Shown here: in pieces, positions 1 through 64,000 of the stretch
Layout: each line of letters begins with the position of its first letter
Numbering within the stretch: the stretch's first letter is position 1
IMG/VR virus record: IMGVR_UViG_3300042868_003730
Location: 83,922-147,921 of that record
DNA length: 64,000 nucleotides
Strand: one strand, 5' to 3'
DNA from: a virus
Translations under genes and position numbers: made by a program
The notes under the pieces: model-generated
What the model saw: the letters and a program-made list of their open reading frames with translations, nothing else
Databases searched by the model: none
What the model was told of the DNA's origin: nothing

Positions 1-1749
1 ACAGTTGTTCAGACGTTTACTACTAATTCACTGACAGTTAGTAAGGTCGGTTCAGGATATCAACAAAATCCAACATTGACATTTAATGGTTCATGTGGTA
101 TATCTGATATTATTGTAAACGATCCAGGATACTTATTCACTGCTGGTTCTAATCCTGCATTGACATTTACTGGCGGTGGTGGAAATGGATTAGCAGCAAC
201 TGCTTACGTTAATGACTGCATTAGAAGCGTAACAATTACAAATTCTGGAACTGGTTATTATCAGGCTGGAGCATTGATTCCGACCACGACGTTTACGACG
301 ATATCTGGAGTTAAACTAACAACCGCTACTGTTAGTAGCGCAACAGTAAGACAAAAATCGTCCAGTGGTTCTGGAACTGGTGCTACTTTCACCATTACGA
401 CGACTGGTTCTGGAGCTACGTATACTGGTGTCACGACCATTACTCTTGCGATTAATGGTTCTGGATATGCTCTTACTGATACAGTAACTATTAGTGGCGC
501 TGCTCTTGGTGGTCTAGATAGCGTCAATGATTTGACATTCACAATTGCTACTGCAGTTGGTGCTTTGCCAGTAGTTACATTCGGAGGAGCTGGTGGTGCG
601 ACAGCAACAGGAACTGCAGTTGTTTCTGGTGGCGGAGTAGTAGGAATCACTATTACCAATAGAGGGACTGGATATACATCAGGTTCAGTTACAATTGCTG
701 CACCAAGCAGTGGAACTACTGCGACAGCCAATGTCTCTGTTGGTAGTGGTATTAGTCATATCAATATTACCAATCCAGGAACTGGATACACAGCATTACC
801 TACAATAACAGTAGCCAATAATGGAACTAGAGATGGTTTCCAATTAACTCCTGTGCTCGGAAAAGGAATTGGTTCCACTACAGTAACTGGCATCTTAAAA
901 ACAATTACACTGACAGGCAATGGTAGTGGGTATACTTCTGCCCCGACTGTTGTGTTGAGTGGTGGTTCACCAAGTACGGCAGCAGTTGCTTATTCGAAAG
1001 TAGTTGGAGCAGTTACATCTATTACAGTGGATGATGGCGGCGCTGGATATAGTAGTAGCCCATCAGTTATTATTTACGGTGGTGAAGGGATTGGGGCATC
1101 ATATGTGGCCAATATCAATACCAGCACTGGTACAGTTACTACTTGCACCAAAGTAAGGGGTGGGAGTAATTATGTAATTACCAAATTTGCTGATTTTACT
1201 ATCGGCACATTATTGGTTGATGAACTGTTGAATGAGTATAATGTATACTCTGCCAAAACTAATATTGATAATAGTTCACTTATCATAACATCAAATAATG
1301 GTTACCCAGTAGTCGGTAGAATGAAGATTCGTAAGAAGAATGCCTCTGACTATTTTATCACCAATACAGCACTGAGTCAGAAGTTCTTGGAATCGCGTTT
1401 TCCTGTTGCTTGTTATAAAGTTCGTGGTAATTTTACTTTAGGTAATTATCCGGCGAATACTACTGTGACATTAAGTGACCAGGTAAATGGTACTAAGACA
1501 TTCATTGTTATCTCATCAAAATACTATGATGTTGGTGTTAACGAAATGTTGTTATTGCCTATCGATGGAGGCACCCTAAATAATGGTATGACGCTAACAA
1601 ATGGGTCAAATCCTTTCTCGGTACTATCTTACGATGAGCCTGCACTGGATAGAAGAACTGGTGATGTATTAATGATAGCAAACAACTCATCTTCTTTTAC
1701 TCAGAATGCCGACCAAACTCTTTCATTCAGAACTATCATAAATTTCTAA
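1..1749 (+). CDS. Repeat-rich baseplate/tail-fibre structural protein (5' truncated)
   Basis: The reading frame is open from base 1, so the start lies left of the window; the first in-window codons already carry a repeat (GSGYQQNPTLTF). The visible 582 residues are Gly/Thr/Ser-rich with repeats of the form I-x-I-x-N-x-G-x-G-Y-x-x-x-P-x-V (for example GSGYTSAPTVVL, GAGYSSSPSVII), which suggests a beta-helical or beta-solenoid fibre. The last 180 residues are non-repetitive and may be an attachment domain. One base separates it from the DUF4815 gene. A role in the baseplate or fibre is inferred from position and composition. The same GxGYxxxP motif reappears inside the tail sheath gene at 27.7 kb. 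Confidence 0.6.
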   Translation, partial: TVVQTFTTNSLTVSKVGSGYQQNPTLTFNGSCGISDIIVNDPGYLFTAGSNPALTFTGGGGNGLAATAYVNDCIRSVTITNSGTGYYQAGALIPTTTFTTISGVKLTTATVSSATVRQKSSSGSGTGATFTITTTGSGATYTGVTTITLAINGSGYALTDTVTISGAALGGLDSVNDLTFTIATAVGALPVVTFGGAGGATATGTAVVSGGGVVGITITNRGTGYTSGSVTIAAPSSGTTATANVSVGSGISHINITNPGTGYTALPTITVANNGTRDGFQLTPVLGKGIGSTTVTGILKTITLTGNGSGYTSAPTVVLSGGSPSTAAVAYSKVVGAVTSITVDDGGAGYSSSPSVIIYGGEGIGASYVANINTSTGTVTTCTKVRGGSNYVITKFADFTIGTLLVDELLNEYNVYSAKTNIDNSSLIITSNNGYPVVGRMKIRKKNASDYFITNTALSQKFLESRFPVACYKVRGNFTLGNYPANTTVTLSDQVNGTKTFIVISSKYYDVGVNEMLLLPIDGGTLNNGMTLTNGSNPFSVLSYDEPALDRRTGDVLMIANNSSSFTQNADQTLSFRTIINF

Positions 1750-1750
1750 T

Positions 1751-4700
1751 ATGACAACATACAACCGCGACCCATACTTCGACGATTTTGACAAAACAAA
1801 GAATTTCGTCAAGATCCTGTTCAAACCTGGTGTCTCTGTTCAAGCGAGAGAGTTGACTCAGCTGCAGACAGCGATTCAGGAACAAATTAAATCGATCGGT
1901 GGTTTCCTCTTTAAGAATGAATCACTGGTCACTGGTGGTAATAGCAGAACATTCTCTGCTATTTGGATCGATGTTGCATCAACTGATCTTTCTGACTATG
2001 TGACCAAGACATTCGTCGGCGCAAGTAGTCGCGCAAAGGCACAAGTTATTTCGTATAAGAATAACGTATCTTCTGGTGTTTCTAGGCTGTATTTTGTCTA
2101 TAAGAATGGATACAGATTCCAGAAATCTGAGTCGTTGAGTGAGGATGTTCTTTCACCATCAGTTGCCCCAGTAGTAACAACGAATAGCGACACCAATACT
2201 GGTAGCGCTATGGCGTACACGATCTCTGAGTCTGTGTTTTTCGTCAAAGACTATTTCGTTGTTTGCTCTGAGCAAACTATTATTATTTCTGAGAACGCAA
2301 CTCCGAGCGTAAAGATCGGTCTTACTGTTACTGAAGATATTGTTACGTATCAGGATGATGCAACACTGTTGGACCCAGCAACTGGTTCATACAACTACGC
2401 AGCACCAGGTGCTGATCGTGTCGCTATTAGCCTTGATCTAGTTACACATGCTCTGGATCCACTGGCAGATACAGATGCTGAGTTTATGATCGAGAACACT
2501 GAAGATAACTTCATTGAACTTGCTCGATATAAAGATGGTGTACTAATTAAGAGTTTGACTAGCCCAACTCTCGGTGCTCTTGAGGGAGTTCTCGCAAGAA
2601 GAACGTATGATGAATCAGGTGATTACACTGTTCGTGCGTTTAAGACTAAAGTTACAGACAATGTCAAGAAAGATTCTTCTAAATTAAGTCTGGCCATTGA
2701 ACCAGGTAAAGCCTATGTTAAAGGCTATGAGTTCGAGACTACCTCAACTCTTTTCCTTGACTTAGAAAAAGCAAGAGACACGAATTTCATCAATAACTTC
2801 TATGGTGAAGCAGCATTCGGTGATTACTTTATTATTGAACACCCAACTGGTGCGCTTATTGATTATACTGCCAATCCAGAAATCAATTTAGTTAATTCAT
2901 CGGTGGCAGTTATTGGTACTGCCAGAGTTAGGTATGTTTCTAGACATTCTGCGAATAGATTAAAGTTATACGTTTACAATGTAAAATTCACTACGAGTTC
3001 TATTTCTGCAGTAACCACAGTTAAAAATGGATCATGGACTGCTAATGTTGATGGGGCAGCGAACGCAAATAAATTATATCGCGGAAAAAACTTACAATAT
3101 ATTGTTCCTTTCACGCGCAGTCCAATTAAATCAGTGACTGATATTAGTTATACTTCACAGGTTGCAGTCAGCAACATAGCAACGGCTACTACATTAAGTT
3201 CACCAACATCATTAAGTGCAGGTAAAACTTATTCATCTAGTAACCCAGATGATTATATTGTTGTCAAGAGTGATGGTTCCGTTGCAACTGGGTTCACAGT
3301 TACAACCAGCGGAGGTCAGACGTTCATTTTGACTGGTACATTTACCAATGCGGCGACATACTCAGTTTATGCTAAGATTGCAGTTTCTACGCCAACAGTT
3401 AAGTCTAAAGTAAAGACAGCTGCTACTGTAACTGCCACAAATAGCAACGGCAACATCTCTCTTGGTGTGGCTGATGTTTATAGAATTGTTTCCATCTACG
3501 CAAGCAGCACGGATGGAAGTTTGACATTAGATATTACTGGTAGATATAAACTGAATCGTGGTCAGAAAGATACTCATTATGATTACAGCACACTTGTTCT
3601 GACAACTGGTCAACAAGCAGCCAATTTAACTACGTATCCGCGACTTGTCATAACTCTTGAGTATTTCGTTTCTGCGCAGACCAATGGTTATTTCACAATT
3701 GACTCATACAATACTACTACAACAGATACAAGTCTGTTAGTTCCGTATGAGAAGATTCCATCATTCACAGGTTCAAATGGTGCGGTAGTTTCATTACGTG
3801 ATGTTATTGACTTCAGATCTGTGCGTGCTAATGTTTCTGGATTCCCAGGATCATTAGGGACTCCTATTCCTTCCAGCGATAACACAAGTATTGTTGGTAA
3901 TGAATTCATCACTCCATCGAGTAACATCACTTCTGACTTTGAGTACTACCTTCCTAGAGTTGATAAACTAATTATCACCAAGGAAAAGAAGTTCGACCTT
4001 ATTCAAGGCAATTCTTCAGAAATCCCGCAAATTCCATCTGATATTTCAGATGCGATGACGATCTATACAGTAGAGATTCCTGCCTATACGTTTAGTGCTG
4101 CTGAAGTTAAATTGAACTATATTGAGAATCGCCGTTATACAATGCGCGATATCGGTAAGATTGATAAACGAGTAGATCGTCTTGAGTATTACACATCGAT
4201 GAGTTTGCTTGAGAAACAAGCATCAGATGAAGTAATTGTTAATGCAACTGGTATTGACAAGTTCAAGAATGGTATTCTGGTTGATCCATTTGCTGGTCAC
4301 GGAGTTGGTGACGTTGGCTCTGCTGATTACTCCTGCTCTATTGACGTAGCGAATAGAACTCTTCGTCCGAGATTCGCATCTGATTCATTCACGTTTGACG
4401 TAAACTTATCAGAGACTAGCGGAGCAAATTATTCGAGGAAAGATGATCTAATCACTCTTCCATATTCAACGGAATTTTATGTTTCAAATAACCAGGCTAC
4501 TAACTGGCAAAACCTAAACCCATATGCAGTGTTCTCATGGGATGGTGAGATTAAGTTAATGCCTGCAACTGATACTTGGACCGATACAACTACCCGTCCA
4601 GATGTTGTTATTAACATAAATGGAGACAAAGACGCATTCACCATTATGGCTGATGACGTCGCCAACCCTGCATCAGTTGGAGTAGAATGGAATAATTGGC

Positions 4701-7700
4701 AAACTACCGTAAAGGGAGTTTCCCAAACTCCAACGTCAACTAGTAGTACTGCAACTAGCACATCTCTAAAGGGATCACAGGCTATTCAGTCAACATCAAC
4801 TACCGCTACTACTTCATTGACAACTACTGTCAATGAGACATCTACGCGTACTGGTATTGAAGTAGAAAGATCTGCGATCTCAACTGTTACTAGAGATCTT
4901 GGAAATAAAGTCGTAGATACTTCTATCGTTCCGTTTATTAGATCTAGAGTTATTGACTTTTCCGCGTCTAGACTAAAACCATCAACTCAACTATTTGCCT
5001 CATTCGATAGCGTTGATGTTACTACTTATTGCACACAGGCTCCAGTAATTTATCTGACTACGGTTGCTAATGCAAAACGTGTTCGCAAAATTGGAGCATC
5101 TAATGCTGCTAATGTGATTCTGTTAAAGACAGACAGAGCATACATTAAGATGGATGATGGGCAAACATTATTCGCAGTTGGCGATGTTGTTGAATGGTTA
5201 GTAAACAATGCCTGGGTCACTGGTACGACTATTACTGATGTAGCTGCTCCAGTCGATGATTCATTGATTACTGATGAGAATGGTGATCTGGCTGGATATT
5301 TCCTAATTCCTAATAATTCAGAAACTAAATTCCGAACTGGTGAGCGACCATTTAGATTAGCAGACACTCTCGGTAAACAACCACTCACTGCAGCAGAAAC
5401 AAAGTATGTTGCACAGGGATTGTCAATGTCTGTGCAAAGAGACATTGTAGCAACTAGAGTTGTTACTGTTGCTGTTAATCCCGTTCAACAATCAAATACT
5501 TCAACTTCTTCATCAACATCAACATCTACTGAAGTCGCAACAGTTACTAAAGATGTAACTGTCCTCTGCGGAGAAACTGCGAATGGAGCAGGAAGAACTG
5601 GTAAATTTACTTATGATCTAGAGTTCGGAACTGACATTGGAGCATGTGGTATTAACTATGCCACTGGACCAATTCCAGACTGCTATACTATTATCTGGAA
5701 TGGAAAAACAATAACTAGTGGTTTCCGTAGTCAGGGAAACAAAACGGAATATAATAGAACTCTTAATTCATTAGGATATCCTTCAGTAAATAGCGTTATT
5801 GATGCAAATAATCCTGCGTATGGACAATTACGATTCCAGAAAACATCTATCTACCCAACCAAGGCAAAACTAATTGTTGATGCTCCTCTTTCTGGCACTG
5901 GTTGGACCTGGAAATCAATTTGTCCAGGTAAGACTAATAACCTAGTAGCAGAAACTACTGCTCGTCTAGATGCATTCATTGATGTTCCTTCTACGACAAT
6001 AACGTCATTTAGGTCAGTTGGTGGCTCTCCTGCAGTTCCTGCTGCTTCTTTCGGTCTATTTAACATTCCAGCAAGACCAGCAGTAGATCCAACTATCTCT
6101 ACTACAGATACTGGAGTTCGATATAACTTCGCATTGAAGATCAACGGAAATCAGGGCGTTGCTGTTGGTACTCCAGTAATAATCACATCACTGTCTAGGT
6201 CAGAAACTACTAATGGTCGTTTCACTTCGTTCGCAACTGGAACTCGATTCTTGGTAAATGGCGCACCAATGACATTCCCTTACACGGTCAATGTCGGTGT
6301 TCCTCTTACAATTACAGCGATTTATGACTTCACAAATGACTCAAAAACAAAGGGTCTTAATTTATCCGGAAGTCTGAACAATCCTATTTCTAGGATCACA
6401 GTTAATGCTGAATTAGTAACAGCAATTGCTGGTTCTGTTTGCGCTACTACTGCAGCAGATTCAGTTACTCATACATCTTCTTATGAGCGTTGGGACCGTA
6501 GTACTTGCAAAAATGACCCACTAGCTCAGACATTCTATGTGTCTTCAGAAGAAAATCCAGATGGTATTTTCGTTGACAGTGTTGATTTGTTCTTCAAGTC
6601 AAAGGATGCATCAGGAACAGTACCAGCAGTAGTGCAGATTCGCCCAACAGTTAATGGCTATCCATCTTCAGATACTGTTCTGCCTTTCGCAAGTGGTTCT
6701 GTTATGTCAAAGGACATTGTTGTCTCAGCTGAGAATAGTTCGAGCAAAGCAGCAACCAGGTTTAATTTCCAGGCTCCGGTCTTCTTAGCACCAGATACTC
6801 AATATGCTTTGGTTGTTCTTGCCAACACTGACAAATTTGAAGTTTATACTTCAAGAATCGGTGAGTTCTTGTTGTCTAATCCTTCTGTTCGATGCACGAA
6901 ACAACCTCTGGCTGGATCATTGTTCTTGTCACAAGATGGAATGACTTGGTCAGCTGTGCAGACTGATGATCTGGTATTCAGAATGAGTAAGTGCGTGTTT
7001 GATACAAATGTCGAGAGACCAGTTGTTCTTAATGTAAGTATTCCTGCAGAAAAGAAAACCAGTCAAGATTTTAACTATGATGTTCTGTTTCTTGACGGAG
7101 AAGTTCTTGATTTTGCTAATACGAATGTTAACTATTTTTATAAAACAGCAGAGCTATCTGGTAGTTCTGTAGTTTATACAAAAGACTCTTCTTGGAATTC
7201 ATATCAATTAGGAAGTAACGTAATTCTCCCAGCAAGAAAGACTCTTGATATTCAAGATCCAACTACTCTGCGCATTAAGTGCGATATGCGGACTAATAAT
7301 AAAGATATTAGCCCTGTTATTGACTTGGATAGATTGTCTACAGTTCTTGTTCAGAATATCATCAATAATAATTCTAACAGTGAGACAGCAACAACTACAG
7401 CTACCATCTCTTCAGTTGCTGCGACTACTAATACAGTAACTATCACGGCTTCTGCTGCTCATGGATTATCTGTTGGCGATACTGTTTACGTGTACGCCAA
7501 TACTTCTACTGTAGTTAATGGATTCGTGACTGTTGCTTCTATTGGTACGACAACAGTAACGAATGACAATTTCACTTATGTGAGATTTGATGGAGGAACA
7601 ACGATTTCTAGCACAAACCAGGCAGGAACTGTAACTAGAAACCCACAGGCACTCTCAAGATATATTACGCGTAAAGTTACTCTGAATTCAGATTTTTATT

Positions 7701-8023
7701 CAACTGATATTAAGGCATATTTCCTCGCTGATATTCCTGCTGAGTGTTCAGTTATTCCGTATTATAGAGTAGCTAGTTTGACTGACAATATTCTAGAAGA
7801 TAATGACTGGATCCCGATGACTCTTGATACAGTTGGTTCTGCCAATTCTTCTGGCTTCGCTGAATATAAATACAAAGCACCGTATGTTGTATCTTCGAAT
7901 ACAGTAGCTCTTTCTACTGGTGAGACATTTGGAACCTTCAGTGTTAAATTAGTTATGTTGTCAAGTAATACTGTTAAAGTTCCGAAAATCAAAGACCTAC
8001 GAGTATTGGCTCTAGATGACTAA
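1751..8023 (+). CDS. DUF4815-type giant virion structural protein (baseplate/fibre)
   Basis: A 2090-residue protein. Its N-terminus (NRDPYFDDFD, then KPGVSVQARELTQLQ) is the hallmark of DUF4815 proteins of T4-like aquatic phages, which are virion proteins of the baseplate periphery. The N-terminal part contains the family's conserved stretch on self-association and an EPGKAYVKGYE motif near residue 317. The middle is Ser/Thr-rich, and the C-terminal half holds beta-rich modules. It begins one base after the upstream gene and overlaps the next start by 8 bases, so the cluster is translationally coupled. The exact role (fibre attachment or baseplate wedge) is inferred; T4 itself has no obvious equivalent. 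Confidence 0.75.
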   Translation: MTTYNRDPYFDDFDKTKNFVKILFKPGVSVQARELTQLQTAIQEQIKSIGGFLFKNESLVTGGNSRTFSAIWIDVASTDLSDYVTKTFVGASSRAKAQVISYKNNVSSGVSRLYFVYKNGYRFQKSESLSEDVLSPSVAPVVTTNSDTNTGSAMAYTISESVFFVKDYFVVCSEQTIIISENATPSVKIGLTVTEDIVTYQDDATLLDPATGSYNYAAPGADRVAISLDLVTHALDPLADTDAEFMIENTEDNFIELARYKDGVLIKSLTSPTLGALEGVLARRTYDESGDYTVRAFKTKVTDNVKKDSSKLSLAIEPGKAYVKGYEFETTSTLFLDLEKARDTNFINNFYGEAAFGDYFIIEHPTGALIDYTANPEINLVNSSVAVIGTARVRYVSRHSANRLKLYVYNVKFTTSSISAVTTVKNGSWTANVDGAANANKLYRGKNLQYIVPFTRSPIKSVTDISYTSQVAVSNIATATTLSSPTSLSAGKTYSSSNPDDYIVVKSDGSVATGFTVTTSGGQTFILTGTFTNAATYSVYAKIAVSTPTVKSKVKTAATVTATNSNGNISLGVADVYRIVSIYASSTDGSLTLDITGRYKLNRGQKDTHYDYSTLVLTTGQQAANLTTYPRLVITLEYFVSAQTNGYFTIDSYNTTTTDTSLLVPYEKIPSFTGSNGAVVSLRDVIDFRSVRANVSGFPGSLGTPIPSSDNTSIVGNEFITPSSNITSDFEYYLPRVDKLIITKEKKFDLIQGNSSEIPQIPSDISDAMTIYTVEIPAYTFSAAEVKLNYIENRRYTMRDIGKIDKRVDRLEYYTSMSLLEKQASDEVIVNATGIDKFKNGILVDPFAGHGVGDVGSADYSCSIDVANRTLRPRFASDSFTFDVNLSETSGANYSRKDDLITLPYSTEFYVSNNQATNWQNLNPYAVFSWDGEIKLMPATDTWTDTTTRPDVVININGDKDAFTIMADDVANPASVGVEWNNWQTTVKGVSQTPTSTSSTATSTSLKGSQAIQSTSTTATTSLTTTVNETSTRTGIEVERSAISTVTRDLGNKVVDTSIVPFIRSRVIDFSASRLKPSTQLFASFDSVDVTTYCTQAPVIYLTTVANAKRVRKIGASNAANVILLKTDRAYIKMDDGQTLFAVGDVVEWLVNNAWVTGTTITDVAAPVDDSLITDENGDLAGYFLIPNNSETKFRTGERPFRLADTLGKQPLTAAETKYVAQGLSMSVQRDIVATRVVTVAVNPVQQSNTSTSSSTSTSTEVATVTKDVTVLCGETANGAGRTGKFTYDLEFGTDIGACGINYATGPIPDCYTIIWNGKTITSGFRSQGNKTEYNRTLNSLGYPSVNSVIDANNPAYGQLRFQKTSIYPTKAKLIVDAPLSGTGWTWKSICPGKTNNLVAETTARLDAFIDVPSTTITSFRSVGGSPAVPAASFGLFNIPARPAVDPTISTTDTGVRYNFALKINGNQGVAVGTPVIITSLSRSETTNGRFTSFATGTRFLVNGAPMTFPYTVNVGVPLTITAIYDFTNDSKTKGLNLSGSLNNPISRITVNAELVTAIAGSVCATTAADSVTHTSSYERWDRSTCKNDPLAQTFYVSSEENPDGIFVDSVDLFFKSKDASGTVPAVVQIRPTVNGYPSSDTVLPFASGSVMSKDIVVSAENSSSKAATRFNFQAPVFLAPDTQYALVVLANTDKFEVYTSRIGEFLLSNPSVRCTKQPLAGSLFLSQDGMTWSAVQTDDLVFRMSKCVFDTNVERPVVLNVSIPAEKKTSQDFNYDVLFLDGEVLDFANTNVNYFYKTAELSGSSVVYTKDSSWNSYQLGSNVILPARKTLDIQDPTTLRIKCDMRTNNKDISPVIDLDRLSTVLVQNIINNNSNSETATTTATISSVAATTNTVTITASAAHGLSVGDTVYVYANTSTVVNGFVTVASIGTTTVTNDNFTYVRFDGGTTISSTNQAGTVTRNPQALSRYITRKVTLNSDFYSTDIKAYFLADIPAECSVIPYYRVASLTDNILEDNDWIPMTLDTVGSANSSGFAEYKYKAPYVVSSNTVALSTGETFGTFSVKLVMLSSNTVKVPKIKDLRVLALDD

Positions 8024-8255
8024 TAATTATTTGAAAGTAATCGATGCTCCGGGTCTTTTACGAGACCCGTACTCGAAGGCTCTTGTAAACACAGACCTCT
8101 CTGCTCTTAATGAACATAAAAAGAAAAAGAGAGCGATGAATGCTATTCTAAATAATAGCAGAGAATTAGAAGCAAGAGTGGACGAATTATCTTCTAAGAT
8201 GGATAACATCGAAATAATGTTAACAAAATTGTTAGAGAAACAATCAAATGGCTAA
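8016..8255 (+). CDS. Small coiled-coil protein of the fibre operon
   Basis: A 79-residue protein overlapping the DUF4815 stop and the next gene start by 8 bases each (ATGACTAA and ATGGCTAA junctions), which argues for real coupled translation. The N-terminal part contains a LRDPYSKALVNTD segment and a Lys-rich stretch (KKKKR). The C-terminal half is heptad-like (LEARVDELSSKMDNIEIMLTKLLEK) and likely forms a coiled coil. Similar small proteins occur beside fibre genes in T4-like aquatic phages, where their function is unknown. It could be a fibre trimerisation or assembly partner. Confidence 0.6.
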   Translation: MTNNYLKVIDAPGLLRDPYSKALVNTDLSALNEHKKKKRAMNAILNNSRELEARVDELSSKMDNIEIMLTKLLEKQSNG

Positions 8256-11200
8256 TTTAGTTTATCGTAAAAGTTCAACTCCTGCAGCGAATGTAAGTAC
8301 TACATTCAAGGGTTCACCATTAACGAATGATGAACTAGATAATAATCTATTTGGTATTAATGCTGAAGTTCAATTAAAAGCACCAATCAATAATGCTGTT
8401 TTCACTGGAACGACAACGATCCCAAGTATTACTGCCACTGGCGGTACAATAAACAATATCACAATTGGCGCAAGCGGTGCTTCTACTGGTGCGTTCACCA
8501 CATTAACAACTACAGGTGATGTTAACGTTGATGGTGGTGACATTACAACGGCAGCAACGACATTCAATTTACTTAACGCAACTGCTACTACAGTGAACTT
8601 TGCTGGGGCAGGTACTGCGGTTACTATCGGTGCTACGACTGGAACTGCCACAATCCGTAATGCAACTCTAGCAGTAACTAATGCAGCCACAGTAGGAACT
8701 ACATTAGGCGTTACAGGTAACGTAACAATCGGAGCATCCAAATTTGTTGTTACCGCAGCAACTGGTAATACTGCTATTGCTGGCGATGTTGCCGTCGATA
8801 CCAATAAGTTTACAGTCGCTGCAGCGACTGGTAATACTGCTGTGTTGGGTACATTTAGTTCCGGTGGACTTTCTACCCTTAATTCTTTAACAGTAACTAA
8901 CGCATCTACACTATCTGGCGGACTTAGTACAACTACTGGCTCATTTAGCGGTCAAGTTACATCAACAGTGGCAATCGGAACTGCTCCATTTGTTGTAACG
9001 TCAACAACTAAGGTCACTAACTTAAATGCAGACAGAGTCGATGACTTTACAGCAGACCAAGCAAATACTGCATCTGCTATTGTCGTGAGAGATGCGTCAA
9101 AGAATATAAACATTAGTAATGCAGTAATGTCCGGATCGACTTCTGGGACTACTACTTTACAACCAACAGCTATCTCTGGAACTAGTGTTCTGACTCTTCC
9201 AGCTGCGACTGACACTCTGGTTGGAAAAGCAACAACTGATACGTTGACAAATAAATCATTCAGCCTCGCGAGCAATACATTAACTGGAACTCTGGCTCTG
9301 TTTAATACTGCTCTCACAGATGCTGATTTTGTTTCTATTGCTGGCGCAGAGACACTGACAAGTAAGACTTTAACTAGTCCAGTAATAAACACTGCCACTA
9401 TCTCTGGTGGTACAATCAATAACACAATAATTGGCGGAACAACTAGAGCAGCTGGTTCGTTCACTACATTAAATGCGAATAGTACTCTTGATGTTACTGG
9501 AGCAACTACTCTCTCCAGCACATTGGCAGTTAATGGTGCAAGTTTAACGACTACTGCAACTACGTTTAATTTAATCAACGCAACAGCGACAACATTAAAT
9601 CTCGGAGGAGCGGCGACAACAATCACTGTTGGTGCGGTAACAGGAACAACGACTGTAAGAAATAATGCCTCTATTACCGGAACTCTTGGTGTAACAGGAA
9701 CATCTACTCTTGCTGCTGTAACAGCAACTACTGGATCATTTAGCGGTCAAGTTACATCAACAGTGGCAATCGGAACTGCTCCATTCGTAGTAACATCAAC
9801 TACCAGAGTGACGAATCTGAACGCAGATAGAGTTGATGACTTTACAGCAGACCAAGCAAATACTGCATCTACAATAGTAGTTAGAGATGCATCTAAGAAT
9901 ATAAACATCAATAACGCAGTAATGTCTGGTTCAACTTCTGGAACGACGACATTACAACCAACAGCTATCTCTGGTACTAGTGTTCTGACTCTTCCGGCAG
10001 CAACAGATACTCTTGTTGGTAAAGCAACAACTGACGTATTAACTAATAAGACAGTCAATCTAACAAGCAATACATTAACTGGAACTCTGGCTCAGTTTAA
10101 TACTGCGCTAAGTGATGCCGATTTCGCCACTACTTCTGGTGCTGATACGCTGACGAATAAGACACTCAATCTGGCGAGTAATACATTATTAGGAACTCTG
10201 GCTCAGTTTAATACTGCGCTAAGTGATGCTGATTTTGTTTCTATTGCTGGAATCGAAACAATAACCAGTAAAACATTAACTAGTCCAGTAATAAACACCG
10301 CTACTATCTCTGGTGGTACAATCAATAATGCAATCATTGGCGGAACAACTAGAGCAGCTGGTTCGTTTACTACATTAAATGCGAATAGTACTCTTGATGT
10401 TACTGGTGTGACAACTCTTTCTAGTCTTGTTGTTGGTACTTCTGCAACAATCGGAACTACTCTAGCAGTCACTGGTGATGTTTCTGTTAATACTAACAAG
10501 TTTAATGTAACTGCATTAAGTGGTAATACTGCAATCGCAGGTACATTAGGTGTTGCTGGTAATGTTGCTGTTGCTACAAATAAGTTTACTATCGCAGCAG
10601 GATCTGGTGATACTGTGGTTGCTGGAACATTAAATGTTTCCGGAACATCTACTCTTGCTGGTGTGAACGCAGGCGCATTGAGTGCTAGTTCGTTAACATC
10701 CTCCGCTGGTGTGCAAGGAACAACTCTTACGTCTACTGTTGCTATTGGTACTGCACCACTCACAGTAACATCAACTACTAGAGTAACGAATCTAAATGCA
10801 GATACTGTTGATGGAATGAATTTTGCTACAGTTAATGTCGGTGGAGTTCTGAACACTGATCAGCGAGGTGGTGTTGCGTATGCATCTGATGCATCTAATA
10901 TTACATATGTCGCGCCAGGAACATCTGGATATTTACTGCAATCAAATGGATTAAATTCTGCTCCTACCTGGGTAGCAGCAAATGCACTAACTGCTGGTAA
11001 TTCTTCTACAGCAGCAAATGTTTTGGGTGGCGCAGCTGGATCAATATTATATCAGAGCGCAGTAGATAATACTGCAAAATTAACGATTGGTTCGACAGGA
11101 CAAATCCTTACAGCTGGTGCTACGTTACCAGAATGGTCAAGCAGCATATCAGTATCAGGAACTTTGACTCATGGTGGTTTGACGCCATCTGCTGGCACGA

Positions 11201-11568
11201 ACATTGACCAATTATACACAGCTACTGATGCAACATTAGTTGTTACCACTTCTTGGGTTAGTACCAGTGTTAATTTCGCAGAGCTCGCGACTGGTTCATA
11301 TATGGTCCAAGTAAATACAGGAACAGAGTATTATACTGGTATTATGAGTTGGTATGGCGCTGATATCAATTCTGTGGTAACGGACGAAATTATTCTACAC
11401 AGAGCATCATCTGGTGCTGAAACTAGTAATCTGTTCCTTAAAGTTGAAAGAACAGATACTGACTTAGATCCAGCTGGTGCTGCTTCTCCAAATATGACAC
11501 TACAAATTAGTTCATCTGTCGCAAGAGCATCAGCCAGTTACACTTATAAATTCCGCAGAATGATCTAA
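8248..11568 (+). CDS. Long repetitive tail-fibre protein
   Basis: An 1106-residue Thr/Ala/Gly/Ser-rich protein. A short N-terminal head with a LTNDELDNNL motif, typical of phage fibre N-termini, is followed by many short beta-strand repeats (LGVTGNV, TLTSKTLTSPVI, ATISGGTINN). A block of about 180 residues starting SGQVTSTVAIGTAP occurs twice, near residues 233 and 498, nearly identical in DNA as well. A third partial copy lies near residue 830. The C-terminal 120 residues are non-repetitive with mixed hydrophobic content and are likely the tip. It overlaps the upstream small gene by 8 bases and ends just before a late promoter. Tail-fibre function is inferred from architecture. Confidence 0.7.
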   Translation: MANLVYRKSSTPAANVSTTFKGSPLTNDELDNNLFGINAEVQLKAPINNAVFTGTTTIPSITATGGTINNITIGASGASTGAFTTLTTTGDVNVDGGDITTAATTFNLLNATATTVNFAGAGTAVTIGATTGTATIRNATLAVTNAATVGTTLGVTGNVTIGASKFVVTAATGNTAIAGDVAVDTNKFTVAAATGNTAVLGTFSSGGLSTLNSLTVTNASTLSGGLSTTTGSFSGQVTSTVAIGTAPFVVTSTTKVTNLNADRVDDFTADQANTASAIVVRDASKNINISNAVMSGSTSGTTTLQPTAISGTSVLTLPAATDTLVGKATTDTLTNKSFSLASNTLTGTLALFNTALTDADFVSIAGAETLTSKTLTSPVINTATISGGTINNTIIGGTTRAAGSFTTLNANSTLDVTGATTLSSTLAVNGASLTTTATTFNLINATATTLNLGGAATTITVGAVTGTTTVRNNASITGTLGVTGTSTLAAVTATTGSFSGQVTSTVAIGTAPFVVTSTTRVTNLNADRVDDFTADQANTASTIVVRDASKNININNAVMSGSTSGTTTLQPTAISGTSVLTLPAATDTLVGKATTDVLTNKTVNLTSNTLTGTLAQFNTALSDADFATTSGADTLTNKTLNLASNTLLGTLAQFNTALSDADFVSIAGIETITSKTLTSPVINTATISGGTINNAIIGGTTRAAGSFTTLNANSTLDVTGVTTLSSLVVGTSATIGTTLAVTGDVSVNTNKFNVTALSGNTAIAGTLGVAGNVAVATNKFTIAAGSGDTVVAGTLNVSGTSTLAGVNAGALSASSLTSSAGVQGTTLTSTVAIGTAPLTVTSTTRVTNLNADTVDGMNFATVNVGGVLNTDQRGGVAYASDASNITYVAPGTSGYLLQSNGLNSAPTWVAANALTAGNSSTAANVLGGAAGSILYQSAVDNTAKLTIGSTGQILTAGATLPEWSSSISVSGTLTHGGLTPSAGTNIDQLYTATDATLVVTTSWVSTSVNFAELATGSYMVQVNTGTEYYTGIMSWYGADINSVVTDEIILHRASSGAETSNLFLKVERTDTDLDPAGAASPNMTLQISSSVARASASYTYKFRRMI

Positions 11569-11571
11569 CCT

Positions 11572-11578
11572 CTAAATA
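11572..11578 (+). promoter_or_regulatory. Late promoter element CTAAATA
   Basis: CTAAATA, close to the T4 late -10 element TATAAATA recognised by gp55. It lies 41 bases upstream of the fibre gene at 11,619, in the short gap after the preceding stop. The same motif recurs before several other structural genes in this window. Confidence 0.6.
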
Positions 11579-11618
11579 ATAAACAACTACCTCTGATTCA
11601 TAAAGAAGGGACGAGGAA

Positions 11619-14600
11619 ATGACATTCAAAATCAAAGATGGTCTTTCTCTTGGCGCGAACACAGTAATTGACGCCACTGGAAACATAACTGTCCCTGGAA
11701 AGACTACCCTAAGTAATACAACAGCTACTGCAGCTAGTCTAAATTTAGGAACAGGAACGGCGGATCCTTCCTCACCAGTTGCTGGTGATTTTTGGAATAA
11801 TACTGGTGTTCTAAAGATTCGTCAGGCATCTGCCACTAAGACTATCGCATTCCTCGATAGCAATATTACTGGAACAGCAGCGAACGTATCTACTGGCACA
11901 GTAGCTATTGCTAATGGCGGAACAAATACCACAACCACACCAACCGCTGGTGCAGTTGCAGTGGGAAATGGAACTGCGTATGCATTTACTGCAGTTGGAA
12001 CTGCGGGACAAGTCTTAACATCAGCAGCAGGTTCTACACCAACTTGGACTAACTCGACTAGCGCAAACACATTTTCGGCTATTGTTCAGAGAGATGCCTC
12101 TGGTAATTTTTCAGCAGGAACCATTACTGCTGCTCTCACTGGTACGGCGACGAATGCAACTAATCTAGTAGTAACTGATGATACAGCGACGAACGCAACA
12201 TATTATCCTTCGTTTGCTCTTGGCACATCATCCAATCAAGCGCACAGAGTATCTAGTACAAAGTTAACATTTAATCCAAGTACTGGTATCTTAGCCTCTA
12301 CTGGGTTTTCTGGATCTGGCGCATCTATTACTGCTATCAACACAGCTAATATCAGCACAGGAACTCTGGTAGTGGCAAGAGGTGGTACAGCTGGAAGTGC
12401 AACCCCTACAGCTGGCGCCATTGCTTTTGGAGACGGAACTGCGTATGCATTTACTGCAGTCGGAACTGCAGGACAAGTCTTAACATCAGCAGCAGGTTCT
12501 ACACCAACTTGGACTTCTCAAGGCAGTTTATCAGTTGGTTCAGCTACCAATGCCACTAATTCTACTAATGCAAATAACGTCGCGATAACAGCAGACAGCG
12601 CGTCAGCTGGAACACATTATGTCCACTTTGGCGCAGTTACTACTGGAAACACCCCAGTAAAAATATCATCTAGTGGATTATATTTCCAACCAAGTACAGC
12701 AACATTGACTGTTGGTGGAGCGTTGACTGTCGGCGGAAATTTAACAGTTAATGGAACTACAACAACAGTCAACTCAACAACTACTACAGTTGACGATCCC
12801 ATCTTTACTATTGGTGGAGATACGGCTCCGGCATCAGATGATAACAAAGATCGTGGTATTGAATTCCGTTGGCATAATGGTACTACTGCCAAAGTAGGTT
12901 TCTTTGGATACGATGACTCAACAAGTAAATTTACATTCGTCCCAGACGCAACAAATACATCAGAAGTATTCAGTGGAACAAAGGGAACTATTGATGCTAA
13001 CCTAGAATGGGCAGACGTTCTTAATAAACCAGACCCTGTTGTTACAGTCACGTTAACGGGTGACGTAACTGGTACAGCAAACACAACATTAACTGATCTT
13101 GCATCAGGTACAGTTACTGTTGCAACTACAATTGCTGCTGACTCTGTTGCCCTTGGCACAGATACTACTGGTAATTACGTGGCTACTGTTGCCGCTGGAA
13201 CTCCTGGAGTAGAAACTACCAGTTCTGGATTAACAATTTCTTCTGTTGCTGGAGAAGGAACTGCTTCAACTATCGCTCACGCAGATACATCAACGTTGAC
13301 TGGTACACAAGGAAGTGCTGGAATTTCTTCAGTTACAATTGATGGTTTCGGTCACGTAACTGGAGTTACAACAGCTACTTACTTAACAGCTGAGGCAGAT
13401 ACACTTGCATCAGTAACTGGTCGTGGTGCAACTACCTCTACTGCTTCTTCTTTCACTGGTGGAATGACAGTTGGTGGAACTGGTATCGTTTATAATGGAT
13501 CTACCAGTGGTTCTACTACATTCAGAGCAAGTGCCACAGCTGGAACAACAACAATTACTCTTCCTGCTACAACTGGTACTGTTGCTCTGGCGGGAGATAC
13601 ACATTTTATCGGAACCACTTCAGTAGCATTGAATAGAGCTAGTGCCAATTTAGCCTTGACTGGTATTTCTAGTGTTACATTACCTGGCGCAACCAGTGGT
13701 ACTGTTCAGATAATTCCAACTGCTATTGCAGGAACAGGAACAGTGTTGACTCTCCCTGCTACAACTGGAACAGTAGCTCTTAGTACTGGAAATCTATCGC
13801 AGTTTGCTGCTACTACATCATCCCAGTTAGCAGGTGTTATTTCTGATGAAACTGGTTCTGGTGCTCTTGTATTCGCCACTAGTCCAACGTTAACAACTCC
13901 ATCAATTGGAGTAGCTACTGGTACAAGTTTCAATAGTATCACTGGTTTGAGTTCCACGACTCCTGTCGTAGCTGGTACTGCTGCTATTGGAACAGGAACC
14001 ACGGTAGCAAGAGCTGACCACGTGCACCCTGCACAGACTACTGTTTCTGGCACTGCTGGTGGTTTATCAGCAACGTTAAGTCCTGCTTCTGGTGGTACAG
14101 GTGTTGCAAACAATGCCGCAAGTACAATTACTATAAGTGGAAACTTTGGAACAACATTTACAGTATCAGCAGCAACAAGTGTTACATTACCAACAAGCGG
14201 TACTCTGGCAACTACCGGACAAACATTCTCTATTGGTACAACCAGTATTGCCATTAACCGCGCCAGTGCTGCGCAAAGTTTAACTGGTATTACTAGTATT
14301 GATGGATATGCTGCTGGTTTGGCTGGTGGAAATGCTACGACATTATTGGGCTCAATACCATATCAGAGCGCAGCCAATACAACAACTTTATTAGCTCCGA
14401 ACACTACTGTCACTAAGAGATTCCTACGTTCAACTGGTGATGGCACTAATGGTACTGCTCCTGTATGGGATACTATTGTTGCAGGTGATATTCCGACTCT
14501 CAATCAGAGTACAACAGGCTCAGCTGCTACATTAACGACTGCCAGAACTATCAATGGTGTTTCGTTTAATGGCTCAGCAGATATTACTGTAACTGCTGCG

Positions 14601-15332
14601 GCTGGTACATTAACAGGCGCTACATTGGCTTCTGGTGTAACAGCATCTAGTTTAACTAGCGTTGGAACATTAGCATCATTGGCTGTGACTGGTACTGTGA
14701 CTGGTACTAGTTTCAACAGCATTACAGGTCTTAGTTCTACTACTCCTGTCGTGGCTGGAACTGCTGCTATTGGAGTAGGAACCACGGCAGCAAGAGCAGA
14801 TCACGTTCACCCAGCACAGACTACAGTTAGTGGTAACGCAGGATCAGCTACAGTACTCGCGACTGCTCGCGCTATCAATGGAGTTTCGTTCGATGGTTCA
14901 GCTGCCATTACGGTGACAGCTGCTGCTGGTACATTAACAGGCGCTACATTGGCTTCTGGTGTAACAGCATCTAGTTTAACCAGTGTTGGCACGTTAGCAA
15001 GTCTTGGTGTCGGTACTGCCAATGGAGTAGCTGGTACTATTGTTGCGTCAGGAAACATTACTGCTTTTTCAGATATTCGTCTCAAGAAAGATCTTGTCCA
15101 GATTCCAAATGCTCTAGATAAAGTTCAGCAATTGACTGGGTACACGTATACACGTATTGATAGTGGAATACAAGAAACTGGTCTGGTTGCGCAAGACGTA
15201 CAGAAAATATTACCAGAAGCAATTGTTGAGGGTGAATATCTATCAGTTGCGTATGGAAATTTAGTTGGATTGCTGGTTGAGGCGATTAAAGAACTTAGAG
15301 CAGAAGTAGCTGCTCTAAAGGAAAATAAATAA
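11619..15332 (+). CDS. Tail-fibre protein with C-terminal S74 intramolecular chaperone
   Basis: 1237 residues, preceded by a GACGAGGAAATG start context. The body is a repetitive Gly/Thr/Ala-rich shaft (repeats such as GTATNATN, GTAYAFTAVGTAGQVLTSAAG and TPVVAGTAAIG). The last 87 residues form a Peptidase_S74 / endosialidase-type chaperone domain starting at SDIRLKK (Ser1151, the predicted autocleavage nucleophile with the following Lys pair), then QLTGYTYTR, GLVAQDVQ and a C-terminal helix ending KELRAEVAALKENK. In this family the domain trimerises the fibre and then cleaves itself off. Several DNA-level repeats exist within the shaft (for example near 11,970 and 12,440, and near 14,605 and 14,930). 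The stop overlaps the next ATG. Confidence 0.85.
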   Translation: MTFKIKDGLSLGANTVIDATGNITVPGKTTLSNTTATAASLNLGTGTADPSSPVAGDFWNNTGVLKIRQASATKTIAFLDSNITGTAANVSTGTVAIANGGTNTTTTPTAGAVAVGNGTAYAFTAVGTAGQVLTSAAGSTPTWTNSTSANTFSAIVQRDASGNFSAGTITAALTGTATNATNLVVTDDTATNATYYPSFALGTSSNQAHRVSSTKLTFNPSTGILASTGFSGSGASITAINTANISTGTLVVARGGTAGSATPTAGAIAFGDGTAYAFTAVGTAGQVLTSAAGSTPTWTSQGSLSVGSATNATNSTNANNVAITADSASAGTHYVHFGAVTTGNTPVKISSSGLYFQPSTATLTVGGALTVGGNLTVNGTTTTVNSTTTTVDDPIFTIGGDTAPASDDNKDRGIEFRWHNGTTAKVGFFGYDDSTSKFTFVPDATNTSEVFSGTKGTIDANLEWADVLNKPDPVVTVTLTGDVTGTANTTLTDLASGTVTVATTIAADSVALGTDTTGNYVATVAAGTPGVETTSSGLTISSVAGEGTASTIAHADTSTLTGTQGSAGISSVTIDGFGHVTGVTTATYLTAEADTLASVTGRGATTSTASSFTGGMTVGGTGIVYNGSTSGSTTFRASATAGTTTITLPATTGTVALAGDTHFIGTTSVALNRASANLALTGISSVTLPGATSGTVQIIPTAIAGTGTVLTLPATTGTVALSTGNLSQFAATTSSQLAGVISDETGSGALVFATSPTLTTPSIGVATGTSFNSITGLSSTTPVVAGTAAIGTGTTVARADHVHPAQTTVSGTAGGLSATLSPASGGTGVANNAASTITISGNFGTTFTVSAATSVTLPTSGTLATTGQTFSIGTTSIAINRASAAQSLTGITSIDGYAAGLAGGNATTLLGSIPYQSAANTTTLLAPNTTVTKRFLRSTGDGTNGTAPVWDTIVAGDIPTLNQSTTGSAATLTTARTINGVSFNGSADITVTAAAGTLTGATLASGVTASSLTSVGTLASLAVTGTVTGTSFNSITGLSSTTPVVAGTAAIGVGTTAARADHVHPAQTTVSGNAGSATVLATARAINGVSFDGSAAITVTAAAGTLTGATLASGVTASSLTSVGTLASLGVGTANGVAGTIVASGNITAFSDIRLKKDLVQIPNALDKVQQLTGYTYTRIDSGIQETGLVAQDVQKILPEAIVEGEYLSVAYGNLVGLLVEAIKELRAEVAALKENK

Positions 15333-16918
15333 TGCCAGTACCGACATCAGGCGCGATCAGTCTCGCTAATCTTCAGACTGAATTAGAAGGTGTAACAGCA
15401 GGGGCAAATGCAGCGTCACTAAATGAGTTTTACGCTGGTGGATCATTCGTTACTGCTGGTTCTTTTGGATATCTTAGTGGTGTCCAAACAGCAATCCCTG
15501 CAAGTGGGGCTATATCACTAAATAATTTTTATGGTGCAAAATGGCTTGGTGGTGTGACATATGAGTATACAACTGCAGGAACATATACAGTCACTATTCC
15601 CAATAAAACTGGGTTTATTAGAAATTATCAGTGGAGTGTGTTTCTAGTTGGTGGTGGTGGGGGAGGCGGCGGCGCACATGGATCTACTGCACCGAATCGT
15701 GACCCCATTGGATCTGGTGGTGGGGGAGGCGGTGGGAATCACACAAATGCCTCTGGCACAAATACTACAGCAACCAGTTTGTCATTCACTGTTGTTGTTG
15801 GTGCAGGCGGCACAGGCGGCGCATCATCTACTGCTGCCAATCCTTATACACCAAAAGGAACAGCTGGTGGCACTGGTGGCACTACTTCTCTTGCTATTAA
15901 TGGTACAGTTGTAACTTCTATCGCTGGTGGAGGTGGCGGAGGTGGTGGCTCAATTGAACCAGACGTTGCTGGAACTGCTGGCACTAGTACTACTGCATAT
16001 CCTGGAACTGCAGGTACTGTATCTGAAAATGGCAACGCACCAGGTGGCAACGGTGGGCAATCTGTACTTGCGTATGGTGAGAATGGAAGTTCTAGTGCTG
16101 CCACCACCGCAGGAATCCATGGTGGCGGAGGTGCTGGCGGTGGCGGGAATGGTGGTGACATATACAGCAATGGATCTAATGGTGGTCCTGGATATGCCAG
16201 AGTAACATTTAAGAATGGGTTTAGTTTTACTACTTCACAAACATTCACAACACCAACTGCGTCAGGAACATTTACTGTACCTGCAGGAATTTATCAAATA
16301 TATACAAACTGTGTTGGTGGAGGTGGAGCACAAGGTGCTGCTGGCGGTCTGGTTGAGGCATTGATTTCCGTCACTCCAGGTGAAGTACTAACTGTTCGTG
16401 TTGGTGGGGCTGGCGCTGCGACAACTGTAGTAGGTTATACTACAGCAGCAGTTAATGGTGGGGGTAGAGGAGAAACCGCATCAACATCTTATACTGCGTG
16501 TGGCGGAGGCGGGTATTCTGGAATATTCCGCAGCACAACTCCTTTAGTAATAGCTGGTGGTGGTGGGGGAGGACAGAATGGTGCAGCTGCTGGTGGTGCC
16601 CTTCCTGCTAATACTGCATCGTCTGGCGCGACGCCAGGAACACAAAGTGCGGGCGGGTCTTCTGGCGGTGGGTATTTAGTTGGTGGTGATGGAGTTGCAA
16701 GCAAAGGTGCATGTGGCGGTGGTGGCGGTGGGTATTATGGAGGTGGTGGTGCAACTAGCGGTGCTTTGTCAAGCAGCATTGGTGGTGCAGGCGGATCAAA
16801 CTATATTATTTCCACAGCTGCTGGTCTATACAGTATGTCTGGATTTAATGGTGGTGGTAGTTGGGGCGGCACTTATGGTTCATCAAGTAATGGTGGTCGA
16901 GTAATAATTTACTATTAA
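15332..16918 (+). CDS. Glycine-rich fibre-tip/adhesin-like protein
   Basis: 528 residues starting at TAATG, overlapping the previous stop by one base. The N-terminus (PVPTSGAISLANLQTELEG, with a second ISLNNFYGA copy) is a motif common at the start of phage tail-tip proteins. The rest holds many runs of 4-8 glycines (VGGGGGGGGAHG, GGGGGGGS, AGGGGGG) separated by variable loops. Polyglycine-rich modules directly after a long fibre recall the gp38 adhesins of T2/S16-type phages, where polyglycine helices pack and variable loops bind the receptor. The match here is architectural only. It could instead be a structural glycine-rich fibre with two similar halves (about residues 90-290 and 300-528). 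Confidence 0.6.
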   Translation: MPVPTSGAISLANLQTELEGVTAGANAASLNEFYAGGSFVTAGSFGYLSGVQTAIPASGAISLNNFYGAKWLGGVTYEYTTAGTYTVTIPNKTGFIRNYQWSVFLVGGGGGGGGAHGSTAPNRDPIGSGGGGGGGNHTNASGTNTTATSLSFTVVVGAGGTGGASSTAANPYTPKGTAGGTGGTTSLAINGTVVTSIAGGGGGGGGSIEPDVAGTAGTSTTAYPGTAGTVSENGNAPGGNGGQSVLAYGENGSSSAATTAGIHGGGGAGGGGNGGDIYSNGSNGGPGYARVTFKNGFSFTTSQTFTTPTASGTFTVPAGIYQIYTNCVGGGGAQGAAGGLVEALISVTPGEVLTVRVGGAGAATTVVGYTTAAVNGGGRGETASTSYTACGGGGYSGIFRSTTPLVIAGGGGGGQNGAAAGGALPANTASSGATPGTQSAGGSSGGGYLVGGDGVASKGACGGGGGGYYGGGGATSGALSSSIGGAGGSNYIISTAAGLYSMSGFNGGGSWGGTYGSSSNGGRVIIYY

Positions 16919-16928
16919 GGAAACAATA

Positions 16929-17243
16929 ATGAGTAAAGTACATGTTTGGGAAGTTCCGAGAATAGATTGTTCAGTTGATTATGAAAATGGATCGATTCCT
17001 ATTTGCAATATTCACTGGAAACTAACATCAAAAAATACAGAAGGTTTCATATATACTTCTATAAATAATGGTTTCGTTGAGGTCGATATTACTCCAACGG
17101 AAGCACTGGCTCTCACAAAAGAATCTGCGTTGACTCTTTTATTGACAACCTTGGGTACCAGAGTTGCTTCTATAGAGGAAGAGAACTCCGGTATTTTAGA
17201 TGAAATGATTGTTCCAGTTATTCCAGTTATTACAATATCATAA
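16929..17243 (+). CDS. Small protein of the fibre region, unknown function
   Basis: 104 residues with a clear AAGGAAAC ribosome site. The sequence begins MSKVHVWEVPRIDCS and includes IHWKLTSKNTEGFIYTS, then a predicted C-terminal helix. Proteins with this type of WKLT segment follow fibre genes in T4-like aquatic phages, but I do not know a function. There are no membrane segments. It ends one base before the next ATG. Confidence 0.55.
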   Translation: MSKVHVWEVPRIDCSVDYENGSIPICNIHWKLTSKNTEGFIYTSINNGFVEVDITPTEALALTKESALTLLLTTLGTRVASIEEENSGILDEMIVPVIPVITIS

Positions 17244-17244
17244 T

Positions 17245-17628
17245 ATGATTATTTTAACTCAAGAAATACTTGACGCTGTAGGTGTTTGTGCTGATGGTCA
17301 GCGTGTTGCCGAAGAGTTTAATTGTATTGGTATTGATCTCGCTATTGGTATACAGATTATGGAAGACAATAATACTGGATATGCCAAATGGGCCAGAGAT
17401 TTATACTCAAACAGAATAGCACTAAAGTTATCAAATCATTATGAATATATTCAATACCTGGTCTTTGACCCAGTCAATAATCACTACAAAGCCACACCAA
17501 ATGAATCTGATGTGGCAGGAATCAAACAACAAATAATTGAAGATAATCCAGGTGTGGACCAGTCGCAGATCCTCATCTACGAAGAGATCAAATCTTTAGA
17601 TGGATCAATTCAAAGATTTCTATTATAA
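17245..17628 (+). CDS. Hypothetical protein
   Basis: 127 residues. The frame is open further upstream, but the ATG at 17,245, one base after the preceding stop, is the likely start because the upstream extension overlaps the previous gene and is low-complexity. The protein is acidic and mixed alpha/beta (DGQRVAEEFNCIG, WARDLYSNRIALKLS). I recognise no domain. A TATAAATA late element overlaps its stop region. Confidence 0.5.
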   Translation: MIILTQEILDAVGVCADGQRVAEEFNCIGIDLAIGIQIMEDNNTGYAKWARDLYSNRIALKLSNHYEYIQYLVFDPVNNHYKATPNESDVAGIKQQIIEDNPGVDQSQILIYEEIKSLDGSIQRFLL

Positions 17629-17631
17629 ATA
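17624..17631 (+). promoter_or_regulatory. Late promoter element TATAAATA
   Basis: An exact match to the T4 late -10 consensus TATAAATA, overlapping the stop of the preceding gene and lying 30 bases upstream of the membrane protein at 17,661. Confidence 0.65.
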
Positions 17632-17660
17632 GATAGCACCCAGACACCATAAACCGTATA

Positions 17661-18026
17661 ATGAAAACCTTAATAAGAAATCTACTGCCGCAGGATACAA
17701 GAAGCGTTGAATTTCCCTCAGCAGTGGGTCTTATTATCTGTTCAATTATGTTGTTCTTCAACCTAATTCCTAATGTTTATCATATTGGTTTCTGGTGCGT
17801 GGTGACATTTATGCTCGGAGTGGTGTATATTGTATCTCTACTTCATTTCCCTAAACTAGATTGCTGTCGTCCAGTCTTATCCTGGTTGGCAGGATCATTT
17901 TGGATCTGGTTGACATTTTCGCAGCCGTTATCTATTATGGCAATACCAGTGTTCTTTCTTGGTGTTTCTAATATTGTGGCATTCCTTATAAATACAGTAA
18001 TATTGAGTGAAACATGGAGACCATAA
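17661..18026 (+). CDS. Small multi-pass membrane protein (possible holin)
   Basis: 121 residues with about four hydrophobic segments (around residues 20-38, 44-62, 72-88 and 92-114), a basic N-terminus (KTLIRNLLPQDTR) and no signal peptide. It overlaps the next gene, a one-TM coiled-coil protein, by 13 bases. A late element sits just upstream. Two adjacent small late membrane proteins among fibre genes suggest a lysis role (holin plus spanin-like), but no T4 gene t similarity is visible, so this is inference only. Confidence 0.5.
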   Translation: MKTLIRNLLPQDTRSVEFPSAVGLIICSIMLFFNLIPNVYHIGFWCVVTFMLGVVYIVSLLHFPKLDCCRPVLSWLAGSFWIWLTFSQPLSIMAIPVFFLGVSNIVAFLINTVILSETWRP

Positions 18027-18346
18027 TAGTTACCGCATTCAACACACTTAACGGAAGCTCCGGATTCCTGAGTTTTCTAATAAGTATATCTACATTGGCT
18101 TTCGGTGCTTGGTTGTTTTTCAAGAAAACCAAAATCGAAGAAGTTACATCAGTAGGCACATTACAACAGAAACAAATAACTAGCCTTCTCGAGCAAATTC
18201 AATTTCTCGCAGAAGAACTAACCAAGGCAAGAAGTCAAATTGCCGAAATTCATGAACAGAATGTTCATCTAATGCAACAAGTAAGAGAATCCAATCATAG
18301 AATACAGGAATTGGAACGTCTTCTTGAAATTAACAGGAGTATATAA
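18014..18346 (+). CDS. One-TM coiled-coil protein (spanin-like or holin accessory)
   Basis: 110 residues. One hydrophobic helix near residues 16-37 (FLSFLISISTLAFGAWLFF) is followed by KKTK and a long charged heptad-rich helix to the C-terminus (ITSLLEQIQFLAEELTKARSQ and onward). This topology resembles inner-membrane spanins (Rz) or cyanophage membrane coiled-coil proteins. It is coupled to the preceding membrane protein by a 13-base overlap. Function is not established. Confidence 0.5.
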   Translation: METIIVTAFNTLNGSSGFLSFLISISTLAFGAWLFFKKTKIEEVTSVGTLQQKQITSLLEQIQFLAEELTKARSQIAEIHEQNVHLMQQVRESNHRIQELERLLEINRSI

Positions 18347-18348
18347 TT

Positions 18349-18789
18349 ATGGCAGCAATGTCAAACTATCTAGAAAACAAACTTGTGGATCACATCCTCA
18401 GAGCAACTGCGTTCACCGCACCAGGTACAGTGTATATTGCTCTGTATACAGCAGCCCCATCTGATGCAGGTGGTGGTACTGAGATTACTATCGGTACGAA
18501 TAACTATTCAAGAGCATCATTAGTTTCTTCGCAATCTGCTTGGAACAATACACAGGCGTCAGGAACTGCAGTTGCTTCTACTGGTACCACTGGAATTACT
18601 GCTAATACATCAGCTATTACTTTCGCGACTCCTTCTGGTTCTTGGGGAACTGTAACTCACTTTGGTATCCTAGATGCTGCTAGTGCAGGAAATCTATTAT
18701 TCCACGGAGCATTGACTGTGTCGCAAACAGTTAACACAGGAAACACCGTGTCATTCGCTGGTGGTGCACTACAAATTACTTTCGCTTAA
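18349..18789 (+). CDS. Gp80-like minor tail/structural protein
   Basis: 146 residues starting MSNYLENKLVDHILRAT (second ATG at residue 4), then VYIALYTAAPSDAGGGTEI and NYSRASL. This N-terminal pattern (NYLE..LLDH..R, VYVALYT) is typical of a widespread phage tail/structural protein family, Gp80-like, found beside fibre genes. The C-terminal half is a beta-rich THFGILDAASAGNLLFHGAL module. It is followed by a hairpin terminator at 18,810. Confidence 0.65.
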   Translation: MAAMSNYLENKLVDHILRATAFTAPGTVYIALYTAAPSDAGGGTEITIGTNNYSRASLVSSQSAWNNTQASGTAVASTGTTGITANTSAITFATPSGSWGTVTHFGILDAASAGNLLFHGALTVSQTVNTGNTVSFAGGALQITFA

Positions 18790-18809
18790 TAGCATAGTAA
18801 TTTTGATTA

Positions 18810-18831
18810 GGGCTGCTTAGGCAGCTCTTTT
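18810..18831 (+). terminator. Rho-independent terminator
   Basis: GGGCTGC - TTAG - GCAGCTC stem-loop with one G-U pair, followed by TTTT, placed 20 bases after the Gp80-like gene and just before a late promoter element. Confidence 0.75.
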
Positions 18832-18836
18832 CATTT

Positions 18837-18843
18837 CTAAATA
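18837..18843 (+). promoter_or_regulatory. Late promoter element CTAAATA
   Basis: CTAAATA directly after the terminator at 18,810 and 28 bases upstream of the fibre gene at 18,871. Confidence 0.6.
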
Positions 18844-18870
18844 TGATTAGTATATTACTAGAATAGAACC

Positions 18871-20076
18871 ATGGCACATATTACTGCAGATCGCGTTAGG
18901 CAAACAAGTACCTCAACTGGTACTGGCACGTTCGTTCTATCTGCGTCATTGAGTGGGTTCCGAGATTTCTCATCTGTACTCGCGACCAGTGATACTTTCT
19001 GGTATGCTATTGCTTCATTTCCTGGGTCAGAATGGGAAGTAGGACTTGGCACATACTCTGCTCTCAACACAATCACCAGAACAACTGTATTGGCGTCTAG
19101 TAATGCCGGATCCGCTGTAGTATTCTCTGCTGGTACGAAAGAAGTATTCATTACTGCAGCGGCGAGTAAGTTCCTACAGGCAGACGCAGCTGGTAGTTAT
19201 GGAAACTTTACAGCAGGAACTATTACTGCTGCGTTGACTGGTAATGCAGGTACAGCTACTACATTCTCAACTACAAGGACAAACTATAAAGGTGTCACTG
19301 ATGCCGCAGTAGCTGGCCAGTTAATGTGGAAGCATTATGGAAATAACCATACGATATTTGATGCTTCCAATAGTACAAGTCCACAAGGTGGAGCAATAAG
19401 CAACACAAATGCAGCAACTGCATGGATTGCTACTTATCCAACACTTATGGGGTGGAATGGAACAACTACTTATGGCGTTAGAGTTGATTCTGCTAGAGTA
19501 ACTGATGCGCTTTCTACTGCATCAGGTTCAGCACCAAGTTATTCTGCCAGAGCGTGGGTGAATTTCAATGGAGTAACAGTCGGAACTTTTGTAGGAGGAA
19601 CTACGACGTTTGCGAGAACATCACCAAGCACAACTGCTGTGTGTACTACTACAAATCCGCATGGGCTAATTACTGGAAATAATATATACGCAAGTTCTGG
19701 GATAATTATTTTTCCTGGAAGTTATACAGTCACAGTTACTGGGGCAAATACTTTCACAATTGTTACCAGCGCCAGTACCACTGTGAGTGGTACATTAAGT
19801 GTTTTTGTTAGTAATATTAGAGGCGATGGAAATGTAAGTACTGTCGCCGATGAAGGTGTTGGTATATATTTAATAAATTTCTCGGTAGCTATGCCAGATA
19901 CTAATTATGCGGCATTATTTGGATGGGGCATTGGGTCAAACCCGCCATCTGACACCAGTAATGATGGATTTGCTAATATAGGTGAGCAGACAGTATATTA
20001 TGTTCGTGTGTATTTTGAAGCAGCCAATGATACGTCATTAGATAGAGCGTATATGTCAGCTGCGATTTTTAGATAA
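18871..20076 (+). CDS. Tail-fibre / receptor-binding structural protein
   Basis: 401 residues. The N-terminus (ITADRVRQTSTSTGTGTFVLSASLSGFRDFSS) is a common phage fibre attachment module, followed by WEVGLGTYS and TITRTTVLASSN. A short GNFTAGTITAALTGNA segment is shared with the S74 fibre at about 12,110. The C-terminal third (SARAWVNFNG, then IRGDGNVSTVADEGVGIYLINF, AMPDTNYA) matches the beta-sandwich tip found at the end of many phage fibres. It is transcribed from a late element just upstream and followed closely by two small partners. Confidence 0.7.
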   Translation: MAHITADRVRQTSTSTGTGTFVLSASLSGFRDFSSVLATSDTFWYAIASFPGSEWEVGLGTYSALNTITRTTVLASSNAGSAVVFSAGTKEVFITAAASKFLQADAAGSYGNFTAGTITAALTGNAGTATTFSTTRTNYKGVTDAAVAGQLMWKHYGNNHTIFDASNSTSPQGGAISNTNAATAWIATYPTLMGWNGTTTYGVRVDSARVTDALSTASGSAPSYSARAWVNFNGVTVGTFVGGTTTFARTSPSTTAVCTTTNPHGLITGNNIYASSGIIIFPGSYTVTVTGANTFTIVTSASTTVSGTLSVFVSNIRGDGNVSTVADEGVGIYLINFSVAMPDTNYAALFGWGIGSNPPSDTSNDGFANIGEQTVYYVRVYFEAANDTSLDRAYMSAAIFR

Positions 20077-20084
20077 GGAAATAT

Positions 20085-20342
20085 ATGATCAATTTAAGAA
20101 TTATTTATCCACAACAAAATGGTATTGTTACCATTCTTACACCAGCATTGAATTCTGACTTAACAATTGAAGAACTGGCTCGCAAAGATGTTCCGGCGGG
20201 AATCCCTTATAAAATCATTAATGTAGAAGATATCCCAACAGATCGAACATTTCGTAATGCCTGGGAAGCTGATTTCTCATCTCCAGATGGTTATGGTATT
20301 GGGCATGCTGCCTGGTTTGCAGAAAGAGAAGGTAATGTATGA
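20085..20342 (+). CDS. Small fibre-associated protein
   Basis: 85 residues with an AAGGAAAT ribosome site. The sequence contains EELARKDVPAGIPYKIINVEDIPTDRTFRNAWEAD; the DVPAG..Y and DRTFRNAWE motifs are recurrent in small proteins encoded next to tail-fibre genes of diverse phages. Function is unknown, possibly fibre assembly. It overlaps the next gene by 4 bases (ATGA). Confidence 0.6.
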   Translation: MINLRIIYPQQNGIVTILTPALNSDLTIEELARKDVPAGIPYKIINVEDIPTDRTFRNAWEADFSSPDGYGIGHAAWFAEREGNV

Positions 20343-20584
20343 TTGTAATTAACATGGATAAAGCGAAAGATATTCGGCGCAAACAATTTCGAAAAGAGCG
20401 TCAACCATTACTCGATGCTCTCGATGTTCAATTCATGCGTGCAGTTGAAACTGGTGATGTTGCATTACAACAAAGTATAGTGCAAAAGAAACAACTTCTT
20501 AGAGATGCTCCTGCAAATCCAGAGATTGAATCTGCACAGACAGTTGATGATCTGAAAGCAATTACATTACCGACCGTGTTATAA
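20339..20584 (+). CDS. Small helical fibre-associated protein
   Basis: 81 residues, mostly helical: MDKAKDIRRKQFRKERQPLL, then LDVQFMRAVETGD, KKQLLRDAPANPEI and a C-terminal TVDDLKAITLP. The pattern (I..KQ.LRDAP...I..A.T.EELKA) is common in small proteins that follow fibre genes and are sometimes called tail-assembly chaperone-like. The start at 20,339 overlaps the previous stop; an internal ATG at 20,354 is an alternative. Function is not established. Confidence 0.6.
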   Translation: MIVINMDKAKDIRRKQFRKERQPLLDALDVQFMRAVETGDVALQQSIVQKKQLLRDAPANPEIESAQTVDDLKAITLPTVL

Positions 20585-20599
20585 TATAAAGAAAATTAA

Positions 20600-23377
20600 A
20601 TGTTAAGTTTTAACGCAATTTCATCAAATGCAATATCTGCTATAGGCAGAGTATTTGATGTTGCGTTAAATGAAAATGCCGTCACTGCGTCATCTTTAGA
20701 AACTTCTGGTGTAGTAACGGCTAGGTCAATATCAGAAACAAGAGCTACATCTTCAGCAGAAACTGCTGGTGTTGTTGCCGCAAGATCAATAGCAGAAACA
20801 AGAGCTACATCTTCTACTGAAACTTCTGGTGTTGTTGCCGCAAGATCAATAGCAGAAACAAGAGCTACATCTTCGGCAGAAACTTCTGGCGTAATAACGG
20901 CTAGGTCAATATCAGAAACAAGAGCTACTGCATCAACAGAAACTGTTTTACTGACTGCTGGCGCAACCAGAGCTGACACTAACTCCACTACGTCAACAGA
21001 AACTTCTGGCGTAATAACGGCTAGGTCAATATCAGAAACAAGAGCTACATCTTCTACTGAAACCACCTTACTGACTGCTGGCGCAACAAGAGCTGACACT
21101 AACTCTACTACGTCAACAGAAACTTCTGGCGTAATAACGGCTAGGTCAATATCAGAAACAAGAGCTACATCTTCAGCAGAAACTGCTGGTGTTGTTACTT
21201 CTGCCTCAGTATCAGAATCTAACTCTACCGCTTCGTCAGAAACCACCTTACTGACTGCTGGCGCAACAAGAGCTGACACTAACTCTACTACGTCAACAGA
21301 AACTTCTGGCGTAATAACGGCTAGGTCAATATCTGAGTCAAACTCATCTGCATCAACAGAAACTACCTTACTGACTGCTGGCGGAACAGTATCAGAAACT
21401 CGTTCTACTGCTTCCACAGAAACCACTACATTAACGGCTGGTGGAACAGTATCCGAAACAAGAGCTACTGCGTCAACAGAAACTGCTGGTGTCGTAACTT
21501 CTGCTACATTATCCGAATCAAGAGCTACTGCATCAACAGAAACTGCCGCATTAACGGCTGGTGCCAGCATAGCAGAATCAAGAGCTACTGCTTCGTCAGA
21601 AACTGCTGGTGTTGTTACTTCTGCATCAGTATCCGAAACAAGAGCTACTGCTTCCACAGAAACCACTACATTAACAGCTGGTGGTTCAGTAACAGAAACT
21701 CGTTCTACTGCTTCCACAGAAACCACTACATTAACGGCTGGTGGAACAGTATCCGAAACAAGAGCTACTGCTTCCACAGAAACCACTACATTAACGGCTG
21801 GTGGAACAGTATCCGAAACAAGAGCTACATCTTCTACTGAAACCACTACATTAACAGCTGGTGGTTCAGTAACAGAAACAAGAGCTACATCTTCTACTGA
21901 AACCACTACATTAGTAGCTGGTGGAACTTTATCTGATACTAACTCTACTGCTTCCACAGAAACCACTACATTAACAGCTGGTGGAACTTTATCTGATACT
22001 AACTCTACTGCTTCGTCAGAAACCACTACATTAACAGCTGGTGGTTCAGTAACAGAAACTCGTTCTACTGCTTCCACAGAAACCTCTGGTGTAATTACAA
22101 CTACATCGAGAGCAGAAACAACTGCCAGTTCGTCATCAGAAAATAGAACATTAGTAGCTGGTGCAACTAGATCTGATACTAACTCTACTGCAACTACAGA
22201 AGCCTCTGGTGTAATTACAACTACATCAAGAGCAGAAACAGTAGCGGCGACATCGTCAGAAAACACTTTAATAATAGATTTTGAACCAATAGCAGAAACA
22301 ACTGCTACTGCATCAACAGAAACTGTTTTACTGACTGCTGGCGCAACCAGAGCTGACACTAACTCCACTTCGTCAACAGAAGTTTCTGTTGCGTCTTTAG
22401 TTGCTTCTGTAACTGACTCAACTAGTACTTCTGAGTCATCCGCTGCGTTTGTTAGTAATTTCCAGGCTATCATCAATTGCGCAGCAACGGTAACCGCGCT
22501 GTTAGATTTAGATGGAAACACAGAAGGTTCTCCTGCCGGAAATGCTGCTCCTGGATTCACTCCACTATCTAGCGTCGTTCTTGCTCAGCACATTGAATCT
22601 GCCCCAGCCGCGACCTATACAATAACAGCTGACTTTGATCCATTATTAGAGACTGAGATTACATCGGTGTTCTTCAATGATAATCCAGCAAATGTTCTTT
22701 CGTATTCTATCATTGGACCAGATGTGTTTATTACTGCAAATACACCAGCAGAGGTGTACGCACAGGCATCTACGTTTATGGTAAACAGAAAAGTTGTTCC
22801 ACAGTTTAATGAATTCTTTAATTATAATGTTAGATTCAATACTACAGTCAAGAGAGATAGCGCAGGAAACAATTTCTATTCAAATAAATTCTACTCCGAG
22901 CAAAATGTAATCTGTTTCCTACAGGATGATGGCACTGGACTAATTGATCTTTATGAAGAGATTACTCCTGGAACTACGAAGAAACTAAAGACAATTGGTA
23001 AAATAGACTATACCACTGGGTTCGTAGAGGTTCGCGGATTAATGATTACATCTCTTTACGATCTTGAGTTGTTCTTCTTCGTAGAATCCCTCGACGCGAT
23101 CATCCCTACGAAGGATTACTTCACTGCACAGAATAATCTCTTAGTGGACAGTAAGACCATAACTTTCCCTACTGGAGAACAGGTTGAGATTAGCCAGTAT
23201 GAGAAACAAACAGATATCGTTGATCTGGAGATTTATGTAACAGCCAGATCTTATGCATTGGGCAGTCCATTGACTACAGTTGAAACAAGAACAGCAACAT
23301 ATGTTCTTAGAATTGTTCCGGATTATAATATCGGTAAGAATGCCATCAAACAACTGGTCTTAGAACAAGCAGCATAA
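20600..23377 (+). CDS. Tail-fibre/structural protein with 60-nt tandem repeats
   Basis: 925 residues. A short leader (LSFNAISSNAISAIGRVFD) is followed from about residue 28 to 600 by near-perfect 20-residue repeats (for example TSGVITARSISETRATSSTE and LTAGATRADTNSTTSTE), one per 60 nt. After a linker, a non-repetitive C-terminal domain of about 280 residues (from FDPLLETEITSVFF to LVLEQAA) resembles a globular virion domain. The Ser/Thr/Glu-rich repeats probably form a rod. No strong ribosome site precedes the ATG. A spurious 654-codon antisense frame exists only because the repeats lack stops. The exact virion role is unknown; position just before the neck genes suggests a fibre or whisker-like part. 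Confidence 0.6.
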   Translation: MLSFNAISSNAISAIGRVFDVALNENAVTASSLETSGVVTARSISETRATSSAETAGVVAARSIAETRATSSTETSGVVAARSIAETRATSSAETSGVITARSISETRATASTETVLLTAGATRADTNSTTSTETSGVITARSISETRATSSTETTLLTAGATRADTNSTTSTETSGVITARSISETRATSSAETAGVVTSASVSESNSTASSETTLLTAGATRADTNSTTSTETSGVITARSISESNSSASTETTLLTAGGTVSETRSTASTETTTLTAGGTVSETRATASTETAGVVTSATLSESRATASTETAALTAGASIAESRATASSETAGVVTSASVSETRATASTETTTLTAGGSVTETRSTASTETTTLTAGGTVSETRATASTETTTLTAGGTVSETRATSSTETTTLTAGGSVTETRATSSTETTTLVAGGTLSDTNSTASTETTTLTAGGTLSDTNSTASSETTTLTAGGSVTETRSTASTETSGVITTTSRAETTASSSSENRTLVAGATRSDTNSTATTEASGVITTTSRAETVAATSSENTLIIDFEPIAETTATASTETVLLTAGATRADTNSTSSTEVSVASLVASVTDSTSTSESSAAFVSNFQAIINCAATVTALLDLDGNTEGSPAGNAAPGFTPLSSVVLAQHIESAPAATYTITADFDPLLETEITSVFFNDNPANVLSYSIIGPDVFITANTPAEVYAQASTFMVNRKVVPQFNEFFNYNVRFNTTVKRDSAGNNFYSNKFYSEQNVICFLQDDGTGLIDLYEEITPGTTKKLKTIGKIDYTTGFVEVRGLMITSLYDLELFFFVESLDAIIPTKDYFTAQNNLLVDSKTITFPTGEQVEISQYEKQTDIVDLEIYVTARSYALGSPLTTVETRTATYVLRIVPDYNIGKNAIKQLVLEQAA
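20683..22400 (+). repeat. Array of about 28 tandem 60-nt coding repeats
   Basis: The sequence repeats with exact 60-base periodicity; each unit carries an anchor such as (TC/AC)AGAAAC near its boundary. Several unit types alternate (types with GTAATAACGGCTAGGTCAAT, with TTACTGACTGCTGGCGCAAC, and with ATTAACGGCTGGTGGAACAG), and many copies are identical over most of their length. All changes keep the reading frame. Confidence 0.9.
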
Positions 23378-23381
23378 CACG

Positions 23382-23388
23382 CTAAATA
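23382..23388 (+). promoter_or_regulatory. Late promoter element CTAAATA
   Basis: CTAAATA in the 33-base gap before the neck gene 13, 23 bases upstream of its ATG. Confidence 0.6.
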
Positions 23389-23410
23389 CAAGATAATTAT
23401 AGGGGCTACT

Positions 23411-24157
23411 ATGGCAGTAACTAATCGCGAAGGTCTAAAGAATTACGCACTAAGGGCACTTGGTGCTCCACTAATCACAATTGATATTGCTGATGAACAG
23501 GCAGAAGATCGGATTGATGAAGCACTGGCATTCTTTCGCGAATACTACTTTGATGGTATCGAGAAAGTTTACTACAAGCATGAAGTAACTGAACAAAACG
23601 TAACGAATCAATATATCGCGCTTCCGGATACAATCTGGAGTGTTAACCGTATTTTCCCATACCCAACTAGCAGTGGCTCTAGTTCTGTTAATATCTTTGA
23701 CCTGCAATATCAGTTGAGAATGAATGACCTGAAAGATTTGACCAGCACAAGTCTAATCTATTACCAACAGGCTATGAGTCACATTGCTCTAATTGATAAC
23801 CTGCTTAATGTACAGAAGCAGTTTAGATTTAATAAACTAAATGGCAAACTATATATTGATCAGAACTGGGGTATCGCTGGATTGACAGCTGGTCAATACC
23901 TTCTGTTTGATGTGTATACTGCCTTAGACCCAAGTGCTAGTCCTAAACTTTGGGATGATCGTTTATTCAAAGAATATAACATTGCTCTGTTTAAGAAACA
24001 ATGGGGCACCAATGTCAAGAAGTATCAGGGTATTCAATTACCTGGTGGGGTGACTATTGATGGCCAGTCACTGTACGAAGAAGGCAAGGCTGAGCAGGCT
24101 GACATTGAAGATAAGATTATGAGTCAGTTGTCGCCACTAGAATTCTTTATGGGCTAA
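23411..24157 (+). CDS. 13: Neck/head-completion protein gp13
   Basis: 248 residues, close to the family length (T4 gp13 is about 309). It starts MAVTNREGLKNYALRALGAP and contains DEALAFFREYYFDG, YIALPD.IWSVNRIF, MNDLKDLTSTSLIYYQQ and FRFNKLNGKLYID, typical of T4-like gp13. In T4, gp13 and gp14 form the neck that closes the DNA-filled head for tail joining. It is followed by gene 14, as in T4. A leftward promoter lies just downstream of its stop. Confidence 0.85.
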   Translation: MAVTNREGLKNYALRALGAPLITIDIADEQAEDRIDEALAFFREYYFDGIEKVYYKHEVTEQNVTNQYIALPDTIWSVNRIFPYPTSSGSSSVNIFDLQYQLRMNDLKDLTSTSLIYYQQAMSHIALIDNLLNVQKQFRFNKLNGKLYIDQNWGIAGLTAGQYLLFDVYTALDPSASPKLWDDRLFKEYNIALFKKQWGTNVKKYQGIQLPGGVTIDGQSLYEEGKAEQADIEDKIMSQLSPLEFFMG

Positions 24158-24176
24158 ACCTCATAGTCACAGTTGA

Positions 24177-24204
24177 ATTATACCCCTTAAATCCAACTCA
24201 TAAA
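24177..24204 (-). promoter_or_regulatory. Leftward sigma70-type promoter antisense to gene 13
   Basis: On the minus strand: -35 TTTATG (24,204-24,199), a 16-base spacer, -10 TATAAT (24,182-24,177), preceded by a GTTTATTTTA upstream stretch shared with forward early promoters here. No minus-strand gene lies downstream, so it would transcribe antisense to gene 13. A close copy occurs at 41,895-41,922. Confidence 0.5.
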
Positions 24205-24212
24205 ATAAACTT

Positions 24213-24863
24213 ATGACTTTACGTCTGCATAACTCCGTATATGGGAATGAGAATCTGTTGATCGAATCTATGATCACGGAAGCCATCAATATGCATGGCG
24301 TGGATTTTATGTACATCCCACGAAGTTTCGTCGGTAAAGAAGATCTGTATGGTGAAGATAGGCTTAGTCGTTTTAATAATGCGTATCCTATCGTTATGTA
24401 TATGGAGAACAGTGATGGTGGCTTCCAAGGACAGGGAGCATTCGCCTCGAAGTTTGGTTTGATGATGGAACAGTCTGCCACTCTAACTGTGGCAAGAAGA
24501 ACTTGGGTTCAGGCAGTTGGTCGCTATGGTGAAACGATTCTGCCCCAAAGACCAGCTGAAGGTGATTTACTATACTTTCCGATGACAGGTGGATTGTTTG
24601 AGATTATGTTTGTTCAGCACCAAGATGCATTCTATCAGTTAGGTCAGTTGTATACTTACAAACTGACAGTAGAACTGTTCCGATACAGCAGCGAAATTAT
24701 GGAAACTGGTGTTACTGATATCGATGCGTTTATGGAAAATAAGAGTACTGACGTAACTCTTAATGAACCAGAGAAACCAGATTCCTTCGGTGATAATAGT
24801 CTGTTACGTCAAAAGGCAGATGCTTTCGTGTTTGACGTCAATAATCCATTCGGGGAACTTTGA
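24213..24863 (+). CDS. 14: Neck protein gp14
   Basis: 216 residues (T4 gp14 is 256). Contains IESMITEAINMHGVDFMYIPR, EDRLSRFNNAYPIVMY, EGDLLYFPMTGGLFEIMFV and FYQLGQLYTYKLTVELFRYSSE, the conserved core of T4-like gp14, which assembles with gp13 at the head-tail neck. It lies between genes 13 and 15 as in T4. Its TGA overlaps the next ATG by one base. Confidence 0.88.
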   Translation: MTLRLHNSVYGNENLLIESMITEAINMHGVDFMYIPRSFVGKEDLYGEDRLSRFNNAYPIVMYMENSDGGFQGQGAFASKFGLMMEQSATLTVARRTWVQAVGRYGETILPQRPAEGDLLYFPMTGGLFEIMFVQHQDAFYQLGQLYTYKLTVELFRYSSEIMETGVTDIDAFMENKSTDVTLNEPEKPDSFGDNSLLRQKADAFVFDVNNPFGEL

Positions 24864-25699
24864 TGTTTTCGACTCCATACTATCATGAACTCATCAAAAA
24901 GACCACTATTGGATTTGGTGCTCTTTTCAGTCAGATTAAAGTAATCCGTAGGAATCCTGCTTCTGGTGCTCAGGCGCAGGTAATCTCTGTACCTATTGCC
25001 TTTGGTCCAAAGGAAAAGATTCTTACAAGACTGGATCAAGATCCATCCTTAACTGGTCATACTTATATCACTCTTCCGAGAATGGCATTTGAGATTACAG
25101 GTTATAACTATGACACCAGTAGAATGGTCAATAGGAATAACAAAATCCAATGTTATAAAGACCAAACTCTATCGGCGATATATTCTCCTGTTCCGTATAA
25201 CATTGAATTCTCATTGTATGTTCTAACTAAGGGAACAGAGGATGGTCTGGCTATTATTGAGCAGATCCTACCATTGTTTACTCCTGAGTATTCATTTACA
25301 GTAAATGCTATTCCTGAGATGAATATCTCACAGGATATTCCAGTTGTGTTAAATGGTATTTCTGTGTCAGATGATTATGAAGGTGACTTTGCTACTAGGC
25401 GTCTTGTTACACACACACTTAATTTCACTGCAAAAATAAATCTCTTTGGTGATCTCAAGACTTCTGGTGTTATTACGAGGGTTGATGCTGATATTAAGAA
25501 ATTCGAGAATTATACTGCGACGATGGATGATGAAGGGAACATTGTTGTTGATGTATGGAATATGACGTCAAGAGAATCAATGCAAAATTCATTGGCAGCA
25601 TCCACATCAACTTCTGCAACTACTTCTGGCGCAGCAACAAAAGCAGATTACACTCCATTGGCAGCAAACATCACTGTCTCGGCAACTGCTACTGCTTAA
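24863..25699 (+). CDS. 15: Tail sheath stabiliser / tail terminator gp15
   Basis: 278 residues (T4 gp15 is 272). The ATG at 24,863 shares its A with the gene 14 stop, so it is preferred to the TTG three bases earlier. Conserved features include FSTPYYHELIKKTTIGFGALF, SVPIAFGPKEKILTRL and LPRMAFEITGYNYD. In T4, gp15 caps the completed tail and binds the neck. The C-terminal 30 residues are a Ser/Thr/Ala-rich tail. The stop overlaps the terminase start (TAATG). Confidence 0.88.
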   Translation: MFSTPYYHELIKKTTIGFGALFSQIKVIRRNPASGAQAQVISVPIAFGPKEKILTRLDQDPSLTGHTYITLPRMAFEITGYNYDTSRMVNRNNKIQCYKDQTLSAIYSPVPYNIEFSLYVLTKGTEDGLAIIEQILPLFTPEYSFTVNAIPEMNISQDIPVVLNGISVSDDYEGDFATRRLVTHTLNFTAKINLFGDLKTSGVITRVDADIKKFENYTATMDDEGNIVVDVWNMTSRESMQNSLAASTSTSATTSGAATKADYTPLAANITVSATATA

Positions 25700-27288
25700 T
25701 GGCAACTGTCTTTTATCAGGCGAACCCGAATCTTAAGAATGTCGGAGTTCCAATTGAATATACTACTGAGCAGGTAGAAGAATACATCAAGTGTAAACTA
25801 GACCCTATCTATTTCATCAAGAAATATATTAAGATCATCTCTCTTGACCTTGGTCTGATAAATTTCGATTTGTATGATTATCAGATTCGATTCATAAATC
25901 AAATTCACGATAGTCGCCGAGTGCTTGGTATGTTTCCGCGCCAGCACGGAAAGACGACCACAGTAGCTGCCTACCTCTGCTGGTATCTGTTATTCAATGA
26001 CAGTAAGACCGTCGCTATCCTTGCCAATAAGGCAGCAGCAGCTCGAGAAATTATGTCTCGTCTTCAGTTGATGTATGAGTATATTCCGAAGTGGCTACAA
26101 CAAGGCGTGGCTGAATGGAACAAAGGATCGATCTCACTGGAGAATAACAGCAAGGCATTTACTGCTGCTACCAGCTCTAGTGGTATTCGTGGTAAATCCG
26201 TAAACTTTCTTTATGTTGACGAAGCAGCCATTATCCCGAATACAGTGGCTGATGAATTCTTTACTGCGACTTACCCAACAATTTCTGCTGGTGAGACAAC
26301 TAAGATTGTTCTGACATCAACTCCACTTGGATTGAATCACTTCTGGAAATTCTGGACAGAGGCGGTGTCGAAGATTAATGGATTTATTCCAGTAAGAGTT
26401 GAATACTGGGAACATCCCGACCATGACGATGCTTGGGCTGCTCAACAGAAACAACTTCTTGGTGATTTGAAATACCGTCAGGAGATTCTGATGGATTTCC
26501 TTGGATCAGCTGCTACTTTGATTGATCCAGCAGCTATCCAAAGAATGGCAGTTGAAGCGACAATATATAACCAAAATGGTATGTTGGTTTATGATAGACC
26601 AGAAAAGAATAAAGCGAGTTATGTTATCACAGTTGATACTGCAAGTGGAGTTGGTGGTGATGCAAGTGCATTCTCTGTGGTTCGCATTGATATACTGCCA
26701 TATAAAGTAGTAGCGAGATATAAGAATAATACGATCTCACCATTGTTATATCCATCATTGATCCATAGGTGGGCAAAAGAATATAACGATGCCTGGGTTT
26801 TAATTGAACTAAATAAGAATGAGCAAGTCCCATACATCTTACAGAATGAGTTGGAGTATGAAAATATTGTTTATGTAAATCGAGGTGCTAAGGGTCAGAC
26901 TGTTACTGGTGGTTTCGGCGGCGGAAAGACCCAATTGGGTGTTGTGACTGATAAGAAAACCAAGAGAATTGGTTGTTCTATGTTTAAGACATTGGTCGAA
27001 GAACATAAACTGATTATTCCTGACGCAGATATTATAAGTGAGATATCTACGTTTATTGAGCAGAGAGGCAGTTATGCTGCTGATGATGGAAAGAATGATG
27101 ATCTTGTAATGACTCTAGTTTTATTTGGATGGTTGACCAGCCAATCATTCTTCAAAGAACTCACTGATATTGATTTGAGAAAAGACATTTACGACGCTAG
27201 AATTAGACAAATTGACGAAGAGACATTACCTGCTGGGTTTTTCGTTGATGGGTCTGAATCTGGTATAGAAGAAATTCTAAATTTTTGA
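25699..27288 (+). CDS. 17: Terminase large subunit gp17
   Basis: 529 residues from the TAATG junction at 25,699; the frame extends upstream but only across gene 15. The ATPase domain has a Walker A at about residues 77-87 (MFPRQHGKTTT) and a Walker B near 170 (LYVDEAA), with TSTPLG as the coupling motif. The RNase H-like nuclease domain starts near VDTASG (about 311), with later acidic residues in ELNKNE and NDDLVM. It cuts and packages concatemeric DNA at the portal. It is somewhat shorter than T4 gp17 (610), mainly at the termini. No small-terminase gene (16) lies between 15 and 17. Confidence 0.95.
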   Translation: MATVFYQANPNLKNVGVPIEYTTEQVEEYIKCKLDPIYFIKKYIKIISLDLGLINFDLYDYQIRFINQIHDSRRVLGMFPRQHGKTTTVAAYLCWYLLFNDSKTVAILANKAAAAREIMSRLQLMYEYIPKWLQQGVAEWNKGSISLENNSKAFTAATSSSGIRGKSVNFLYVDEAAIIPNTVADEFFTATYPTISAGETTKIVLTSTPLGLNHFWKFWTEAVSKINGFIPVRVEYWEHPDHDDAWAAQQKQLLGDLKYRQEILMDFLGSAATLIDPAAIQRMAVEATIYNQNGMLVYDRPEKNKASYVITVDTASGVGGDASAFSVVRIDILPYKVVARYKNNTISPLLYPSLIHRWAKEYNDAWVLIELNKNEQVPYILQNELEYENIVYVNRGAKGQTVTGGFGGGKTQLGVVTDKKTKRIGCSMFKTLVEEHKLIIPDADIISEISTFIEQRGSYAADDGKNDDLVMTLVLFGWLTSQSFFKELTDIDLRKDIYDARIRQIDEETLPAGFFVDGSESGIEEILNF

Positions 27289-27306
27289 GGCAAGCAAACG
27301 CATTTT

Positions 27307-27313
27307 CTAAATA
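27307..27313 (+). promoter_or_regulatory. Late promoter element CTAAATA
   Basis: CTAAATA in the 76-base gap upstream of the tail sheath gene, about 52 bases before its ATG. An AGAAGGAAAT ribosome site follows. Confidence 0.65.
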
Positions 27314-27364
27314 ATAAAGAGCTAAACCTCAACGAATTTGTAACAAATAAAAGAAGGAAATATA

Positions 27365-29317
27365 ATGGCGATTCAATTATCCCCGTCTGTAGTGGTTCAA
27401 GAACGAGATCTAACGAACGTAATTCCCGCAGTTTCTGCTTCTGCTGGCGCGACGGTCATTGATGCTGTCTGGGGTCCAGTACTAGAAGTAACGACTGTAG
27501 ACTCAGAAAACGCACTCGCAGCTCAGTTCGGTAAGCCAAATGCAGGTAATGCAGCCAGCTGGTTTACTGCAGCTAACTTCCTGTCGTACGCAGACAACCT
27601 TAAAGTTGTTCGTACTGATACCTCGGGTCAAAGAAATGCTGTTGCAGCTACAACCGGAACAGTTGATTCTTTCACTATTACGCCCGGAAGTGGTTATACG
27701 CTTGCTCCTACATTAGCCTTTGCTGCCCCTCCTGCTGGCGGAATTCAGGCTACTGCAGTTGCCGAAGTAACAGCTGGCGCCATTACTGCAGTCAGAATCA
27801 TTAATCCAGGTGCTGGTTATCTTTCTGCCCCTGCAGTGACACTTACAGTAGTTAGTGGCGGTGCGGGTGGTGCTGTTACTGCTATTCTGAATACGACTAG
27901 TGGTGTTAAATTAAATAACGAAACAGATTATGACTCTATTTATTCAGCTGGTGATAAGCCAGTTGGACAATGGGTAGCGAAATATCCAGGTCTTCTTGGC
28001 AACAGCCTTAAAGTCGTGATGGCTGATGCGTCACAATGGGCTGGTTGGGCTTCACTTGGGTATCAAAGTTATTTCTCAGCTGCTCCAGGAACAAGTACTT
28101 ATGCATCTTCACGCGGCGGTAGCGGTGATGAAATTCATATTATTGTTATTGATGAAGACGGAAGATTCACTGGAACACAGAATACCGTTCTTGAGACATA
28201 CGCTTTCCTTTCTAAAGCATCAGATGCGAAGAAGGAAGATGGATCGACTGCTTATTATAAAAATGCTATCAATACGCAATCCGCGTATATTTGGTGGGCC
28301 AATCACCCAGCAGGAATGACAGGTCCAAATTGGGGACTTTCTGCTGAGGGTCGATCATTCTCATCCCTTGCTAGTGCAAATTCGTTTTCATTAGCTGGTG
28401 GTTTAGATGATACCGCAAGCACAAATGCACAAGAAATTGCTGCTTTCAACTTGTTCGCTGATAGTGAATCGCTTGACGTTAACCTGCTTATGTGCGCCAA
28501 GGCTGACACGACTCTTGCTAACCACGTAATTCAAAATATTGCTGAAGTTAGAAAAGATTGCGTCGCTTTCGTTTCTCCACAGAACATTAACGGTGGTGAC
28601 CCTCTAATTGGGGATACTTCTGCTATTGCTGCTTCGATTATTGCTTACCGTAATGTCATCACTTCTAGCTCTTACGCTGTTATTGACTCTGGTTACAAGT
28701 ATCAATATGACCGTTACAATGACGAGTACCGTTGGGTTCCACTGAACGGCGACATTGCTGGTCTTTGCGCTCGCACGGACTTCACCAATGATCCTTGGTT
28801 CAGCCCAGCTGGTCTAAATCGTGGTCAGATTAAGAATGTTGTTAAGTTGGCATTCAACCCACGCAAGACTGATCGTGACAATCTTTACAATAATGGAGTC
28901 AACCCAGTAGCATCATTCCCAGGTCAAGGTGTTGTTCTGTTTGGTGATAAGACTGCATTGGCCAAACCAAGCGCATTCGATCGAATCAACGTTCGCCGTC
29001 TGTTCATTACGCTTGAGAAGGCAATCTCTACTGCTGCTAAGTATCAGTTGTTTGAGTTCAATGATGGATTTACTCGTGCTCAGTTCAAGAATATCGTTGA
29101 ACCTTTCCTGCGTGATGTTAAGGGGCGTCGTGGTATTACTGAATTCTTGGTTGTGTGTGATGACACTAACAACACTAGCGAAGTTATCGACACGAATCGC
29201 TTTGTTGCTGATATCTATATCAAGCCAGCGCGTAGCATCAACTTCATCCAGTTGAATTTCATCGCGACGCGCACTGGTGCATCTTTCAATGAAATCGCTG
29301 GCGGTTCAGCTGCTTAA
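27365..29317 (+). CDS. 18: Tail sheath protein gp18, with an inserted GxGY-repeat module
   Basis: 650 residues (T4 gp18 is 659). The N-terminus (IQLSPSVVVQERDLTNVIPAV) and C-terminal part (RRLFITLEKAISTAAKYQLFE, ARSINFIQLNFIATRTG) are canonical T4-family contractile sheath. Between about residues 100 and 178 there is a Gly/Ala/Thr-rich module with GSGYTLAPTL and GAGYLSAPAV repeats. It resembles the repeats of the truncated gene at the left end of the window and is likely surface-exposed. The gene is preceded by a late element and followed by a hairpin. Confidence 0.93.
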   Translation: MAIQLSPSVVVQERDLTNVIPAVSASAGATVIDAVWGPVLEVTTVDSENALAAQFGKPNAGNAASWFTAANFLSYADNLKVVRTDTSGQRNAVAATTGTVDSFTITPGSGYTLAPTLAFAAPPAGGIQATAVAEVTAGAITAVRIINPGAGYLSAPAVTLTVVSGGAGGAVTAILNTTSGVKLNNETDYDSIYSAGDKPVGQWVAKYPGLLGNSLKVVMADASQWAGWASLGYQSYFSAAPGTSTYASSRGGSGDEIHIIVIDEDGRFTGTQNTVLETYAFLSKASDAKKEDGSTAYYKNAINTQSAYIWWANHPAGMTGPNWGLSAEGRSFSSLASANSFSLAGGLDDTASTNAQEIAAFNLFADSESLDVNLLMCAKADTTLANHVIQNIAEVRKDCVAFVSPQNINGGDPLIGDTSAIAASIIAYRNVITSSSYAVIDSGYKYQYDRYNDEYRWVPLNGDIAGLCARTDFTNDPWFSPAGLNRGQIKNVVKLAFNPRKTDRDNLYNNGVNPVASFPGQGVVLFGDKTALAKPSAFDRINVRRLFITLEKAISTAAKYQLFEFNDGFTRAQFKNIVEPFLRDVKGRRGITEFLVVCDDTNNTSEVIDTNRFVADIYIKPARSINFIQLNFIATRTGASFNEIAGGSAA

Positions 29318-29323
29318 TTTACA

Positions 29324-29341
29324 GGGGGAGTAAAATCCCCC
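29324..29341 (+). terminator. Hairpin after the sheath gene (possible terminator)
   Basis: GGGGGA - GTAAAA - TCCCCC, a 6-bp GC-rich stem directly after the gene 18 stop. The following bases (TCTAAATAAC) are only weakly T-rich, so termination may be partial. The gene 19 late element begins immediately after it. Confidence 0.5.
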
Positions 29342-29342
29342 T

Positions 29343-29349
29343 CTAAATA
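29343..29349 (+). promoter_or_regulatory. Late promoter element CTAAATA
   Basis: CTAAATA 27 bases upstream of the tail tube GTG start, immediately after the hairpin that follows gene 18. Confidence 0.65.
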
Positions 29350-29375
29350 ACTTATTAGAATAAAGGAAACATATC

Positions 29376-29915
29376 GTGGCAGATATCTCGCAATTTAAAG
29401 CCCAGATGATTCAAGGCGGAGCACGTGCTAACCAGTTCCGCGTTGAAATCACATTCCCAACTTTTGTGCAGAATGGTGGTCTGGCTGGTCAGAAACTACA
29501 GTTCTTAGCAAAATCATCGACTCTTCCGCAATCTTCTGTGTCAGATGTTGCTGTTATGTATCGTGGTCGCCCAGTGCACTTTGCAGGTGAACGCGAATTC
29601 CAGCCTTGGGGCATCGAAGTATACAATGATAACGACTTCGTTATCCGAAATGCATTCGAGGCATGGATTGATAGCATCCAGAACGCAGAAAACACAAATG
29701 GTATTCAACAACCTGGTCTGTATCAAGTAGACATGAGCGTAATCCAATTGGATCGTTCAGACCGTGAAGTTAAGCGCTACAGATTCGTTGATGCATATCC
29801 AACAGAAGTTGGCTCTATTGCTCTTGATTGGGAAACCAACAATCAGATCGAAGTTTTCCCAGTGACTTTCCAGTATAATTATTTTACAAGCCCAACGTCC
29901 CAGGGCGTTCTATAA
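29376..29915 (+). CDS. 19: Tail tube protein gp19
   Basis: 179 residues (T4 gp19 is 163). It starts at GTG with an AAAGGAAAC ribosome site. Features include GGARANQFRVEITFP, AKSSTLPQSSVSDVAVMYRGR and FAGEREFQPWGIEVYNDNDF, typical of the T4 tail tube, followed by the C-terminal YNYFTSP. It forms the inner tube of the contractile tail, polymerising on the baseplate. It lies between sheath and portal genes as in T4. Confidence 0.92.
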   Translation: MADISQFKAQMIQGGARANQFRVEITFPTFVQNGGLAGQKLQFLAKSSTLPQSSVSDVAVMYRGRPVHFAGEREFQPWGIEVYNDNDFVIRNAFEAWIDSIQNAENTNGIQQPGLYQVDMSVIQLDRSDREVKRYRFVDAYPTEVGSIALDWETNNQIEVFPVTFQYNYFTSPTSQGVL

Positions 29916-29930
29916 TTTATTGGTTGATTC

Positions 29931-31448
29931 ATGGAACTTAACGTATTTGGTTTTAATATTAAACGACAGAAGGGTGACGATCAACCGATCCCTTCTGTCG
30001 TTGCACCCAATCAAGATGATGGTGCTCTTATTGTCGGCTCCGATGGGGCTAATTATTATGGATACGCGTATAACCCATTAGGTGATGTAAAGACGGAGAA
30101 TGATCTTCTTCGTCGCTATAGAGAAGTATCGGCATTTGCTGAGGTCGATCAGGCGATTAATGAGATTACTGATGAGGCTATCGTCTTTGATGACGAGAAG
30201 TATCCAGTTCGCCTGCAGTTAGATGATCTAAAAGTCCCAGAAACAATCAAGAAGAAATTTAATGAATGTTTCGAAGAGATTCTACAACTTCTAAAGTTCG
30301 ATGACCGTGGTCATGATATCTTCCGTAGCTGGTACATTGATGGTAAAGTCTACTATCATATTATGTTTGATGGTGAGAACTTCAAAGATGGTATTGCGGA
30401 AGTTCGATATATTGACCCACGAAAGATCAAGAAGATCAAGAACGTCAAGAAGGGTCGGATGGCCAATGGCGTTGAGGTAGTCACAGAGGTAGAAGAATAC
30501 TATCTGTATAATGACAAAGGTATTGACGACAAGACCACGCAAGGTGTTCGTCTCACGAAAGACTCTGTTGTTCTGTGTACCAGTGGTTTAGTTGATCCAA
30601 ATAATAGTTTAGTTCTCTCTCATCTACAGAAGGCTATTAAACCAGCCAATCAGCTGAAGATGGTCGAGGATTCATTGGTTATCTATAGAATGACTCGCGC
30701 ACCTGAGCGCAGAATCTTCTATGTTGACGTTGGTAATTTACCAAAGGGTAAAGCAGAACAGTACGTCAATGAGATTATGAACAAGTTCAAGAATAAACTT
30801 GTTTATGATGCAACTACTGGTGAGATTGCTGACTCCAAGCGTCATATGTCTATGATGGAAGATTTCTGGATGCCACGTCGTGAAGGCGGGAAGGGCACAG
30901 AGATTACTACTCTGGCAGGTGGTCAGAATCTATCACAGATCGAAGACATTGAGTATTTCAGAGACAAATTACTTCGTTCATTGAATGTACCTATTGGTAG
31001 GCTAAAGCCAGACCAGACATTCAACATTGGTCGTAGTAATGAAATTACTCGCGATGAGTTGAAGTTTATGAAGTTCGTAAAGAGACTTCGTTCAAAATTC
31101 AACCAATTGTTTATGGATCTGTTGAAGGTTCAGCTCGTTTCTAAGGGTGTTATTAGGCACGAAGAATGGCCAGACATCTCCAATAAGATTATGTTGGATT
31201 ACCTTCGCGATAATCAATTCGCGGAGATGAAGGATGCTGATCTGCTGAACGCAAGAATCGCAACTCTCCAGCAAATTGATCAGTATGTTGGTAAATACTA
31301 CTCGAAGGAATGGGTCAGAAAGAACGTTCTTCGATTAACCGATGAAGATATTAAAGATATTGATAAACAAATTGAAGAGGAAGCACCTGCAGCTGAGGAA
31401 GAAGCAGCTGCAGCAATGACACCTCCACCACAAGGAGATATGAGATGA
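29931..31448 (+). CDS. 20: Portal protein gp20
   Basis: 505 residues (T4 gp20 is 524). Conserved stretches include RRYREVSAFAEVDQAINEITDEAI, LSHLQKAIKPANQLKMVEDS, MTRAPERRIFYVDVGNLPK, MPRREGGKGTEI and RSNEITRDELKF, diagnostic of T4-like portals. The protein forms the dodecameric portal vertex, the prohead initiator and the docking site of gp17. The acidic Ala/Glu-rich C-terminus (EEEAPAAEEEAAAA) is low-complexity. The stop overlaps the next small gene by 4 bases (ATGA). Confidence 0.95.
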   Translation: MELNVFGFNIKRQKGDDQPIPSVVAPNQDDGALIVGSDGANYYGYAYNPLGDVKTENDLLRRYREVSAFAEVDQAINEITDEAIVFDDEKYPVRLQLDDLKVPETIKKKFNECFEEILQLLKFDDRGHDIFRSWYIDGKVYYHIMFDGENFKDGIAEVRYIDPRKIKKIKNVKKGRMANGVEVVTEVEEYYLYNDKGIDDKTTQGVRLTKDSVVLCTSGLVDPNNSLVLSHLQKAIKPANQLKMVEDSLVIYRMTRAPERRIFYVDVGNLPKGKAEQYVNEIMNKFKNKLVYDATTGEIADSKRHMSMMEDFWMPRREGGKGTEITTLAGGQNLSQIEDIEYFRDKLLRSLNVPIGRLKPDQTFNIGRSNEITRDELKFMKFVKRLRSKFNQLFMDLLKVQLVSKGVIRHEEWPDISNKIMLDYLRDNQFAEMKDADLLNARIATLQQIDQYVGKYYSKEWVRKNVLRLTDEDIKDIDKQIEEEAPAAEEEAAAAMTPPPQGDMR

Positions 31449-31624
31449 GTGAGAGTCTAGTTAATCTAATTGATGCTATTCAGAATGGCAAGTCCCTGGA
31501 TATTGAACAGAATTTCAATCAAGCAATGGCAGAGAAGTTACATTCTGCCATTGATCAACGTAGAGAAGAACTCAGCAGAAACCTGTTGACTACTCCTGTT
31601 GATGAAGTAGAAGAGATCGAATAA
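31445..31624 (+). CDS. Small prohead core protein, gp67-like
   Basis: 59 residues beginning at an ATGA overlap with the portal stop: MSESLVNLIDAIQNGKSLDI, then NQAMAEKLHSAIDQRREELS. T4 gene 67 encodes a small acidic prohead core protein directly after gene 20, with a similar L-x-x-A-I-x-x(G/N) and AMAxKxxxxIxxxR pattern. Position, size and helical, acidic composition fit. The sequence is too short for certainty, and gp67 identity rests largely on synteny. Confidence 0.65.
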   Translation: MSESLVNLIDAIQNGKSLDIEQNFNQAMAEKLHSAIDQRREELSRNLLTTPVDEVEEIE

Positions 31625-31628
31625 TCAA

Positions 31629-32141
31629 ATGAAGTTTGACTCACTAAGAACCGAGATACTGCCTGTGCAAGAATCATCATTTTTTATTGATGGTAATGTA
31701 TGCGCGAACATCGAAGGTTCTTGGTATCTGAATGAAGAACAAGTTTATGTTGATTCTTTTGACGATGCAGTTTCAGTTATCAAAGAAAAAATTGAGAACA
31801 ATAAAGAGAAGTATAATTCGCTAATTGACGAATCTTATTCTGTTGGACAGGCAATAAAAATAGTAAGAAAATACAGCAATAAAGTATCTCAGACAATATT
31901 GGAAAACTGCATTGAAACTGCATCGTCAAAACAATTAACAAATGATCCAGCAGTATTGGAATTACGATTAGAAGATACTAATTTGATCGCTGATAAATAT
32001 ATGTTCATTCTAGACAATAAAGATGCAGTTGCTTTAAGTAGCTCTGATTTATTGATGCTAGAAAAGTTCGATGATGAATTGCTTCAGTATGGAAAGCAAT
32101 CTGCTGAAAACCTAAAACAAATTCTTAGAGGTATATACTAA
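31629..32141 (+). CDS. Hypothetical protein in the gene 68 position
   Basis: 170 residues, acidic, mostly helical in the second half (SVIKEKIENNKEKYNSLIDE, QAIKIVRKYSN). It lies four bases after the gp67-like gene and overlaps the next start (TAATG). T4 has prohead core gene 68 here, but no clear similarity to gp68 is visible. Its base composition is more AT-rich than the neighbouring capsid genes. A head-related role is inferred only from position. Confidence 0.5.
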   Translation: MKFDSLRTEILPVQESSFFIDGNVCANIEGSWYLNEEQVYVDSFDDAVSVIKEKIENNKEKYNSLIDESYSVGQAIKIVRKYSNKVSQTILENCIETASSKQLTNDPAVLELRLEDTNLIADKYMFILDNKDAVALSSSDLLMLEKFDDELLQYGKQSAENLKQILRGIY

Positions 32142-32545
32142 TGGCAAAGACCATCATGAAACTAACCGAGACATCGGCTATCGTCAAGATTTCTGGCACA
32201 GGAGCGGAAACAATTACGCTAAACACAGATCTTCTATCGACGACACAGACTGTCAGTGGTACTCCTAAGGTAGGTATTGGCTATTTGACTTGGACTACTG
32301 GTGAAAATATCGTAATCGCCAGAAATGGCGTGACTGTTTATACCTTGTTTACAAATACTGGTGAGTTTGATCTTTCCGGTAATGGTGGAATGTTAGATAT
32401 TATTCAAGGAACTTCAAACTTGGTAGTAACGATTACTGGAGATGGCGTAATTTTCCTCACTCTTCGAAAGATTGAGGGATATGCTTCGAAGATTGAGCCA
32501 GAGAAGTTCGGTAGTTACGATAACCCTGCTGTTGTAGGATCATAA
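32141..32545 (+). CDS. Beta-rich virion-type protein
   Basis: 134 residues, starting at a TAATG junction. Predicted beta-strand-rich (ETSAIVKISGTGAETITLN, GIGYLTWTTGENIVIARNG), with a C-terminal KIEPEKFGSYDNPAVVGS segment. Proteins of this type occur between portal and protease genes in T4-like aquatic phages and are presumed virion proteins. No T4 counterpart is recognised. Confidence 0.55.
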   Translation: MAKTIMKLTETSAIVKISGTGAETITLNTDLLSTTQTVSGTPKVGIGYLTWTTGENIVIARNGVTVYTLFTNTGEFDLSGNGGMLDIIQGTSNLVVTITGDGVIFLTLRKIEGYASKIEPEKFGSYDNPAVVGS

Positions 32546-32546
32546 A

Positions 32547-33179
32547 ATGAAGTTCCTTAGAGAATCAGTCAATACCAGTGATATTAGAGTTATCACTGAA
32601 GGCATCCAGAAAGATCTATTCATTGAAGGCATCTTTGCGCAAGCAGAAACAAAGAATAGAAATGGCAGAGTATATCCACAGAAGATCATGGAATCTGCTG
32701 TTAAGACTTATGTCAATGAATATGTTTCTTCCAATCGTGCACTTGGTGAATTATCTCACCCAGAGAATCGCCCAACAGTAAAGCCAGAATTAGCAAGCCA
32801 CCTTGTTACTGAATTCCGTATGGATGGTAATAATGTTATGGGTAAGGCGAAGGTACTCAACACACCACAGGGACAGATCGTTAAGGGTTTGCTTGAGGGT
32901 GGAGTGAAACTTGGCGTATCTACTCGTGGTCTTGGATCAGTCACTGAGAGAGCTGGGTCGACGTATGTTGGTGATGACTATACGTTAATGGCAGTGGATG
33001 TGGTATCTGATCCATCTGGTATTGATTGCTGGGTTAACGCAATCAATGAGAGTCAAGATTGGACGATCACTGATGACGGAAGAATCGTCGAAGCGATCAG
33101 AAAAGAATTGAAGAAGCAGAAACTAACTGAAGACAAGGCTTTGGCTATGTTCAGTAAGTTTTTACGCGATATCAAATAA
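32547..33179 (+). CDS. 21: Prohead core protease gp21
   Basis: 210 residues (T4 gp21 is 212). His71 lies in GELSHPENR and Ser125 in GVSTRGLG, the catalytic pair of the T4 prohead serine protease family. Other features include FAQAETKNRNGRVYP, and DVVSDPSG. It degrades the scaffold and trims capsid proteins at (L/I)-x-E sites during maturation. Start ATG is one base after the preceding stop. Candidate cleavage sites are visible in gp23 (LFE, residues 51-53) and in the 2H phosphoesterase at 38,878 (LTE, residues 8-10). Confidence 0.92.
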   Translation: MKFLRESVNTSDIRVITEGIQKDLFIEGIFAQAETKNRNGRVYPQKIMESAVKTYVNEYVSSNRALGELSHPENRPTVKPELASHLVTEFRMDGNNVMGKAKVLNTPQGQIVKGLLEGGVKLGVSTRGLGSVTERAGSTYVGDDYTLMAVDVVSDPSGIDCWVNAINESQDWTITDDGRIVEAIRKELKKQKLTEDKALAMFSKFLRDIK

Positions 33180-33220
33180 TCGTTGATGGAAATAGCCCAA
33201 GAGGCAAAAATTCTTAAACA

Positions 33221-33227
33221 CTAAATA
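33221..33227 (+). promoter_or_regulatory. Late promoter element CTAAATA
   Basis: CTAAATA 24 bases upstream of the scaffold gene 22 start, followed by an AAAGGATAT ribosome site. Confidence 0.6.
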
Positions 33228-33251
33228 ATATATAACACAAAGGATATTAAC

Positions 33252-34097
33252 ATGTCTATTGAACAAAAAATTGCACAACTGATGGAACAGGCTAAACAGC
33301 TCGAGTCATCGGATGAAGTTGTTTCTATTGAAGAAGAAACAACTGAAGAAGTCATTGCTGAAGAAAACAAAGAACAAGTTCAGAAGATCGACCTTGGTAC
33401 TCTTTTTGAAGGTGAAGAGTTCTCGGTAGAATTTAAGTCTAAGGCAGCTGAGTTATTTGAAGCTGCAGTAGAAGCTCGTATCAAGCAAGAAATTGCTCAG
33501 ATCGAAGAAGAAGTTTCACAGCGTTTAGTTAATGAGAGCGCTGAGTTAAAAGAGGGTCTTGTTGATAAAGTTGATGGATATCTCGACTACGTAGTCGAAC
33601 AGTGGATGCAAAAGAATGAGCTCGCCCTTGATCGTGGTATTAAAGTCGAAATCTTTGAAAGTTTCGTAAGCGGAATGAAGGATCTTTTTGAAACTCATTA
33701 TATCGAAGTTCCAGAAGAAAAGTTTGACCTAATGGAAAGTGTCGACGCAAAAGCAAAAACTCTTGAAGAACAAGTAGATTTTCTTACTGCACAAAACGTT
33801 GAATTACAGCAGAAGTTTAAGTTAGTCGCAAAAGAAAGACAAATCGAAGAAGCTGCTAAAGAGCTGACCGATTTGGAAGCAGAGCGATTCAAACAACTCG
33901 CTGAAGAATTGGCGTATGATGATGAAGAATCATTCGGAAAGAAATTAGAACTCGTAAAAGAGAACTATATTTCGAAGTCAAAACAAGTGAAGGCAGTTGT
34001 TGAGTCAGTGGTAACTGATTCGCCTGTTGAACTTAATGAAGAAAAGCAAATCGATGCATCGATGGCGCGTTATATGCATGCCTTCAAAGCACGATAA
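33252..34097 (+). CDS. 22: Prohead scaffold (core) protein gp22
   Basis: 281 residues, highly acidic and helical (Glu-rich; EEETTEEVIAEENKEQ), with central LVDKVDGYLDYVVEQWMQKNELALDRGIKVEIFESFVSG broken into helices and a C-terminal MARYMHAF motif that is typical of T4-like gp22. It forms the internal core on which gp23 assembles and is then digested by gp21. Position between 21 and 23 is the T4 order. Confidence 0.9.
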   Translation: MSIEQKIAQLMEQAKQLESSDEVVSIEEETTEEVIAEENKEQVQKIDLGTLFEGEEFSVEFKSKAAELFEAAVEARIKQEIAQIEEEVSQRLVNESAELKEGLVDKVDGYLDYVVEQWMQKNELALDRGIKVEIFESFVSGMKDLFETHYIEVPEEKFDLMESVDAKAKTLEEQVDFLTAQNVELQQKFKLVAKERQIEEAAKELTDLEAERFKQLAEELAYDDEESFGKKLELVKENYISKSKQVKAVVESVVTDSPVELNEEKQIDASMARYMHAFKAR

Positions 34098-34124
34098 TCA
34101 ACTATTATCAAAAAGGAAATAAAA

Positions 34125-35462
34125 ATGGAACAATCTCGTCCTGATCTAGTTAAGAAGTGGGCTCCTATTCTTGAGCACGCTGATCTTCCACAAATCAAAG
34201 ATAACTACCGCAAGGAAGTTACTGCTGTTCTTCTTGAGAACCAAGAACGTGCTCAGCGCGAAGAGCGTCGTGCCCTGTTCGAAGACATTCCAAACGGATC
34301 GGCTGTTAGCGGTACATTCATGCCTGACAGTGGTGGTGTTGCTAAGTTTGACCCAGTTCTGATTAGCCTGGTTCGCCGTGCTATGCCAGCAATGGTCGCT
34401 TATGACATGTGCGGCGTTCAGCCAATGACCCAGCCTACAGGTCTGATCTTCGCAATGAAGTCAACCTATATGACAAGTGCTGGTGTTCGTGGTTCAGAAG
34501 CTCTGTTCAACGAAGCTGACACTGGTTACTCGGGTGTTGCTGCTGGTGGTACTGCTGGTACTTCCAACACTGGTGCTGCTCAGTCTGCACTGAATGGTTC
34601 TACAACTCCGATCACATCGGGTACTGCTTTCCCAACGGCAACTGCTGAAAACCAAACTGGTACTGGTACTGGTACTACCCAGCAAAATAACGGCGCTGGT
34701 TTCAACCAGATGGGATTCACAATCGAAAAGACTTCAGTTACTGCGCAATCGCGTGCTCTGAAGGCTGAGTACTCTGTTGAACTCGCACAGGACTTGAAGT
34801 CGGTTCACGGTCTTGACGCTGAAGCCGAGCTGAGCAACATCCTTTCGCAAGAAATCCTGGCTGAAATTAACCGCGAAGTTATTCGTACGGTTTACAACTC
34901 AGCTAAAGTTGGTGCTCAAGTCGGTACTGCTACTGCTGGTATTTTCGACCTTGACGTTGACTCGAATGGTCGTTGGTCAGTTGAGAAGTTCAAGGGTCTG
35001 ATGTTCCAAATCGAACGCGAAGCAAATGCAATTTACCAAACGACACGTCGTGGTCGCGGTAACTTCATCGTTTGCTCAGCTGACGTTGCTTCGGCTCTGG
35101 CAATGGCTGGTGTTCTTGACTACGCTCCTGCGCTGTCAACGAACCTGAACGTTGACGAAGCAAGCAACACGTTTGCTGGTGTTCTGAATGGTAAGTACAA
35201 AGTGTATGTTGATCCATATGCTGCTAACCAATCAGCTGACCAATTCCTGTTGGTTGGTTACAAGGGTTCATCGGCATTCGACGCTGGTATCTTCTACTGC
35301 CCATACGTTCCGCTGCAACTGTACCGCGCTACAGACCCAGCAACGTTCCAGCCGAAGATCGCTTTCCGTACTCGCTACGGTATCGTTGCTAATCCGTTCA
35401 CGGCTCTGACCGCTGGCGACAACATCTACTTCCGCAAGGTTCGCGTTCAGAACCTGATGTAA
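34125..35462 (+). CDS. 23: Major capsid protein gp23
   Basis: 445 residues (T4 gp23 is 521). It contains DPVLISLVRRAMPAMVAYD, CGVQPMTQPTGLIFAMKS, TIEKTSVTAQSRALKAEYS, ELAQDLKSVHGLDAEAELS and the C-terminal FRTRYGIVANPF, diagnostic of gp23. A propeptide is expected at the N-terminus; LFE at residues 51-53 fits a gp21 cleavage site. Residues about 125-205 hold a Gly/Thr/Ala-rich, low-complexity insert (probably a surface loop). Strong codon bias toward GTT/GCT/CGT/GGT fits high expression. A TTCG-loop terminator follows. Confidence 0.96.
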   Translation: MEQSRPDLVKKWAPILEHADLPQIKDNYRKEVTAVLLENQERAQREERRALFEDIPNGSAVSGTFMPDSGGVAKFDPVLISLVRRAMPAMVAYDMCGVQPMTQPTGLIFAMKSTYMTSAGVRGSEALFNEADTGYSGVAAGGTAGTSNTGAAQSALNGSTTPITSGTAFPTATAENQTGTGTGTTQQNNGAGFNQMGFTIEKTSVTAQSRALKAEYSVELAQDLKSVHGLDAEAELSNILSQEILAEINREVIRTVYNSAKVGAQVGTATAGIFDLDVDSNGRWSVEKFKGLMFQIEREANAIYQTTRRGRGNFIVCSADVASALAMAGVLDYAPALSTNLNVDEASNTFAGVLNGKYKVYVDPYAANQSADQFLLVGYKGSSAFDAGIFYCPYVPLQLYRATDPATFQPKIAFRTRYGIVANPFTALTAGDNIYFRKVRVQNLM

Positions 35463-35483
35463 TCGGAAACGATGTAGTAAACC

Positions 35484-35510
35484 AAAAGGGAGCTTCGGCT
35501 CCCTTTTCAG
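35484..35510 (+). terminator. Strong rho-independent terminator after gene 23
   Basis: AAAAGGGAGC - TTCG - GCTCCCTTTT, a perfect 10-bp stem with a stable TTCG tetraloop and terminal T-run, 22 bases after the gp23 stop. Confidence 0.93.
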
Positions 35511-35514
35511 TTGT

Positions 35515-35521
35515 CTAAATA
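35515..35521 (+). promoter_or_regulatory. Late promoter element CTAAATA
   Basis: CTAAATA just after the gene 23 terminator and 31 bases upstream of the AAA+ ATPase gene. Confidence 0.6.
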
Positions 35522-35552
35522 ATGGTATTGATATATTTTTACAGAGGGCAAT

Positions 35553-37082
35553 ATGTCACAGTTAAACGAAGCAATTAGACAAAAAGATTTCGGAAGAGCA
35601 ACTGGGCTTGTTCTTAAGTATCTCCGTAAGAAAATCGGAAACAAAGTATATCTGTATCCAGTTCCAGAAAAGTTCATTCCATCTGGTGGAAGTGCAATGA
35701 CTGGAATTCGTTTCTTCCTAGAATCAAATAAATCTATTCGATTTAACTGGAAGACAACTATTGATACATCAAATGGTCTGCTATCAATGGATTATTGGGA
35801 TGGGTCAAAACTCCCACAACCAAACCCAAGTGAGCACATCAAATTCGATGAAGCGCAATCTCTGGTAAAAGTATTACCATTTGTCGTTGAGTTCTTGGAA
35901 GGTAAAGTAGATAAGTCTGGTGTCTATGTCACTGAAGATGTTTCTGCTGAATTTAATCTGGTGCTTGATTTTCGTACAGACCTAACTGAAGCAACTTATA
36001 CATCAGGCGAACTCGCAAAGACTATTTCGAATGTTATCAATGCATTCAAGAGCAATATTCAAATTGCTGACCAGTATAAGAATGGCGGGAATAAAAAGTA
36101 TGGTCCGCGCTGGGAACAAGCAATCAAAGAAATTAGAAAACAATATCCAGAATTGTTTACCAAACAAGGTGCAAAGATTAACATTGATGCTGCTAATGCA
36201 TCGAAGATTGACTCATCAAAGATTCTAGCAGCAATCTCTGGTGGTGAAGACGCAGTTGCCTTTACTGTTACTGCTGGTGGCAAAGAAGAACACATCGTTG
36301 ATGGCGCAAGCGAAGCTGACATCGATCGCATGACGTATGAAGAGCAACTGGACTCACTGAAGTCTGGTATGAAGTTGCTTATGAGTAATGCCACAAACTC
36401 TATGTGGGTCGGTGGTCGTGGTGGTACTGGTAAGACACAGACTGTTGAAGATATGCTCCACGCTGCTGGTAAAACAGATGGCGATGGTTACTTTAAGATT
36501 ACTGGCTCAGCAACTCCAACTGGTATCTATAGAATTCTTTACACGCACCGCAAAGATATCGTTCTTTTCGATGACTCGGACTCGGCTCTAAACGATCAAG
36601 AAGGTCGTAATCTCTTTAAGGCAGCGTCGGATACGAAGAAGGTTCGTAAAGTATCTTGGATGAAGGGTGGCAAGAACTTCGTTGATCCAGCTGACTTCGA
36701 TGAAGAGGATGATAACGAAGACGTTCTACCACGTTACTTTGACTTCACAGGTAAGATTATCTTCATCTCGAATATGCCATTGGCTAAACTAGATCCAGAT
36801 GGTGCTCTGCGCACTCGTGGTTTCGTTATGAACGTTGACCCGACCAATGAAGAGATCTATGATTTTATGAATAAGATTGTTGACTTTATTCCATTGGATG
36901 TTAACTATCCATTGAGCAAAGAGTCCAGAATGGAAGTCGTTGATGTTTTGAGAGCAAGAAAGATCTCTGAGAAGAGTGCCAACCTTCGCTCGCTAGTACG
37001 TGGTCTAAACGTACGCGCTGGTATTGAATCACAGGGTGGGTCAGAAGAAGAATGGCGTCGTTTCGTCAAGATGTTTGCTTAA
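35553..37082 (+). CDS. AAA+-type P-loop ATPase, late-region, unknown role
   Basis: 509 residues with an AGAGGGCAAT ribosome site. The N-terminal 270 residues are unrecognised (FRTDLTEATYTSGELAKTIS, YGPRWEQAIKEIRKQYPELF). A Walker A lies at about residues 286-295 (VGGRGGTGKTQT), a Walker B near 335 (KDIVLFDDSD), and a sensor-like region follows (GKIIFISNMPLAKLDPDGALRTRG, with an Arg that may be the finger). An acidic insert (DEEDDNED) sits between. It is under a late element and followed two bases later by a virion-type gene, which suggests a head or packaging-related job. T4 has no counterpart that I recognise. Confidence 0.7.
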   Translation: MSQLNEAIRQKDFGRATGLVLKYLRKKIGNKVYLYPVPEKFIPSGGSAMTGIRFFLESNKSIRFNWKTTIDTSNGLLSMDYWDGSKLPQPNPSEHIKFDEAQSLVKVLPFVVEFLEGKVDKSGVYVTEDVSAEFNLVLDFRTDLTEATYTSGELAKTISNVINAFKSNIQIADQYKNGGNKKYGPRWEQAIKEIRKQYPELFTKQGAKINIDAANASKIDSSKILAAISGGEDAVAFTVTAGGKEEHIVDGASEADIDRMTYEEQLDSLKSGMKLLMSNATNSMWVGGRGGTGKTQTVEDMLHAAGKTDGDGYFKITGSATPTGIYRILYTHRKDIVLFDDSDSALNDQEGRNLFKAASDTKKVRKVSWMKGGKNFVDPADFDEEDDNEDVLPRYFDFTGKIIFISNMPLAKLDPDGALRTRGFVMNVDPTNEEIYDFMNKIVDFIPLDVNYPLSKESRMEVVDVLRARKISEKSANLRSLVRGLNVRAGIESQGGSEEEWRRFVKMFA

Positions 37083-37083
37083 T

Positions 37084-38865
37084 ATGAAAGTAGTGCATAA
37101 AGATTTACAGGCTCTTGGTGTTGATCAGGAGTCTGTAAGAAAATTCTTGAAGTACAAAGAAGCAGATGCTAAGGTAGGGGATGACCCGTATGCTTCATCT
37201 GCTAGTGAAAAGGCAAATAAGACCAAGGCGTATCGCGAACTGCATAAAGACCTCACCGCTAAAACCAAGAATCCTAATGTTGCGATTCAAACTCTAAGTA
37301 ACATTCATGACTATAAAGGAAAAGAAGCGATGTATGAAAGTATGATGTCATTCAAATCTTTCCTCGAGATCAATGAATTGTCTAACGTCACCCTGGCTTC
37401 TTATAAAAAGAAAGCAGGAGAACAGGCAACAGCTGCTGATAAGGCAGGTGACTTCAAGAAAGGTAATAAGCGATTCTCTGGTATTACCAAAGCAACGAAG
37501 AAACAATTTGCTAATCCAGTAAAAGAAGATTTTAATATCTGTGAAACAGCAGAATCTGGACTCGCTGCCAAAGCAGAAAAATCTGGTATCTCAATCGGTA
37601 CGCTACGCAAAGTTTATAATCGCGGTATGGCAGCGTGGAACTCTGGCCATCGCCCAGGAACCACTCCACAACAATGGGGTATGGCTCGCGTAAACTCTTA
37701 CATCACCAAAGGCAAAGGTACATATCACGGAGCAGATAAAGACTTGCGTGAAGAAACCGTACAGGAGTCTGGTGGTACTGCTGTGTGGAAAAGTGGATGT
37801 TGTCATGTTGAAAAATATGGAGATGATGTATTTGCTCTATATGTTAATGATAAAAAACATAAATTTTACACTTCATTAAAAGATGCTAAAGCTGCGTCAG
37901 TTGAGTTTAATGGGAAAAATCTAGAAGAAAAAGAAGTTCCAAAAGATCCGGAGTCTGGACTGCCAAAGAAATATGTTGCTGGTCTTTCATCCTCTACTGC
38001 TAAAGCCAGGGCTGCGCACTTCAATAAAATGGATAAGAAAAGCGACAGCGACCCAACTGCATATGAACCAGCACCTGGAGACGCAACTGCTAAAACCAAA
38101 ACAAGTAAGCATACATTAAAGTATCGCGAAATGTATGGAGAAAGTATTGATGAGGAAATACTGGAAGCATGCTGGGTTGGTTATAAACAAGTTGGTGTGA
38201 AGAAAAAGGGAAATAGAATGGTTCCCAACTGCGTGGCAGAAGATGTTGATTATATGTTCCATCCTCTTATCGAAGCAGTAAATGCAATTGATAGTGGTGA
38301 GTATGACTACGAGGGCCAGATGGCCAGATTACAGTTACAAACTATCTGCCGCAACTCAAAAGATTTAGTTGACATGCTTTCTGACGATGAGAATATGCCA
38401 GAGTGGGTTCAATCTAAAATAACTTTAGCTCAAGATTATATTAGTTCAGTTAGAGATTACTTACAATCTAAAGAAGAATTGGGTGAAAATCTAGAAGAAC
38501 AATTCGATATAATCGAAGAAGTTGTTGAAGAGCTATCAGCTGAATATGGTATTGACTCTGAAGTAATTTGGGAAAACTTTGACGAGTTTACAGACGAAGA
38601 ATTACTAGAATACGCAGTTGATGCCAAAGGGCACAAATCGTCCACTGGTGGATTGACACAAAAAGGTCGAGATGCTTACAACGCCAAAGGCGGAAATTTG
38701 CAAGCACCAGTGACTACTCCGCCATCCAAACTGAAGCCAGGAAGTAAGGCAGCAAATCGTCGTAAGTCTTTCTGCGCACGTATGGGTGGTATGGAAGGTG
38801 CCATGAAAAAACCAAATGGTGAACCCACTCGCAAAGCACTAGCTCTGCGTAAATGGAATTGCTAA
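37084..38865 (+). CDS. Modular virion-associated protein with DUF5824-like and CARM-type modules
   Basis: 593 residues from the ATG one base after the previous stop; the frame extends upstream within the ATPase gene. Modules in order: an N-terminal unknown region; residues about 87-100 (MMSFKSFLEINELSN) resembling the start of T4-like capsid-targeted proteins, then ELSNVTLASYKKKAGEQA; a DUF5824-like helix (ISIGTLRKVYNRGMAAWNSGH); a GLPKKYVAGLSSSTAKARAAHF module; an acidic helical region; and a C-terminal RRKSFCARMGGM...ALRKWNC module frequent in aquatic phages. The mosaic suggests fusion of separate small modules. Function is unknown; packaging inside the head is plausible. Confidence 0.65.
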   Translation: MKVVHKDLQALGVDQESVRKFLKYKEADAKVGDDPYASSASEKANKTKAYRELHKDLTAKTKNPNVAIQTLSNIHDYKGKEAMYESMMSFKSFLEINELSNVTLASYKKKAGEQATAADKAGDFKKGNKRFSGITKATKKQFANPVKEDFNICETAESGLAAKAEKSGISIGTLRKVYNRGMAAWNSGHRPGTTPQQWGMARVNSYITKGKGTYHGADKDLREETVQESGGTAVWKSGCCHVEKYGDDVFALYVNDKKHKFYTSLKDAKAASVEFNGKNLEEKEVPKDPESGLPKKYVAGLSSSTAKARAAHFNKMDKKSDSDPTAYEPAPGDATAKTKTSKHTLKYREMYGESIDEEILEACWVGYKQVGVKKKGNRMVPNCVAEDVDYMFHPLIEAVNAIDSGEYDYEGQMARLQLQTICRNSKDLVDMLSDDENMPEWVQSKITLAQDYISSVRDYLQSKEELGENLEEQFDIIEEVVEELSAEYGIDSEVIWENFDEFTDEELLEYAVDAKGHKSSTGGLTQKGRDAYNAKGGNLQAPVTTPPSKLKPGSKAANRRKSFCARMGGMEGAMKKPNGEPTRKALALRKWNC

Positions 38866-38877
38866 GGTAGAAGGATA

Positions 38878-39384
38878 ATGAAATCATTTAAGAGTTATCT
38901 TACTGAACAATACGCAGGAAACTACGTCTGTCTGGAAACAGAAGATATGTCGTTTTTCTTTGTAGACTGTGGAATTCCTGAGCCAACATCTGGGGTAGTT
39001 CCTCCAGATTTTCACTGTACAGTTATGTACTCTGAAATATCAGTTATTGAACCAGAAAGAGTTGCTAGCCTATTGCGTACTTCTGGATTCAATAAACCAT
39101 ACATCGGTAAGATAATTGGGTTTGATCTTTTTGATTCACCTGAAGATAATACCAAGTGTTCTCTTGTCGCTAAAATAGAATGCCCTGAATTGATGCAAGC
39201 GCATGACTATCTAAAGGGTATTGGTCTACAACATTCTTATTCAGAATATTCACCGCATATTACTCTACGATATGGAATGGATATTATTGAGGCAGCTAAA
39301 TACAAAGAATTGCTAAGTGGTTGTACTGGTTCGGTTACGATGGCAAAGTTTAGAAGTGAGCCAATAAATAAACATTACGTATGA
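38878..39384 (+). CDS. 2H phosphoesterase (LigT/Acb1-type fold) with capsid-targeting-like N-terminus
   Basis: 168 residues, with an AGAAGGATAATG start context. Two H-x-T motifs, HCT at residues 46-48 and HIT at 127-129, spaced as in 2H phosphoesterases, define the active site. Family members hydrolyse cyclic phosphates or cyclic oligonucleotides; T4 Acb1 (gene 57B, 152 residues) has this two-HxT layout and degrades CBASS signals. The N-terminus MKSFKSYLTE resembles T4-type capsid-targeting sequences and contains an L-T-E gp21 cleavage motif, so the enzyme may be packaged and injected. Substrate is unknown; it could instead act on RNA 2',3'-cyclic ends. It overlaps the next gene by 4 bases. 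Confidence 0.75.
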   Translation: MKSFKSYLTEQYAGNYVCLETEDMSFFFVDCGIPEPTSGVVPPDFHCTVMYSEISVIEPERVASLLRTSGFNKPYIGKIIGFDLFDSPEDNTKCSLVAKIECPELMQAHDYLKGIGLQHSYSEYSPHITLRYGMDIIEAAKYKELLSGCTGSVTMAKFRSEPINKHYV

Positions 39385-39914
39385 CTATTCTAACTTGCCC
39401 ATCGCCGAGTAACATTAACCCATTAAATCCAAATGGATTTTTGTTCTCGGTCAGTAAACTCCCGGAACTAACATTCTTCGTTCAGGACGTAGAGTTGCCT
39501 TCTCTTAGTATCGGGACTGTTATCCAGTCATCAAGTGTTCAAGATATTAAGATTCCAGGAGAGACAGCTGATTTTGGTAGTCTTAGTGTTGAGTTTCTTG
39601 TAGATGAACAGTTCGCCAACTATAAAGCAATTTATGCCTGGATGGTTGGATTGACATACCCAGAGACCCATGATATGTATAAGGCATTCTTAGCCTCTGC
39701 AAAGAATGCGAACTCATACAGTGAACTGGCGAAGGGTTACTCTGATGCATCATTGACTATTCTCGATAGCAGCAATAATCCAGTTCAGAGAATTACGTTT
39801 ATTGATGCGTTTCCAACATCGCTAAGTACATTACCATTTACCTCTCAGAGTAGTGATGTTCAATTCCTGAGAGCAACTGCTACGTTTGACTATACATATT
39901 ATAAATTATCTTAA
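39381..39914 (+). CDS. Tail-tube-family baseplate protein (gp19/gp54-like fold)
   Basis: 177 residues. NGFLFSVSKLPELTFFVQDVELPSL, then IPGETADFGSLSVEFLVDEQFANYKAIYAWMVGL, resembles the conserved core of tail tube and tube-initiator proteins (compare T4 gp54, with a DPLVISFRMD..NYRAMQDW segment). It is distinct from gene 19 at 29,376. It likely forms a ring at one end of the tube, as initiator or cap, but which one cannot be told from sequence. It is coupled to the phosphoesterase gene by an ATGA overlap. Confidence 0.65.
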   Translation: MTILTCPSPSNINPLNPNGFLFSVSKLPELTFFVQDVELPSLSIGTVIQSSSVQDIKIPGETADFGSLSVEFLVDEQFANYKAIYAWMVGLTYPETHDMYKAFLASAKNANSYSELAKGYSDASLTILDSSNNPVQRITFIDAFPTSLSTLPFTSQSSDVQFLRATATFDYTYYKLS

Positions 39915-39930
39915 CTTCCTGTAATATATT

Positions 39931-40365
39931 ATGACACTCGATGAAATTCGAGAGCAGTGGGAAACTGACTGCTCAATAGACGACCTCCATCCTGACAAAG
40001 CATCAGCCACTAGTCCAAGTCTTCATGCGAAGTACCTTGGTGAGTTGATGAACTATAGACTCAAACTCACCAAAACGCAGTTTGAGTACAGCCAGCTGCG
40101 CGCCAAGAAGTCTAAGTATTTTCGTGGAGAAATGACTCGCGAAGAACTTGAAGAGAATGGCTGGGAGCAGTGGCAATACAAAACACTCAAGTCCGAAGTC
40201 GAGGCATTACTCGACGCCGACACACAGACTCAGACTATCCTTGCTCGAGTTGAGTATTTGAAATCCGTTATCTACTACTTGGAATCAGTTCTCGGTGAGA
40301 TTAGGTCAAGATCATTCCATGTGAAAAACATAATAACTTGGGCTCAGTTTAGGGCAGGCGCGTGA
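39931..40365 (+). CDS. uvsY: Recombination mediator UvsY
   Basis: 144 residues (T4 UvsY is 137). It starts MTLDEIREQWETDCSIDDL and has the typical LHAKYLGELMNYRLKLTKTQ and C-terminal SRSFHVKNIITWAQFRAG pattern (T4: SRGFAIKHIQDMRAFEAG). UvsY loads UvsX onto gp32-coated single-stranded DNA. It overlaps uvsW by 4 bases (GTGA). Identity is supported by synteny with uvsW and by both termini. Confidence 0.88.
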   Translation: MTLDEIREQWETDCSIDDLHPDKASATSPSLHAKYLGELMNYRLKLTKTQFEYSQLRAKKSKYFRGEMTREELEENGWEQWQYKTLKSEVEALLDADTQTQTILARVEYLKSVIYYLESVLGEIRSRSFHVKNIITWAQFRAGA

Positions 40366-41876
40366 TTCGATTTATTGATTTTAATGAGACCCACATCAAG
40401 GTTCTCATCGATGATTTTGGCATTGAGCAGGAGATGTCAGACTTCTTCACGTTCTTCGCGCCTGGGTATAAGTTTCACCCGAAGGTAAAGGCGAAGATCT
40501 GGGATGGCAAAATCCGTATGCTCGATGCTCGCAGAAAGACCCTATACAAAGGGTTACTTGCGATCGCGATCAAATTTGTAAAAGATCGCGAGTATGAGTT
40601 CGAGATTGATAAGAGCCTAGACAATCGTACTGGTCTCAAAGAAGAAGATATCCGTGCCTACGTTGATTCCCTTCAACTGACTGCTCGCGGTGAGTTGCTT
40701 GAGGTAAGAGAGTACCAATACCAAGCAGTATACAAAACTCTAGAGACAAAGCGCAACCTGTTAATCTCACCGACGAGTTCTGGTAAGAGTGCGATTCTTT
40801 ACTGCAAAACTCGATACCACGTCGACAATAATCAGAGCGTGTTGCTAATTGTTCCGACGACAATGCTCGTAGAACAAATCTTCTCGGACTTCAAAGATTA
40901 CTCAACGAAAAATGGATGGGATGTTGAAGGTAATATCCAGCTGCTGTACTCCGGCAAAGAAAAGTTATTCCACAAGCCAATTATGATCAGCACGTGGCAG
41001 TCTATTACTGCTATGATGAAGAATGATCCGGATAACTTCTCGAACCTAACATCTAGCGTAGACGTAGCCCTATTCGATGAGGCGCATACTTACAAGGCAG
41101 CAGCAGTGCTAGCGACGATGGAAAAGTTTATCAAGACTGCTTGGAGAACTGGTACCACTGGAACTATTGATAACAACAAGATCAATGAACTAAGTCTTAT
41201 TGGATTGATGGGGCCAATCTATAAGGTCATCACGACGAAACAATTGATGGATGCGGGTCAGGTAACTACCCTAAAGATCAAAGCATTGATGCTACAACAC
41301 CCAGAAGAACTACGTAAGCAGCTGAAGGGTATGAAATATGCCGAAGAGATTGCGTATCTTGTTGGATGTCAGGAAAGAAATAAGTTTATTGTTAACTTAG
41401 CGAAAGCCTGCTCGGGTAACACTCTTATTCTATTCAACTTCGTGGAACGCCATGGAGCAGTTCTCAATGATATGATCTCCAAGAAACTGGATGGTTCTGG
41501 CAGGTCTATATACTTTGTACACGGTGGCACTGATGTTGAAGATCGAGAGAAGATTCGATTGACTGTTGAGAAAGAAGATGATTCGATTATTATTGCGACG
41601 TCATCTCTATTCAGCACTGGTATCAATATGCCATCGATTGCGAACATCATCTTTGCGGTGCCAACCAAGTCTACGATTAGAATTCGTCAGAGTATTGGTC
41701 GGGGATTACGCCTGAAGGATGGAAAGACTCACTGTAATTTGTTTGATATCGTGGATGACCTGAGTTGCAAGTCCTATATAAACACCACGATGCAGCATTT
41801 CCAGGAAAGAGTCAAGGTCTATGACTCAGAGCAGTTCGAATGGGAATTAGTAAAAGTTCCTCTAAAGACCCAGTAA
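40362..41876 (+). CDS. uvsW: RNA-DNA/branch-migrating helicase UvsW
   Basis: 504 residues (T4 UvsW is 503), GTG start overlapping the uvsY stop. Superfamily 2 motifs: Walker A LISPTSSGKSAILY, DEAH box ALFDEAHTYKA, RTGTTGTI (motif III-like) and QSIGRGLRLKDG (motif VI). The N-terminal 100 residues match the UvsW-specific domain (FHPKVKAKIWDGKIRMLD). It processes recombination intermediates and R-loops, shutting off origin replication late in T4 infection. A leftward promoter just downstream would give RNA antisense to it. Confidence 0.95.
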   Translation: MIRFIDFNETHIKVLIDDFGIEQEMSDFFTFFAPGYKFHPKVKAKIWDGKIRMLDARRKTLYKGLLAIAIKFVKDREYEFEIDKSLDNRTGLKEEDIRAYVDSLQLTARGELLEVREYQYQAVYKTLETKRNLLISPTSSGKSAILYCKTRYHVDNNQSVLLIVPTTMLVEQIFSDFKDYSTKNGWDVEGNIQLLYSGKEKLFHKPIMISTWQSITAMMKNDPDNFSNLTSSVDVALFDEAHTYKAAAVLATMEKFIKTAWRTGTTGTIDNNKINELSLIGLMGPIYKVITTKQLMDAGQVTTLKIKALMLQHPEELRKQLKGMKYAEEIAYLVGCQERNKFIVNLAKACSGNTLILFNFVERHGAVLNDMISKKLDGSGRSIYFVHGGTDVEDREKIRLTVEKEDDSIIIATSSLFSTGINMPSIANIIFAVPTKSTIRIRQSIGRGLRLKDGKTHCNLFDIVDDLSCKSYINTTMQHFQERVKVYDSEQFEWELVKVPLKTQ

Positions 41877-41894
41877 TATCAACCCTGCAGTTGA

Positions 41895-41922
41895 ATTATA
41901 CCTTGTAAAAAGCAAGTGTAAA
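41895..41922 (-). promoter_or_regulatory. Leftward sigma70-type promoter antisense to uvsW
   Basis: Minus strand: -35 TTTACA (41,922-41,917), 16-base spacer, -10 TATAAT (41,900-41,895), with a GTTTATTTTA upstream stretch. The sequence TATAATTCAACTG downstream of the -10 is identical to the leftward promoter at 24,177. No minus-strand gene follows, so transcription would run antisense into uvsW. Confidence 0.55.
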
Positions 41923-41948
41923 ATAAACTTTACATCTAAACAATTTAT

Positions 41949-41976
41949 TTTACTTTCTGGCAGGAAAGGGTATACT
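41949..41976 (+). promoter_or_regulatory. Early/middle sigma70-type promoter upstream of gene 55
   Basis: TTTACT (41,949-41,954), 16 bases, TATACT (41,971-41,976), preceded by AATTTATT. It drives gene 55, whose ATG is 27 bases downstream. Similar TATACTTG-type promoters occur before genes 43 and uvsX. Confidence 0.75.
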
Positions 41977-42002
41977 TGGTTGAGTTCCATAGGAGTACCT
42001 CA

Positions 42003-42575
42003 ATGCAAGACAATTCAATCAAGATCGTTCCACCAGTTGATGCAGACAATAAGAACCACTACGTAAACAACGTCAAGTTCTATGAAGAGATCAAGAAATA
42101 CAAAGAAGCATACGTAATCGCCAAAGAGGCAGGAACGGAACTTCCACGCATTAGTAACTACCTCGGTGAGTGTGTGTGGAAGATCGCGAAGGGTCTTGCA
42201 ATGAAACATAACTTCCGGAACTATTCATATCTTGAAGAAATGATCGGTGCAGGAGTTGAGACCTGTATCAAGAATATGCATTCATTCGACCCAGCAAAGT
42301 CTCAGAATCCTTTCTCATACTTTACTCAGGCTTGCTTCTATGCATATATCCACATTATTCAGAAAGAGAAGAAACAAAGCGCGATCAAGAAACGTCTAGT
42401 CCTTAGTTCAGCGATTGACACATATGAACTACAGAAGCATGATGAAGATGGTGAGTTCGCACTACCATTGATTGAATATCTTAATAGTCTTGGTGGTGAG
42501 GATGAACCAAAGAAGAAGTCAAAGGTAACTACGGAGGTAGGTGCTCTTGATCAATTCTTCGGAGAAAATAAATGA
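42003..42575 (+). CDS. 55: Late-transcription sigma factor gp55
   Basis: 190 residues (T4 gp55 is 185). The ATG at 42,003 follows an ATAGGAGTACCTC ribosome site; the in-frame upstream extension overlaps the promoter and is rejected. Conserved features include ELPRISNYLGECVWKIAKGLAMK, SYLEEMIGAGVETCIKNMHSFDP and NPFSYFTQACFYAYIHIIQKEKKQ, a sigma region 2-like segment. gp55 directs host RNA polymerase to late -10 elements such as the CTAAATA/TATAAATA sites in this window. It overlaps gene 47 by 4 bases. Confidence 0.93.
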   Translation: MQDNSIKIVPPVDADNKNHYVNNVKFYEEIKKYKEAYVIAKEAGTELPRISNYLGECVWKIAKGLAMKHNFRNYSYLEEMIGAGVETCIKNMHSFDPAKSQNPFSYFTQACFYAYIHIIQKEKKQSAIKKRLVLSSAIDTYELQKHDEDGEFALPLIEYLNSLGGEDEPKKKSKVTTEVGALDQFFGENK

Positions 42576-43615
42576 AGTACGTACTTCTTGGTGATTGCCA
42601 CCTGGGAGCACGCAATGGCAGTTCACGATTCTCAAAGCACTTCAATAAATTCTTCACGGATGTTCTGTACCCATACATAATTCATAATGGCATTGATACG
42701 ATCATTCAGTTGGGTGATCTGTTTGATAATAGAACCAATCTTTCATACAAAGCATTCCACGCCTGTAAGGATCATTGGTTCGCTCCACTTGATAACATCG
42801 GTATTGAGATGCACGTGCTGCTAGGCAATCACGATATCTACCATAAGAACACTCTTGAGATCAATAGTCCAGAGTTACTCCTTGGTCAGTATGAGAATAT
42901 ACATGTTTACAATAAACCATTTACTATCTCTGAATTTGGTGAGCCAATTTTTGACCTAGTTCCTTGGATCTGCGCTGACAATGAAGTTGAGGTTCTTGAG
43001 TTCATTGGCAGAACAGACAGAGCCAAGTATTGCATTGGGCACTTTGAGATCGCTGGTTTCTCAATGTATCGTGGTGGCGAGATGCTATCGCATGGATTAT
43101 CTCCTGCACTCTTTGATGGCTATGACAGAATGTTCTCCGGACATTATCACCACAAATCAGAAAATGGAAATATCCTCTACACAGGAACTCCATACGAGAT
43201 CACCTGGAGTGACTTCGCTGATCCAAAGGGATTCCACGTAGTAGATACAGATAAAAATACCGTGGAGTTTATTGAAAATCCATTTACTATATTCAGTCGT
43301 GTAGTGTATAATAATGGTTGGTCAGGTGATATCTCTTCTCTTTCCGAAAAGATTGTTAAGTTAGTTGTTCAGGAGAAGAAAGATCTTTTCCTTTATGATC
43401 GTTTCGTAGACAGTCTTAAATTAGCTGGCGTATATGAGTTGGCTATCATTGAGAATCTCGATGAGTTCAAGGATGGCGAAGTAGATGAGAATATTGACCT
43501 CGAAGATTCCAATGCTATTATTGAGAATTACATCGATGGTATCACGACCAATCTCAATAAAGATAAAATCAAAACATATATGCGTTCACTATACAATGAA
43601 GCACTTACCCTATGA
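42572..43615 (+). CDS. 47: Recombination endonuclease subunit gp47 (Mre11-like)
   Basis: 347 residues (T4 gp47 is 339). Metallophosphoesterase motifs in order: LLGDCHLGARNG (I), IQLGDLFDNR (II), LLGNHDIYHKN (III), CIGHFEIAG (IV) and FSGHYHHKS (V). It forms the Mre11-Rad50-type complex with gp46, resecting ends for recombination-dependent replication and degrading host DNA. It is coupled to genes 55 and 46 by 4-base overlaps, as expected for an operon. Confidence 0.95.
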   Translation: MKYVLLGDCHLGARNGSSRFSKHFNKFFTDVLYPYIIHNGIDTIIQLGDLFDNRTNLSYKAFHACKDHWFAPLDNIGIEMHVLLGNHDIYHKNTLEINSPELLLGQYENIHVYNKPFTISEFGEPIFDLVPWICADNEVEVLEFIGRTDRAKYCIGHFEIAGFSMYRGGEMLSHGLSPALFDGYDRMFSGHYHHKSENGNILYTGTPYEITWSDFADPKGFHVVDTDKNTVEFIENPFTIFSRVVYNNGWSGDISSLSEKIVKLVVQEKKDLFLYDRFVDSLKLAGVYELAIIENLDEFKDGEVDENIDLEDSNAIIENYIDGITTNLNKDKIKTYMRSLYNEALTL

Positions 43616-45297
43616 TCGTATTCAAAACAGTTAGTGTAAAGAACTTTCTTAGTTATGGAAACTACGATACTAAGTGGTTTCTTGATAAACATAACAGCAC
43701 TCTTATCGTAGGCAGGAATGGTCATGGTAAGAGTGTTCTCTTGGACGCAGTGTGTTTCGGTCTCTTTGGTAAACCATACCGCAATATCAATAAACCGCAA
43801 TTGGTTAACTCAATCAACCAGAAAGCCTGTGTTGTTGAATTAGAGTTGATCGTCAATGGCGTTGAGTACAAGATCATTCGTGGTATGAAGCCGAATGTCT
43901 TTGACGTATACTGTCAAGGCAAGATGCTAGACCAGGAAGCAGCGATGCGAGATATGCAGACGTATCTTGAGCAGCAGGTTTTGAAACTAAACTTCAAGAC
44001 ATTCTGTCAGGTAGTTATCCTTGGCTCAGCTTCGTATACTCCATTTATGCAACTTCCTGCTTATCAGCGCCGAGAGGTAGTTGAGGATGTTCTGGATATC
44101 GGCATCTTTAGTAAGATGAATGGTTTGTTGAAGGATCGAATAGCAGGCACCAAGGAAGAACTTCGCATCATTGAAGTTAAAGTTGACGCAGCAAAAAGAG
44201 AAGCGCAGGCACAGAAACGTATTATTGAATTGATCGAGAAGAATAAGACTTCGCGTATCTCTGAGATCAATGGTGAACTAACAACACTACAGGAAGAACT
44301 GGGTGTAGTAATGAGTTCGCTATCTGATCAGCAAGTACCAGACTACGTTTCAGCGAAGGCTCTGCGCGAAAGATATATTGCCATTGTTGATAGCATCGAT
44401 GAACTAAAGGCAACTGCTACACAACTAAAGACTAGGCTTGCGAGACTTGAGAGTCTTGAAGAATGCCCTACTTGCATTCAAGGAATCTCTCATGATCACA
44501 AGACAACTATCAAGACCAAGTTTGAGGAAGAATGTGAACAGATTGATCAGAATCTCAATGAACAATATCCATCATTGAAAGAAGTCGGTGGTCTCTTGCA
44601 AGCAGCAGAAAAAGAGCAGGGTAATTATGAAACAACAAAGGAAACTCTAACTCAGAGTAAGTCTGATCTAATCAAGTCGATCAAAGGCAAACAGGATCAG
44701 ATCGAAAAGATCAAAGAAGATTCTGGTGACGTAGATACTGAGAAAGAGAAGATGAAGGCAATCGCCGCTGAGGCATTACAGTTCATCTCGCGTAAGAATG
44801 AGTTGTCAGAAGAAAAGCAACTGCAGGAAGTTTCGCAAGTTCTGCTGAAAGATAATGGTATCAAGACCGCTATCATTCGTGAGTACCTTCCTGTGCTCAA
44901 CAAACTCATCAACAAGTATCTGACTGTGTTTGACTTCTTTGTCAACTTCAATCTTGATGAATCATTCAATGAAGTAATCAAGAGTCGAGGTCGGGATGAG
45001 TTTAGTTATGCAAGTTTCTCTGAAGGTGAGAAGAAACGAATCGACCTGGCTATCCTGTTGGCTTTCCGCCAGGTCGCTGCTATGAAGAATAGCGCAAAGG
45101 TAAATCTCCTGATCTTCGACGAAGTACAGGATAGTTCTTTGGATCTGGATGCTCGTGCCAAATTCAATGATTTGTTGGACTCTATGGCTGGTTCAAATGT
45201 GTTTGTTATCTCACATACTGACACTAGCCCTGATGCCTATGATGCTGTGATCAAAGTAGAGAAACGTGGTGATTTTAGTCAATATGAATATGTTTAA
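43612..45297 (+). CDS. 46: Recombination endonuclease subunit gp46 (Rad50-like)
   Basis: 561 residues (T4 gp46 is 560). SMC/Rad50-type ATPase: Walker A IVGRNGHGKSVLLDA near residues 33-47, a coiled-coil middle with a CPTC zinc hook (about residue 286), ABC signature FSEGEKKRIDLAILLAFR and Walker B LLIFDEVQDSSLD. It partners with gp47 for end resection. The gene starts on the gene 47 stop and ends just before a small gene with its own ribosome site. Confidence 0.95.
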   Translation: MIVFKTVSVKNFLSYGNYDTKWFLDKHNSTLIVGRNGHGKSVLLDAVCFGLFGKPYRNINKPQLVNSINQKACVVELELIVNGVEYKIIRGMKPNVFDVYCQGKMLDQEAAMRDMQTYLEQQVLKLNFKTFCQVVILGSASYTPFMQLPAYQRREVVEDVLDIGIFSKMNGLLKDRIAGTKEELRIIEVKVDAAKREAQAQKRIIELIEKNKTSRISEINGELTTLQEELGVVMSSLSDQQVPDYVSAKALRERYIAIVDSIDELKATATQLKTRLARLESLEECPTCIQGISHDHKTTIKTKFEEECEQIDQNLNEQYPSLKEVGGLLQAAEKEQGNYETTKETLTQSKSDLIKSIKGKQDQIEKIKEDSGDVDTEKEKMKAIAAEALQFISRKNELSEEKQLQEVSQVLLKDNGIKTAIIREYLPVLNKLINKYLTVFDFFVNFNLDESFNEVIKSRGRDEFSYASFSEGEKKRIDLAILLAFRQVAAMKNSAKVNLLIFDEVQDSSLDLDARAKFNDLLDSMAGSNVFVISHTDTSPDAYDAVIKVEKRGDFSQYEYV

Positions 45298-45308
45298 GGA
45301 GAATGATT

Positions 45309-45524
45309 ATGCAAGTACAAGGAAATGAAGATGGATATGCTCTGACTGGGATGAGTATGATTCATCTTGAACTTATTACTTCTTTACTTTATCGAGTTCG
45401 GCTTGGTGAGAGCGAGACTAAGATCGCTGCCTATGAACTTCTACAGGTGCTGGAAGAGTTTAAAGTACTCCCAGTGTCCTGTTCCCATGAGTGGCCAGAA
45501 GATCATTGCACTATCGAAGTCTGA
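45309..45524 (+). CDS. Small hypothetical protein
   Basis: 71 residues. The second ATG (45,309) is chosen because AAGGAG lies 7 bases before it, whereas the ATG at 45,303 is too close. The sequence (IHLELITSLLYRVRLGESET, AAYELLQVLEEF, VSCSHEWPEDHCTIEV) is helical with a His/Cys-bearing tail. No domain is recognised. It sits between gene 46 and an early promoter. Confidence 0.55.
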   Translation: MQVQGNEDGYALTGMSMIHLELITSLLYRVRLGESETKIAAYELLQVLEEFKVLPVSCSHEWPEDHCTIEV

Positions 45525-45525
45525 C

Positions 45526-45554
45526 TTTACTTTTATTCAACTTCGAGGTATAAT
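45526..45554 (+). promoter_or_regulatory. Strong early sigma70-type promoter
   Basis: TTTACT (45,526-45,531), 17 bases, TATAAT (45,549-45,554). It shares TTTTATTCAACTT...GAGGTATAATAACTTATCG with promoters at 47,657 and 60,782. It drives the vWA gene. Confidence 0.85.
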
Positions 45555-45581
45555 AACTTATCGAAAGTTGAAAGGAAAGAA

Positions 45582-47660
45582 TTGGAAGCGAAATCGTTAG
45601 ACCTCTTGAGCAAACTGATGGCCAACGAGAACATCACTGTTCTGCGCCAGAAAGTTCAGACAGCCTCTTTTGACCTGAAGAGCAGAACTCTCAGGTTGCC
45701 GACCCTCGTTGGAATGTCTCCTGCCGAAGAAACGGTAATGGAATTCCACGAGGTCGGGCATGCTCTGTTTACTGGCGAAGAGTACATAAATCTGGCCAAG
45801 AAACAAGAGAAAAAGAACTTCAGCTCCTACATGAACGTCCTCGAGGATGTGCGTATCGAGCGACTGATGAAGCAACAGTATCCTGGTTGCCGCAAGGACT
45901 TCTTTGCTGGCTACAAGGTGCTCAACGAGCGTGACTTCTTTGGCACTGCCAATCGCGATCTCAATGAGTATGGGATCATCGACCGCATCAACCTGCACTT
46001 CAAGGTAGGGTTCTCCTGTGGCGTAAAATTCACTAAGGAAGAGCGTGTATTCCTGACTGCTGCAGAAAACGCAGAGACTGTCGAGGACGTGTATGACCTC
46101 GCCCTGCGTATCTATGACTACGCAGCTACTGAGAAGAACAAAAAACAAGAAGAACAGGGTAACGACATCGAGTTCGGTGAAGGTGACTCAGATGAGTTCG
46201 GCGACGAAGAATATGATTTTGACTTCGACGACGATATGGTAGAGGAAGAAGACGCTGAGGACGCCGACCTGCCTCCGATGGATGATGGAGTCAATGAGGA
46301 GAAGGACGAAGAAGAAGCAGATGATGAAGACACTGCTCCTGCTCCTCAGACGCAGGACAGGTTCAATGAGAAGGTTCAGGCGAACACCAACGTTAATGGC
46401 TGGGACTTCATCTATATCGAACCAAAGAACTACTATGTGCCGAAGTTCATTGGGTACAAAGACATTGTGGCTGAATTCCGTGCTGCTGACTTCGGTGGTA
46501 TTGAGATGAGTTCATATCGGAAAGAGCAGTACGTAAAGTTCCGTGCTGCTAACCAGAAGTCTGTCTCGCACCTTGTTAAGGAATTCGAGATGCGTAAGGC
46601 TGCTCAGCGTTACTCGCGTACGCAGGTTGCCCAGACTGGTTCGTTGTCTATGAGCAAACTACACCAGTACAAGACCAGCGAAGATCTGTTCCGTAAACTG
46701 GACGTAATCACCGATGACAAGAACCACTCTTTCCTGATGCTTCTGGACTGGTCTGGTTCTATGCAGAACTACCTGCAGGATTCGTTGGGTCAGGTTATTA
46801 CTCTGGCATCATTCTGCCGCCGAGTGAACATTCCTTTCCAGGTCTGCGCATTCAGTGACTCTAGGAATGCAGATATTACCTACAATGAGAACAGCTTCGG
46901 GAAGTATAACGATGCAGTGAATGAGCCAGGTCAATTCGGTGTGATCAACGGAGATATGATCAATATTCTGAATTTCCTCGATTCGAAGATGAGCAACTCA
47001 GAATTTGATTTTGTTTGCGAAATGCTGTATACGTTTCGGTTTACGCAGTTCGCTGACTCTGCTCTGTCATTCAAGTATCGCCTCGGTGGTACTCCATTGA
47101 TCGAGTCAATTGCCTGGTTGTATGACTACATCGATGAGTTCAAGAAGAACACCAAGGCAGAGAAGATGACTGTGATTACGGTGACCGATGGCGAAGGTCA
47201 AGGTATTTCGTATAAGACTACTGATGCTACTTATTCGATGAAGAAGATGCTGCGTTGCCCTAAGACTGGTCGTGTGTATGCCTGCAATCATCGCACTGAG
47301 ACTCAGGGCAATATGATGGATATGATCAAGTATGCCAATCCAGATGTTCGATTCATTGGTTTCTTCATCGCTGGTGGTATCAAGAATGTTCGGAGCTTCA
47401 ACTATCAGAATAACATGAAAGTTTCGGATCCTGCAGTAGTTATGCGTAAAATGAACAAAGACTACTTCTTTGAGTATCCTTCGACTGGTTACCATAAAAT
47501 GTACATTATTCCCTCGCAGACTGGGAATATGGAGTTCAATACCCATGGGATTGACAAGGATATGTCTGCAGCGAGGATTGCGAAGTCTTTCAGCTCGTCT
47601 ATGACGTCGATTATCAAGAGTCGGGTCGTTCTGACGAAATTCATCTCCGAAATTGCTTGA
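45582..47660 (+). CDS. vWA-domain protein with HExxH motif (CobT-like partner of the AAA+ gene)
   Basis: 692 residues from a TTG start behind AAAGGAAAG; the next ATG is 36 bases later. Near the N-terminus EFHEVGHALFTG (His56, Glu57, His60) with a downstream LEDVRIE (Glu88) forms a zinc-metallopeptidase-like HExxH...E arrangement. Residues about 195-265 are extremely acidic. The C-terminal part is a vWA domain with MIDAS motif DWSGSMQ near residue 390 and VTVTDGEG. vWA proteins of this type pair with MoxR/CobS-like ATPases, and such a gene follows at 47,930. The pair likely remodels a protein target; metal-chelatase function is not implied. Whether the HExxH is catalytic is unknown. Confidence 0.75.
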   Translation: MEAKSLDLLSKLMANENITVLRQKVQTASFDLKSRTLRLPTLVGMSPAEETVMEFHEVGHALFTGEEYINLAKKQEKKNFSSYMNVLEDVRIERLMKQQYPGCRKDFFAGYKVLNERDFFGTANRDLNEYGIIDRINLHFKVGFSCGVKFTKEERVFLTAAENAETVEDVYDLALRIYDYAATEKNKKQEEQGNDIEFGEGDSDEFGDEEYDFDFDDDMVEEEDAEDADLPPMDDGVNEEKDEEEADDEDTAPAPQTQDRFNEKVQANTNVNGWDFIYIEPKNYYVPKFIGYKDIVAEFRAADFGGIEMSSYRKEQYVKFRAANQKSVSHLVKEFEMRKAAQRYSRTQVAQTGSLSMSKLHQYKTSEDLFRKLDVITDDKNHSFLMLLDWSGSMQNYLQDSLGQVITLASFCRRVNIPFQVCAFSDSRNADITYNENSFGKYNDAVNEPGQFGVINGDMINILNFLDSKMSNSEFDFVCEMLYTFRFTQFADSALSFKYRLGGTPLIESIAWLYDYIDEFKKNTKAEKMTVITVTDGEGQGISYKTTDATYSMKKMLRCPKTGRVYACNHRTETQGNMMDMIKYANPDVRFIGFFIAGGIKNVRSFNYQNNMKVSDPAVVMRKMNKDYFFEYPSTGYHKMYIIPSQTGNMEFNTHGIDKDMSAARIAKSFSSSMTSIIKSRVVLTKFISEIA

Positions 47661-47685
47661 CTTTTATTCAGTTTCGAGGTATAAT
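47657..47685 (+). promoter_or_regulatory. Strong early sigma70-type promoter
   Basis: TTGACT (47,657-47,662), 17 bases, TATAAT (47,680-47,685), overlapping the stop of the vWA gene. Near-duplicate of the promoter at 45,526. It drives the small gene at 47,714. Confidence 0.88.
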
Positions 47686-47713
47686 AACTTATCGAAACGG
47701 AAAGGAAAGAAAA

Positions 47714-47872
47714 ATGGAATACCAAGAGTTTGTTGTCTACGGTGATCATTGCTTGGCTGAGTTGGCTCTGTATGACTATAGCCTGGATCATCCAGACAGC
47801 TACAAGGATGCGAATCCTACTGCGGAACTTCATGGTTTCTTTCCTGCCTTTGTAGGCTATGACCTTGCTTGA
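47714..47872 (+). CDS. Very small early protein
   Basis: 52 residues starting at the ATG after GGAAAGGAAAGAAAA. Upstream codons in the frame overlap the promoter and are not used. Sequence: acidic/aromatic, MEYQEFVVYGDHCLAELALY and a C-terminal FFPAFVGYDLA. It is a single-gene early unit between two promoters, typical of host-takeover peptides. No family is recognised. Confidence 0.55.
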   Translation: MEYQEFVVYGDHCLAELALYDYSLDHPDSYKDANPTAELHGFFPAFVGYDLA

Positions 47873-47897
47873 CTTTTATTTGAAGTTCAGGTATAAT
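47869..47897 (+). promoter_or_regulatory. Strong early sigma70-type promoter
   Basis: TTGACT (47,869-47,874), 17 bases, TATAAT (47,892-47,897), overlapping the stop of the small gene and driving the CobS-like ATPase. Confidence 0.88.
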
Positions 47898-47929
47898 ATA
47901 TTATTGTTTATTTTGTGATGGAGTTTAAT

Positions 47930-49129
47930 ATGTGGCTTTCCCGATTCAATTCTCAAGAATTTGAGATTATCCGTAAGATGCGCCAGCTGGATACGGTGTT
48001 CTCTGAGACTGGCGAGTTCAAGCCAGCTCTGATCAAGACTGCGTGCGACGCTCTGGGTGTTCCCCCGAAGTGGTCTATTCGTGACAAGAGTCAACCTGTT
48101 AGCCGTGGAGTGTATCTTATGCATGGTGATAGTTCTGAGAATGCTGTGAAGCAATCTGAGCCAGAAGCAGCTCCTGCTATGATGGCTGCGGTCGAACGTA
48201 AGGTCGTTCCGTTCAAGCAGTCAGCTGTGCGTCAAACCCTGGTCGGCGCAGTCCCTCCAGTAGATCCTAAGTATGTTCCATTCGGTAATTACAAGAATAT
48301 TGAGAAGATCATCAAGTCGCGGAAATTCTTCCCTGTCTTGGTGACTGGTCATAGCGGCAATGGTAAGTCTACTACCATTATGCAAATTCACGCTAAGAAT
48401 GATATGCCTATCATTCGGCTGAATATGACCAAGCGCACCGATGAGGAAGTACTTATCGGTAGCAAGACCCTCGTAGATGGTAACGTCGTAGTTATCGAGG
48501 GTCCGATCCTGATCGCTATGCGTCAGGGTTGCACTGTGTTGCTCGATGAGGTGGATGCCGCTGAGAGCAATACGATTATGTGCCTCCAGTCTATCCTGGA
48601 AGGTAAGCCATACTACTTCGCTGCGATCGGCGAGTATATCAAACCAGAAGTTGGTTTTAACATTATCATGACTGCTAATACCAAGGGTCAGGGTTCAGAG
48701 GATGGTCGGTACATCGGTACCCAGATCCTGAACGAAGCCTTCCTTGAGCGAATCGCCTTTACCTTCGAGCAGGAGTTTCCTTCTCCTGCTGTTGAGAAGA
48801 AGATCGTGATGAACATCATGGAGGAGAATGGATGTGTTGATGAAAAATTCGCCGAAGAACTCGTCAAGTGGGCTGATGCGATTCGTCGGTCTTTCGCTGA
48901 TGGTGCTGTTGACAGTCTTATTGCTACTCGCCGTCTTGAGCATATCGTTCGCGGGTTTTCTCTGTTCAAAGATAAGAAGAAAGCAGTCGAGCTGGCAGTG
49001 AATCGTTTTGATTCTATGACCAAGCAGGCATTCTTCGAACTCTTCGATAAGATTAGTTCTGAGGATGTGGTTCCTGTAGTTTGTGCTGCTATTGACAGTG
49101 ATGTTGACCTTGACGCTCCTCCATTCTAA
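47930..49129 (+). CDS. cobS: CobS/MoxR-like AAA+ ATPase
   Basis: 399 residues starting at the ATG preceded by GGAG six bases upstream; GTG and ATG codons 12-15 bases earlier are less well placed. Walker A VTGHSGNGKSTT (about residues 137-148), Walker B CTVLLDEVDAAES, sensor FNIIMTANTKGQGSEDGRYIGT and arginine-finger region LNEAFLERIAF match the CobS-like ATPases common in cyanophages. Annotated there as CobS, its role in cobalamin synthesis is unproven; with the adjacent vWA protein it resembles MoxR-vWA remodelling pairs. Residues 80-115 are a Pro/Ala/Val-rich linker. Confidence 0.85.
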   Translation: MWLSRFNSQEFEIIRKMRQLDTVFSETGEFKPALIKTACDALGVPPKWSIRDKSQPVSRGVYLMHGDSSENAVKQSEPEAAPAMMAAVERKVVPFKQSAVRQTLVGAVPPVDPKYVPFGNYKNIEKIIKSRKFFPVLVTGHSGNGKSTTIMQIHAKNDMPIIRLNMTKRTDEEVLIGSKTLVDGNVVVIEGPILIAMRQGCTVLLDEVDAAESNTIMCLQSILEGKPYYFAAIGEYIKPEVGFNIIMTANTKGQGSEDGRYIGTQILNEAFLERIAFTFEQEFPSPAVEKKIVMNIMEENGCVDEKFAEELVKWADAIRRSFADGAVDSLIATRRLEHIVRGFSLFKDKKKAVELAVNRFDSMTKQAFFELFDKISSEDVVPVVCAAIDSDVDLDAPPF

Positions 49130-49131
49130 TC

Positions 49132-49455
49132 ATGCTTACATTTAACGATCTCTCCACTGCCCAAAAGAAATGGGTGTATATCGTGAATCACTTCCACCCA
49201 GAGGTGACTACTGAGATTACATTCAAGCAGATCAATGACTTCCATGAGGAGTTTATGGCTCTTCGCCAGAAAGATAAGAAGTATAAGGTCGGTCTCCCAC
49301 TCTGGTTGATTGGTCACAATACGATTCGTCGTGGTGTTTACTTCTTTCCTGCTGAGGCAAATACATTGGCTCCTGCTTCCTCGAGACCAGTTCCCGTGAA
49401 GACTGCTCTGCTCGAAGAATTTAAGCAGGAATTGATTAAATACGGTATAAAATAA
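49132..49455 (+). CDS. Hypothetical protein downstream of the CobS-like gene
   Basis: 107 residues, two bases after the ATPase stop. MLTFNDLSTAQKKWVYIVNH, then EITFKQINDFHEEFMALRQK and KVGLPLWLIGHNTIRRGVYFF. Mixed alpha/beta, no recognised domain. Co-transcription with the ATPase suggests a related function. A promoter follows. Confidence 0.55.
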   Translation: MLTFNDLSTAQKKWVYIVNHFHPEVTTEITFKQINDFHEEFMALRQKDKKYKVGLPLWLIGHNTIRRGVYFFPAEANTLAPASSRPVPVKTALLEEFKQELIKYGIK

Positions 49456-49456
49456 T

Positions 49457-49485
49457 TTTACTTATAAAGTAAACCACGCTATACT
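49457..49485 (+). promoter_or_regulatory. Early sigma70-type promoter
   Basis: TTTACT (49,457-49,462), 17 bases, TATACT (49,480-49,485), upstream of the small winged-helix-like gene at 49,564. Confidence 0.75.
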
Positions 49486-49563
49486 ATATCTTTGGTTGAG
49501 TAAGGTGTTCGGGCTTACTCTGTTAAAACCATTATCTCCCGAAAATTTTTGATTGGAAATTTT

Positions 49564-49818
49564 ATGACTAAAGCAAAGACCCCTAAGACCAAGACCGAAC
49601 AACTCCTGACCGCACTTCGCTCGGGCAAGGAACTGTCGGCAAAGGAAATCCAAAAGAAGTTTGGTTTCGCCAACCCATACCGCGCCATTGGTTATCTGCG
49701 TGAGAAGCGTGTCGCAGTGTTCAGTGATCCTGTTCCTATGCGCGATGGCACGACTGTCACCAAGTATAGCATCGGCGTTCCAACGAAGGCAATGCTCGCT
49801 ATGGGTTTCACGCAGTAA
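49564..49818 (+). CDS. Small winged-helix-like DNA-binding protein
   Basis: 84 residues from the ATG at 49,564. A basic N-terminus (TKAKTPKTKTEQLL) leads into a helix-turn-helix-like stretch: LRSGKELSAKEIQKKFGFAN followed by PYRAIGYLREKRVAVFSDP, where a wing would lie. This is the pattern of winged-helix domains that discriminate ligands or DNA. It could regulate early transcription. No exact family is assigned. Confidence 0.65.
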   Translation: MTKAKTPKTKTEQLLTALRSGKELSAKEIQKKFGFANPYRAIGYLREKRVAVFSDPVPMRDGTTVTKYSIGVPTKAMLAMGFTQ

Positions 49819-49834
49819 TTGAAGGGAAGCAACG

Positions 49835-50395
49835 ATGACTACAATCGGTAGAAAGTATGATAGCGGGAAGCCAGAGTTTTCGTTGCTTCCACCCTGGGCT
49901 CTTGAGTCCGTGGCGAAGGTTCTTACATTCGGTGCTGAGAAATATGATATTGACAACTGGAAGCATGTAAGCAATGGTGAATATCGGTATCGGAATGCTG
50001 CGCTCCGTCATATCAATGACTATGTCAAGGGTGAAAAGACTGATCCAGAGAGCGGATGTAATCACCTTGCTCACGCTATTTGCTGCCTTATGTTCATTCT
50101 GGATGCAGATGAATCTGGTCAAGCACTAGCACCAGCAGAGAATAAAGCAGCTGGTCCAAAGTGGTTTGATGTTTCGCAAATGAATATCAACTATGCATTC
50201 TCTACTCCTCCTGCGAAGGAAACTCTGTTTCCCTTTATTTCTGATGTATGCCTATCGCCTACTCAGGAGGTTATGAGGTATGATAGTGTAACTAGTAATA
50301 CAGATACATACAAAGCGAATTATGAGTTCCAGAATCGCAGTTCAGTTCATCTGGCTGGTATCGCTAGGCCAGTTGGCGCAGTTGGCGCAGAATGA
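49835..50395 (+). CDS. dATP/dGTP diphosphohydrolase-like (DUF5664) protein
   Basis: 186 residues, AAGGGAAGCAACG upstream. The N-terminal 95 residues (KYDSGKPEFSLLPPWALESV, VLTFGAEKYDIDNWKHV, RYRNAALRHINDYVKGEKTDPESGCNHLAHAICCLMF) match the MazG-like DUF5664 / dATP-dGTP diphosphohydrolase N-terminal family; the E...D and H-N-x-x-H motifs are the likely metal/nucleotide site. The C-terminal 85 residues are unrecognised. It likely hydrolyses purine nucleotides. No PurZ is present in the window, so Z-genome synthesis is not implied. Confidence 0.75.
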   Translation: MTTIGRKYDSGKPEFSLLPPWALESVAKVLTFGAEKYDIDNWKHVSNGEYRYRNAALRHINDYVKGEKTDPESGCNHLAHAICCLMFILDADESGQALAPAENKAAGPKWFDVSQMNINYAFSTPPAKETLFPFISDVCLSPTQEVMRYDSVTSNTDTYKANYEFQNRSSVHLAGIARPVGAVGAE

Positions 50396-50425
50396 AGTAA
50401 TCTGTAATTAAACAATAAGGAAAAT

Positions 50426-51085
50426 ATGAAAATTTCAAAAGAGACCGTGCAGATCCTGAAGAGTTTCAGCGGTATTAACTCAAACATTATGATTCGGCAA
50501 GGCAATCGTCTTGCTACTATTAGCCCACAGAAGAATGTGATGGCAGATGCTGCAGTTGCTGAGACTTTCCCAGCTGACTTCGGTATCTATGATCTTTCTG
50601 AGTTCCTCGGTGCGTTGTCGCTGTTCGATGATCCGGATGTTAGCTTCGAAGGTAAGACTGTCTTGTTGAGTGAAGGTAATGATAGCATTCGCTATTACGC
50701 AGCAGATACTTCTGTTCTGACCATTCCTCCGGAAAAGAAGATTACCTTTCCAACACCAGATGTTGATTTCGTTCTTCCTGCCGCTGTGCTTACGAAAGCA
50801 ATTCGTACTGCATCAGTTCTGAAGGCAGCAGATGTTAGCGTTGTTGGTGAGAATGGTGTTCTGAAGATTGTCGTCGGTGATCTGAAGAATGCGACTGCCA
50901 ACAGCTACAATGTTAATATCGGTTCTACTGATATTACTTTCCGAGCTAATCTGAAGGTCGATAACCTGAAGATGATTCATCAGGATTATGCTGTGTCAAT
51001 CTCTTCGAAGAAGATTAGTCGATGGGTCGCGACCAGTGGTGATATGACTGTGTTCGTTGCTCTGGAGAGTAGCTCGACGTTCTAA
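50426..51085 (+). CDS. 45: Sliding clamp gp45
   Basis: 219 residues (T4 gp45 is 228), with AAGGAAAAT before the ATG. It begins MKISKETVQILKSFSGINSN and includes FGIYDLSEFLGALSLFDDP and the C-terminal VALESSSTF, typical of T4-like clamps. It encircles DNA, tethers gp43 and, in T4, also activates late transcription. It is followed by gene 44 with a terminator/promoter region between them. Confidence 0.93.
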   Translation: MKISKETVQILKSFSGINSNIMIRQGNRLATISPQKNVMADAAVAETFPADFGIYDLSEFLGALSLFDDPDVSFEGKTVLLSEGNDSIRYYAADTSVLTIPPEKKITFPTPDVDFVLPAAVLTKAIRTASVLKAADVSVVGENGVLKIVVGDLKNATANSYNVNIGSTDITFRANLKVDNLKMIHQDYAVSISSKKISRWVATSGDMTVFVALESSSTF

Positions 51086-51091
51086 ATTATT

Positions 51092-51119
51092 TTGATTTGC
51101 AGGGCGACTGGCGTATGAT
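51092..51119 (+). promoter_or_regulatory. Possible promoter for gene 44
   Basis: TTGATT (51,092-51,097), 16 bases, TATGAT (51,114-51,119), preceded by AAATTATT. The -10 falls in the loop of the hairpin at 51,102-51,132. Weaker than the other early promoters here. Confidence 0.4.
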
Positions 51120-51137
51120 TGCACAGTCGCCCTTATT
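51102..51137 (+). terminator. Hairpin/terminator between genes 45 and 44
   Basis: GGGCGACTG - 13-base loop - CAGTCGCCC, a perfect 9-bp stem followed by TTATTTATT. It may attenuate readthrough from gene 45, allowing more clamp than clamp loader. Confidence 0.75.
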
Positions 51138-51153
51138 TATTATGGAGTATTGA

Positions 51154-52092
51154 ATGTCAGATATTAACATGATGGTTTGGTCTGAGTTCTATCGACCAAC
51201 CACTATTGAAGAGTGCATTCTTCCAGCTGAGACAAAGAAGTCTTTGATGGAAGCAATCGCATCTGGGAATGTTCCCCACATTCTTATGTATGGTCCAGCG
51301 GGTACGGGCAAGACTTCTGCCTGTCGTGCCATCGCTAATGCACTTGGTGCTGACCTAATGTATATCAATGCCTCTCTTGAGCGCAGTATTGATATTATTC
51401 GTAATCAGGTTGTTTCGTTTAGTTCCTCTGTGTCATTCTCTGGTGGTTTGAAGATCGTTCTCCTCGATGAGTTCGATGGTATGCCTCCACTTCAGCAGAA
51501 TGCATTGAAGGGTGTTATTGAAGAGTTCCCGAATGCCAGGTTCTTCTTTACTAGTAATCACGTAAATAAGATCATTGATCCGATCAAGTCTCGTTGTGTA
51601 AATATCAATTTCAAGATTGATAATGCAGAGAAGCCAAAACTTGCATCTAAATTCTTCAAGAGAGTTACGCATATCCTCAAGGAAAGGAATGTTGAGTTCC
51701 AGACGGATGTGGTCGCGGAACTAGTCACTAAATACTTTCCTGATTTCCGCCGAACTCTGAATGAACTTCAGCGTTATGCTATCAGTGGTAAGATTGATTC
51801 TGGTATTCTGTTGAATCATTCTTCTGAGACGTTCAAAGAATTGTTCAATGCGATTCGTGATAAGAACTTCAAGGATCTGCGTAAGTGGGTTGCTTCGAAT
51901 ACTGATATCGACCCACAGGTATTGTTTCGTGATATCTATGATAATGGAAATGATTTGTTCGAGCCGAACTGTCTACCATCGATCATTCTGATCTTGGCTG
52001 ACTATTCCTTTAAGGCAACCCACTCAGTTGATGCAGAGATCCTTGTTACTGCTGCGATGACTGAAATTATGATGATTGCGAAGTTCAAATGA
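51154..52092 (+). CDS. 44: Clamp loader ATPase subunit gp44
   Basis: 312 residues (T4 gp44 is 319). AAA+ motifs: Walker A MYGPAGTGKTSACRAI (about residues 48-60), Walker B KIVLLDEFDGM (DExD-type), sensor 1 FFFTSNH and the SRC motif KSRCVNI, which carries the arginine finger. It loads gp45 with gp62. Downstream order 44-(TM protein)-62-regA matches T4 apart from the inserted small gene. Confidence 0.94.
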   Translation: MSDINMMVWSEFYRPTTIEECILPAETKKSLMEAIASGNVPHILMYGPAGTGKTSACRAIANALGADLMYINASLERSIDIIRNQVVSFSSSVSFSGGLKIVLLDEFDGMPPLQQNALKGVIEEFPNARFFFTSNHVNKIIDPIKSRCVNINFKIDNAEKPKLASKFFKRVTHILKERNVEFQTDVVAELVTKYFPDFRRTLNELQRYAISGKIDSGILLNHSSETFKELFNAIRDKNFKDLRKWVASNTDIDPQVLFRDIYDNGNDLFEPNCLPSIILILADYSFKATHSVDAEILVTAAMTEIMMIAKFK

Positions 52093-52382
52093 TGGAAGTA
52101 CTTCTTTATTCTACAATTTTTATTATTGCTGTCGTCATACTTGAACGGTATGGGCAATACTGCTATAAACTTGGTGTGATGAGTTCAAAGGGTGCTCTGA
52201 ATATTCTTTGTGAAGAGACTAAGGATGGGTTTATCTTCTATAATCTATTGACAGAAACATTCATCTGCCAGTCAACTGCATATGATGAGGGTGTTACTAT
52301 GCTTAAACTAAAGCACCCATCTATTGACATTGTTGTTAGTATGGCACCTATGCGATCCAGGATAATTGATGAAACCATTTGA
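52089..52382 (+). CDS. Small one-TM protein inserted between genes 44 and 62
   Basis: 97 residues overlapping both neighbours (4 bases with 44, 14 with 62). An N-terminal hydrophobic helix (VLLYSTIFIIAVVILERYG) is followed by a soluble domain (GALNILCEETKDGFIFYNLL, FICQSTAYDEGVTMLKLKHP). No T4 equivalent is recognised at this spot. It may anchor something at the membrane; function unknown. Confidence 0.55.
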   Translation: MMEVLLYSTIFIIAVVILERYGQYCYKLGVMSSKGALNILCEETKDGFIFYNLLTETFICQSTAYDEGVTMLKLKHPSIDIVVSMAPMRSRIIDETI

Positions 52383-52755
52383 ATATGTCAACGCAATATG
52401 CGCATCAAGGGATGACTACTGGGAGGATGGTGTATCTGAATCTGAGTATGAGCCATTCCTAGTCAATCGTGCTCTCTCGCATCACTATGATACTGTGATG
52501 TATGCCCAGGAAATGAATGCCAGGTCGCACATAAGTAAGAAGATGCAGTATGACTTCCTACGTATCGGTGTTCAACCAAAGAAGAAGCGATTTGCGAAGT
52601 GGGATAAACAGAAAGATGAGAACATTGAGTTGATTCAGAAGGTATACGGAGTCTCATACAAGACTGCGATCTCCTATGCAGCTATATTAAATAATGATGA
52701 TTTAGAAAAACTAAAATCATCATTATGTAAAGGCGGATTGGGAAATGCAAAATAA
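52369..52755 (+). CDS. 62: Clamp loader subunit gp62
   Basis: 128 residues, shorter than T4 gp62 (187). The ATG at 52,369 is preferred to the TTG three bases earlier. Conserved start MKPFEYVNAICASRDDYWED, then FLVNRALSHHYDTVMYAQEMN and IGVQPKKKRFAKW match T4-like gp62. It lies between 44 and regA as in T4, and overlaps regA by 11 bases. Confidence 0.88.
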   Translation: MKPFEYVNAICASRDDYWEDGVSESEYEPFLVNRALSHHYDTVMYAQEMNARSHISKKMQYDFLRIGVQPKKKRFAKWDKQKDENIELIQKVYGVSYKTAISYAAILNNDDLEKLKSSLCKGGLGNAK

Positions 52756-53197
52756 TTATGCGTTAGATGTGTATGTAGAATGGACTCCGGAGAAAATGCT
52801 CGAGGTGAATATCACTGACCCAGATTCGTTTCTGAAGATCAGAGAAACTCTTTCTCGTATTGGTATCGCTAGTAAAAAGGACTTCATCCTTTATCCGTCT
52901 TGTCATATTCTACACAAAAGAGGGAAGTATTATATCGTTCACTTCAAAGAGATGTTTGCGCTTGAGGGTAAGCAAAGTGACATTACTGTTGAAGATCTTG
53001 TACGAAGAAATACCATTGCTAAATTGTTAGAACAATGGGGTTTATGTAAAGTTATTCAAGAAGATATTCCAACTACCAATATGTCAAACATTAAGGTAGT
53101 TCCTTACAAAGAAAAGAGTAAGTGGACTTTCAAACCAAAATTCATGATGCTGACAGACCGAATTAAACAACGTCAGAATCAAGAATCGGATGACTAA
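52745..53197 (+). CDS. regA: Translational repressor RegA
   Basis: 150 residues (T4 RegA is 122; here with a C-terminal basic extension of about 25 residues, SKWTFKPKFMMLTDRIKQRQ). Features include LEVNITDPDSFLKIRETLSRIG and YYIVHFKEMFALEG, LVRRNTIAKLLEQWGLCKV, typical of RegA. It binds ribosome sites of early mRNAs to repress them. It overlaps gene 62 by 11 bases, as expected for coupled translation. Confidence 0.92.
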   Translation: MQNNYALDVYVEWTPEKMLEVNITDPDSFLKIRETLSRIGIASKKDFILYPSCHILHKRGKYYIVHFKEMFALEGKQSDITVEDLVRRNTIAKLLEQWGLCKVIQEDIPTTNMSNIKVVPYKEKSKWTFKPKFMMLTDRIKQRQNQESDD

Positions 53198-53259
53198 TAT
53201 GTTGTCCGTATGCGCTCGCCGAAAGGGAGCATCCTCAAACTTTGCCGAAAGGGAAGAAA

Positions 53260-53736
53260 ATGACTGATTTACAAAAAGTGTTTGGTGATATCGTTCGTAG
53301 TAGCGTTGGTATGGAGAAGTTCATGGATGCGCATAAGCAAATTGCTGATGTTGCTTCTAAAATGAATTCTCACTTTCCAGCATACAATATCAAGAAGGTC
53401 GAAGAAAACAAATATGAAGTAGAACTTGCTATCGCTGGTTACACTATTAGTGATGTCTCGATTGAACTTGAGAAGAATGTATTGTCTATTCGTTCTGAGA
53501 AACAAGACCTAGGTGCTCTTGCTGATTCCTTTATCTACAAGGGATTCACCTACAAGGGTTTCAACCGATCATTTACTCTTGAAGATAATGTTCGTGTTGA
53601 AGATGCTGAGTTGGTTAATGGATTGCTTAAGATTTATCTTGAGCGTCTGGTACCAGAAGCACAGAAGGCGAAGAAAATTGATATTCGTCAACCTTCAGAG
53701 AAGTCTACAAAGACTGTTCTGAATGAAGATGTCTAA
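53260..53736 (+). CDS. Hsp20-family small heat-shock protein
   Basis: 158 residues from the ATG after GCCGAAAGGGAAGAAA; an upstream in-frame TTG is not needed. The alpha-crystallin core is visible: YNIKKVEENKYEVELAIAGY, VSIELEKNVLSIRSEK, FIYKGFTYKGFNRSFTLEDNV and NGLLKIYLERLVP. Phage Hsp20s of this type are common in T4-like cyanophages near regA/43, and may assist virion folding. The leader repeats GCCGAAAGGGA at 53,218 and 53,244, and a 22-codon ORF (53,199-53,267) overlaps the start. A terminator follows. Confidence 0.85.
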   Translation: MTDLQKVFGDIVRSSVGMEKFMDAHKQIADVASKMNSHFPAYNIKKVEENKYEVELAIAGYTISDVSIELEKNVLSIRSEKQDLGALADSFIYKGFTYKGFNRSFTLEDNVRVEDAELVNGLLKIYLERLVPEAQKAKKIDIRQPSEKSTKTVLNEDV

Positions 53737-53745
53737 AGAGTGAAT

Positions 53746-53771
53746 GATGGGCTGGTTTCCAGCCCATCTTT
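53746..53771 (+). terminator. Rho-independent terminator after hsp20
   Basis: GATGGGCTGG - TTT - CCAGCCCATC, perfect 10-bp stem followed by TTTCC, beginning 10 bases after the Hsp20 stop. Confidence 0.85.
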
Positions 53772-53774
53772 CCT

Positions 53775-53981
53775 ATGATCAATAAACTAACTATATTTCC
53801 TGTGCTTATGCGAGACGATTGGTTGTTTCGCATAAGCATAAGTGACAGCAGTAACATAATGCTTATTGTTCTTAATGTCAAGGATCCGAATATCTTTATG
53901 ATGCGTTACTTCTCTGATTCAGATGAAGCGATTGCATTTATTGATGAAGCAGCTGCGGGTAAGCATATAGATTATTTTTGA
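53775..53981 (+). CDS. Small hypothetical protein
   Basis: 68 residues starting 3 bases after the terminator hairpin. MINKLTIFPVLMRDDWLFRI, then SSNIMLIVLNVKDPNIFMMR and an acidic C-terminal helix. No recognised family and no clear ribosome site (the T-rich terminator tail precedes it). It ends just before the exonuclease gene. Confidence 0.5.
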   Translation: MINKLTIFPVLMRDDWLFRISISDSSNIMLIVLNVKDPNIFMMRYFSDSDEAIAFIDEAAAGKHIDYF

Positions 53982-53990
53982 GGATTTATT

Positions 53991-54569
53991 ATGTTCTGTT
54001 TAGATATCGAAACGCTCGCGGTTGAAAGCACCGCAGTAATTCTCTCTGTTGGTATGTCTTATGTTTCTAATACAGAACCAAAGAGCTACCAAGAAATTCT
54101 TGACAATTCAATTTTCGTTAAGTTGAATGCCAAAGAGCAAGTAGCGAATAATAGATTCGTTGACAAAGATACGGTTGCGTGGTGGAATAAGCAATGCGAC
54201 TTCGCAAAGGAACGCAACTATTACCCAAAGAAAACTGACTTCTCTGTTGCAGAGGGGATTACTGTTCTTCAGAAATGGGTAAATGAACGAGCAAAGAAAG
54301 ACGATCTCTGCTGGATTCGAGGTAGTCTTGACCAGATGTGCCTTGATTCGTTGTTTAAGTCAGTTGGCGCAGAACCTCTCTTTAGGTTTAATATGTATCG
54401 AGATGTTCGGACTGCAATTGATATTATGTATCCAGAGACATCGAAGAATGGGTATGTGGATGTTGACCCAGAACTATGCCTGGGGTTTGACCGAGATCAA
54501 GTCCTTAAGCACTCACCCGAACATGACACTTCATATGATCTGGCTATGATCCTATTCGGTAAGCAGTAA
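53991..54569 (+). CDS. dexA: DexA-like 3'-5' exonuclease (DEDDh fold)
   Basis: 192 residues (T4 DexA is 227), AGGATTTATT before the ATG. FCLDIETLAVESTAVILSVG gives the first acidic pair (Asp5, Glu7); DTVAWWNKQ, CWIRGSLDQMCLDSLF carries the middle acidic motif, and HDTSYDLAMIL near the C-terminus gives the H-x4-D motif. This is the Rv2179c/DexA-type exonuclease family acting on DNA or RNA ends. It is encoded directly upstream of the polymerase promoter. Confidence 0.75.
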   Translation: MFCLDIETLAVESTAVILSVGMSYVSNTEPKSYQEILDNSIFVKLNAKEQVANNRFVDKDTVAWWNKQCDFAKERNYYPKKTDFSVAEGITVLQKWVNERAKKDDLCWIRGSLDQMCLDSLFKSVGAEPLFRFNMYRDVRTAIDIMYPETSKNGYVDVDPELCLGFDRDQVLKHSPEHDTSYDLAMILFGKQ

Positions 54570-54575
54570 GTTTAT

Positions 54576-54604
54576 TTTACTTCTGACCCAACAGCAGGTA
54601 TACT
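54576..54604 (+). promoter_or_regulatory. Early/middle promoter upstream of gene 43
   Basis: TTTACT (54,576-54,581), 17 bases, TATACT (54,599-54,604), preceded by GTTTATT; it lies 35 bases upstream of the TTG start of the polymerase gene. Confidence 0.75.
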
Positions 54605-54638
54605 TGTACCTGCTGTAATTATTTTATGGAGAAGAATA

Positions 54639-57143
54639 TTGAATGATTCGTTTTATACGAACGTAGAGATCTTCGGTAATACCGTTATGACACGCGAAGT
54701 GATCAATGGTGTTCGCCAGAAGTCCAAAGAACAGTGGCAGCCGACGTTGTTTCTCAAAGACAACAACAATACTGAGAGTGTGTTCAAGAGTCTGTATGGC
54801 GATCCTGTGAAGGAAATCGTCGCAGGTAATATCCGTGAGACCAAGGACTTCATCAAGCAATATGATGGAGTGGATGGGTTCTCGATCTTTGGTCAGTTGA
54901 ACTTTACTCTGCAGTATCTCAACAATCGCTACCCACAGGCGATTACTCCAGATATGAATAATCTTTCTATCTGGTCAATTGACATTGAGACGCGCACAGG
55001 CGATGAGGGATTCCCTAAGCCAGAGACAGCGAACGAAGAAGTTGTTCTCATTACGCTGCAGAACGTAAAGACCAAAACCTGCTATACATTTGGCAAGGGT
55101 ACGTATATTGGTTATGCTGGCTATGATTCTAAATTCGTAAGTTGTGCCGATGAGTATTCACTGTTGAAGCAATTCCTGATGTTCTGGGAATTTTCTGACA
55201 TTGACATCATTACTGGCTGGAACATTGAGTTCTTCGACATTCCTTATCTGATCAATCGAATCAAGCGCATCCTGGGTGAAGATGCAATGAAGAAGATGAG
55301 TCCTTGGGGATTCGTCAGCGCAGAGATGCAGTCTTATCGTGGTAAAGAAGAAATGACTGTTGACATCAAGGGTATCGCTATCCTTGACTACTTGGCTCTG
55401 TACAAGAAGTTTACGTATACGAAGCAAGAGAGTTATTCTCTGAAGTATATCGCCGCTGAAGAACTAGGTCATACGAAGGTGGATCTTCCAGGTGACACTT
55501 TCAATGATAACATCGATCATCACTGGAATGACTTTGTTCATTACAACATCGTAGATACGCAGCTGGTAACTGAACTCGAGGATAAGTTGAAATTGCTTGA
55601 GTTGATCATTACGATGGCGTATCAGGCGAAGATCAACTTTACAGATGTGTTCAGTCCAGTAAAGATGTGGGATGCTCTGATTCATAATTCGCTGTTGCGC
55701 GAAAAGATCGTTGTGCCGCAGCGTGGGCATACTGGTAGTAGAAGCATCGATGGTGCTTATGTGAAGGAACCTCTCACTGGTAAGTACAACTGGATCGTCA
55801 GTCTTGATGCTACCTCGTTGTATCCAAGTATTATGATGTCATTGAATATCAGTCCTGAGACTTTCGCTGGTCGTACTGACATAAATATGGATTCTCTGCT
55901 AAAAGATTCAAGCATTACTTCTCCTTACGTTGACTCAGGTGCTGCTATTTCTCCTATCGGCGCAATGTTTACCAAAGAAAAGATTGGTATTCTTCCTCGA
56001 TTGATTAAGGAAATGATGGCAGCGAGAAAGACAGCAAAGAGTCAGATGCTTGGGCTTGAGTCCGAGTATGAGAAGTCAAAGGATGAGTCATTGCTTCCGA
56101 AGATCTCTGCTTTGAATAATCAACAGATGGCTGCGAAGATTGCATTGAATAGTCTTTACGGTGCTACGGCGAATGAAGGTTTCCGATTCTTTAATCCAGA
56201 TGTCGCTGAGTCAATTACTATCACTGGTCAATACATTCTCAAGAAGATTGAAGTTGCATTGGACATTGCTCTGAATAAGAAGTTCAATACTGGTGATCAT
56301 AAGTATCTTGTATATGTTGATACTGACTCTGTGTATGTGAATATGAAGCCAGTTGTTGATAAGTTCTTGGAAGGCAGACCAACATCAGATATCGTTCGTG
56401 CTCTAGAGAATGTAGCGAAGGATATTCTTCAGAATGAGATCAATAAGATTTGCGCTGAGGTAGCAGATACGCTTGGGTTCTTTGAAAACAAAATCCACTT
56501 CAAACTTGAAGCAGTTGGTGACACTGCTATCTGGTGCGCAAAGAAGAAGTATATTGTTCGCGTGCATTCTTCGGAAGGTGTTACTTATGCCAAGCCAAAG
56601 TTTAAGGTAATGGGTCTTGAGATGGTTCGTTCATCGACTCCTGCATTCATTCGTGGTAAGTTACGCGAGTCTCTTGTGCAGGTATTTGATGGTACAGAGA
56701 AGACCGTGCAGTTGTTTATTAGTGATGCACGTGAAGAGTTTAATAAACTTCCTATCTCTGCCATTGCCTTTCCTCGTACTGCCAATTCCATTGATGAATA
56801 TGCGGATAGTAATTCGATTTACAAGAAGGCAACTCCTATTCACGTAAGAGGTGTTCTGTTATATAATGAGATCGTAAAGAGGAAGAAACTTCAGAGCAAG
56901 TATCCTCTGATAAATGATGGCGACAAGATTAAGTTTATGTATCTGACGATGCCAAATCCACTGAAGGAAAATATCATTGCGATTCCTGCTGATGGAATTC
57001 TTCCTCCGGATCTTGGTTTGCATGAGTATGTTGATTATGAGATGCAATTCCAAAAGAGTTTCATCAATGCAATGGATATTGTTCTCCAGCCGATCGGTTG
57101 GACTTCTGAAGAAACAAGTTCCCTTGAGAGCTTCTTCGGATAA
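54639..57143 (+). CDS. 43: Replicative DNA polymerase gp43 (family B)
   Basis: 834 residues (T4 gp43 is 898). The TTG start (MNDSFYTNVEIFGN) follows TATGGAGAAG; the nearby ATG is out of frame and stops after seven codons. Exonuclease motifs: SIDIETRTGDEGFP (ExoI) and DIITGWNIEFFDIPYLI (ExoII), then YNIVDTQLVTEL (ExoIII). Polymerase motifs: SLDATSLYPSIMM (A), KIALNSLYGATANEGF (B) and YVDTDSVYVNM (C). The C-terminal tail ETSSLESFFG fits a clamp-binding peptide. It is somewhat shorter than T4 in the N-terminal and thumb regions. Confidence 0.97.
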   Translation: MNDSFYTNVEIFGNTVMTREVINGVRQKSKEQWQPTLFLKDNNNTESVFKSLYGDPVKEIVAGNIRETKDFIKQYDGVDGFSIFGQLNFTLQYLNNRYPQAITPDMNNLSIWSIDIETRTGDEGFPKPETANEEVVLITLQNVKTKTCYTFGKGTYIGYAGYDSKFVSCADEYSLLKQFLMFWEFSDIDIITGWNIEFFDIPYLINRIKRILGEDAMKKMSPWGFVSAEMQSYRGKEEMTVDIKGIAILDYLALYKKFTYTKQESYSLKYIAAEELGHTKVDLPGDTFNDNIDHHWNDFVHYNIVDTQLVTELEDKLKLLELIITMAYQAKINFTDVFSPVKMWDALIHNSLLREKIVVPQRGHTGSRSIDGAYVKEPLTGKYNWIVSLDATSLYPSIMMSLNISPETFAGRTDINMDSLLKDSSITSPYVDSGAAISPIGAMFTKEKIGILPRLIKEMMAARKTAKSQMLGLESEYEKSKDESLLPKISALNNQQMAAKIALNSLYGATANEGFRFFNPDVAESITITGQYILKKIEVALDIALNKKFNTGDHKYLVYVDTDSVYVNMKPVVDKFLEGRPTSDIVRALENVAKDILQNEINKICAEVADTLGFFENKIHFKLEAVGDTAIWCAKKKYIVRVHSSEGVTYAKPKFKVMGLEMVRSSTPAFIRGKLRESLVQVFDGTEKTVQLFISDAREEFNKLPISAIAFPRTANSIDEYADSNSIYKKATPIHVRGVLLYNEIVKRKKLQSKYPLINDGDKIKFMYLTMPNPLKENIIAIPADGILPPDLGLHEYVDYEMQFQKSFINAMDIVLQPIGWTSEETSSLESFFG

Positions 57144-57149
57144 TTTATT

Positions 57150-57177
57150 TTGTTTTACCCCTGATACCAAGTATACT
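57150..57177 (+). promoter_or_regulatory. Promoter upstream of uvsX
   Basis: TTGTTT (57,150-57,155), 16 bases, TATACT (57,172-57,177), preceded by AATTTATT. TATACTTGG matches the gene 55 promoter. The -35 is weak, so a middle-promoter activator is possible. Confidence 0.6.
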
Positions 57178-57203
57178 TGGTCATCTAATAAGGAGATATA
57201 CCT

Positions 57204-58262
57204 ATGAGTTTGCTTGAACGACTTCGCAAGAATTCAACTATTAAAGATACTGCTATTCTTTCTGATAGCAAGTATTTCACCAAGAAAGATATGATCTCTA
57301 CCTCAATCCCTGCAATGAATATCGCATTGTCAGGTGAGATTGATGGTGGATTTGTTCCTGGTCTTACTTTGTGGTGTGGACCATCAAAGCATTTTAAGTC
57401 CATGTTCTCATTGATTATGGCAAAGGCATATCTGGATAAGTATCCGGAGGCAGTGATGATCTTTTATGACTGTGAGTTCGGCACACCAGCTGCTTACTTT
57501 AAGTCACTGAACATTGATCAAGAACGCATTCTCCATGTTCCTATTATGAATATGGAAGAGTTTAAGTTTGATGTTATCAAGCAGCTTGAGGCATTGAATC
57601 GCGGAGACAAGGTTATCTTTGTTATTGATTCGCTTGGTAATATGTCATCGAAGAAAGAAATGGATGATGCCATTGAAGGTAAGTCTGTTGCGGATATGTC
57701 TCGTGCCAAGCAGATGAAGTCTATCTTCCGTATGATTACTCCATACCTGAATCGTCTGGATATTCCTATGGTTGCTGTCAATCACATCTATATGGAACAA
57801 GGTCTGTATCCAAAGGCAATCGTCTCTGGCGGTACAGGTGTTTACCTTTCAGCTGATAACATCTTTATCCTTGGTCGTCAACAAGAGAAGGAAGGTACTG
57901 AGACTATCGGATACAACTTCATTATCAATGTTGAGAAGTCCAGGTATGTTCGTGAGAAGTCAAAGATTCCTATTGAAGTGAAGTTCGAGGGTGGCGTCTC
58001 TACTTGGTCTGGTCTGCTTGATATTGCTCTTGAGTCTGGTCATGTTATCAAACCTTCAATGGGTTGGTACTCCAGAGTCAATAAAGAGACTGGAGAGATT
58101 GAAGATAAGAAGTGGCGTGCAAAGGACACTGACTCCAAGTTGTTCTGGCAGTCGATTATCTACTCGGCTTCATTCCAGGAATACATCAAGAACTCATATC
58201 AAGTATCCAATGGTGACATTATCACTGATGAAGATATTGACGCAGAACTAGAGGAAGTTTAA
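57204..58262 (+). CDS. uvsX: RecA-like recombinase UvsX
   Basis: 352 residues (T4 UvsX is 391), AAGGAGATATACCT before the ATG. Walker A is WCGPSKHFKSMFSL (residues 57-70) with the T4-type GPSK-x-FKS signature; VIFVIDSLGNMSSKKE (Walker B), MVAVNHIYMEQG (L2 region) and SGGTGVYLSADNIFILG follow. It drives strand exchange for recombination-dependent replication with UvsY. Its stop overlaps the 2OG oxygenase ATG by one base. Confidence 0.95.
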   Translation: MSLLERLRKNSTIKDTAILSDSKYFTKKDMISTSIPAMNIALSGEIDGGFVPGLTLWCGPSKHFKSMFSLIMAKAYLDKYPEAVMIFYDCEFGTPAAYFKSLNIDQERILHVPIMNMEEFKFDVIKQLEALNRGDKVIFVIDSLGNMSSKKEMDDAIEGKSVADMSRAKQMKSIFRMITPYLNRLDIPMVAVNHIYMEQGLYPKAIVSGGTGVYLSADNIFILGRQQEKEGTETIGYNFIINVEKSRYVREKSKIPIEVKFEGGVSTWSGLLDIALESGHVIKPSMGWYSRVNKETGEIEDKKWRAKDTDSKLFWQSIIYSASFQEYIKNSYQVSNGDIITDEDIDAELEEV

Positions 58263-58792
58263 TGATTAACATTCGAATTATCGAAAGAGGTATCAATGTC
58301 AAGCCACTGCTGGATGAGGTTCTTTCTCTTCCTCCAGAGACTTGGGTCTCTCATGCAAAAGATACAACGCATAAGATAATCCCTATGACTGTTCCTGTCA
58401 TTTATGAGGGACAAGATACTTCTATCCTTGATTCGAGTGAGACAATCAATACTCCTAATTATTTTAAGTGTCCGAAGATTTTGAATTGGATGCGGCGCAG
58501 GAATTTCTATTACCATACCTGGGCAGGAATCTATAAACTTCCACCAGGTGGTATGGTTCCACCACACAAAGATGATAGCGGTGATTACTACATTGATAAG
58601 ATGCGTTATCATCTTTGCCTTCAAGGTAAGTACCTTTACAAAGTAGAAGGCGATCCAGTTTATACAATTACACCAGGAACTCTTTTCTGGTTTGACTTAC
58701 AGACAACACATAGTGCTGAGTGTATTAGTGATGATGACAGAATTACTTTGTTGTTCGATCTACCTAGACCAGATACCCTTGTTAATCCATAA
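58262..58792 (+). CDS. 2OG-Fe(II) oxygenase (Asp/Asn beta-hydroxylase-like)
   Basis: 176 residues. LPPGGMVPPHKDDSGDYYIDK gives the HxD pair (His102, Asp104); RYHLCLQGKY is the family's RxHL.L strand; the distal ligand is His150 in DLQTTHSAECISDDDR, and Arg160 is the likely 2-oxoglutarate-binding residue. This double-stranded beta-helix type is common in T4-like cyanophages, with unknown substrates (proteins or nucleic acids). It is translationally coupled to uvsX, hinting at a DNA metabolism role. Confidence 0.8.
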   Translation: MINIRIIERGINVKPLLDEVLSLPPETWVSHAKDTTHKIIPMTVPVIYEGQDTSILDSSETINTPNYFKCPKILNWMRRRNFYYHTWAGIYKLPPGGMVPPHKDDSGDYYIDKMRYHLCLQGKYLYKVEGDPVYTITPGTLFWFDLQTTHSAECISDDDRITLLFDLPRPDTLVNP

Positions 58793-58803
58793 GAGAGGTG
58801 AAT

Positions 58804-59088
58804 ATGATTTTAGATCAAATTGAATTAGTACAGGATGCAGAACCAGACAAGATTAGACCGATTAGAATTATCGAAGGTGAATTTGAAGGTTTGGTAGTTA
58901 GGTTTGGGCGCGCATGGTTTCCAGAAACTGGGGAAAATAATCTTTCCTTTGAGATTGACATACTTGAGGGTACAATTGAGTCTGAGCAGGAACCTCGTTT
59001 ACACGATTTCCTTGGCCAGATCTTAATGGCATTTATCCAAGAAGAAATGAAACGCGAAGAAAGAAACAATGACAAATCTGAGAATTGA
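58804..59088 (+). CDS. Small hypothetical protein upstream of gene 41
   Basis: 94 residues, GAGAGGTGAAT before the ATG (a GTG six bases upstream is less likely). The N-terminal half is beta-rich (IRIIEGEFEGLVVRFGRAWFP), then SFEIDILEGTIES, and the C-terminal part is a charged helix. It overlaps gene 41 by 20 bases. In T4-like aquatic phages similar small proteins occur between uvsX and 41; no function is known. Confidence 0.55.
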   Translation: MILDQIELVQDAEPDKIRPIRIIEGEFEGLVVRFGRAWFPETGENNLSFEIDILEGTIESEQEPRLHDFLGQILMAFIQEEMKREERNNDKSEN

Positions 59089-60493
59089 AGAAACGATTCT
59101 ATCCAATTTATTGATTGATGAGGAATACTCACGTAAGGCTACGCCATTCCTCGATGCTGATTACTTTGCCGAAAAGGCAGAAAAGACTTTACTCATGGAG
59201 ATCAATGGATTCTTCATGAAGTATAACAAGTTGCCTACGAAAGAAATTATTCGTGTGCAACTTGCGCAGAGAACTGATCTGACTGATACTGATCTCAAGA
59301 ATGCCATTGAGATCGTTGATAACTTTACTGATGAGAAACCAACCAGTAAAGAGTGGCTGTTGGAACAGACTGAGAAGTTCTGTAAGGAAAAGAGTGTATA
59401 CAATGCTATCCTTCGCTCTATCAAGATTATTGATGGTAAGGATAAGGAACTGAACAAAGAAGGTATTCCGAAGATTCTTCAGGATGCTTTGGCTATTTCA
59501 TTCGATACTGCAGTTGGTCACTCATACCTTGAAGATGCAACTGCTCGTTATGAGTTCTATACTCGTAAGGAAGAAAAGGTCGCATTCGATCTGGAGATCC
59601 TTAACGATATCACCAAGGGTGGTCTGGCAAAGAAAACGCTGACTCTGTTGGCTGCTCAATCTGGTGGTGGTAAGAGTCTCGTTATGAGTCACTTCGCCGC
59701 TGCTGCTCTTCGTCAGGGTAAGAATGTTCTTTACATTACTCTGGAAATGTCCGAGGAAAGAATCGCTGAACGTATTGATGCAAACCTACTTGGTATTGAC
59801 ATTGATAAACTGGCTGATCTTTCCAAGGAAGAATTCGTCCAGAAGATTGCTACGATTAGTAAAAAGACTCAGGGCAAGCTGATCGTCAAGGAATATCCAA
59901 CTGGCTCGGCTCATTCGGGTCACTTCCGTGGGTTGCTTGAAGAGTTGAAGATCAAGAAAGACTTTAAGCCTGACTTCCTGATCGTGGATTATCTTGGTAT
60001 CTGTGCGTCCTCGCGTATGAAGATGGGTGGTAGTGTTAACAGTTATTCCTATATAAAGAGCATTGCTGAAGAGCTGCGTAGTCTGGCAGTTGAGTATGAT
60101 GTTCCATTGATCAGTGCTACTCAGGTCAATCGTAATGGCTTTGATAACTCGGATATTGAACTTACAGATACTTCTGAGTCAATGGGTCTGGTCCATACTG
60201 CGGACTTGATGCTTGCTTTGATTCGTACTGAGGAACTGGATGAGATCAATCAAATCCTGATCAAGCAGCTGAAGAATCGTTATGCTGATACTGCAATCAA
60301 TAAACGATTCGTCGTTGGTATCAATCGTTCCAGGATGAAGTTGTTTGATCTTGAGAAGTCTGCCCAGACATCTATTGCTACTGGCTCATCCTTTAGTCCG
60401 AAGGGTAAGATGAAGAAAGTTGAGGAGCCAGACGTTCCTCTGTATGATCGTTCGAAGCCAAGACCTACGGACTTCGGTGGGTTCAAATTCTAA
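59069..60493 (+). CDS. 41: Replicative helicase gp41 (DnaB-like)
   Basis: 474 residues (T4 gp41 is 475). N-terminal RIEETILSNLLIDEEYSRKA; Walker A LLAAQSGGGKSLVMSH (about residues 193-205); LYITLEMSEERIAERIDAN; Walker B DFLIVDYLGI; and C-terminal TQVNRNGFDNSD with SMGLVHTADLMLALIR. It unwinds DNA at the fork and partners with the primase (gene 61, not in this window). It starts inside the preceding small gene and is the last protein gene before the RNA region. Confidence 0.94.
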   Translation: MTNLRIEETILSNLLIDEEYSRKATPFLDADYFAEKAEKTLLMEINGFFMKYNKLPTKEIIRVQLAQRTDLTDTDLKNAIEIVDNFTDEKPTSKEWLLEQTEKFCKEKSVYNAILRSIKIIDGKDKELNKEGIPKILQDALAISFDTAVGHSYLEDATARYEFYTRKEEKVAFDLEILNDITKGGLAKKTLTLLAAQSGGGKSLVMSHFAAAALRQGKNVLYITLEMSEERIAERIDANLLGIDIDKLADLSKEEFVQKIATISKKTQGKLIVKEYPTGSAHSGHFRGLLEELKIKKDFKPDFLIVDYLGICASSRMKMGGSVNSYSYIKSIAEELRSLAVEYDVPLISATQVNRNGFDNSDIELTDTSESMGLVHTADLMLALIRTEELDEINQILIKQLKNRYADTAINKRFVVGINRSRMKLFDLEKSAQTSIATGSSFSPKGKMKKVEEPDVPLYDRSKPRPTDFGGFKF

Positions 60494-60533
60494 AATATAT
60501 TTCAATTTCCCTGAAAAAACTCGTGCAATTACT

Positions 60534-60540
60534 CTAAATA
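60534..60540 (+). promoter_or_regulatory. Late promoter element CTAAATA before a noncoding unit
   Basis: CTAAATA in the gap after gene 41. No gene with a ribosome site follows closely; instead a structured stretch ends at a strong terminator at 60,661. Confidence 0.5.
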
Positions 60541-60546
60541 GATGAT

Positions 60547-60690
60547 GACCAAGAATTTACCAAAACCCTATTATGTAAGCGAAATTCTCGCTGGTGGAGC
60601 AACACACGAGAATGATGCGACGAAATTTGGTGCCATGTAGGGTTGGCTCTGATTAAAAACAAAACCCTACTTCGGTAGGGTTTTGTCATT
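60547..60690 (+). ncRNA. Candidate late small RNA with terminator
   Basis: From the expected start after the late element to the terminator is about 145 nt. AACCCTAT (about 60,564) can pair with the GTAGGGTT segment at 60,637-60,644, enclosing ATTCTCG...GAGAAT (7-nt stem). The same GTAGGGTT can also pair perfectly with AACCCTAC at 60,663-60,670, the 5' arm of the terminator, so alternative folds compete. A 32-codon ORF (60,542-60,640) overlaps it but would begin upstream of the predicted transcript start. No match to a known RNA family is claimed. Confidence 0.4.
60661..60690 (+). terminator. Strong rho-independent terminator
   Basis: AAAACCCTAC - TTCG - GTAGGGTTTT, perfect 10-bp stem with TTCG loop and T-rich tail, ending the helicase/RNA unit and insulating it from the downstream early promoters. 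Confidence 0.92.
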
Positions 60691-60698
60691 TTGGGGAT

Positions 60699-60727
60699 TT
60701 TACTTTTATTCAAGTCTCAGGTATAAT
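60699..60727 (+). promoter_or_regulatory. Strong early promoter of the tRNA/RNA cluster (distal)
   Basis: TTTACT (60,699-60,704), 17 bases, TATAAT (60,722-60,727). It matches the TTTTATTCAA...AGGTATAAT consensus of the early promoters at 45,526 and 47,657. Confidence 0.85.
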
Positions 60728-60781
60728 TTCTTTATGGGTTGAGTGAGGTAGGCGGTTCTGGTTAGTTTAGGTTTGAATCGC

Positions 60782-60810
60782 TTTACTTTTATTCAACTTA
60801 GCGGTATAAT
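60782..60810 (+). promoter_or_regulatory. Strong early promoter of the tRNA/RNA cluster (proximal)
   Basis: TTTACT (60,782-60,787), 17 bases, TATAAT (60,805-60,810). The two tandem promoters read into the RNA array. The leader after it (60,817-60,842) can form ATCGG...CCGAT. Confidence 0.85.
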
Positions 60811-60866
60811 ATCTTTATCGGTTAGTTGTTGAACTTGCCGATTACTCTTTAAAAATTTGTTGTTTT

Positions 60867-60894
60867 ATGGTTCCAGGGTTCTCCCTGGTGCCAT
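60867..60894 (+). other. Leader hairpin before the RNA array
   Basis: ATGGTTCCAGGG - TTCT - CCCTGGTGCCAT: an 11-12 bp hairpin with a CCAGGG/CCCTGG core. No T-run follows, so it is not an obvious terminator. It may be a processing signal; its 3' arm overlaps the closing helix of the next element, so the two compete. Confidence 0.5.
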
Positions 60895-60984
60895 ATTGAA
60901 ATGCATTAGAAAACATAGATGCCTGTGGGTGAGAATCCTAGGCTGGGGTGCCTTCACCATATCCCGTAGTGCATTTCAATATGG
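60891..60984 (+). ncRNA. Stem-closed structured RNA element 1
   Basis: 94 nt closed by a perfect 15-bp helix (CCATATTGAAATGCA at 60,891-60,905 with its reverse complement at 60,970-60,984), extendable to about 18 bp. Inside, GGTGA/TCACC with a nested AGGC/GCCT stem is possible. The closing helix sequence is shared with the elements at 61,233 and 61,419, while the interiors differ. No tRNA features (no T-loop, no CCA). Comparable in position to the stable species 1/2 RNAs in T4's tRNA cluster, but no sequence relation is claimed. Confidence 0.55.
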
Positions 60985-60988
60985 TGAC

Positions 60989-61070
60989 ATCATAGTGAAG
61001 CATAGCACTTCACTGATAAGGAAGTCTGGTCGGCTGTATTCAACTGGCTAGTGCTATGCTTCACTATGAT
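60989..61070 (+). ncRNA. Stem-closed structured RNA element 2
   Basis: 82 nt closed by a perfect 20-bp helix (60,989-61,008 with 61,051-61,070; core GTGAAGCATAGCAC/GTGCTATGCTTCAC) around a 42-nt interior. It lies four bases after element 1 and four bases before tRNA-Glu. A long uninterrupted helix such as this would be a good RNase III substrate. Confidence 0.55.
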
Positions 61071-61074
61071 ATTT

Positions 61075-61149
61075 GCTCGATTCGTCTATTGGTTAGGACT
61101 CCAGGTTTTCATCCTGGCAAGAGGAGTTCGACTCTCCTATCGAGTACCA
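61075..61149 (+). tRNA. tRNA-Glu (UUC)
   Basis: 75 nt with encoded CCA. Acceptor GCTCGAT/ATCGAGT (first pair G-U), anticodon stem CCAGG/CCTGG with loop TTTTCAT, anticodon TTC, T-arm GAGGAGTTCGACTCTCC. Its 3' ACCA overlaps the beginning of the closing helix of element 3, so tRNA maturation and that helix may compete. Confidence 0.9.
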
Positions 61150-61233
61150 TAATAAGTGTGTGATAAGACGGTGCGTGATTGCCAGTATCGTAACTTCGAG
61201 AGCTCGTCGGTCGAGGGCACACTTATTATGGTA
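61145..61233 (+). ncRNA. Stem-closed structured RNA element 3
   Basis: Closed by a perfect 16-bp helix (TACCATAATAAGTGTG at 61,145-61,160 with 61,218-61,233) around 57 nt. Inner pairing CTTCGA/TCGAGG or CTCG-TCGGT-CGAG is possible. The helix ends share TACCAT with the neighbouring tRNA-Glu 3' end and element 4; trimmed of these it is still a 12-bp stem. Confidence 0.5.
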
Positions 61234-61329
61234 CCATATTGAAGCGCATTACGACTGACCAACTTCGGGTGTGGTTAGTTCCAGAAATAGGTCGTAATTG
61301 ATTTTACGGGCAGTGTGTTTCAATATGGT
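61233..61329 (+). ncRNA. Stem-closed structured RNA element 4
   Basis: 97 nt closed by a 16-bp helix (ACCATATTGAAGCGCA at 61,233-61,248 with TGTGTTTCAATATGGT at 61,314-61,329) in which two positions differ from element 1 but remain G-U pairs. An inner perfect 7-bp stem TTACGAC/GTCGTAA (61,249-61,255 with 61,291-61,297) stacks directly on it, enclosing an ACCA/TGGT hairpin. Same closing-helix family as elements 1 and 5. Confidence 0.55.
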
Positions 61330-61418
61330 GTGTTTCCAGTTTCACCAATCTCTCAGTTAAAAGCTGTTGATGAGTAAAGGGTGCGAGAAAATCAAATCCT
61401 TCTGGGCAGAACATGCCG
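61330..61418 (+). other. Spacer between RNA elements 4 and 5
   Basis: 89 bases with no tRNA and no ORF of note. Weak pairing is possible (CACC...GGGTG, CCAG...CTGG), so it may hold another element with a less regular closing stem, but I cannot support a defined fold. Confidence 0.3.
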
Positions 61419-61511
61419 CCATATTGAAGTGCATTCAAGCAATGACAGGAGTGGTAGCCCTGTATCTTGCTGGACTAAAGACCTACTACGTCTGAGTGCA
61501 TTTCAATATGG
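61419..61511 (+). ncRNA. Stem-closed structured RNA element 5
   Basis: 93 nt closed by a 15-bp helix (CCATATTGAAGTGCA at 61,419-61,433 with TGCATTTCAATATGG at 61,497-61,511, one G-U). Inside, a long hairpin (AGCAA - ACAGG - loop - CCTGT - TTGCT) and a second one (AGAC - CTACTAC - GTCT, 7-nt loop) would give a three-way junction. It is the clearest multi-branched member and lies nine bases before tRNA-Lys. Confidence 0.6.
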
Positions 61512-61519
61512 TAGACAAC

Positions 61520-61595
61520 GGGACGGTAGCTCAGTTGGTAGAGCAGCGGACTTTTAATCCGTAGGTCGTGGGTTCGAGTCCCGCTCGTCCCACCA
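61520..61595 (+). tRNA. tRNA-Lys (UUU)
   Basis: 76 nt with CCA. Acceptor GGGACGG/TCGTCCC, D-arm TAGCTCAGTTGGTAGAGC, anticodon loop CTTTTAA (anticodon TTT), T-arm GTGGGTTCGAGTCCCGC. Canonical. Confidence 0.96.
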
Positions 61596-61604
61596 AAGAA
61601 TAAT

Positions 61605-61681
61605 GCGGAAGTGACGCAATTGGTAGACGTGCTTGCCTTAGAAGCAAGATTCTGAGAGTTCGAGTCTCTCCTTCCGCACCA
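61605..61681 (+). tRNA. tRNA-Leu (UAG) with short variable region
   Basis: 77 nt with CCA. Acceptor GCGGAAG/CTTCCGC, Leu-like D-arm ending GGTAGACG, anticodon stem CTTGC/GCAAG with loop CTTAGAA (anticodon TAG), variable region only ATTCT, T-arm GAGAGTTCGAGTCTCTC. Bacterial tRNA-Leu normally has a long variable arm; its absence here is unusual. Confidence 0.85.
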
Positions 61682-61687
61682 ATTTAT

Positions 61688-61780
61688 GGGTGTTTTGATG
61701 CTATGGCGTGTGCATCCCGAGACTGTAAATCTCGTCCTATTAGGTAAACATTCCTGGTTCGAATCCAGGAACACCCACCA
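61688..61780 (+). tRNA. tRNA-Tyr (GUA)
   Basis: 93 nt with CCA. Acceptor GGGTGTT/AACACCC, anticodon stem CGAGA/TCTCG with loop CTGTAAA (anticodon GTA), long variable arm as expected for class II, T-arm CCTGGTTCGAATCCAGG. Confidence 0.93.
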
Positions 61781-61788
61781 AGATATAT

Positions 61789-61864
61789 TCCTCGATAGCT
61801 CAGTTGGTAGAGTGCCGGACTGTTAATCCGTTGGTCCCTGGTTCGAGCCCAGGTCGAGGAGCCA
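61789..61864 (+). tRNA. tRNA-Asn (GUU)
   Basis: 76 nt with GCCA end. Acceptor TCCTCGA/TCGAGGA, D-arm TAGCTCAGTTGGTAGAG, anticodon loop CTGTTAA (anticodon GTT), T-arm CCTGGTTCGAGCCCAGG. Confidence 0.95.
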
Positions 61865-61868
61865 TTTA

Positions 61869-61951
61869 GCGAGAGTGGTGGAATGGTAGACACAGCAGAC
61901 TTAAAATCTGCCGCTCAATGCGTACGGGTTCGAGTCCCGTCTCTCGCACCA
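61869..61951 (+). tRNA. tRNA-Leu (UAA)
   Basis: 83 nt with CCA. Acceptor GCGAGAG/CTCTCGC, D-arm with GGTAGACAC, anticodon stem GCAGA/TCTGC with loop CTTAAAA (anticodon TAA), variable arm CGCTCAATGCGT, T-arm ACGGGTTCGAGTCCCGT. Class II as expected, unlike the other Leu tRNA. Confidence 0.95.
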
Positions 61952-61955
61952 AGTT

Positions 61956-62035
61956 TTAGGTGATGACCCAAGCGTAAAGTTCCGGAACTGAGAAGCTAAG
62001 AAGCGTAAGTGTACAGCTGGTTTCGTACCACCTAA
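61956..62035 (+). ncRNA. tRNA-like stem-closed element 6
   Basis: 80 nt closed by a perfect 7-bp stem TTAGGTG/CACCTAA, the acceptor length of a tRNA, but with no CCA, no TTCRA T-loop and no clear anticodon arm. It contains the palindrome GTTCCGGAAC and a GTAC...GTAC hairpin. It sits between tRNA-Leu and tRNA-Arg and could be a decayed tRNA or another member of the structured-RNA series. Confidence 0.4.
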
Positions 62036-62038
62036 TTT

Positions 62039-62115
62039 GCGACCGTAGCTCAGATGGATAGAGCAGCGGATTTCTACTCCGTAGGTCAGCGGTTCGAATC
62101 CGTTCGGTCGCACCA
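62039..62115 (+). tRNA. tRNA-Arg (UCU)
   Basis: 77 nt with CCA. Acceptor GCGACCG/CGGTCGC, D-arm TAGCTCAGATGGATAGAGC, anticodon stem GCGGA/TCCGT with loop TTTCTAC (anticodon TCT), T-arm AGCGGTTCGAATCCGTT. It reads AGA, a codon used in this phage. Confidence 0.94.
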
Positions 62116-62126
62116 GATTTTTAAGA

Positions 62127-62191
62127 CACGGATACGTAGCACCTCCCTTTCACGGAGATGTATGCTCGTGGCAATTCTATGTAATTCCGTG
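62127..62191 (+). ncRNA. tRNA-like stem-closed element 7
   Basis: 65 nt closed by CACGGA/TCCGTG (6 bp). It contains CTCC - CTTTCAC - GGAG, a 7-nt anticodon-like loop that would read TTC, but no D- or T-arm consensus and no CCA. A separate TGACAG/CTGTCA hairpin (62,194-62,220) follows. It may be a degenerate tRNA. Confidence 0.3.
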
Positions 62192-62229
62192 ACTGACAGG
62201 AAAGAACCCATATACTGTCAACTTATTTT

Positions 62230-62304
62230 GGATCTAAAGTGTTCATGGACGCACACCTCTCTGTCTAAGAGGAAGAAGGAGATCGTTACTCCTTAGATCC
62301 GCCA
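62230..62304 (+). tRNA. tRNA-Asp (GUC), divergent
   Basis: 75 nt with G discriminator plus CCA. Acceptor GGATCTA/TAGATCC, D-arm GTG...CAC with GG in the loop, anticodon stem CCTCT/AGAGG with loop CTGTCTA (anticodon GTC), T-stem AGGAG/CTCCT. The T-loop ATCGTTA is not the TTCRANT consensus and position 8 is not T. G73 and anticodon both fit Asp. Confidence 0.75.
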
Positions 62305-62480
62305 TGATTAGGGTTTTCCTAAGTGAGAGAAAGGAGAATAAGTCTAAGTGTAATCACTGTAATAAAAATGTAATATTTTGAATGTTTTAGACTAAATACT
62401 TGTGGTGGTTGTATTAGCAGTTTCAATCCACTACGTCTCAATTTGTTAAACCGACATTAAAGGTCAAGAAGGAGTACTGA
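62305..62480 (+). other. Leader between the tRNA cluster and the monooxygenase gene
   Basis: A weak TTAGG/CCTAA hairpin near 62,308-62,322, then AT-rich sequence, a late-type CTAAATA at 62,392, a GTGG...CCAC hairpin around 62,401-62,433, and the ribosome site AAGGAG at 62,469-62,474. No ORF of note. There is no insertion-sequence, repeat or att-like signature at this junction that I can see. Confidence 0.5.
62392..62398 (+). promoter_or_regulatory. Late promoter element CTAAATA upstream of the monooxygenase gene
   Basis: CTAAATA 82 bases upstream of the ATG at 62,481, the same element found before structural genes in this window. It suggests the gene is placed under phage late transcription. 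Confidence 0.5.
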
Positions 62481-64000
62481 ATGTCAGAATTAACGCTAAA
62501 CAAAATCACCTCTCAAAAAGGTATCCCAATCGCCGAGGCAACTCGTCGCATCGCTGATCTCGGCTGGCAACCTAGCTATGTCCAGGAAGCATCAACTTTC
62601 CCTACCGACTATAAGATCGGAAAAGCACCTCGTGACCCAATGAAGCAAGTGCTGCGTTCCTACTTCCCAATGCAGGAAGAAAAGGACAGCCGTGTTTATG
62701 GTGCACTTGATGCCGCACTTCGCGGTGATATGTTCCGCAATACCCAGCCACGCTGGATCGAATGGATGAAGTTGTTCCTGGCTATCATCCCTTTCCCAGA
62801 AATTTCGGCTGCTCGCTCGATGGCAATGGTTGCTCGTCTAGCCCCAGGTGAAGAACTTCGCACTGGTTTCACCATGCAAATGGTTGACGAGTTCCGTCAC
62901 TCCACGATTCAGATGAACCTGAAGAAGTGGTATATGGAAAACTACATTGATCCAGCTGGTTTCGATATCACTGAGAAGGCATTCGGTCAATGCTATGCTA
63001 CGACTATTGGTCGTCAATTCGGTGAAGGTTTCCTGACTGGTGACTCGATCACTGCAGCAAACATCTATCTGACTGTTGTTGCTGAGACTGGCTTCACCAA
63101 CACGCTATTCGTTGCTATGCCTTCGGAAGCCGCTCGTAATGGTGACTACGCTTTGTCAACTGTATTCCTGTCGGTTCAATCTGACGAATCGCGACACATT
63201 GGCAATGGACACTCTCTTTTGATGTCCATCGTCAATGACCCAAGCAACCACCTTTTGCTCGAGCGTGATCTACGTTACGCATTCTGGCAAAACCATGCCA
63301 TCGTTGATGCTGCTATCGGTACTATCATTGAGTATGGTACGACTGACCGTGATAAGAACAAGGAGTCCTACTCTGAGTTGTGGCACCGTTGGATCTATGA
63401 GGACTACTATCGCAGCTATATGCTGCCTCTGGAAAAGTATGGTATCAAGATTCACCACGATGATGTTGGTGCTGCTTGGGATCGTATTGTTAAGAAGAAC
63501 TACGTTCACAAGACGGCTCAGTTCTTCTCAGTTGGTTGGCCTGTCAACTTCTGGCGCATCGAAGCCCAGACAGAAAAAGACTTCGAGTGGTTTGAACATA
63601 AGTATCCGGGCTGGTACGCTGAATTCGGCGACTACTGGAAGTGGTACGAAAAGCTGAGCCACCCTGGTCAGACCAACGTGCTGTTCAATCAGGAAGTTGG
63701 CTACTCGTATCCACATCGATGCTGGAGCTGCATGGTTCCTTGCTTGATTCGTGAAGACTTTGTCTATGATGAAGTTGAAGGCGAAGTGTTTACATACTGC
63801 TCGGAAGTTTGCCGTTGGACCCACAAGGTCGCTTTCTCCGGTGAATATGAAGGTCGTGCTACTCCAGCAATGGGTCGCTTTAGCGGTAAGCGCGAGTGGG
63901 AAGAGTGCTATGATGGTTGGGATCTAGCTGATGCTATTAAGGATCTAGGTTTTGTTCGTCCTGATGGCAAGACACTGATTCAGCAGCCTCACCTGCGCTT
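62481..64000 (+). CDS. prmA: Propane-monooxygenase-type soluble diiron monooxygenase, hydroxylase alpha subunit (3' truncated by window)
   Basis: 506 codons visible, open to the window end; the family is about 540-550 residues, so only the C-terminal tail is missing. All six diiron ligands are in order: Glu107 (PFPEIS), Glu137 and His140 (DEFRH), Glu202 (VVAETG), Glu236 and His239 (SDESRH). The likely active-site gating Thr is Thr206. A Cys-rich YHS-like segment (YPHRCWSCMVP, TYCSEVC) and GKTLIQQPHLR at the end match the PrmA/MimA type rather than MmoX. The enzyme oxygenates alkanes or related substrates and normally needs beta, reductase and coupling subunits, not seen here. ATG follows AAGGAG by 6 bases. 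No frameshift is seen. Substrate is inferred from similarity only. Confidence 0.93.
   Translation, partial: MSELTLNKITSQKGIPIAEATRRIADLGWQPSYVQEASTFPTDYKIGKAPRDPMKQVLRSYFPMQEEKDSRVYGALDAALRGDMFRNTQPRWIEWMKLFLAIIPFPEISAARSMAMVARLAPGEELRTGFTMQMVDEFRHSTIQMNLKKWYMENYIDPAGFDITEKAFGQCYATTIGRQFGEGFLTGDSITAANIYLTVVAETGFTNTLFVAMPSEAARNGDYALSTVFLSVQSDESRHIGNGHSLLMSIVNDPSNHLLLERDLRYAFWQNHAIVDAAIGTIIEYGTTDRDKNKESYSELWHRWIYEDYYRSYMLPLEKYGIKIHHDDVGAAWDRIVKKNYVHKTAQFFSVGWPVNFWRIEAQTEKDFEWFEHKYPGWYAEFGDYWKWYEKLSHPGQTNVLFNQEVGYSYPHRCWSCMVPCLIREDFVYDEVEGEVFTYCSEVCRWTHKVAFSGEYEGRATPAMGRFSGKREWEECYDGWDLADAIKDLGFVRPDGKTLIQQPHLR

Follow-up and report, generated by a model that had tools for sequence, protein, structure and literature searches.

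A T4-like phage carries, inside its tRNA cluster, a complete gene for the catalytic alpha subunit of a soluble diiron monooxygenase (SDIMO) that is, judged by its sequence, of group 5, the propane-type (PrmA). The explanation that we favor, with good confidence, is that this is an auxiliary metabolic gene (AMG), a prmA derived from Burkholderiales and carried as a single-gene cassette, the product of which would join the PrmBCD proteins of the host and sustain the monooxygenase during infection. The DNA analyzed (the window, 64,000 nucleotides; G000:C1:83922-147921) is the right end of the 147,921-bp virus record IMGVR_UViG_3300042868_003730. The first and last 127 bp of the record proved exactly identical, as is typical when a circularly permuted T4-like genome has been assembled into a circle.

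Sequence Features of the Encoded Alpha Subunit

The open reading frame at 62481-63998 stays open to the end of the window. Read across the record ends it is complete, with 554 aa plus a stop codon, owing to the exact 127-bp overlap of the contig ends.

62481..64000, + strand: first 506 codons, plus two bases, of the prmA-type SDIMO alpha gene, which closes at contig bases 128-272
62799..63197, + strand: stretch holding the diiron ligands E107, E137, H140, E202, E236 and H239, all six invariant in 22 relatives
63720..63812, + strand: Cys-rich segment C414, C417, C421, C440 and C444, conserved in PrmA

An earlier note on this DNA had described an apparently intact PrmA-type gene with six diiron ligands and the Cys-rich segment specific to PrmA, and all three claims stood: the frame closes across the record ends, and every ligand and cysteine named above is in place. 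The window frame matches Pfam Phenol_Hydrox (E=4e-61) and finds its best PDB match in MMOH alpha of the soluble methane monooxygenase (E=2e-59, residues 19-506), the homology to the MMOH/T4MO/phenol hydroxylase alpha chain being full-length. Both E-x-x-H motifs that characterize SDIMO alpha subunits are present (E137-x-x-H140 and E236-x-x-H239). The incomplete 506-aa form gave no match in NCBIfam, and an AlphaFold model of the protein (pLDDT 33) was too poor for use. Phage PrmA is predicted to be an active subunit of a propane-type enzyme.

Relationship to Bacterial PrmA and Its Operon

The closest bacterial protein is PrmA of the Burkholderiales MAG PBB1 (95% identity), followed by those of Rhizobacter, Polaromonas and other Burkholderiales (91-92%), while Rhodococcus PrmA and one ThmA-type protein are 63 and 39% identical, respectively. 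An 84-sequence tree places the phage protein with PBB1 and the bacterial locus L017, nested within Burkholderiales PrmA. A wider tree of 12 rows, whose deep nodes have moderate support (88-94) and whose reference proteins bear their customary group labels, keeps it in group 5, apart from MmoX, group 6, ThmA and the toluene monooxygenases; the propane-type identity first proposed from the letters alone is thus upheld by phylogeny. The best explanation is that prmA was acquired from a Burkholderiales donor. Bacterial group 5 PrmA proteins (Burkholderiales, Bradyrhizobium, Methylocella, Rhodococcus) are full-length homologues with 95-62% identity to the phage protein; all share its ligands and most the Cys-rich segment. 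Group 5 enzymes oxidize propane, and some of them also acetone or phenol.

Bacterial prmA heads, in the loci checked, an operon with the genes for the reductase, the beta subunit, the coupling protein and usually a GroEL-like chaperonin, whereas phage prmA stands alone. Nine bacterial loci were screened for these partners (L013, L014, L015, L016, L017, L029, L035, L038, L048). Seven have prmB, prmC, prmD and groEL downstream of prmA (L013, L014, L015, L016, L029, L035, L048), including the four nearest relatives with enough flank (L013, L014, L015, L016); L038 has prmB, prmC and prmD plus a 44-residue groEL match at the contig end, and L017, on a 5.4-kb contig too short to confirm an operon, gave a prmA match only. 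On the phage, tblastn over the whole record found no match to PrmB, PrmC, PrmD or GroEL, so that prmA is its sole prm gene, and the single-subunit nature to which the earlier note had pointed holds beyond the window end, where prmA closes and is followed by phage tRNAs and phage genes, with no prmB. Since it is in bacteria that the system is organized as an operon, the lack of one here counts against a complete PrmABCD system and not against the identity of the PrmA subunit. The record does encode a GroES-like protein; such genes are common among T4-like phages, and this one is not specific to a propane-type monooxygenase.

Expression Signals and Proposed Role

The gene is laid out as a one-gene cassette, with a late-promoter-like motif, a ribosome-binding site, the reading frame and hairpins.

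60699..60727, + strand: repeated early-type promoter, first copy (TTTACTTTTATTCA..GGTATAAT), ahead of the tRNA cluster
60782..60810, + strand: repeated early-type promoter, second copy, likewise before the tRNAs
62392..62398, + strand: CTAAATA, a motif resembling a late promoter, about 83 bp before the prmA ATG
62469..62474, + strand: AAGGAG, ribosome-binding site of prmA predicted from sequence

The CTAAATA motif is probably the core of the phage late promoter: it occurs 34 times on the record, counting both strands, and 24 called genes, many of them structural, lie at most 150 nt downstream of it. With a matrix built from 13 sites, the copy before prmA ranks 57th of 295,820 positions, with 0.03 expected in the leader; this candidate consists of the 7-base core without the full TCTAAATAA consensus.

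We infer the expression of phage PrmA, its assembly with host subunits, its substrate and its benefit as follows. A T4-like phage would have taken up prmA from a Burkholderiales donor and kept it as a single-gene cassette inside the tRNA cluster. During infection, fresh alpha subunit would be made, probably from the late-type promoter and perhaps in addition from transcripts that start at the early promoters of the tRNAs and run on into prmA. The host would provide the beta subunit (PrmC), the reductase (PrmB), the coupling protein (PrmD) and the dedicated chaperonin, and the mixed phage/host enzyme would go on oxidizing propane, acetone or a related substrate, yielding carbon and reducing power for phage replication as host transcription declines.

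By analogy, augmentation of the host enzyme is the most likely role, since one subunit, under selection and with its partners left to the host, is the pattern of pmoC and amoC. Phage pmoC (Chen et al., 2020, PMC7674155) and the amoC of Thaumarchaeota viruses each encode one subunit of a multi-subunit monooxygenase and have been proposed to reinforce the enzyme of the host; like prmA here, they occur without the other subunits and are related to the gene of the presumed host. These cases differ in that PmoC and AmoC belong to the membrane enzymes pMMO and AMO, whereas the present gene encodes the diiron-site subunit of a soluble enzyme.

A narrower form of the same explanation, overlapping with it in probability and in our judgment somewhat short of an even chance, holds that the phage copy replaces an alpha subunit that wears out fast or is shut off, the diiron-bearing chain losing its activity as it turns over or running short once host expression stops. 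The model for it is psbA of T4-like cyanophages, an AMG for a single catalytic, rapidly replaced subunit, although of photosystem II and not of hydrocarbon oxidation. Replacement would suit the presence of the catalytic subunit alone, the late-type promoter motif and the location of nearly all changes outside the catalytic N-terminal 321 residues; a gene-dosage benefit, however, explains these facts equally well. Replacement of a limiting alpha subunit is likely one form of augmentation. The gene may also be DNA cargo retained for other reasons.

Selection and Codon Usage in the Phage

Compared with its PBB1 homologue, phage prmA has a dN of 0.030 and a dS of 1.22; at the DNA level it differs by about 15% from the closest bacterial gene. 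A parsimony count with four outgroups, which is not a codon-model test, assigns 9 replaced codons and 110 synonymous changes to the phage branch, and 7 and 19, respectively, to the PBB1 branch. Only two of the 25 amino-acid differences between the proteins fall in residues 1-321, and none at a ligand. The GC3 is 0.51 in the phage gene and 0.76 in PBB1, and the codon score per codon (0.27) lies between those of bacterial homologues (0.00-0.10) and of phage genes (0.36 +/- 0.11), a shift in the direction of phage codon usage. These counts indicate that strong purifying selection acts on prmA in its phage setting, as befits an AMG, and the few replacements, many synonymous changes and shifted codons together show a residence long enough for recoding, during which the protein was held nearly constant.

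It is on these grounds improbable that prmA is a chance passenger of no use to the phage: the tRNA cluster looks like a hot spot for cargo and varies in content between relatives, as a passenger would have it, but the roughly 110 synonymous against 9 replacement changes speak for long residence under selection, and codon usage has shifted. Similarly doubtful, and slightly more so, is a changed role in which the phage subunit would not need host PrmBCD, for example by using other redox partners or by serving as a sink for iron or oxygen; the partner genes are absent from the phage, but the protein is strongly conserved over most of its length, and this and its 95% identity to a normal, operon-borne PrmA suggest unchanged partners. 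Augmentation of the host enzyme remains the preferred reading of the gene.

Insertion Site in the tRNA Cluster

The tRNA-Asp gene ends at 62304, 176 bp before the prmA ATG, the distance from a phage tRNA cluster already given in the earlier note. Downstream of prmA come two strong hairpins, seven tRNAs and further genes, phage ones among them.

61075..62304, + strand: upstream half of the tRNA cluster (Glu, Lys, Leu, Tyr, Asn, Leu, Arg, Asp)
62305..64000, + strand: window part of the inserted cassette, the whole of which is about 1.92 kb long and ends near contig base 353
Contig bases 361-1119: downstream half of the cluster, seven more tRNAs after prmA

Related contigs (L189-L193) lack prmA, although their upstream DNA is about 89-92% and their helicase protein 98-99% identical. 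The site is empty in L190, in which a few bases after tRNA-Asp are followed by tRNA-Ile and both flanks match closely; the approximately 1,922 bp that include prmA thus stand in place of 7 bp. By this comparison, the insertion is one gene with its own leader and terminator and not an assembly join to a bacterial operon. Gain by the phage is favored over loss in the relatives because prmA is absent from all of L189-L193 and the gene is of bacterial origin. The cluster (60494 to contig base 7900) has the appearance of a cargo hot spot, and relatives carry other open reading frames or nothing where this phage has prmA and a curli module.

A second IMG/VR contig (79,395 bp) aligns to the record over almost all of its length, with only two mismatches, and spans the boundary between the tRNA and prmA. 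Both contigs of the phage end within prmA, the last 89 codons being joined by the 127-bp overlap only, and the empty site supports both flanks of the cassette. That the assembly fused a phage contig to a bacterial prm operon, as might be suspected from contigs that terminate inside prmA and from phage scaffolds that often ended at or near pmoC owing to very similar bacterial genes (Chen et al., 2020, PMC7674155), is extremely improbable and was rejected: the left junction is identical in the second contig, GC3 is well below that of the nearest relative, phage tRNAs and phage genes instead of prmB come after prmA, and the empty site of L190 closely matches both flanks. The earlier view of prmA as a genuine phage gene is accordingly sustained by the second contig, the empty site and the phage genes and tRNAs on both sides: a metabolic gene of host origin that resides in a true phage genome.

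The Phage, Its Relatives and Its Host

The T4-like neighborhood read from the window was likewise recovered in the record, which codes for T4-type portal, major capsid, sheath, terminase and gp43-type polymerase, as expected of a T4-like myovirus, and for prohead protease, baseplate and DnaB helicase of T4 type.

34125..35462, + strand: T4-like major capsid protein
54639..57143, + strand: T4-like DNA polymerase
57204..58262, + strand: UvsX-like recombinase
59069..60493, + strand: DnaB-like replicative helicase (T4 gp41 type), left-hand phage neighbor of prmA

The reading frame 3' of UvsX (58262-58792) matches a PHROG of unknown function and, by eye, may be cupin-type hydroxylase-like. Long internal direct repeats, 75-88% identical, occur at 20691-22240 and 8930-10406 inside large frames, which are probably tail or fiber genes.

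Similar T4-like phages of 141-147 kb are Melnitz (a Methylophilales phage) and the Pelagibacter phages HTVC008M and Mosig. Melnitz and Mosig have related portals, Melnitz and HTVC008M have CsgG and CHASE2 cyclase homologues, and Melnitz shares the permuted tmRNA; the three differ in lacking an SDIMO gene, and their proteins are just about 37-53% identical to those of this phage. A cargo module at contig bases 1121-6111 (minus strand) encodes a CHASE2 adenylate/guanylate cyclase, a FecR-domain protein, a curlin-repeat protein, CsgG and CsgF. Its cyclase and CsgG are about 37-45% identical to the homologues in Melnitz and HTVC008M, and the module is absent at the corresponding place in L189, L190 and L193. 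In Melnitz, csgG and csgF were reported without csgA or csgB (PMC9004378); unlike that set, csgG and csgF here adjoin the gene for a curlin-repeat protein.

A permuted two-piece tmRNA (contig bases 7444-7804, tag ANDSVYDVALAA) scores with the Rfam models tmRNA_permuted and beta_tmRNA, the betaproteobacterial type; short matches to it were found in four Burkholderiales genomes and none in one Bradyrhizobium genome. Permuted tmRNAs have been reported in Melnitz-like phages (PMC9004378). Given the donor lineage of prmA and the betaproteobacterial tmRNA, the host is probably a member of the Burkholderiales.

Novelty and Implications

No other phage SDIMO alpha subunit was found in INPHARED (tblastn) or PHROGs, and IMG/VR scans with PrmA, MmoX and toluene monooxygenase queries, based on short peptide patterns that would miss divergent copies, returned the same phage only; this agrees with the earlier note, whose author knew of no such gene in a phage. 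A search of open-licence papers on phages and SDIMO or propane monooxygenase gave nothing relevant. The only INPHARED hits, to 'Acinetobacter phage MD-2021a' (23%), were rejected. In the entry CAKLQH020000032.1 the hit lies within a complete operon for phenol hydroxylase, accompanied by benzoate genes, and the entry looks like a bacterial chromosome contig mislabelled as phage; CAKLQF020000006.1 gave the same hit. On balance, we lean towards regarding this gene as the first phage-encoded SDIMO catalytic subunit, one that would be swapped into the propane-type monooxygenase of the host and steer the oxidation of short alkanes or co-metabolized solvents during infection.

The known phage genes of the pMMO/AMO family encode the PmoC/AmoC subunit, and there is debate about what that subunit does. 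Because soluble diiron enzymes can be reassembled from their individual components, the question of why phages carry one monooxygenase subunit becomes directly testable. A complete, conserved gene for the catalytic subunit without the other subunits suggests that the phage tops up the gas- or solvent-oxidizing enzyme of its host during infection, and the possible influence of viruses is thereby widened to enzymes that oxidize propane and related gases and co-metabolize solvents such as 1,4-dioxane.
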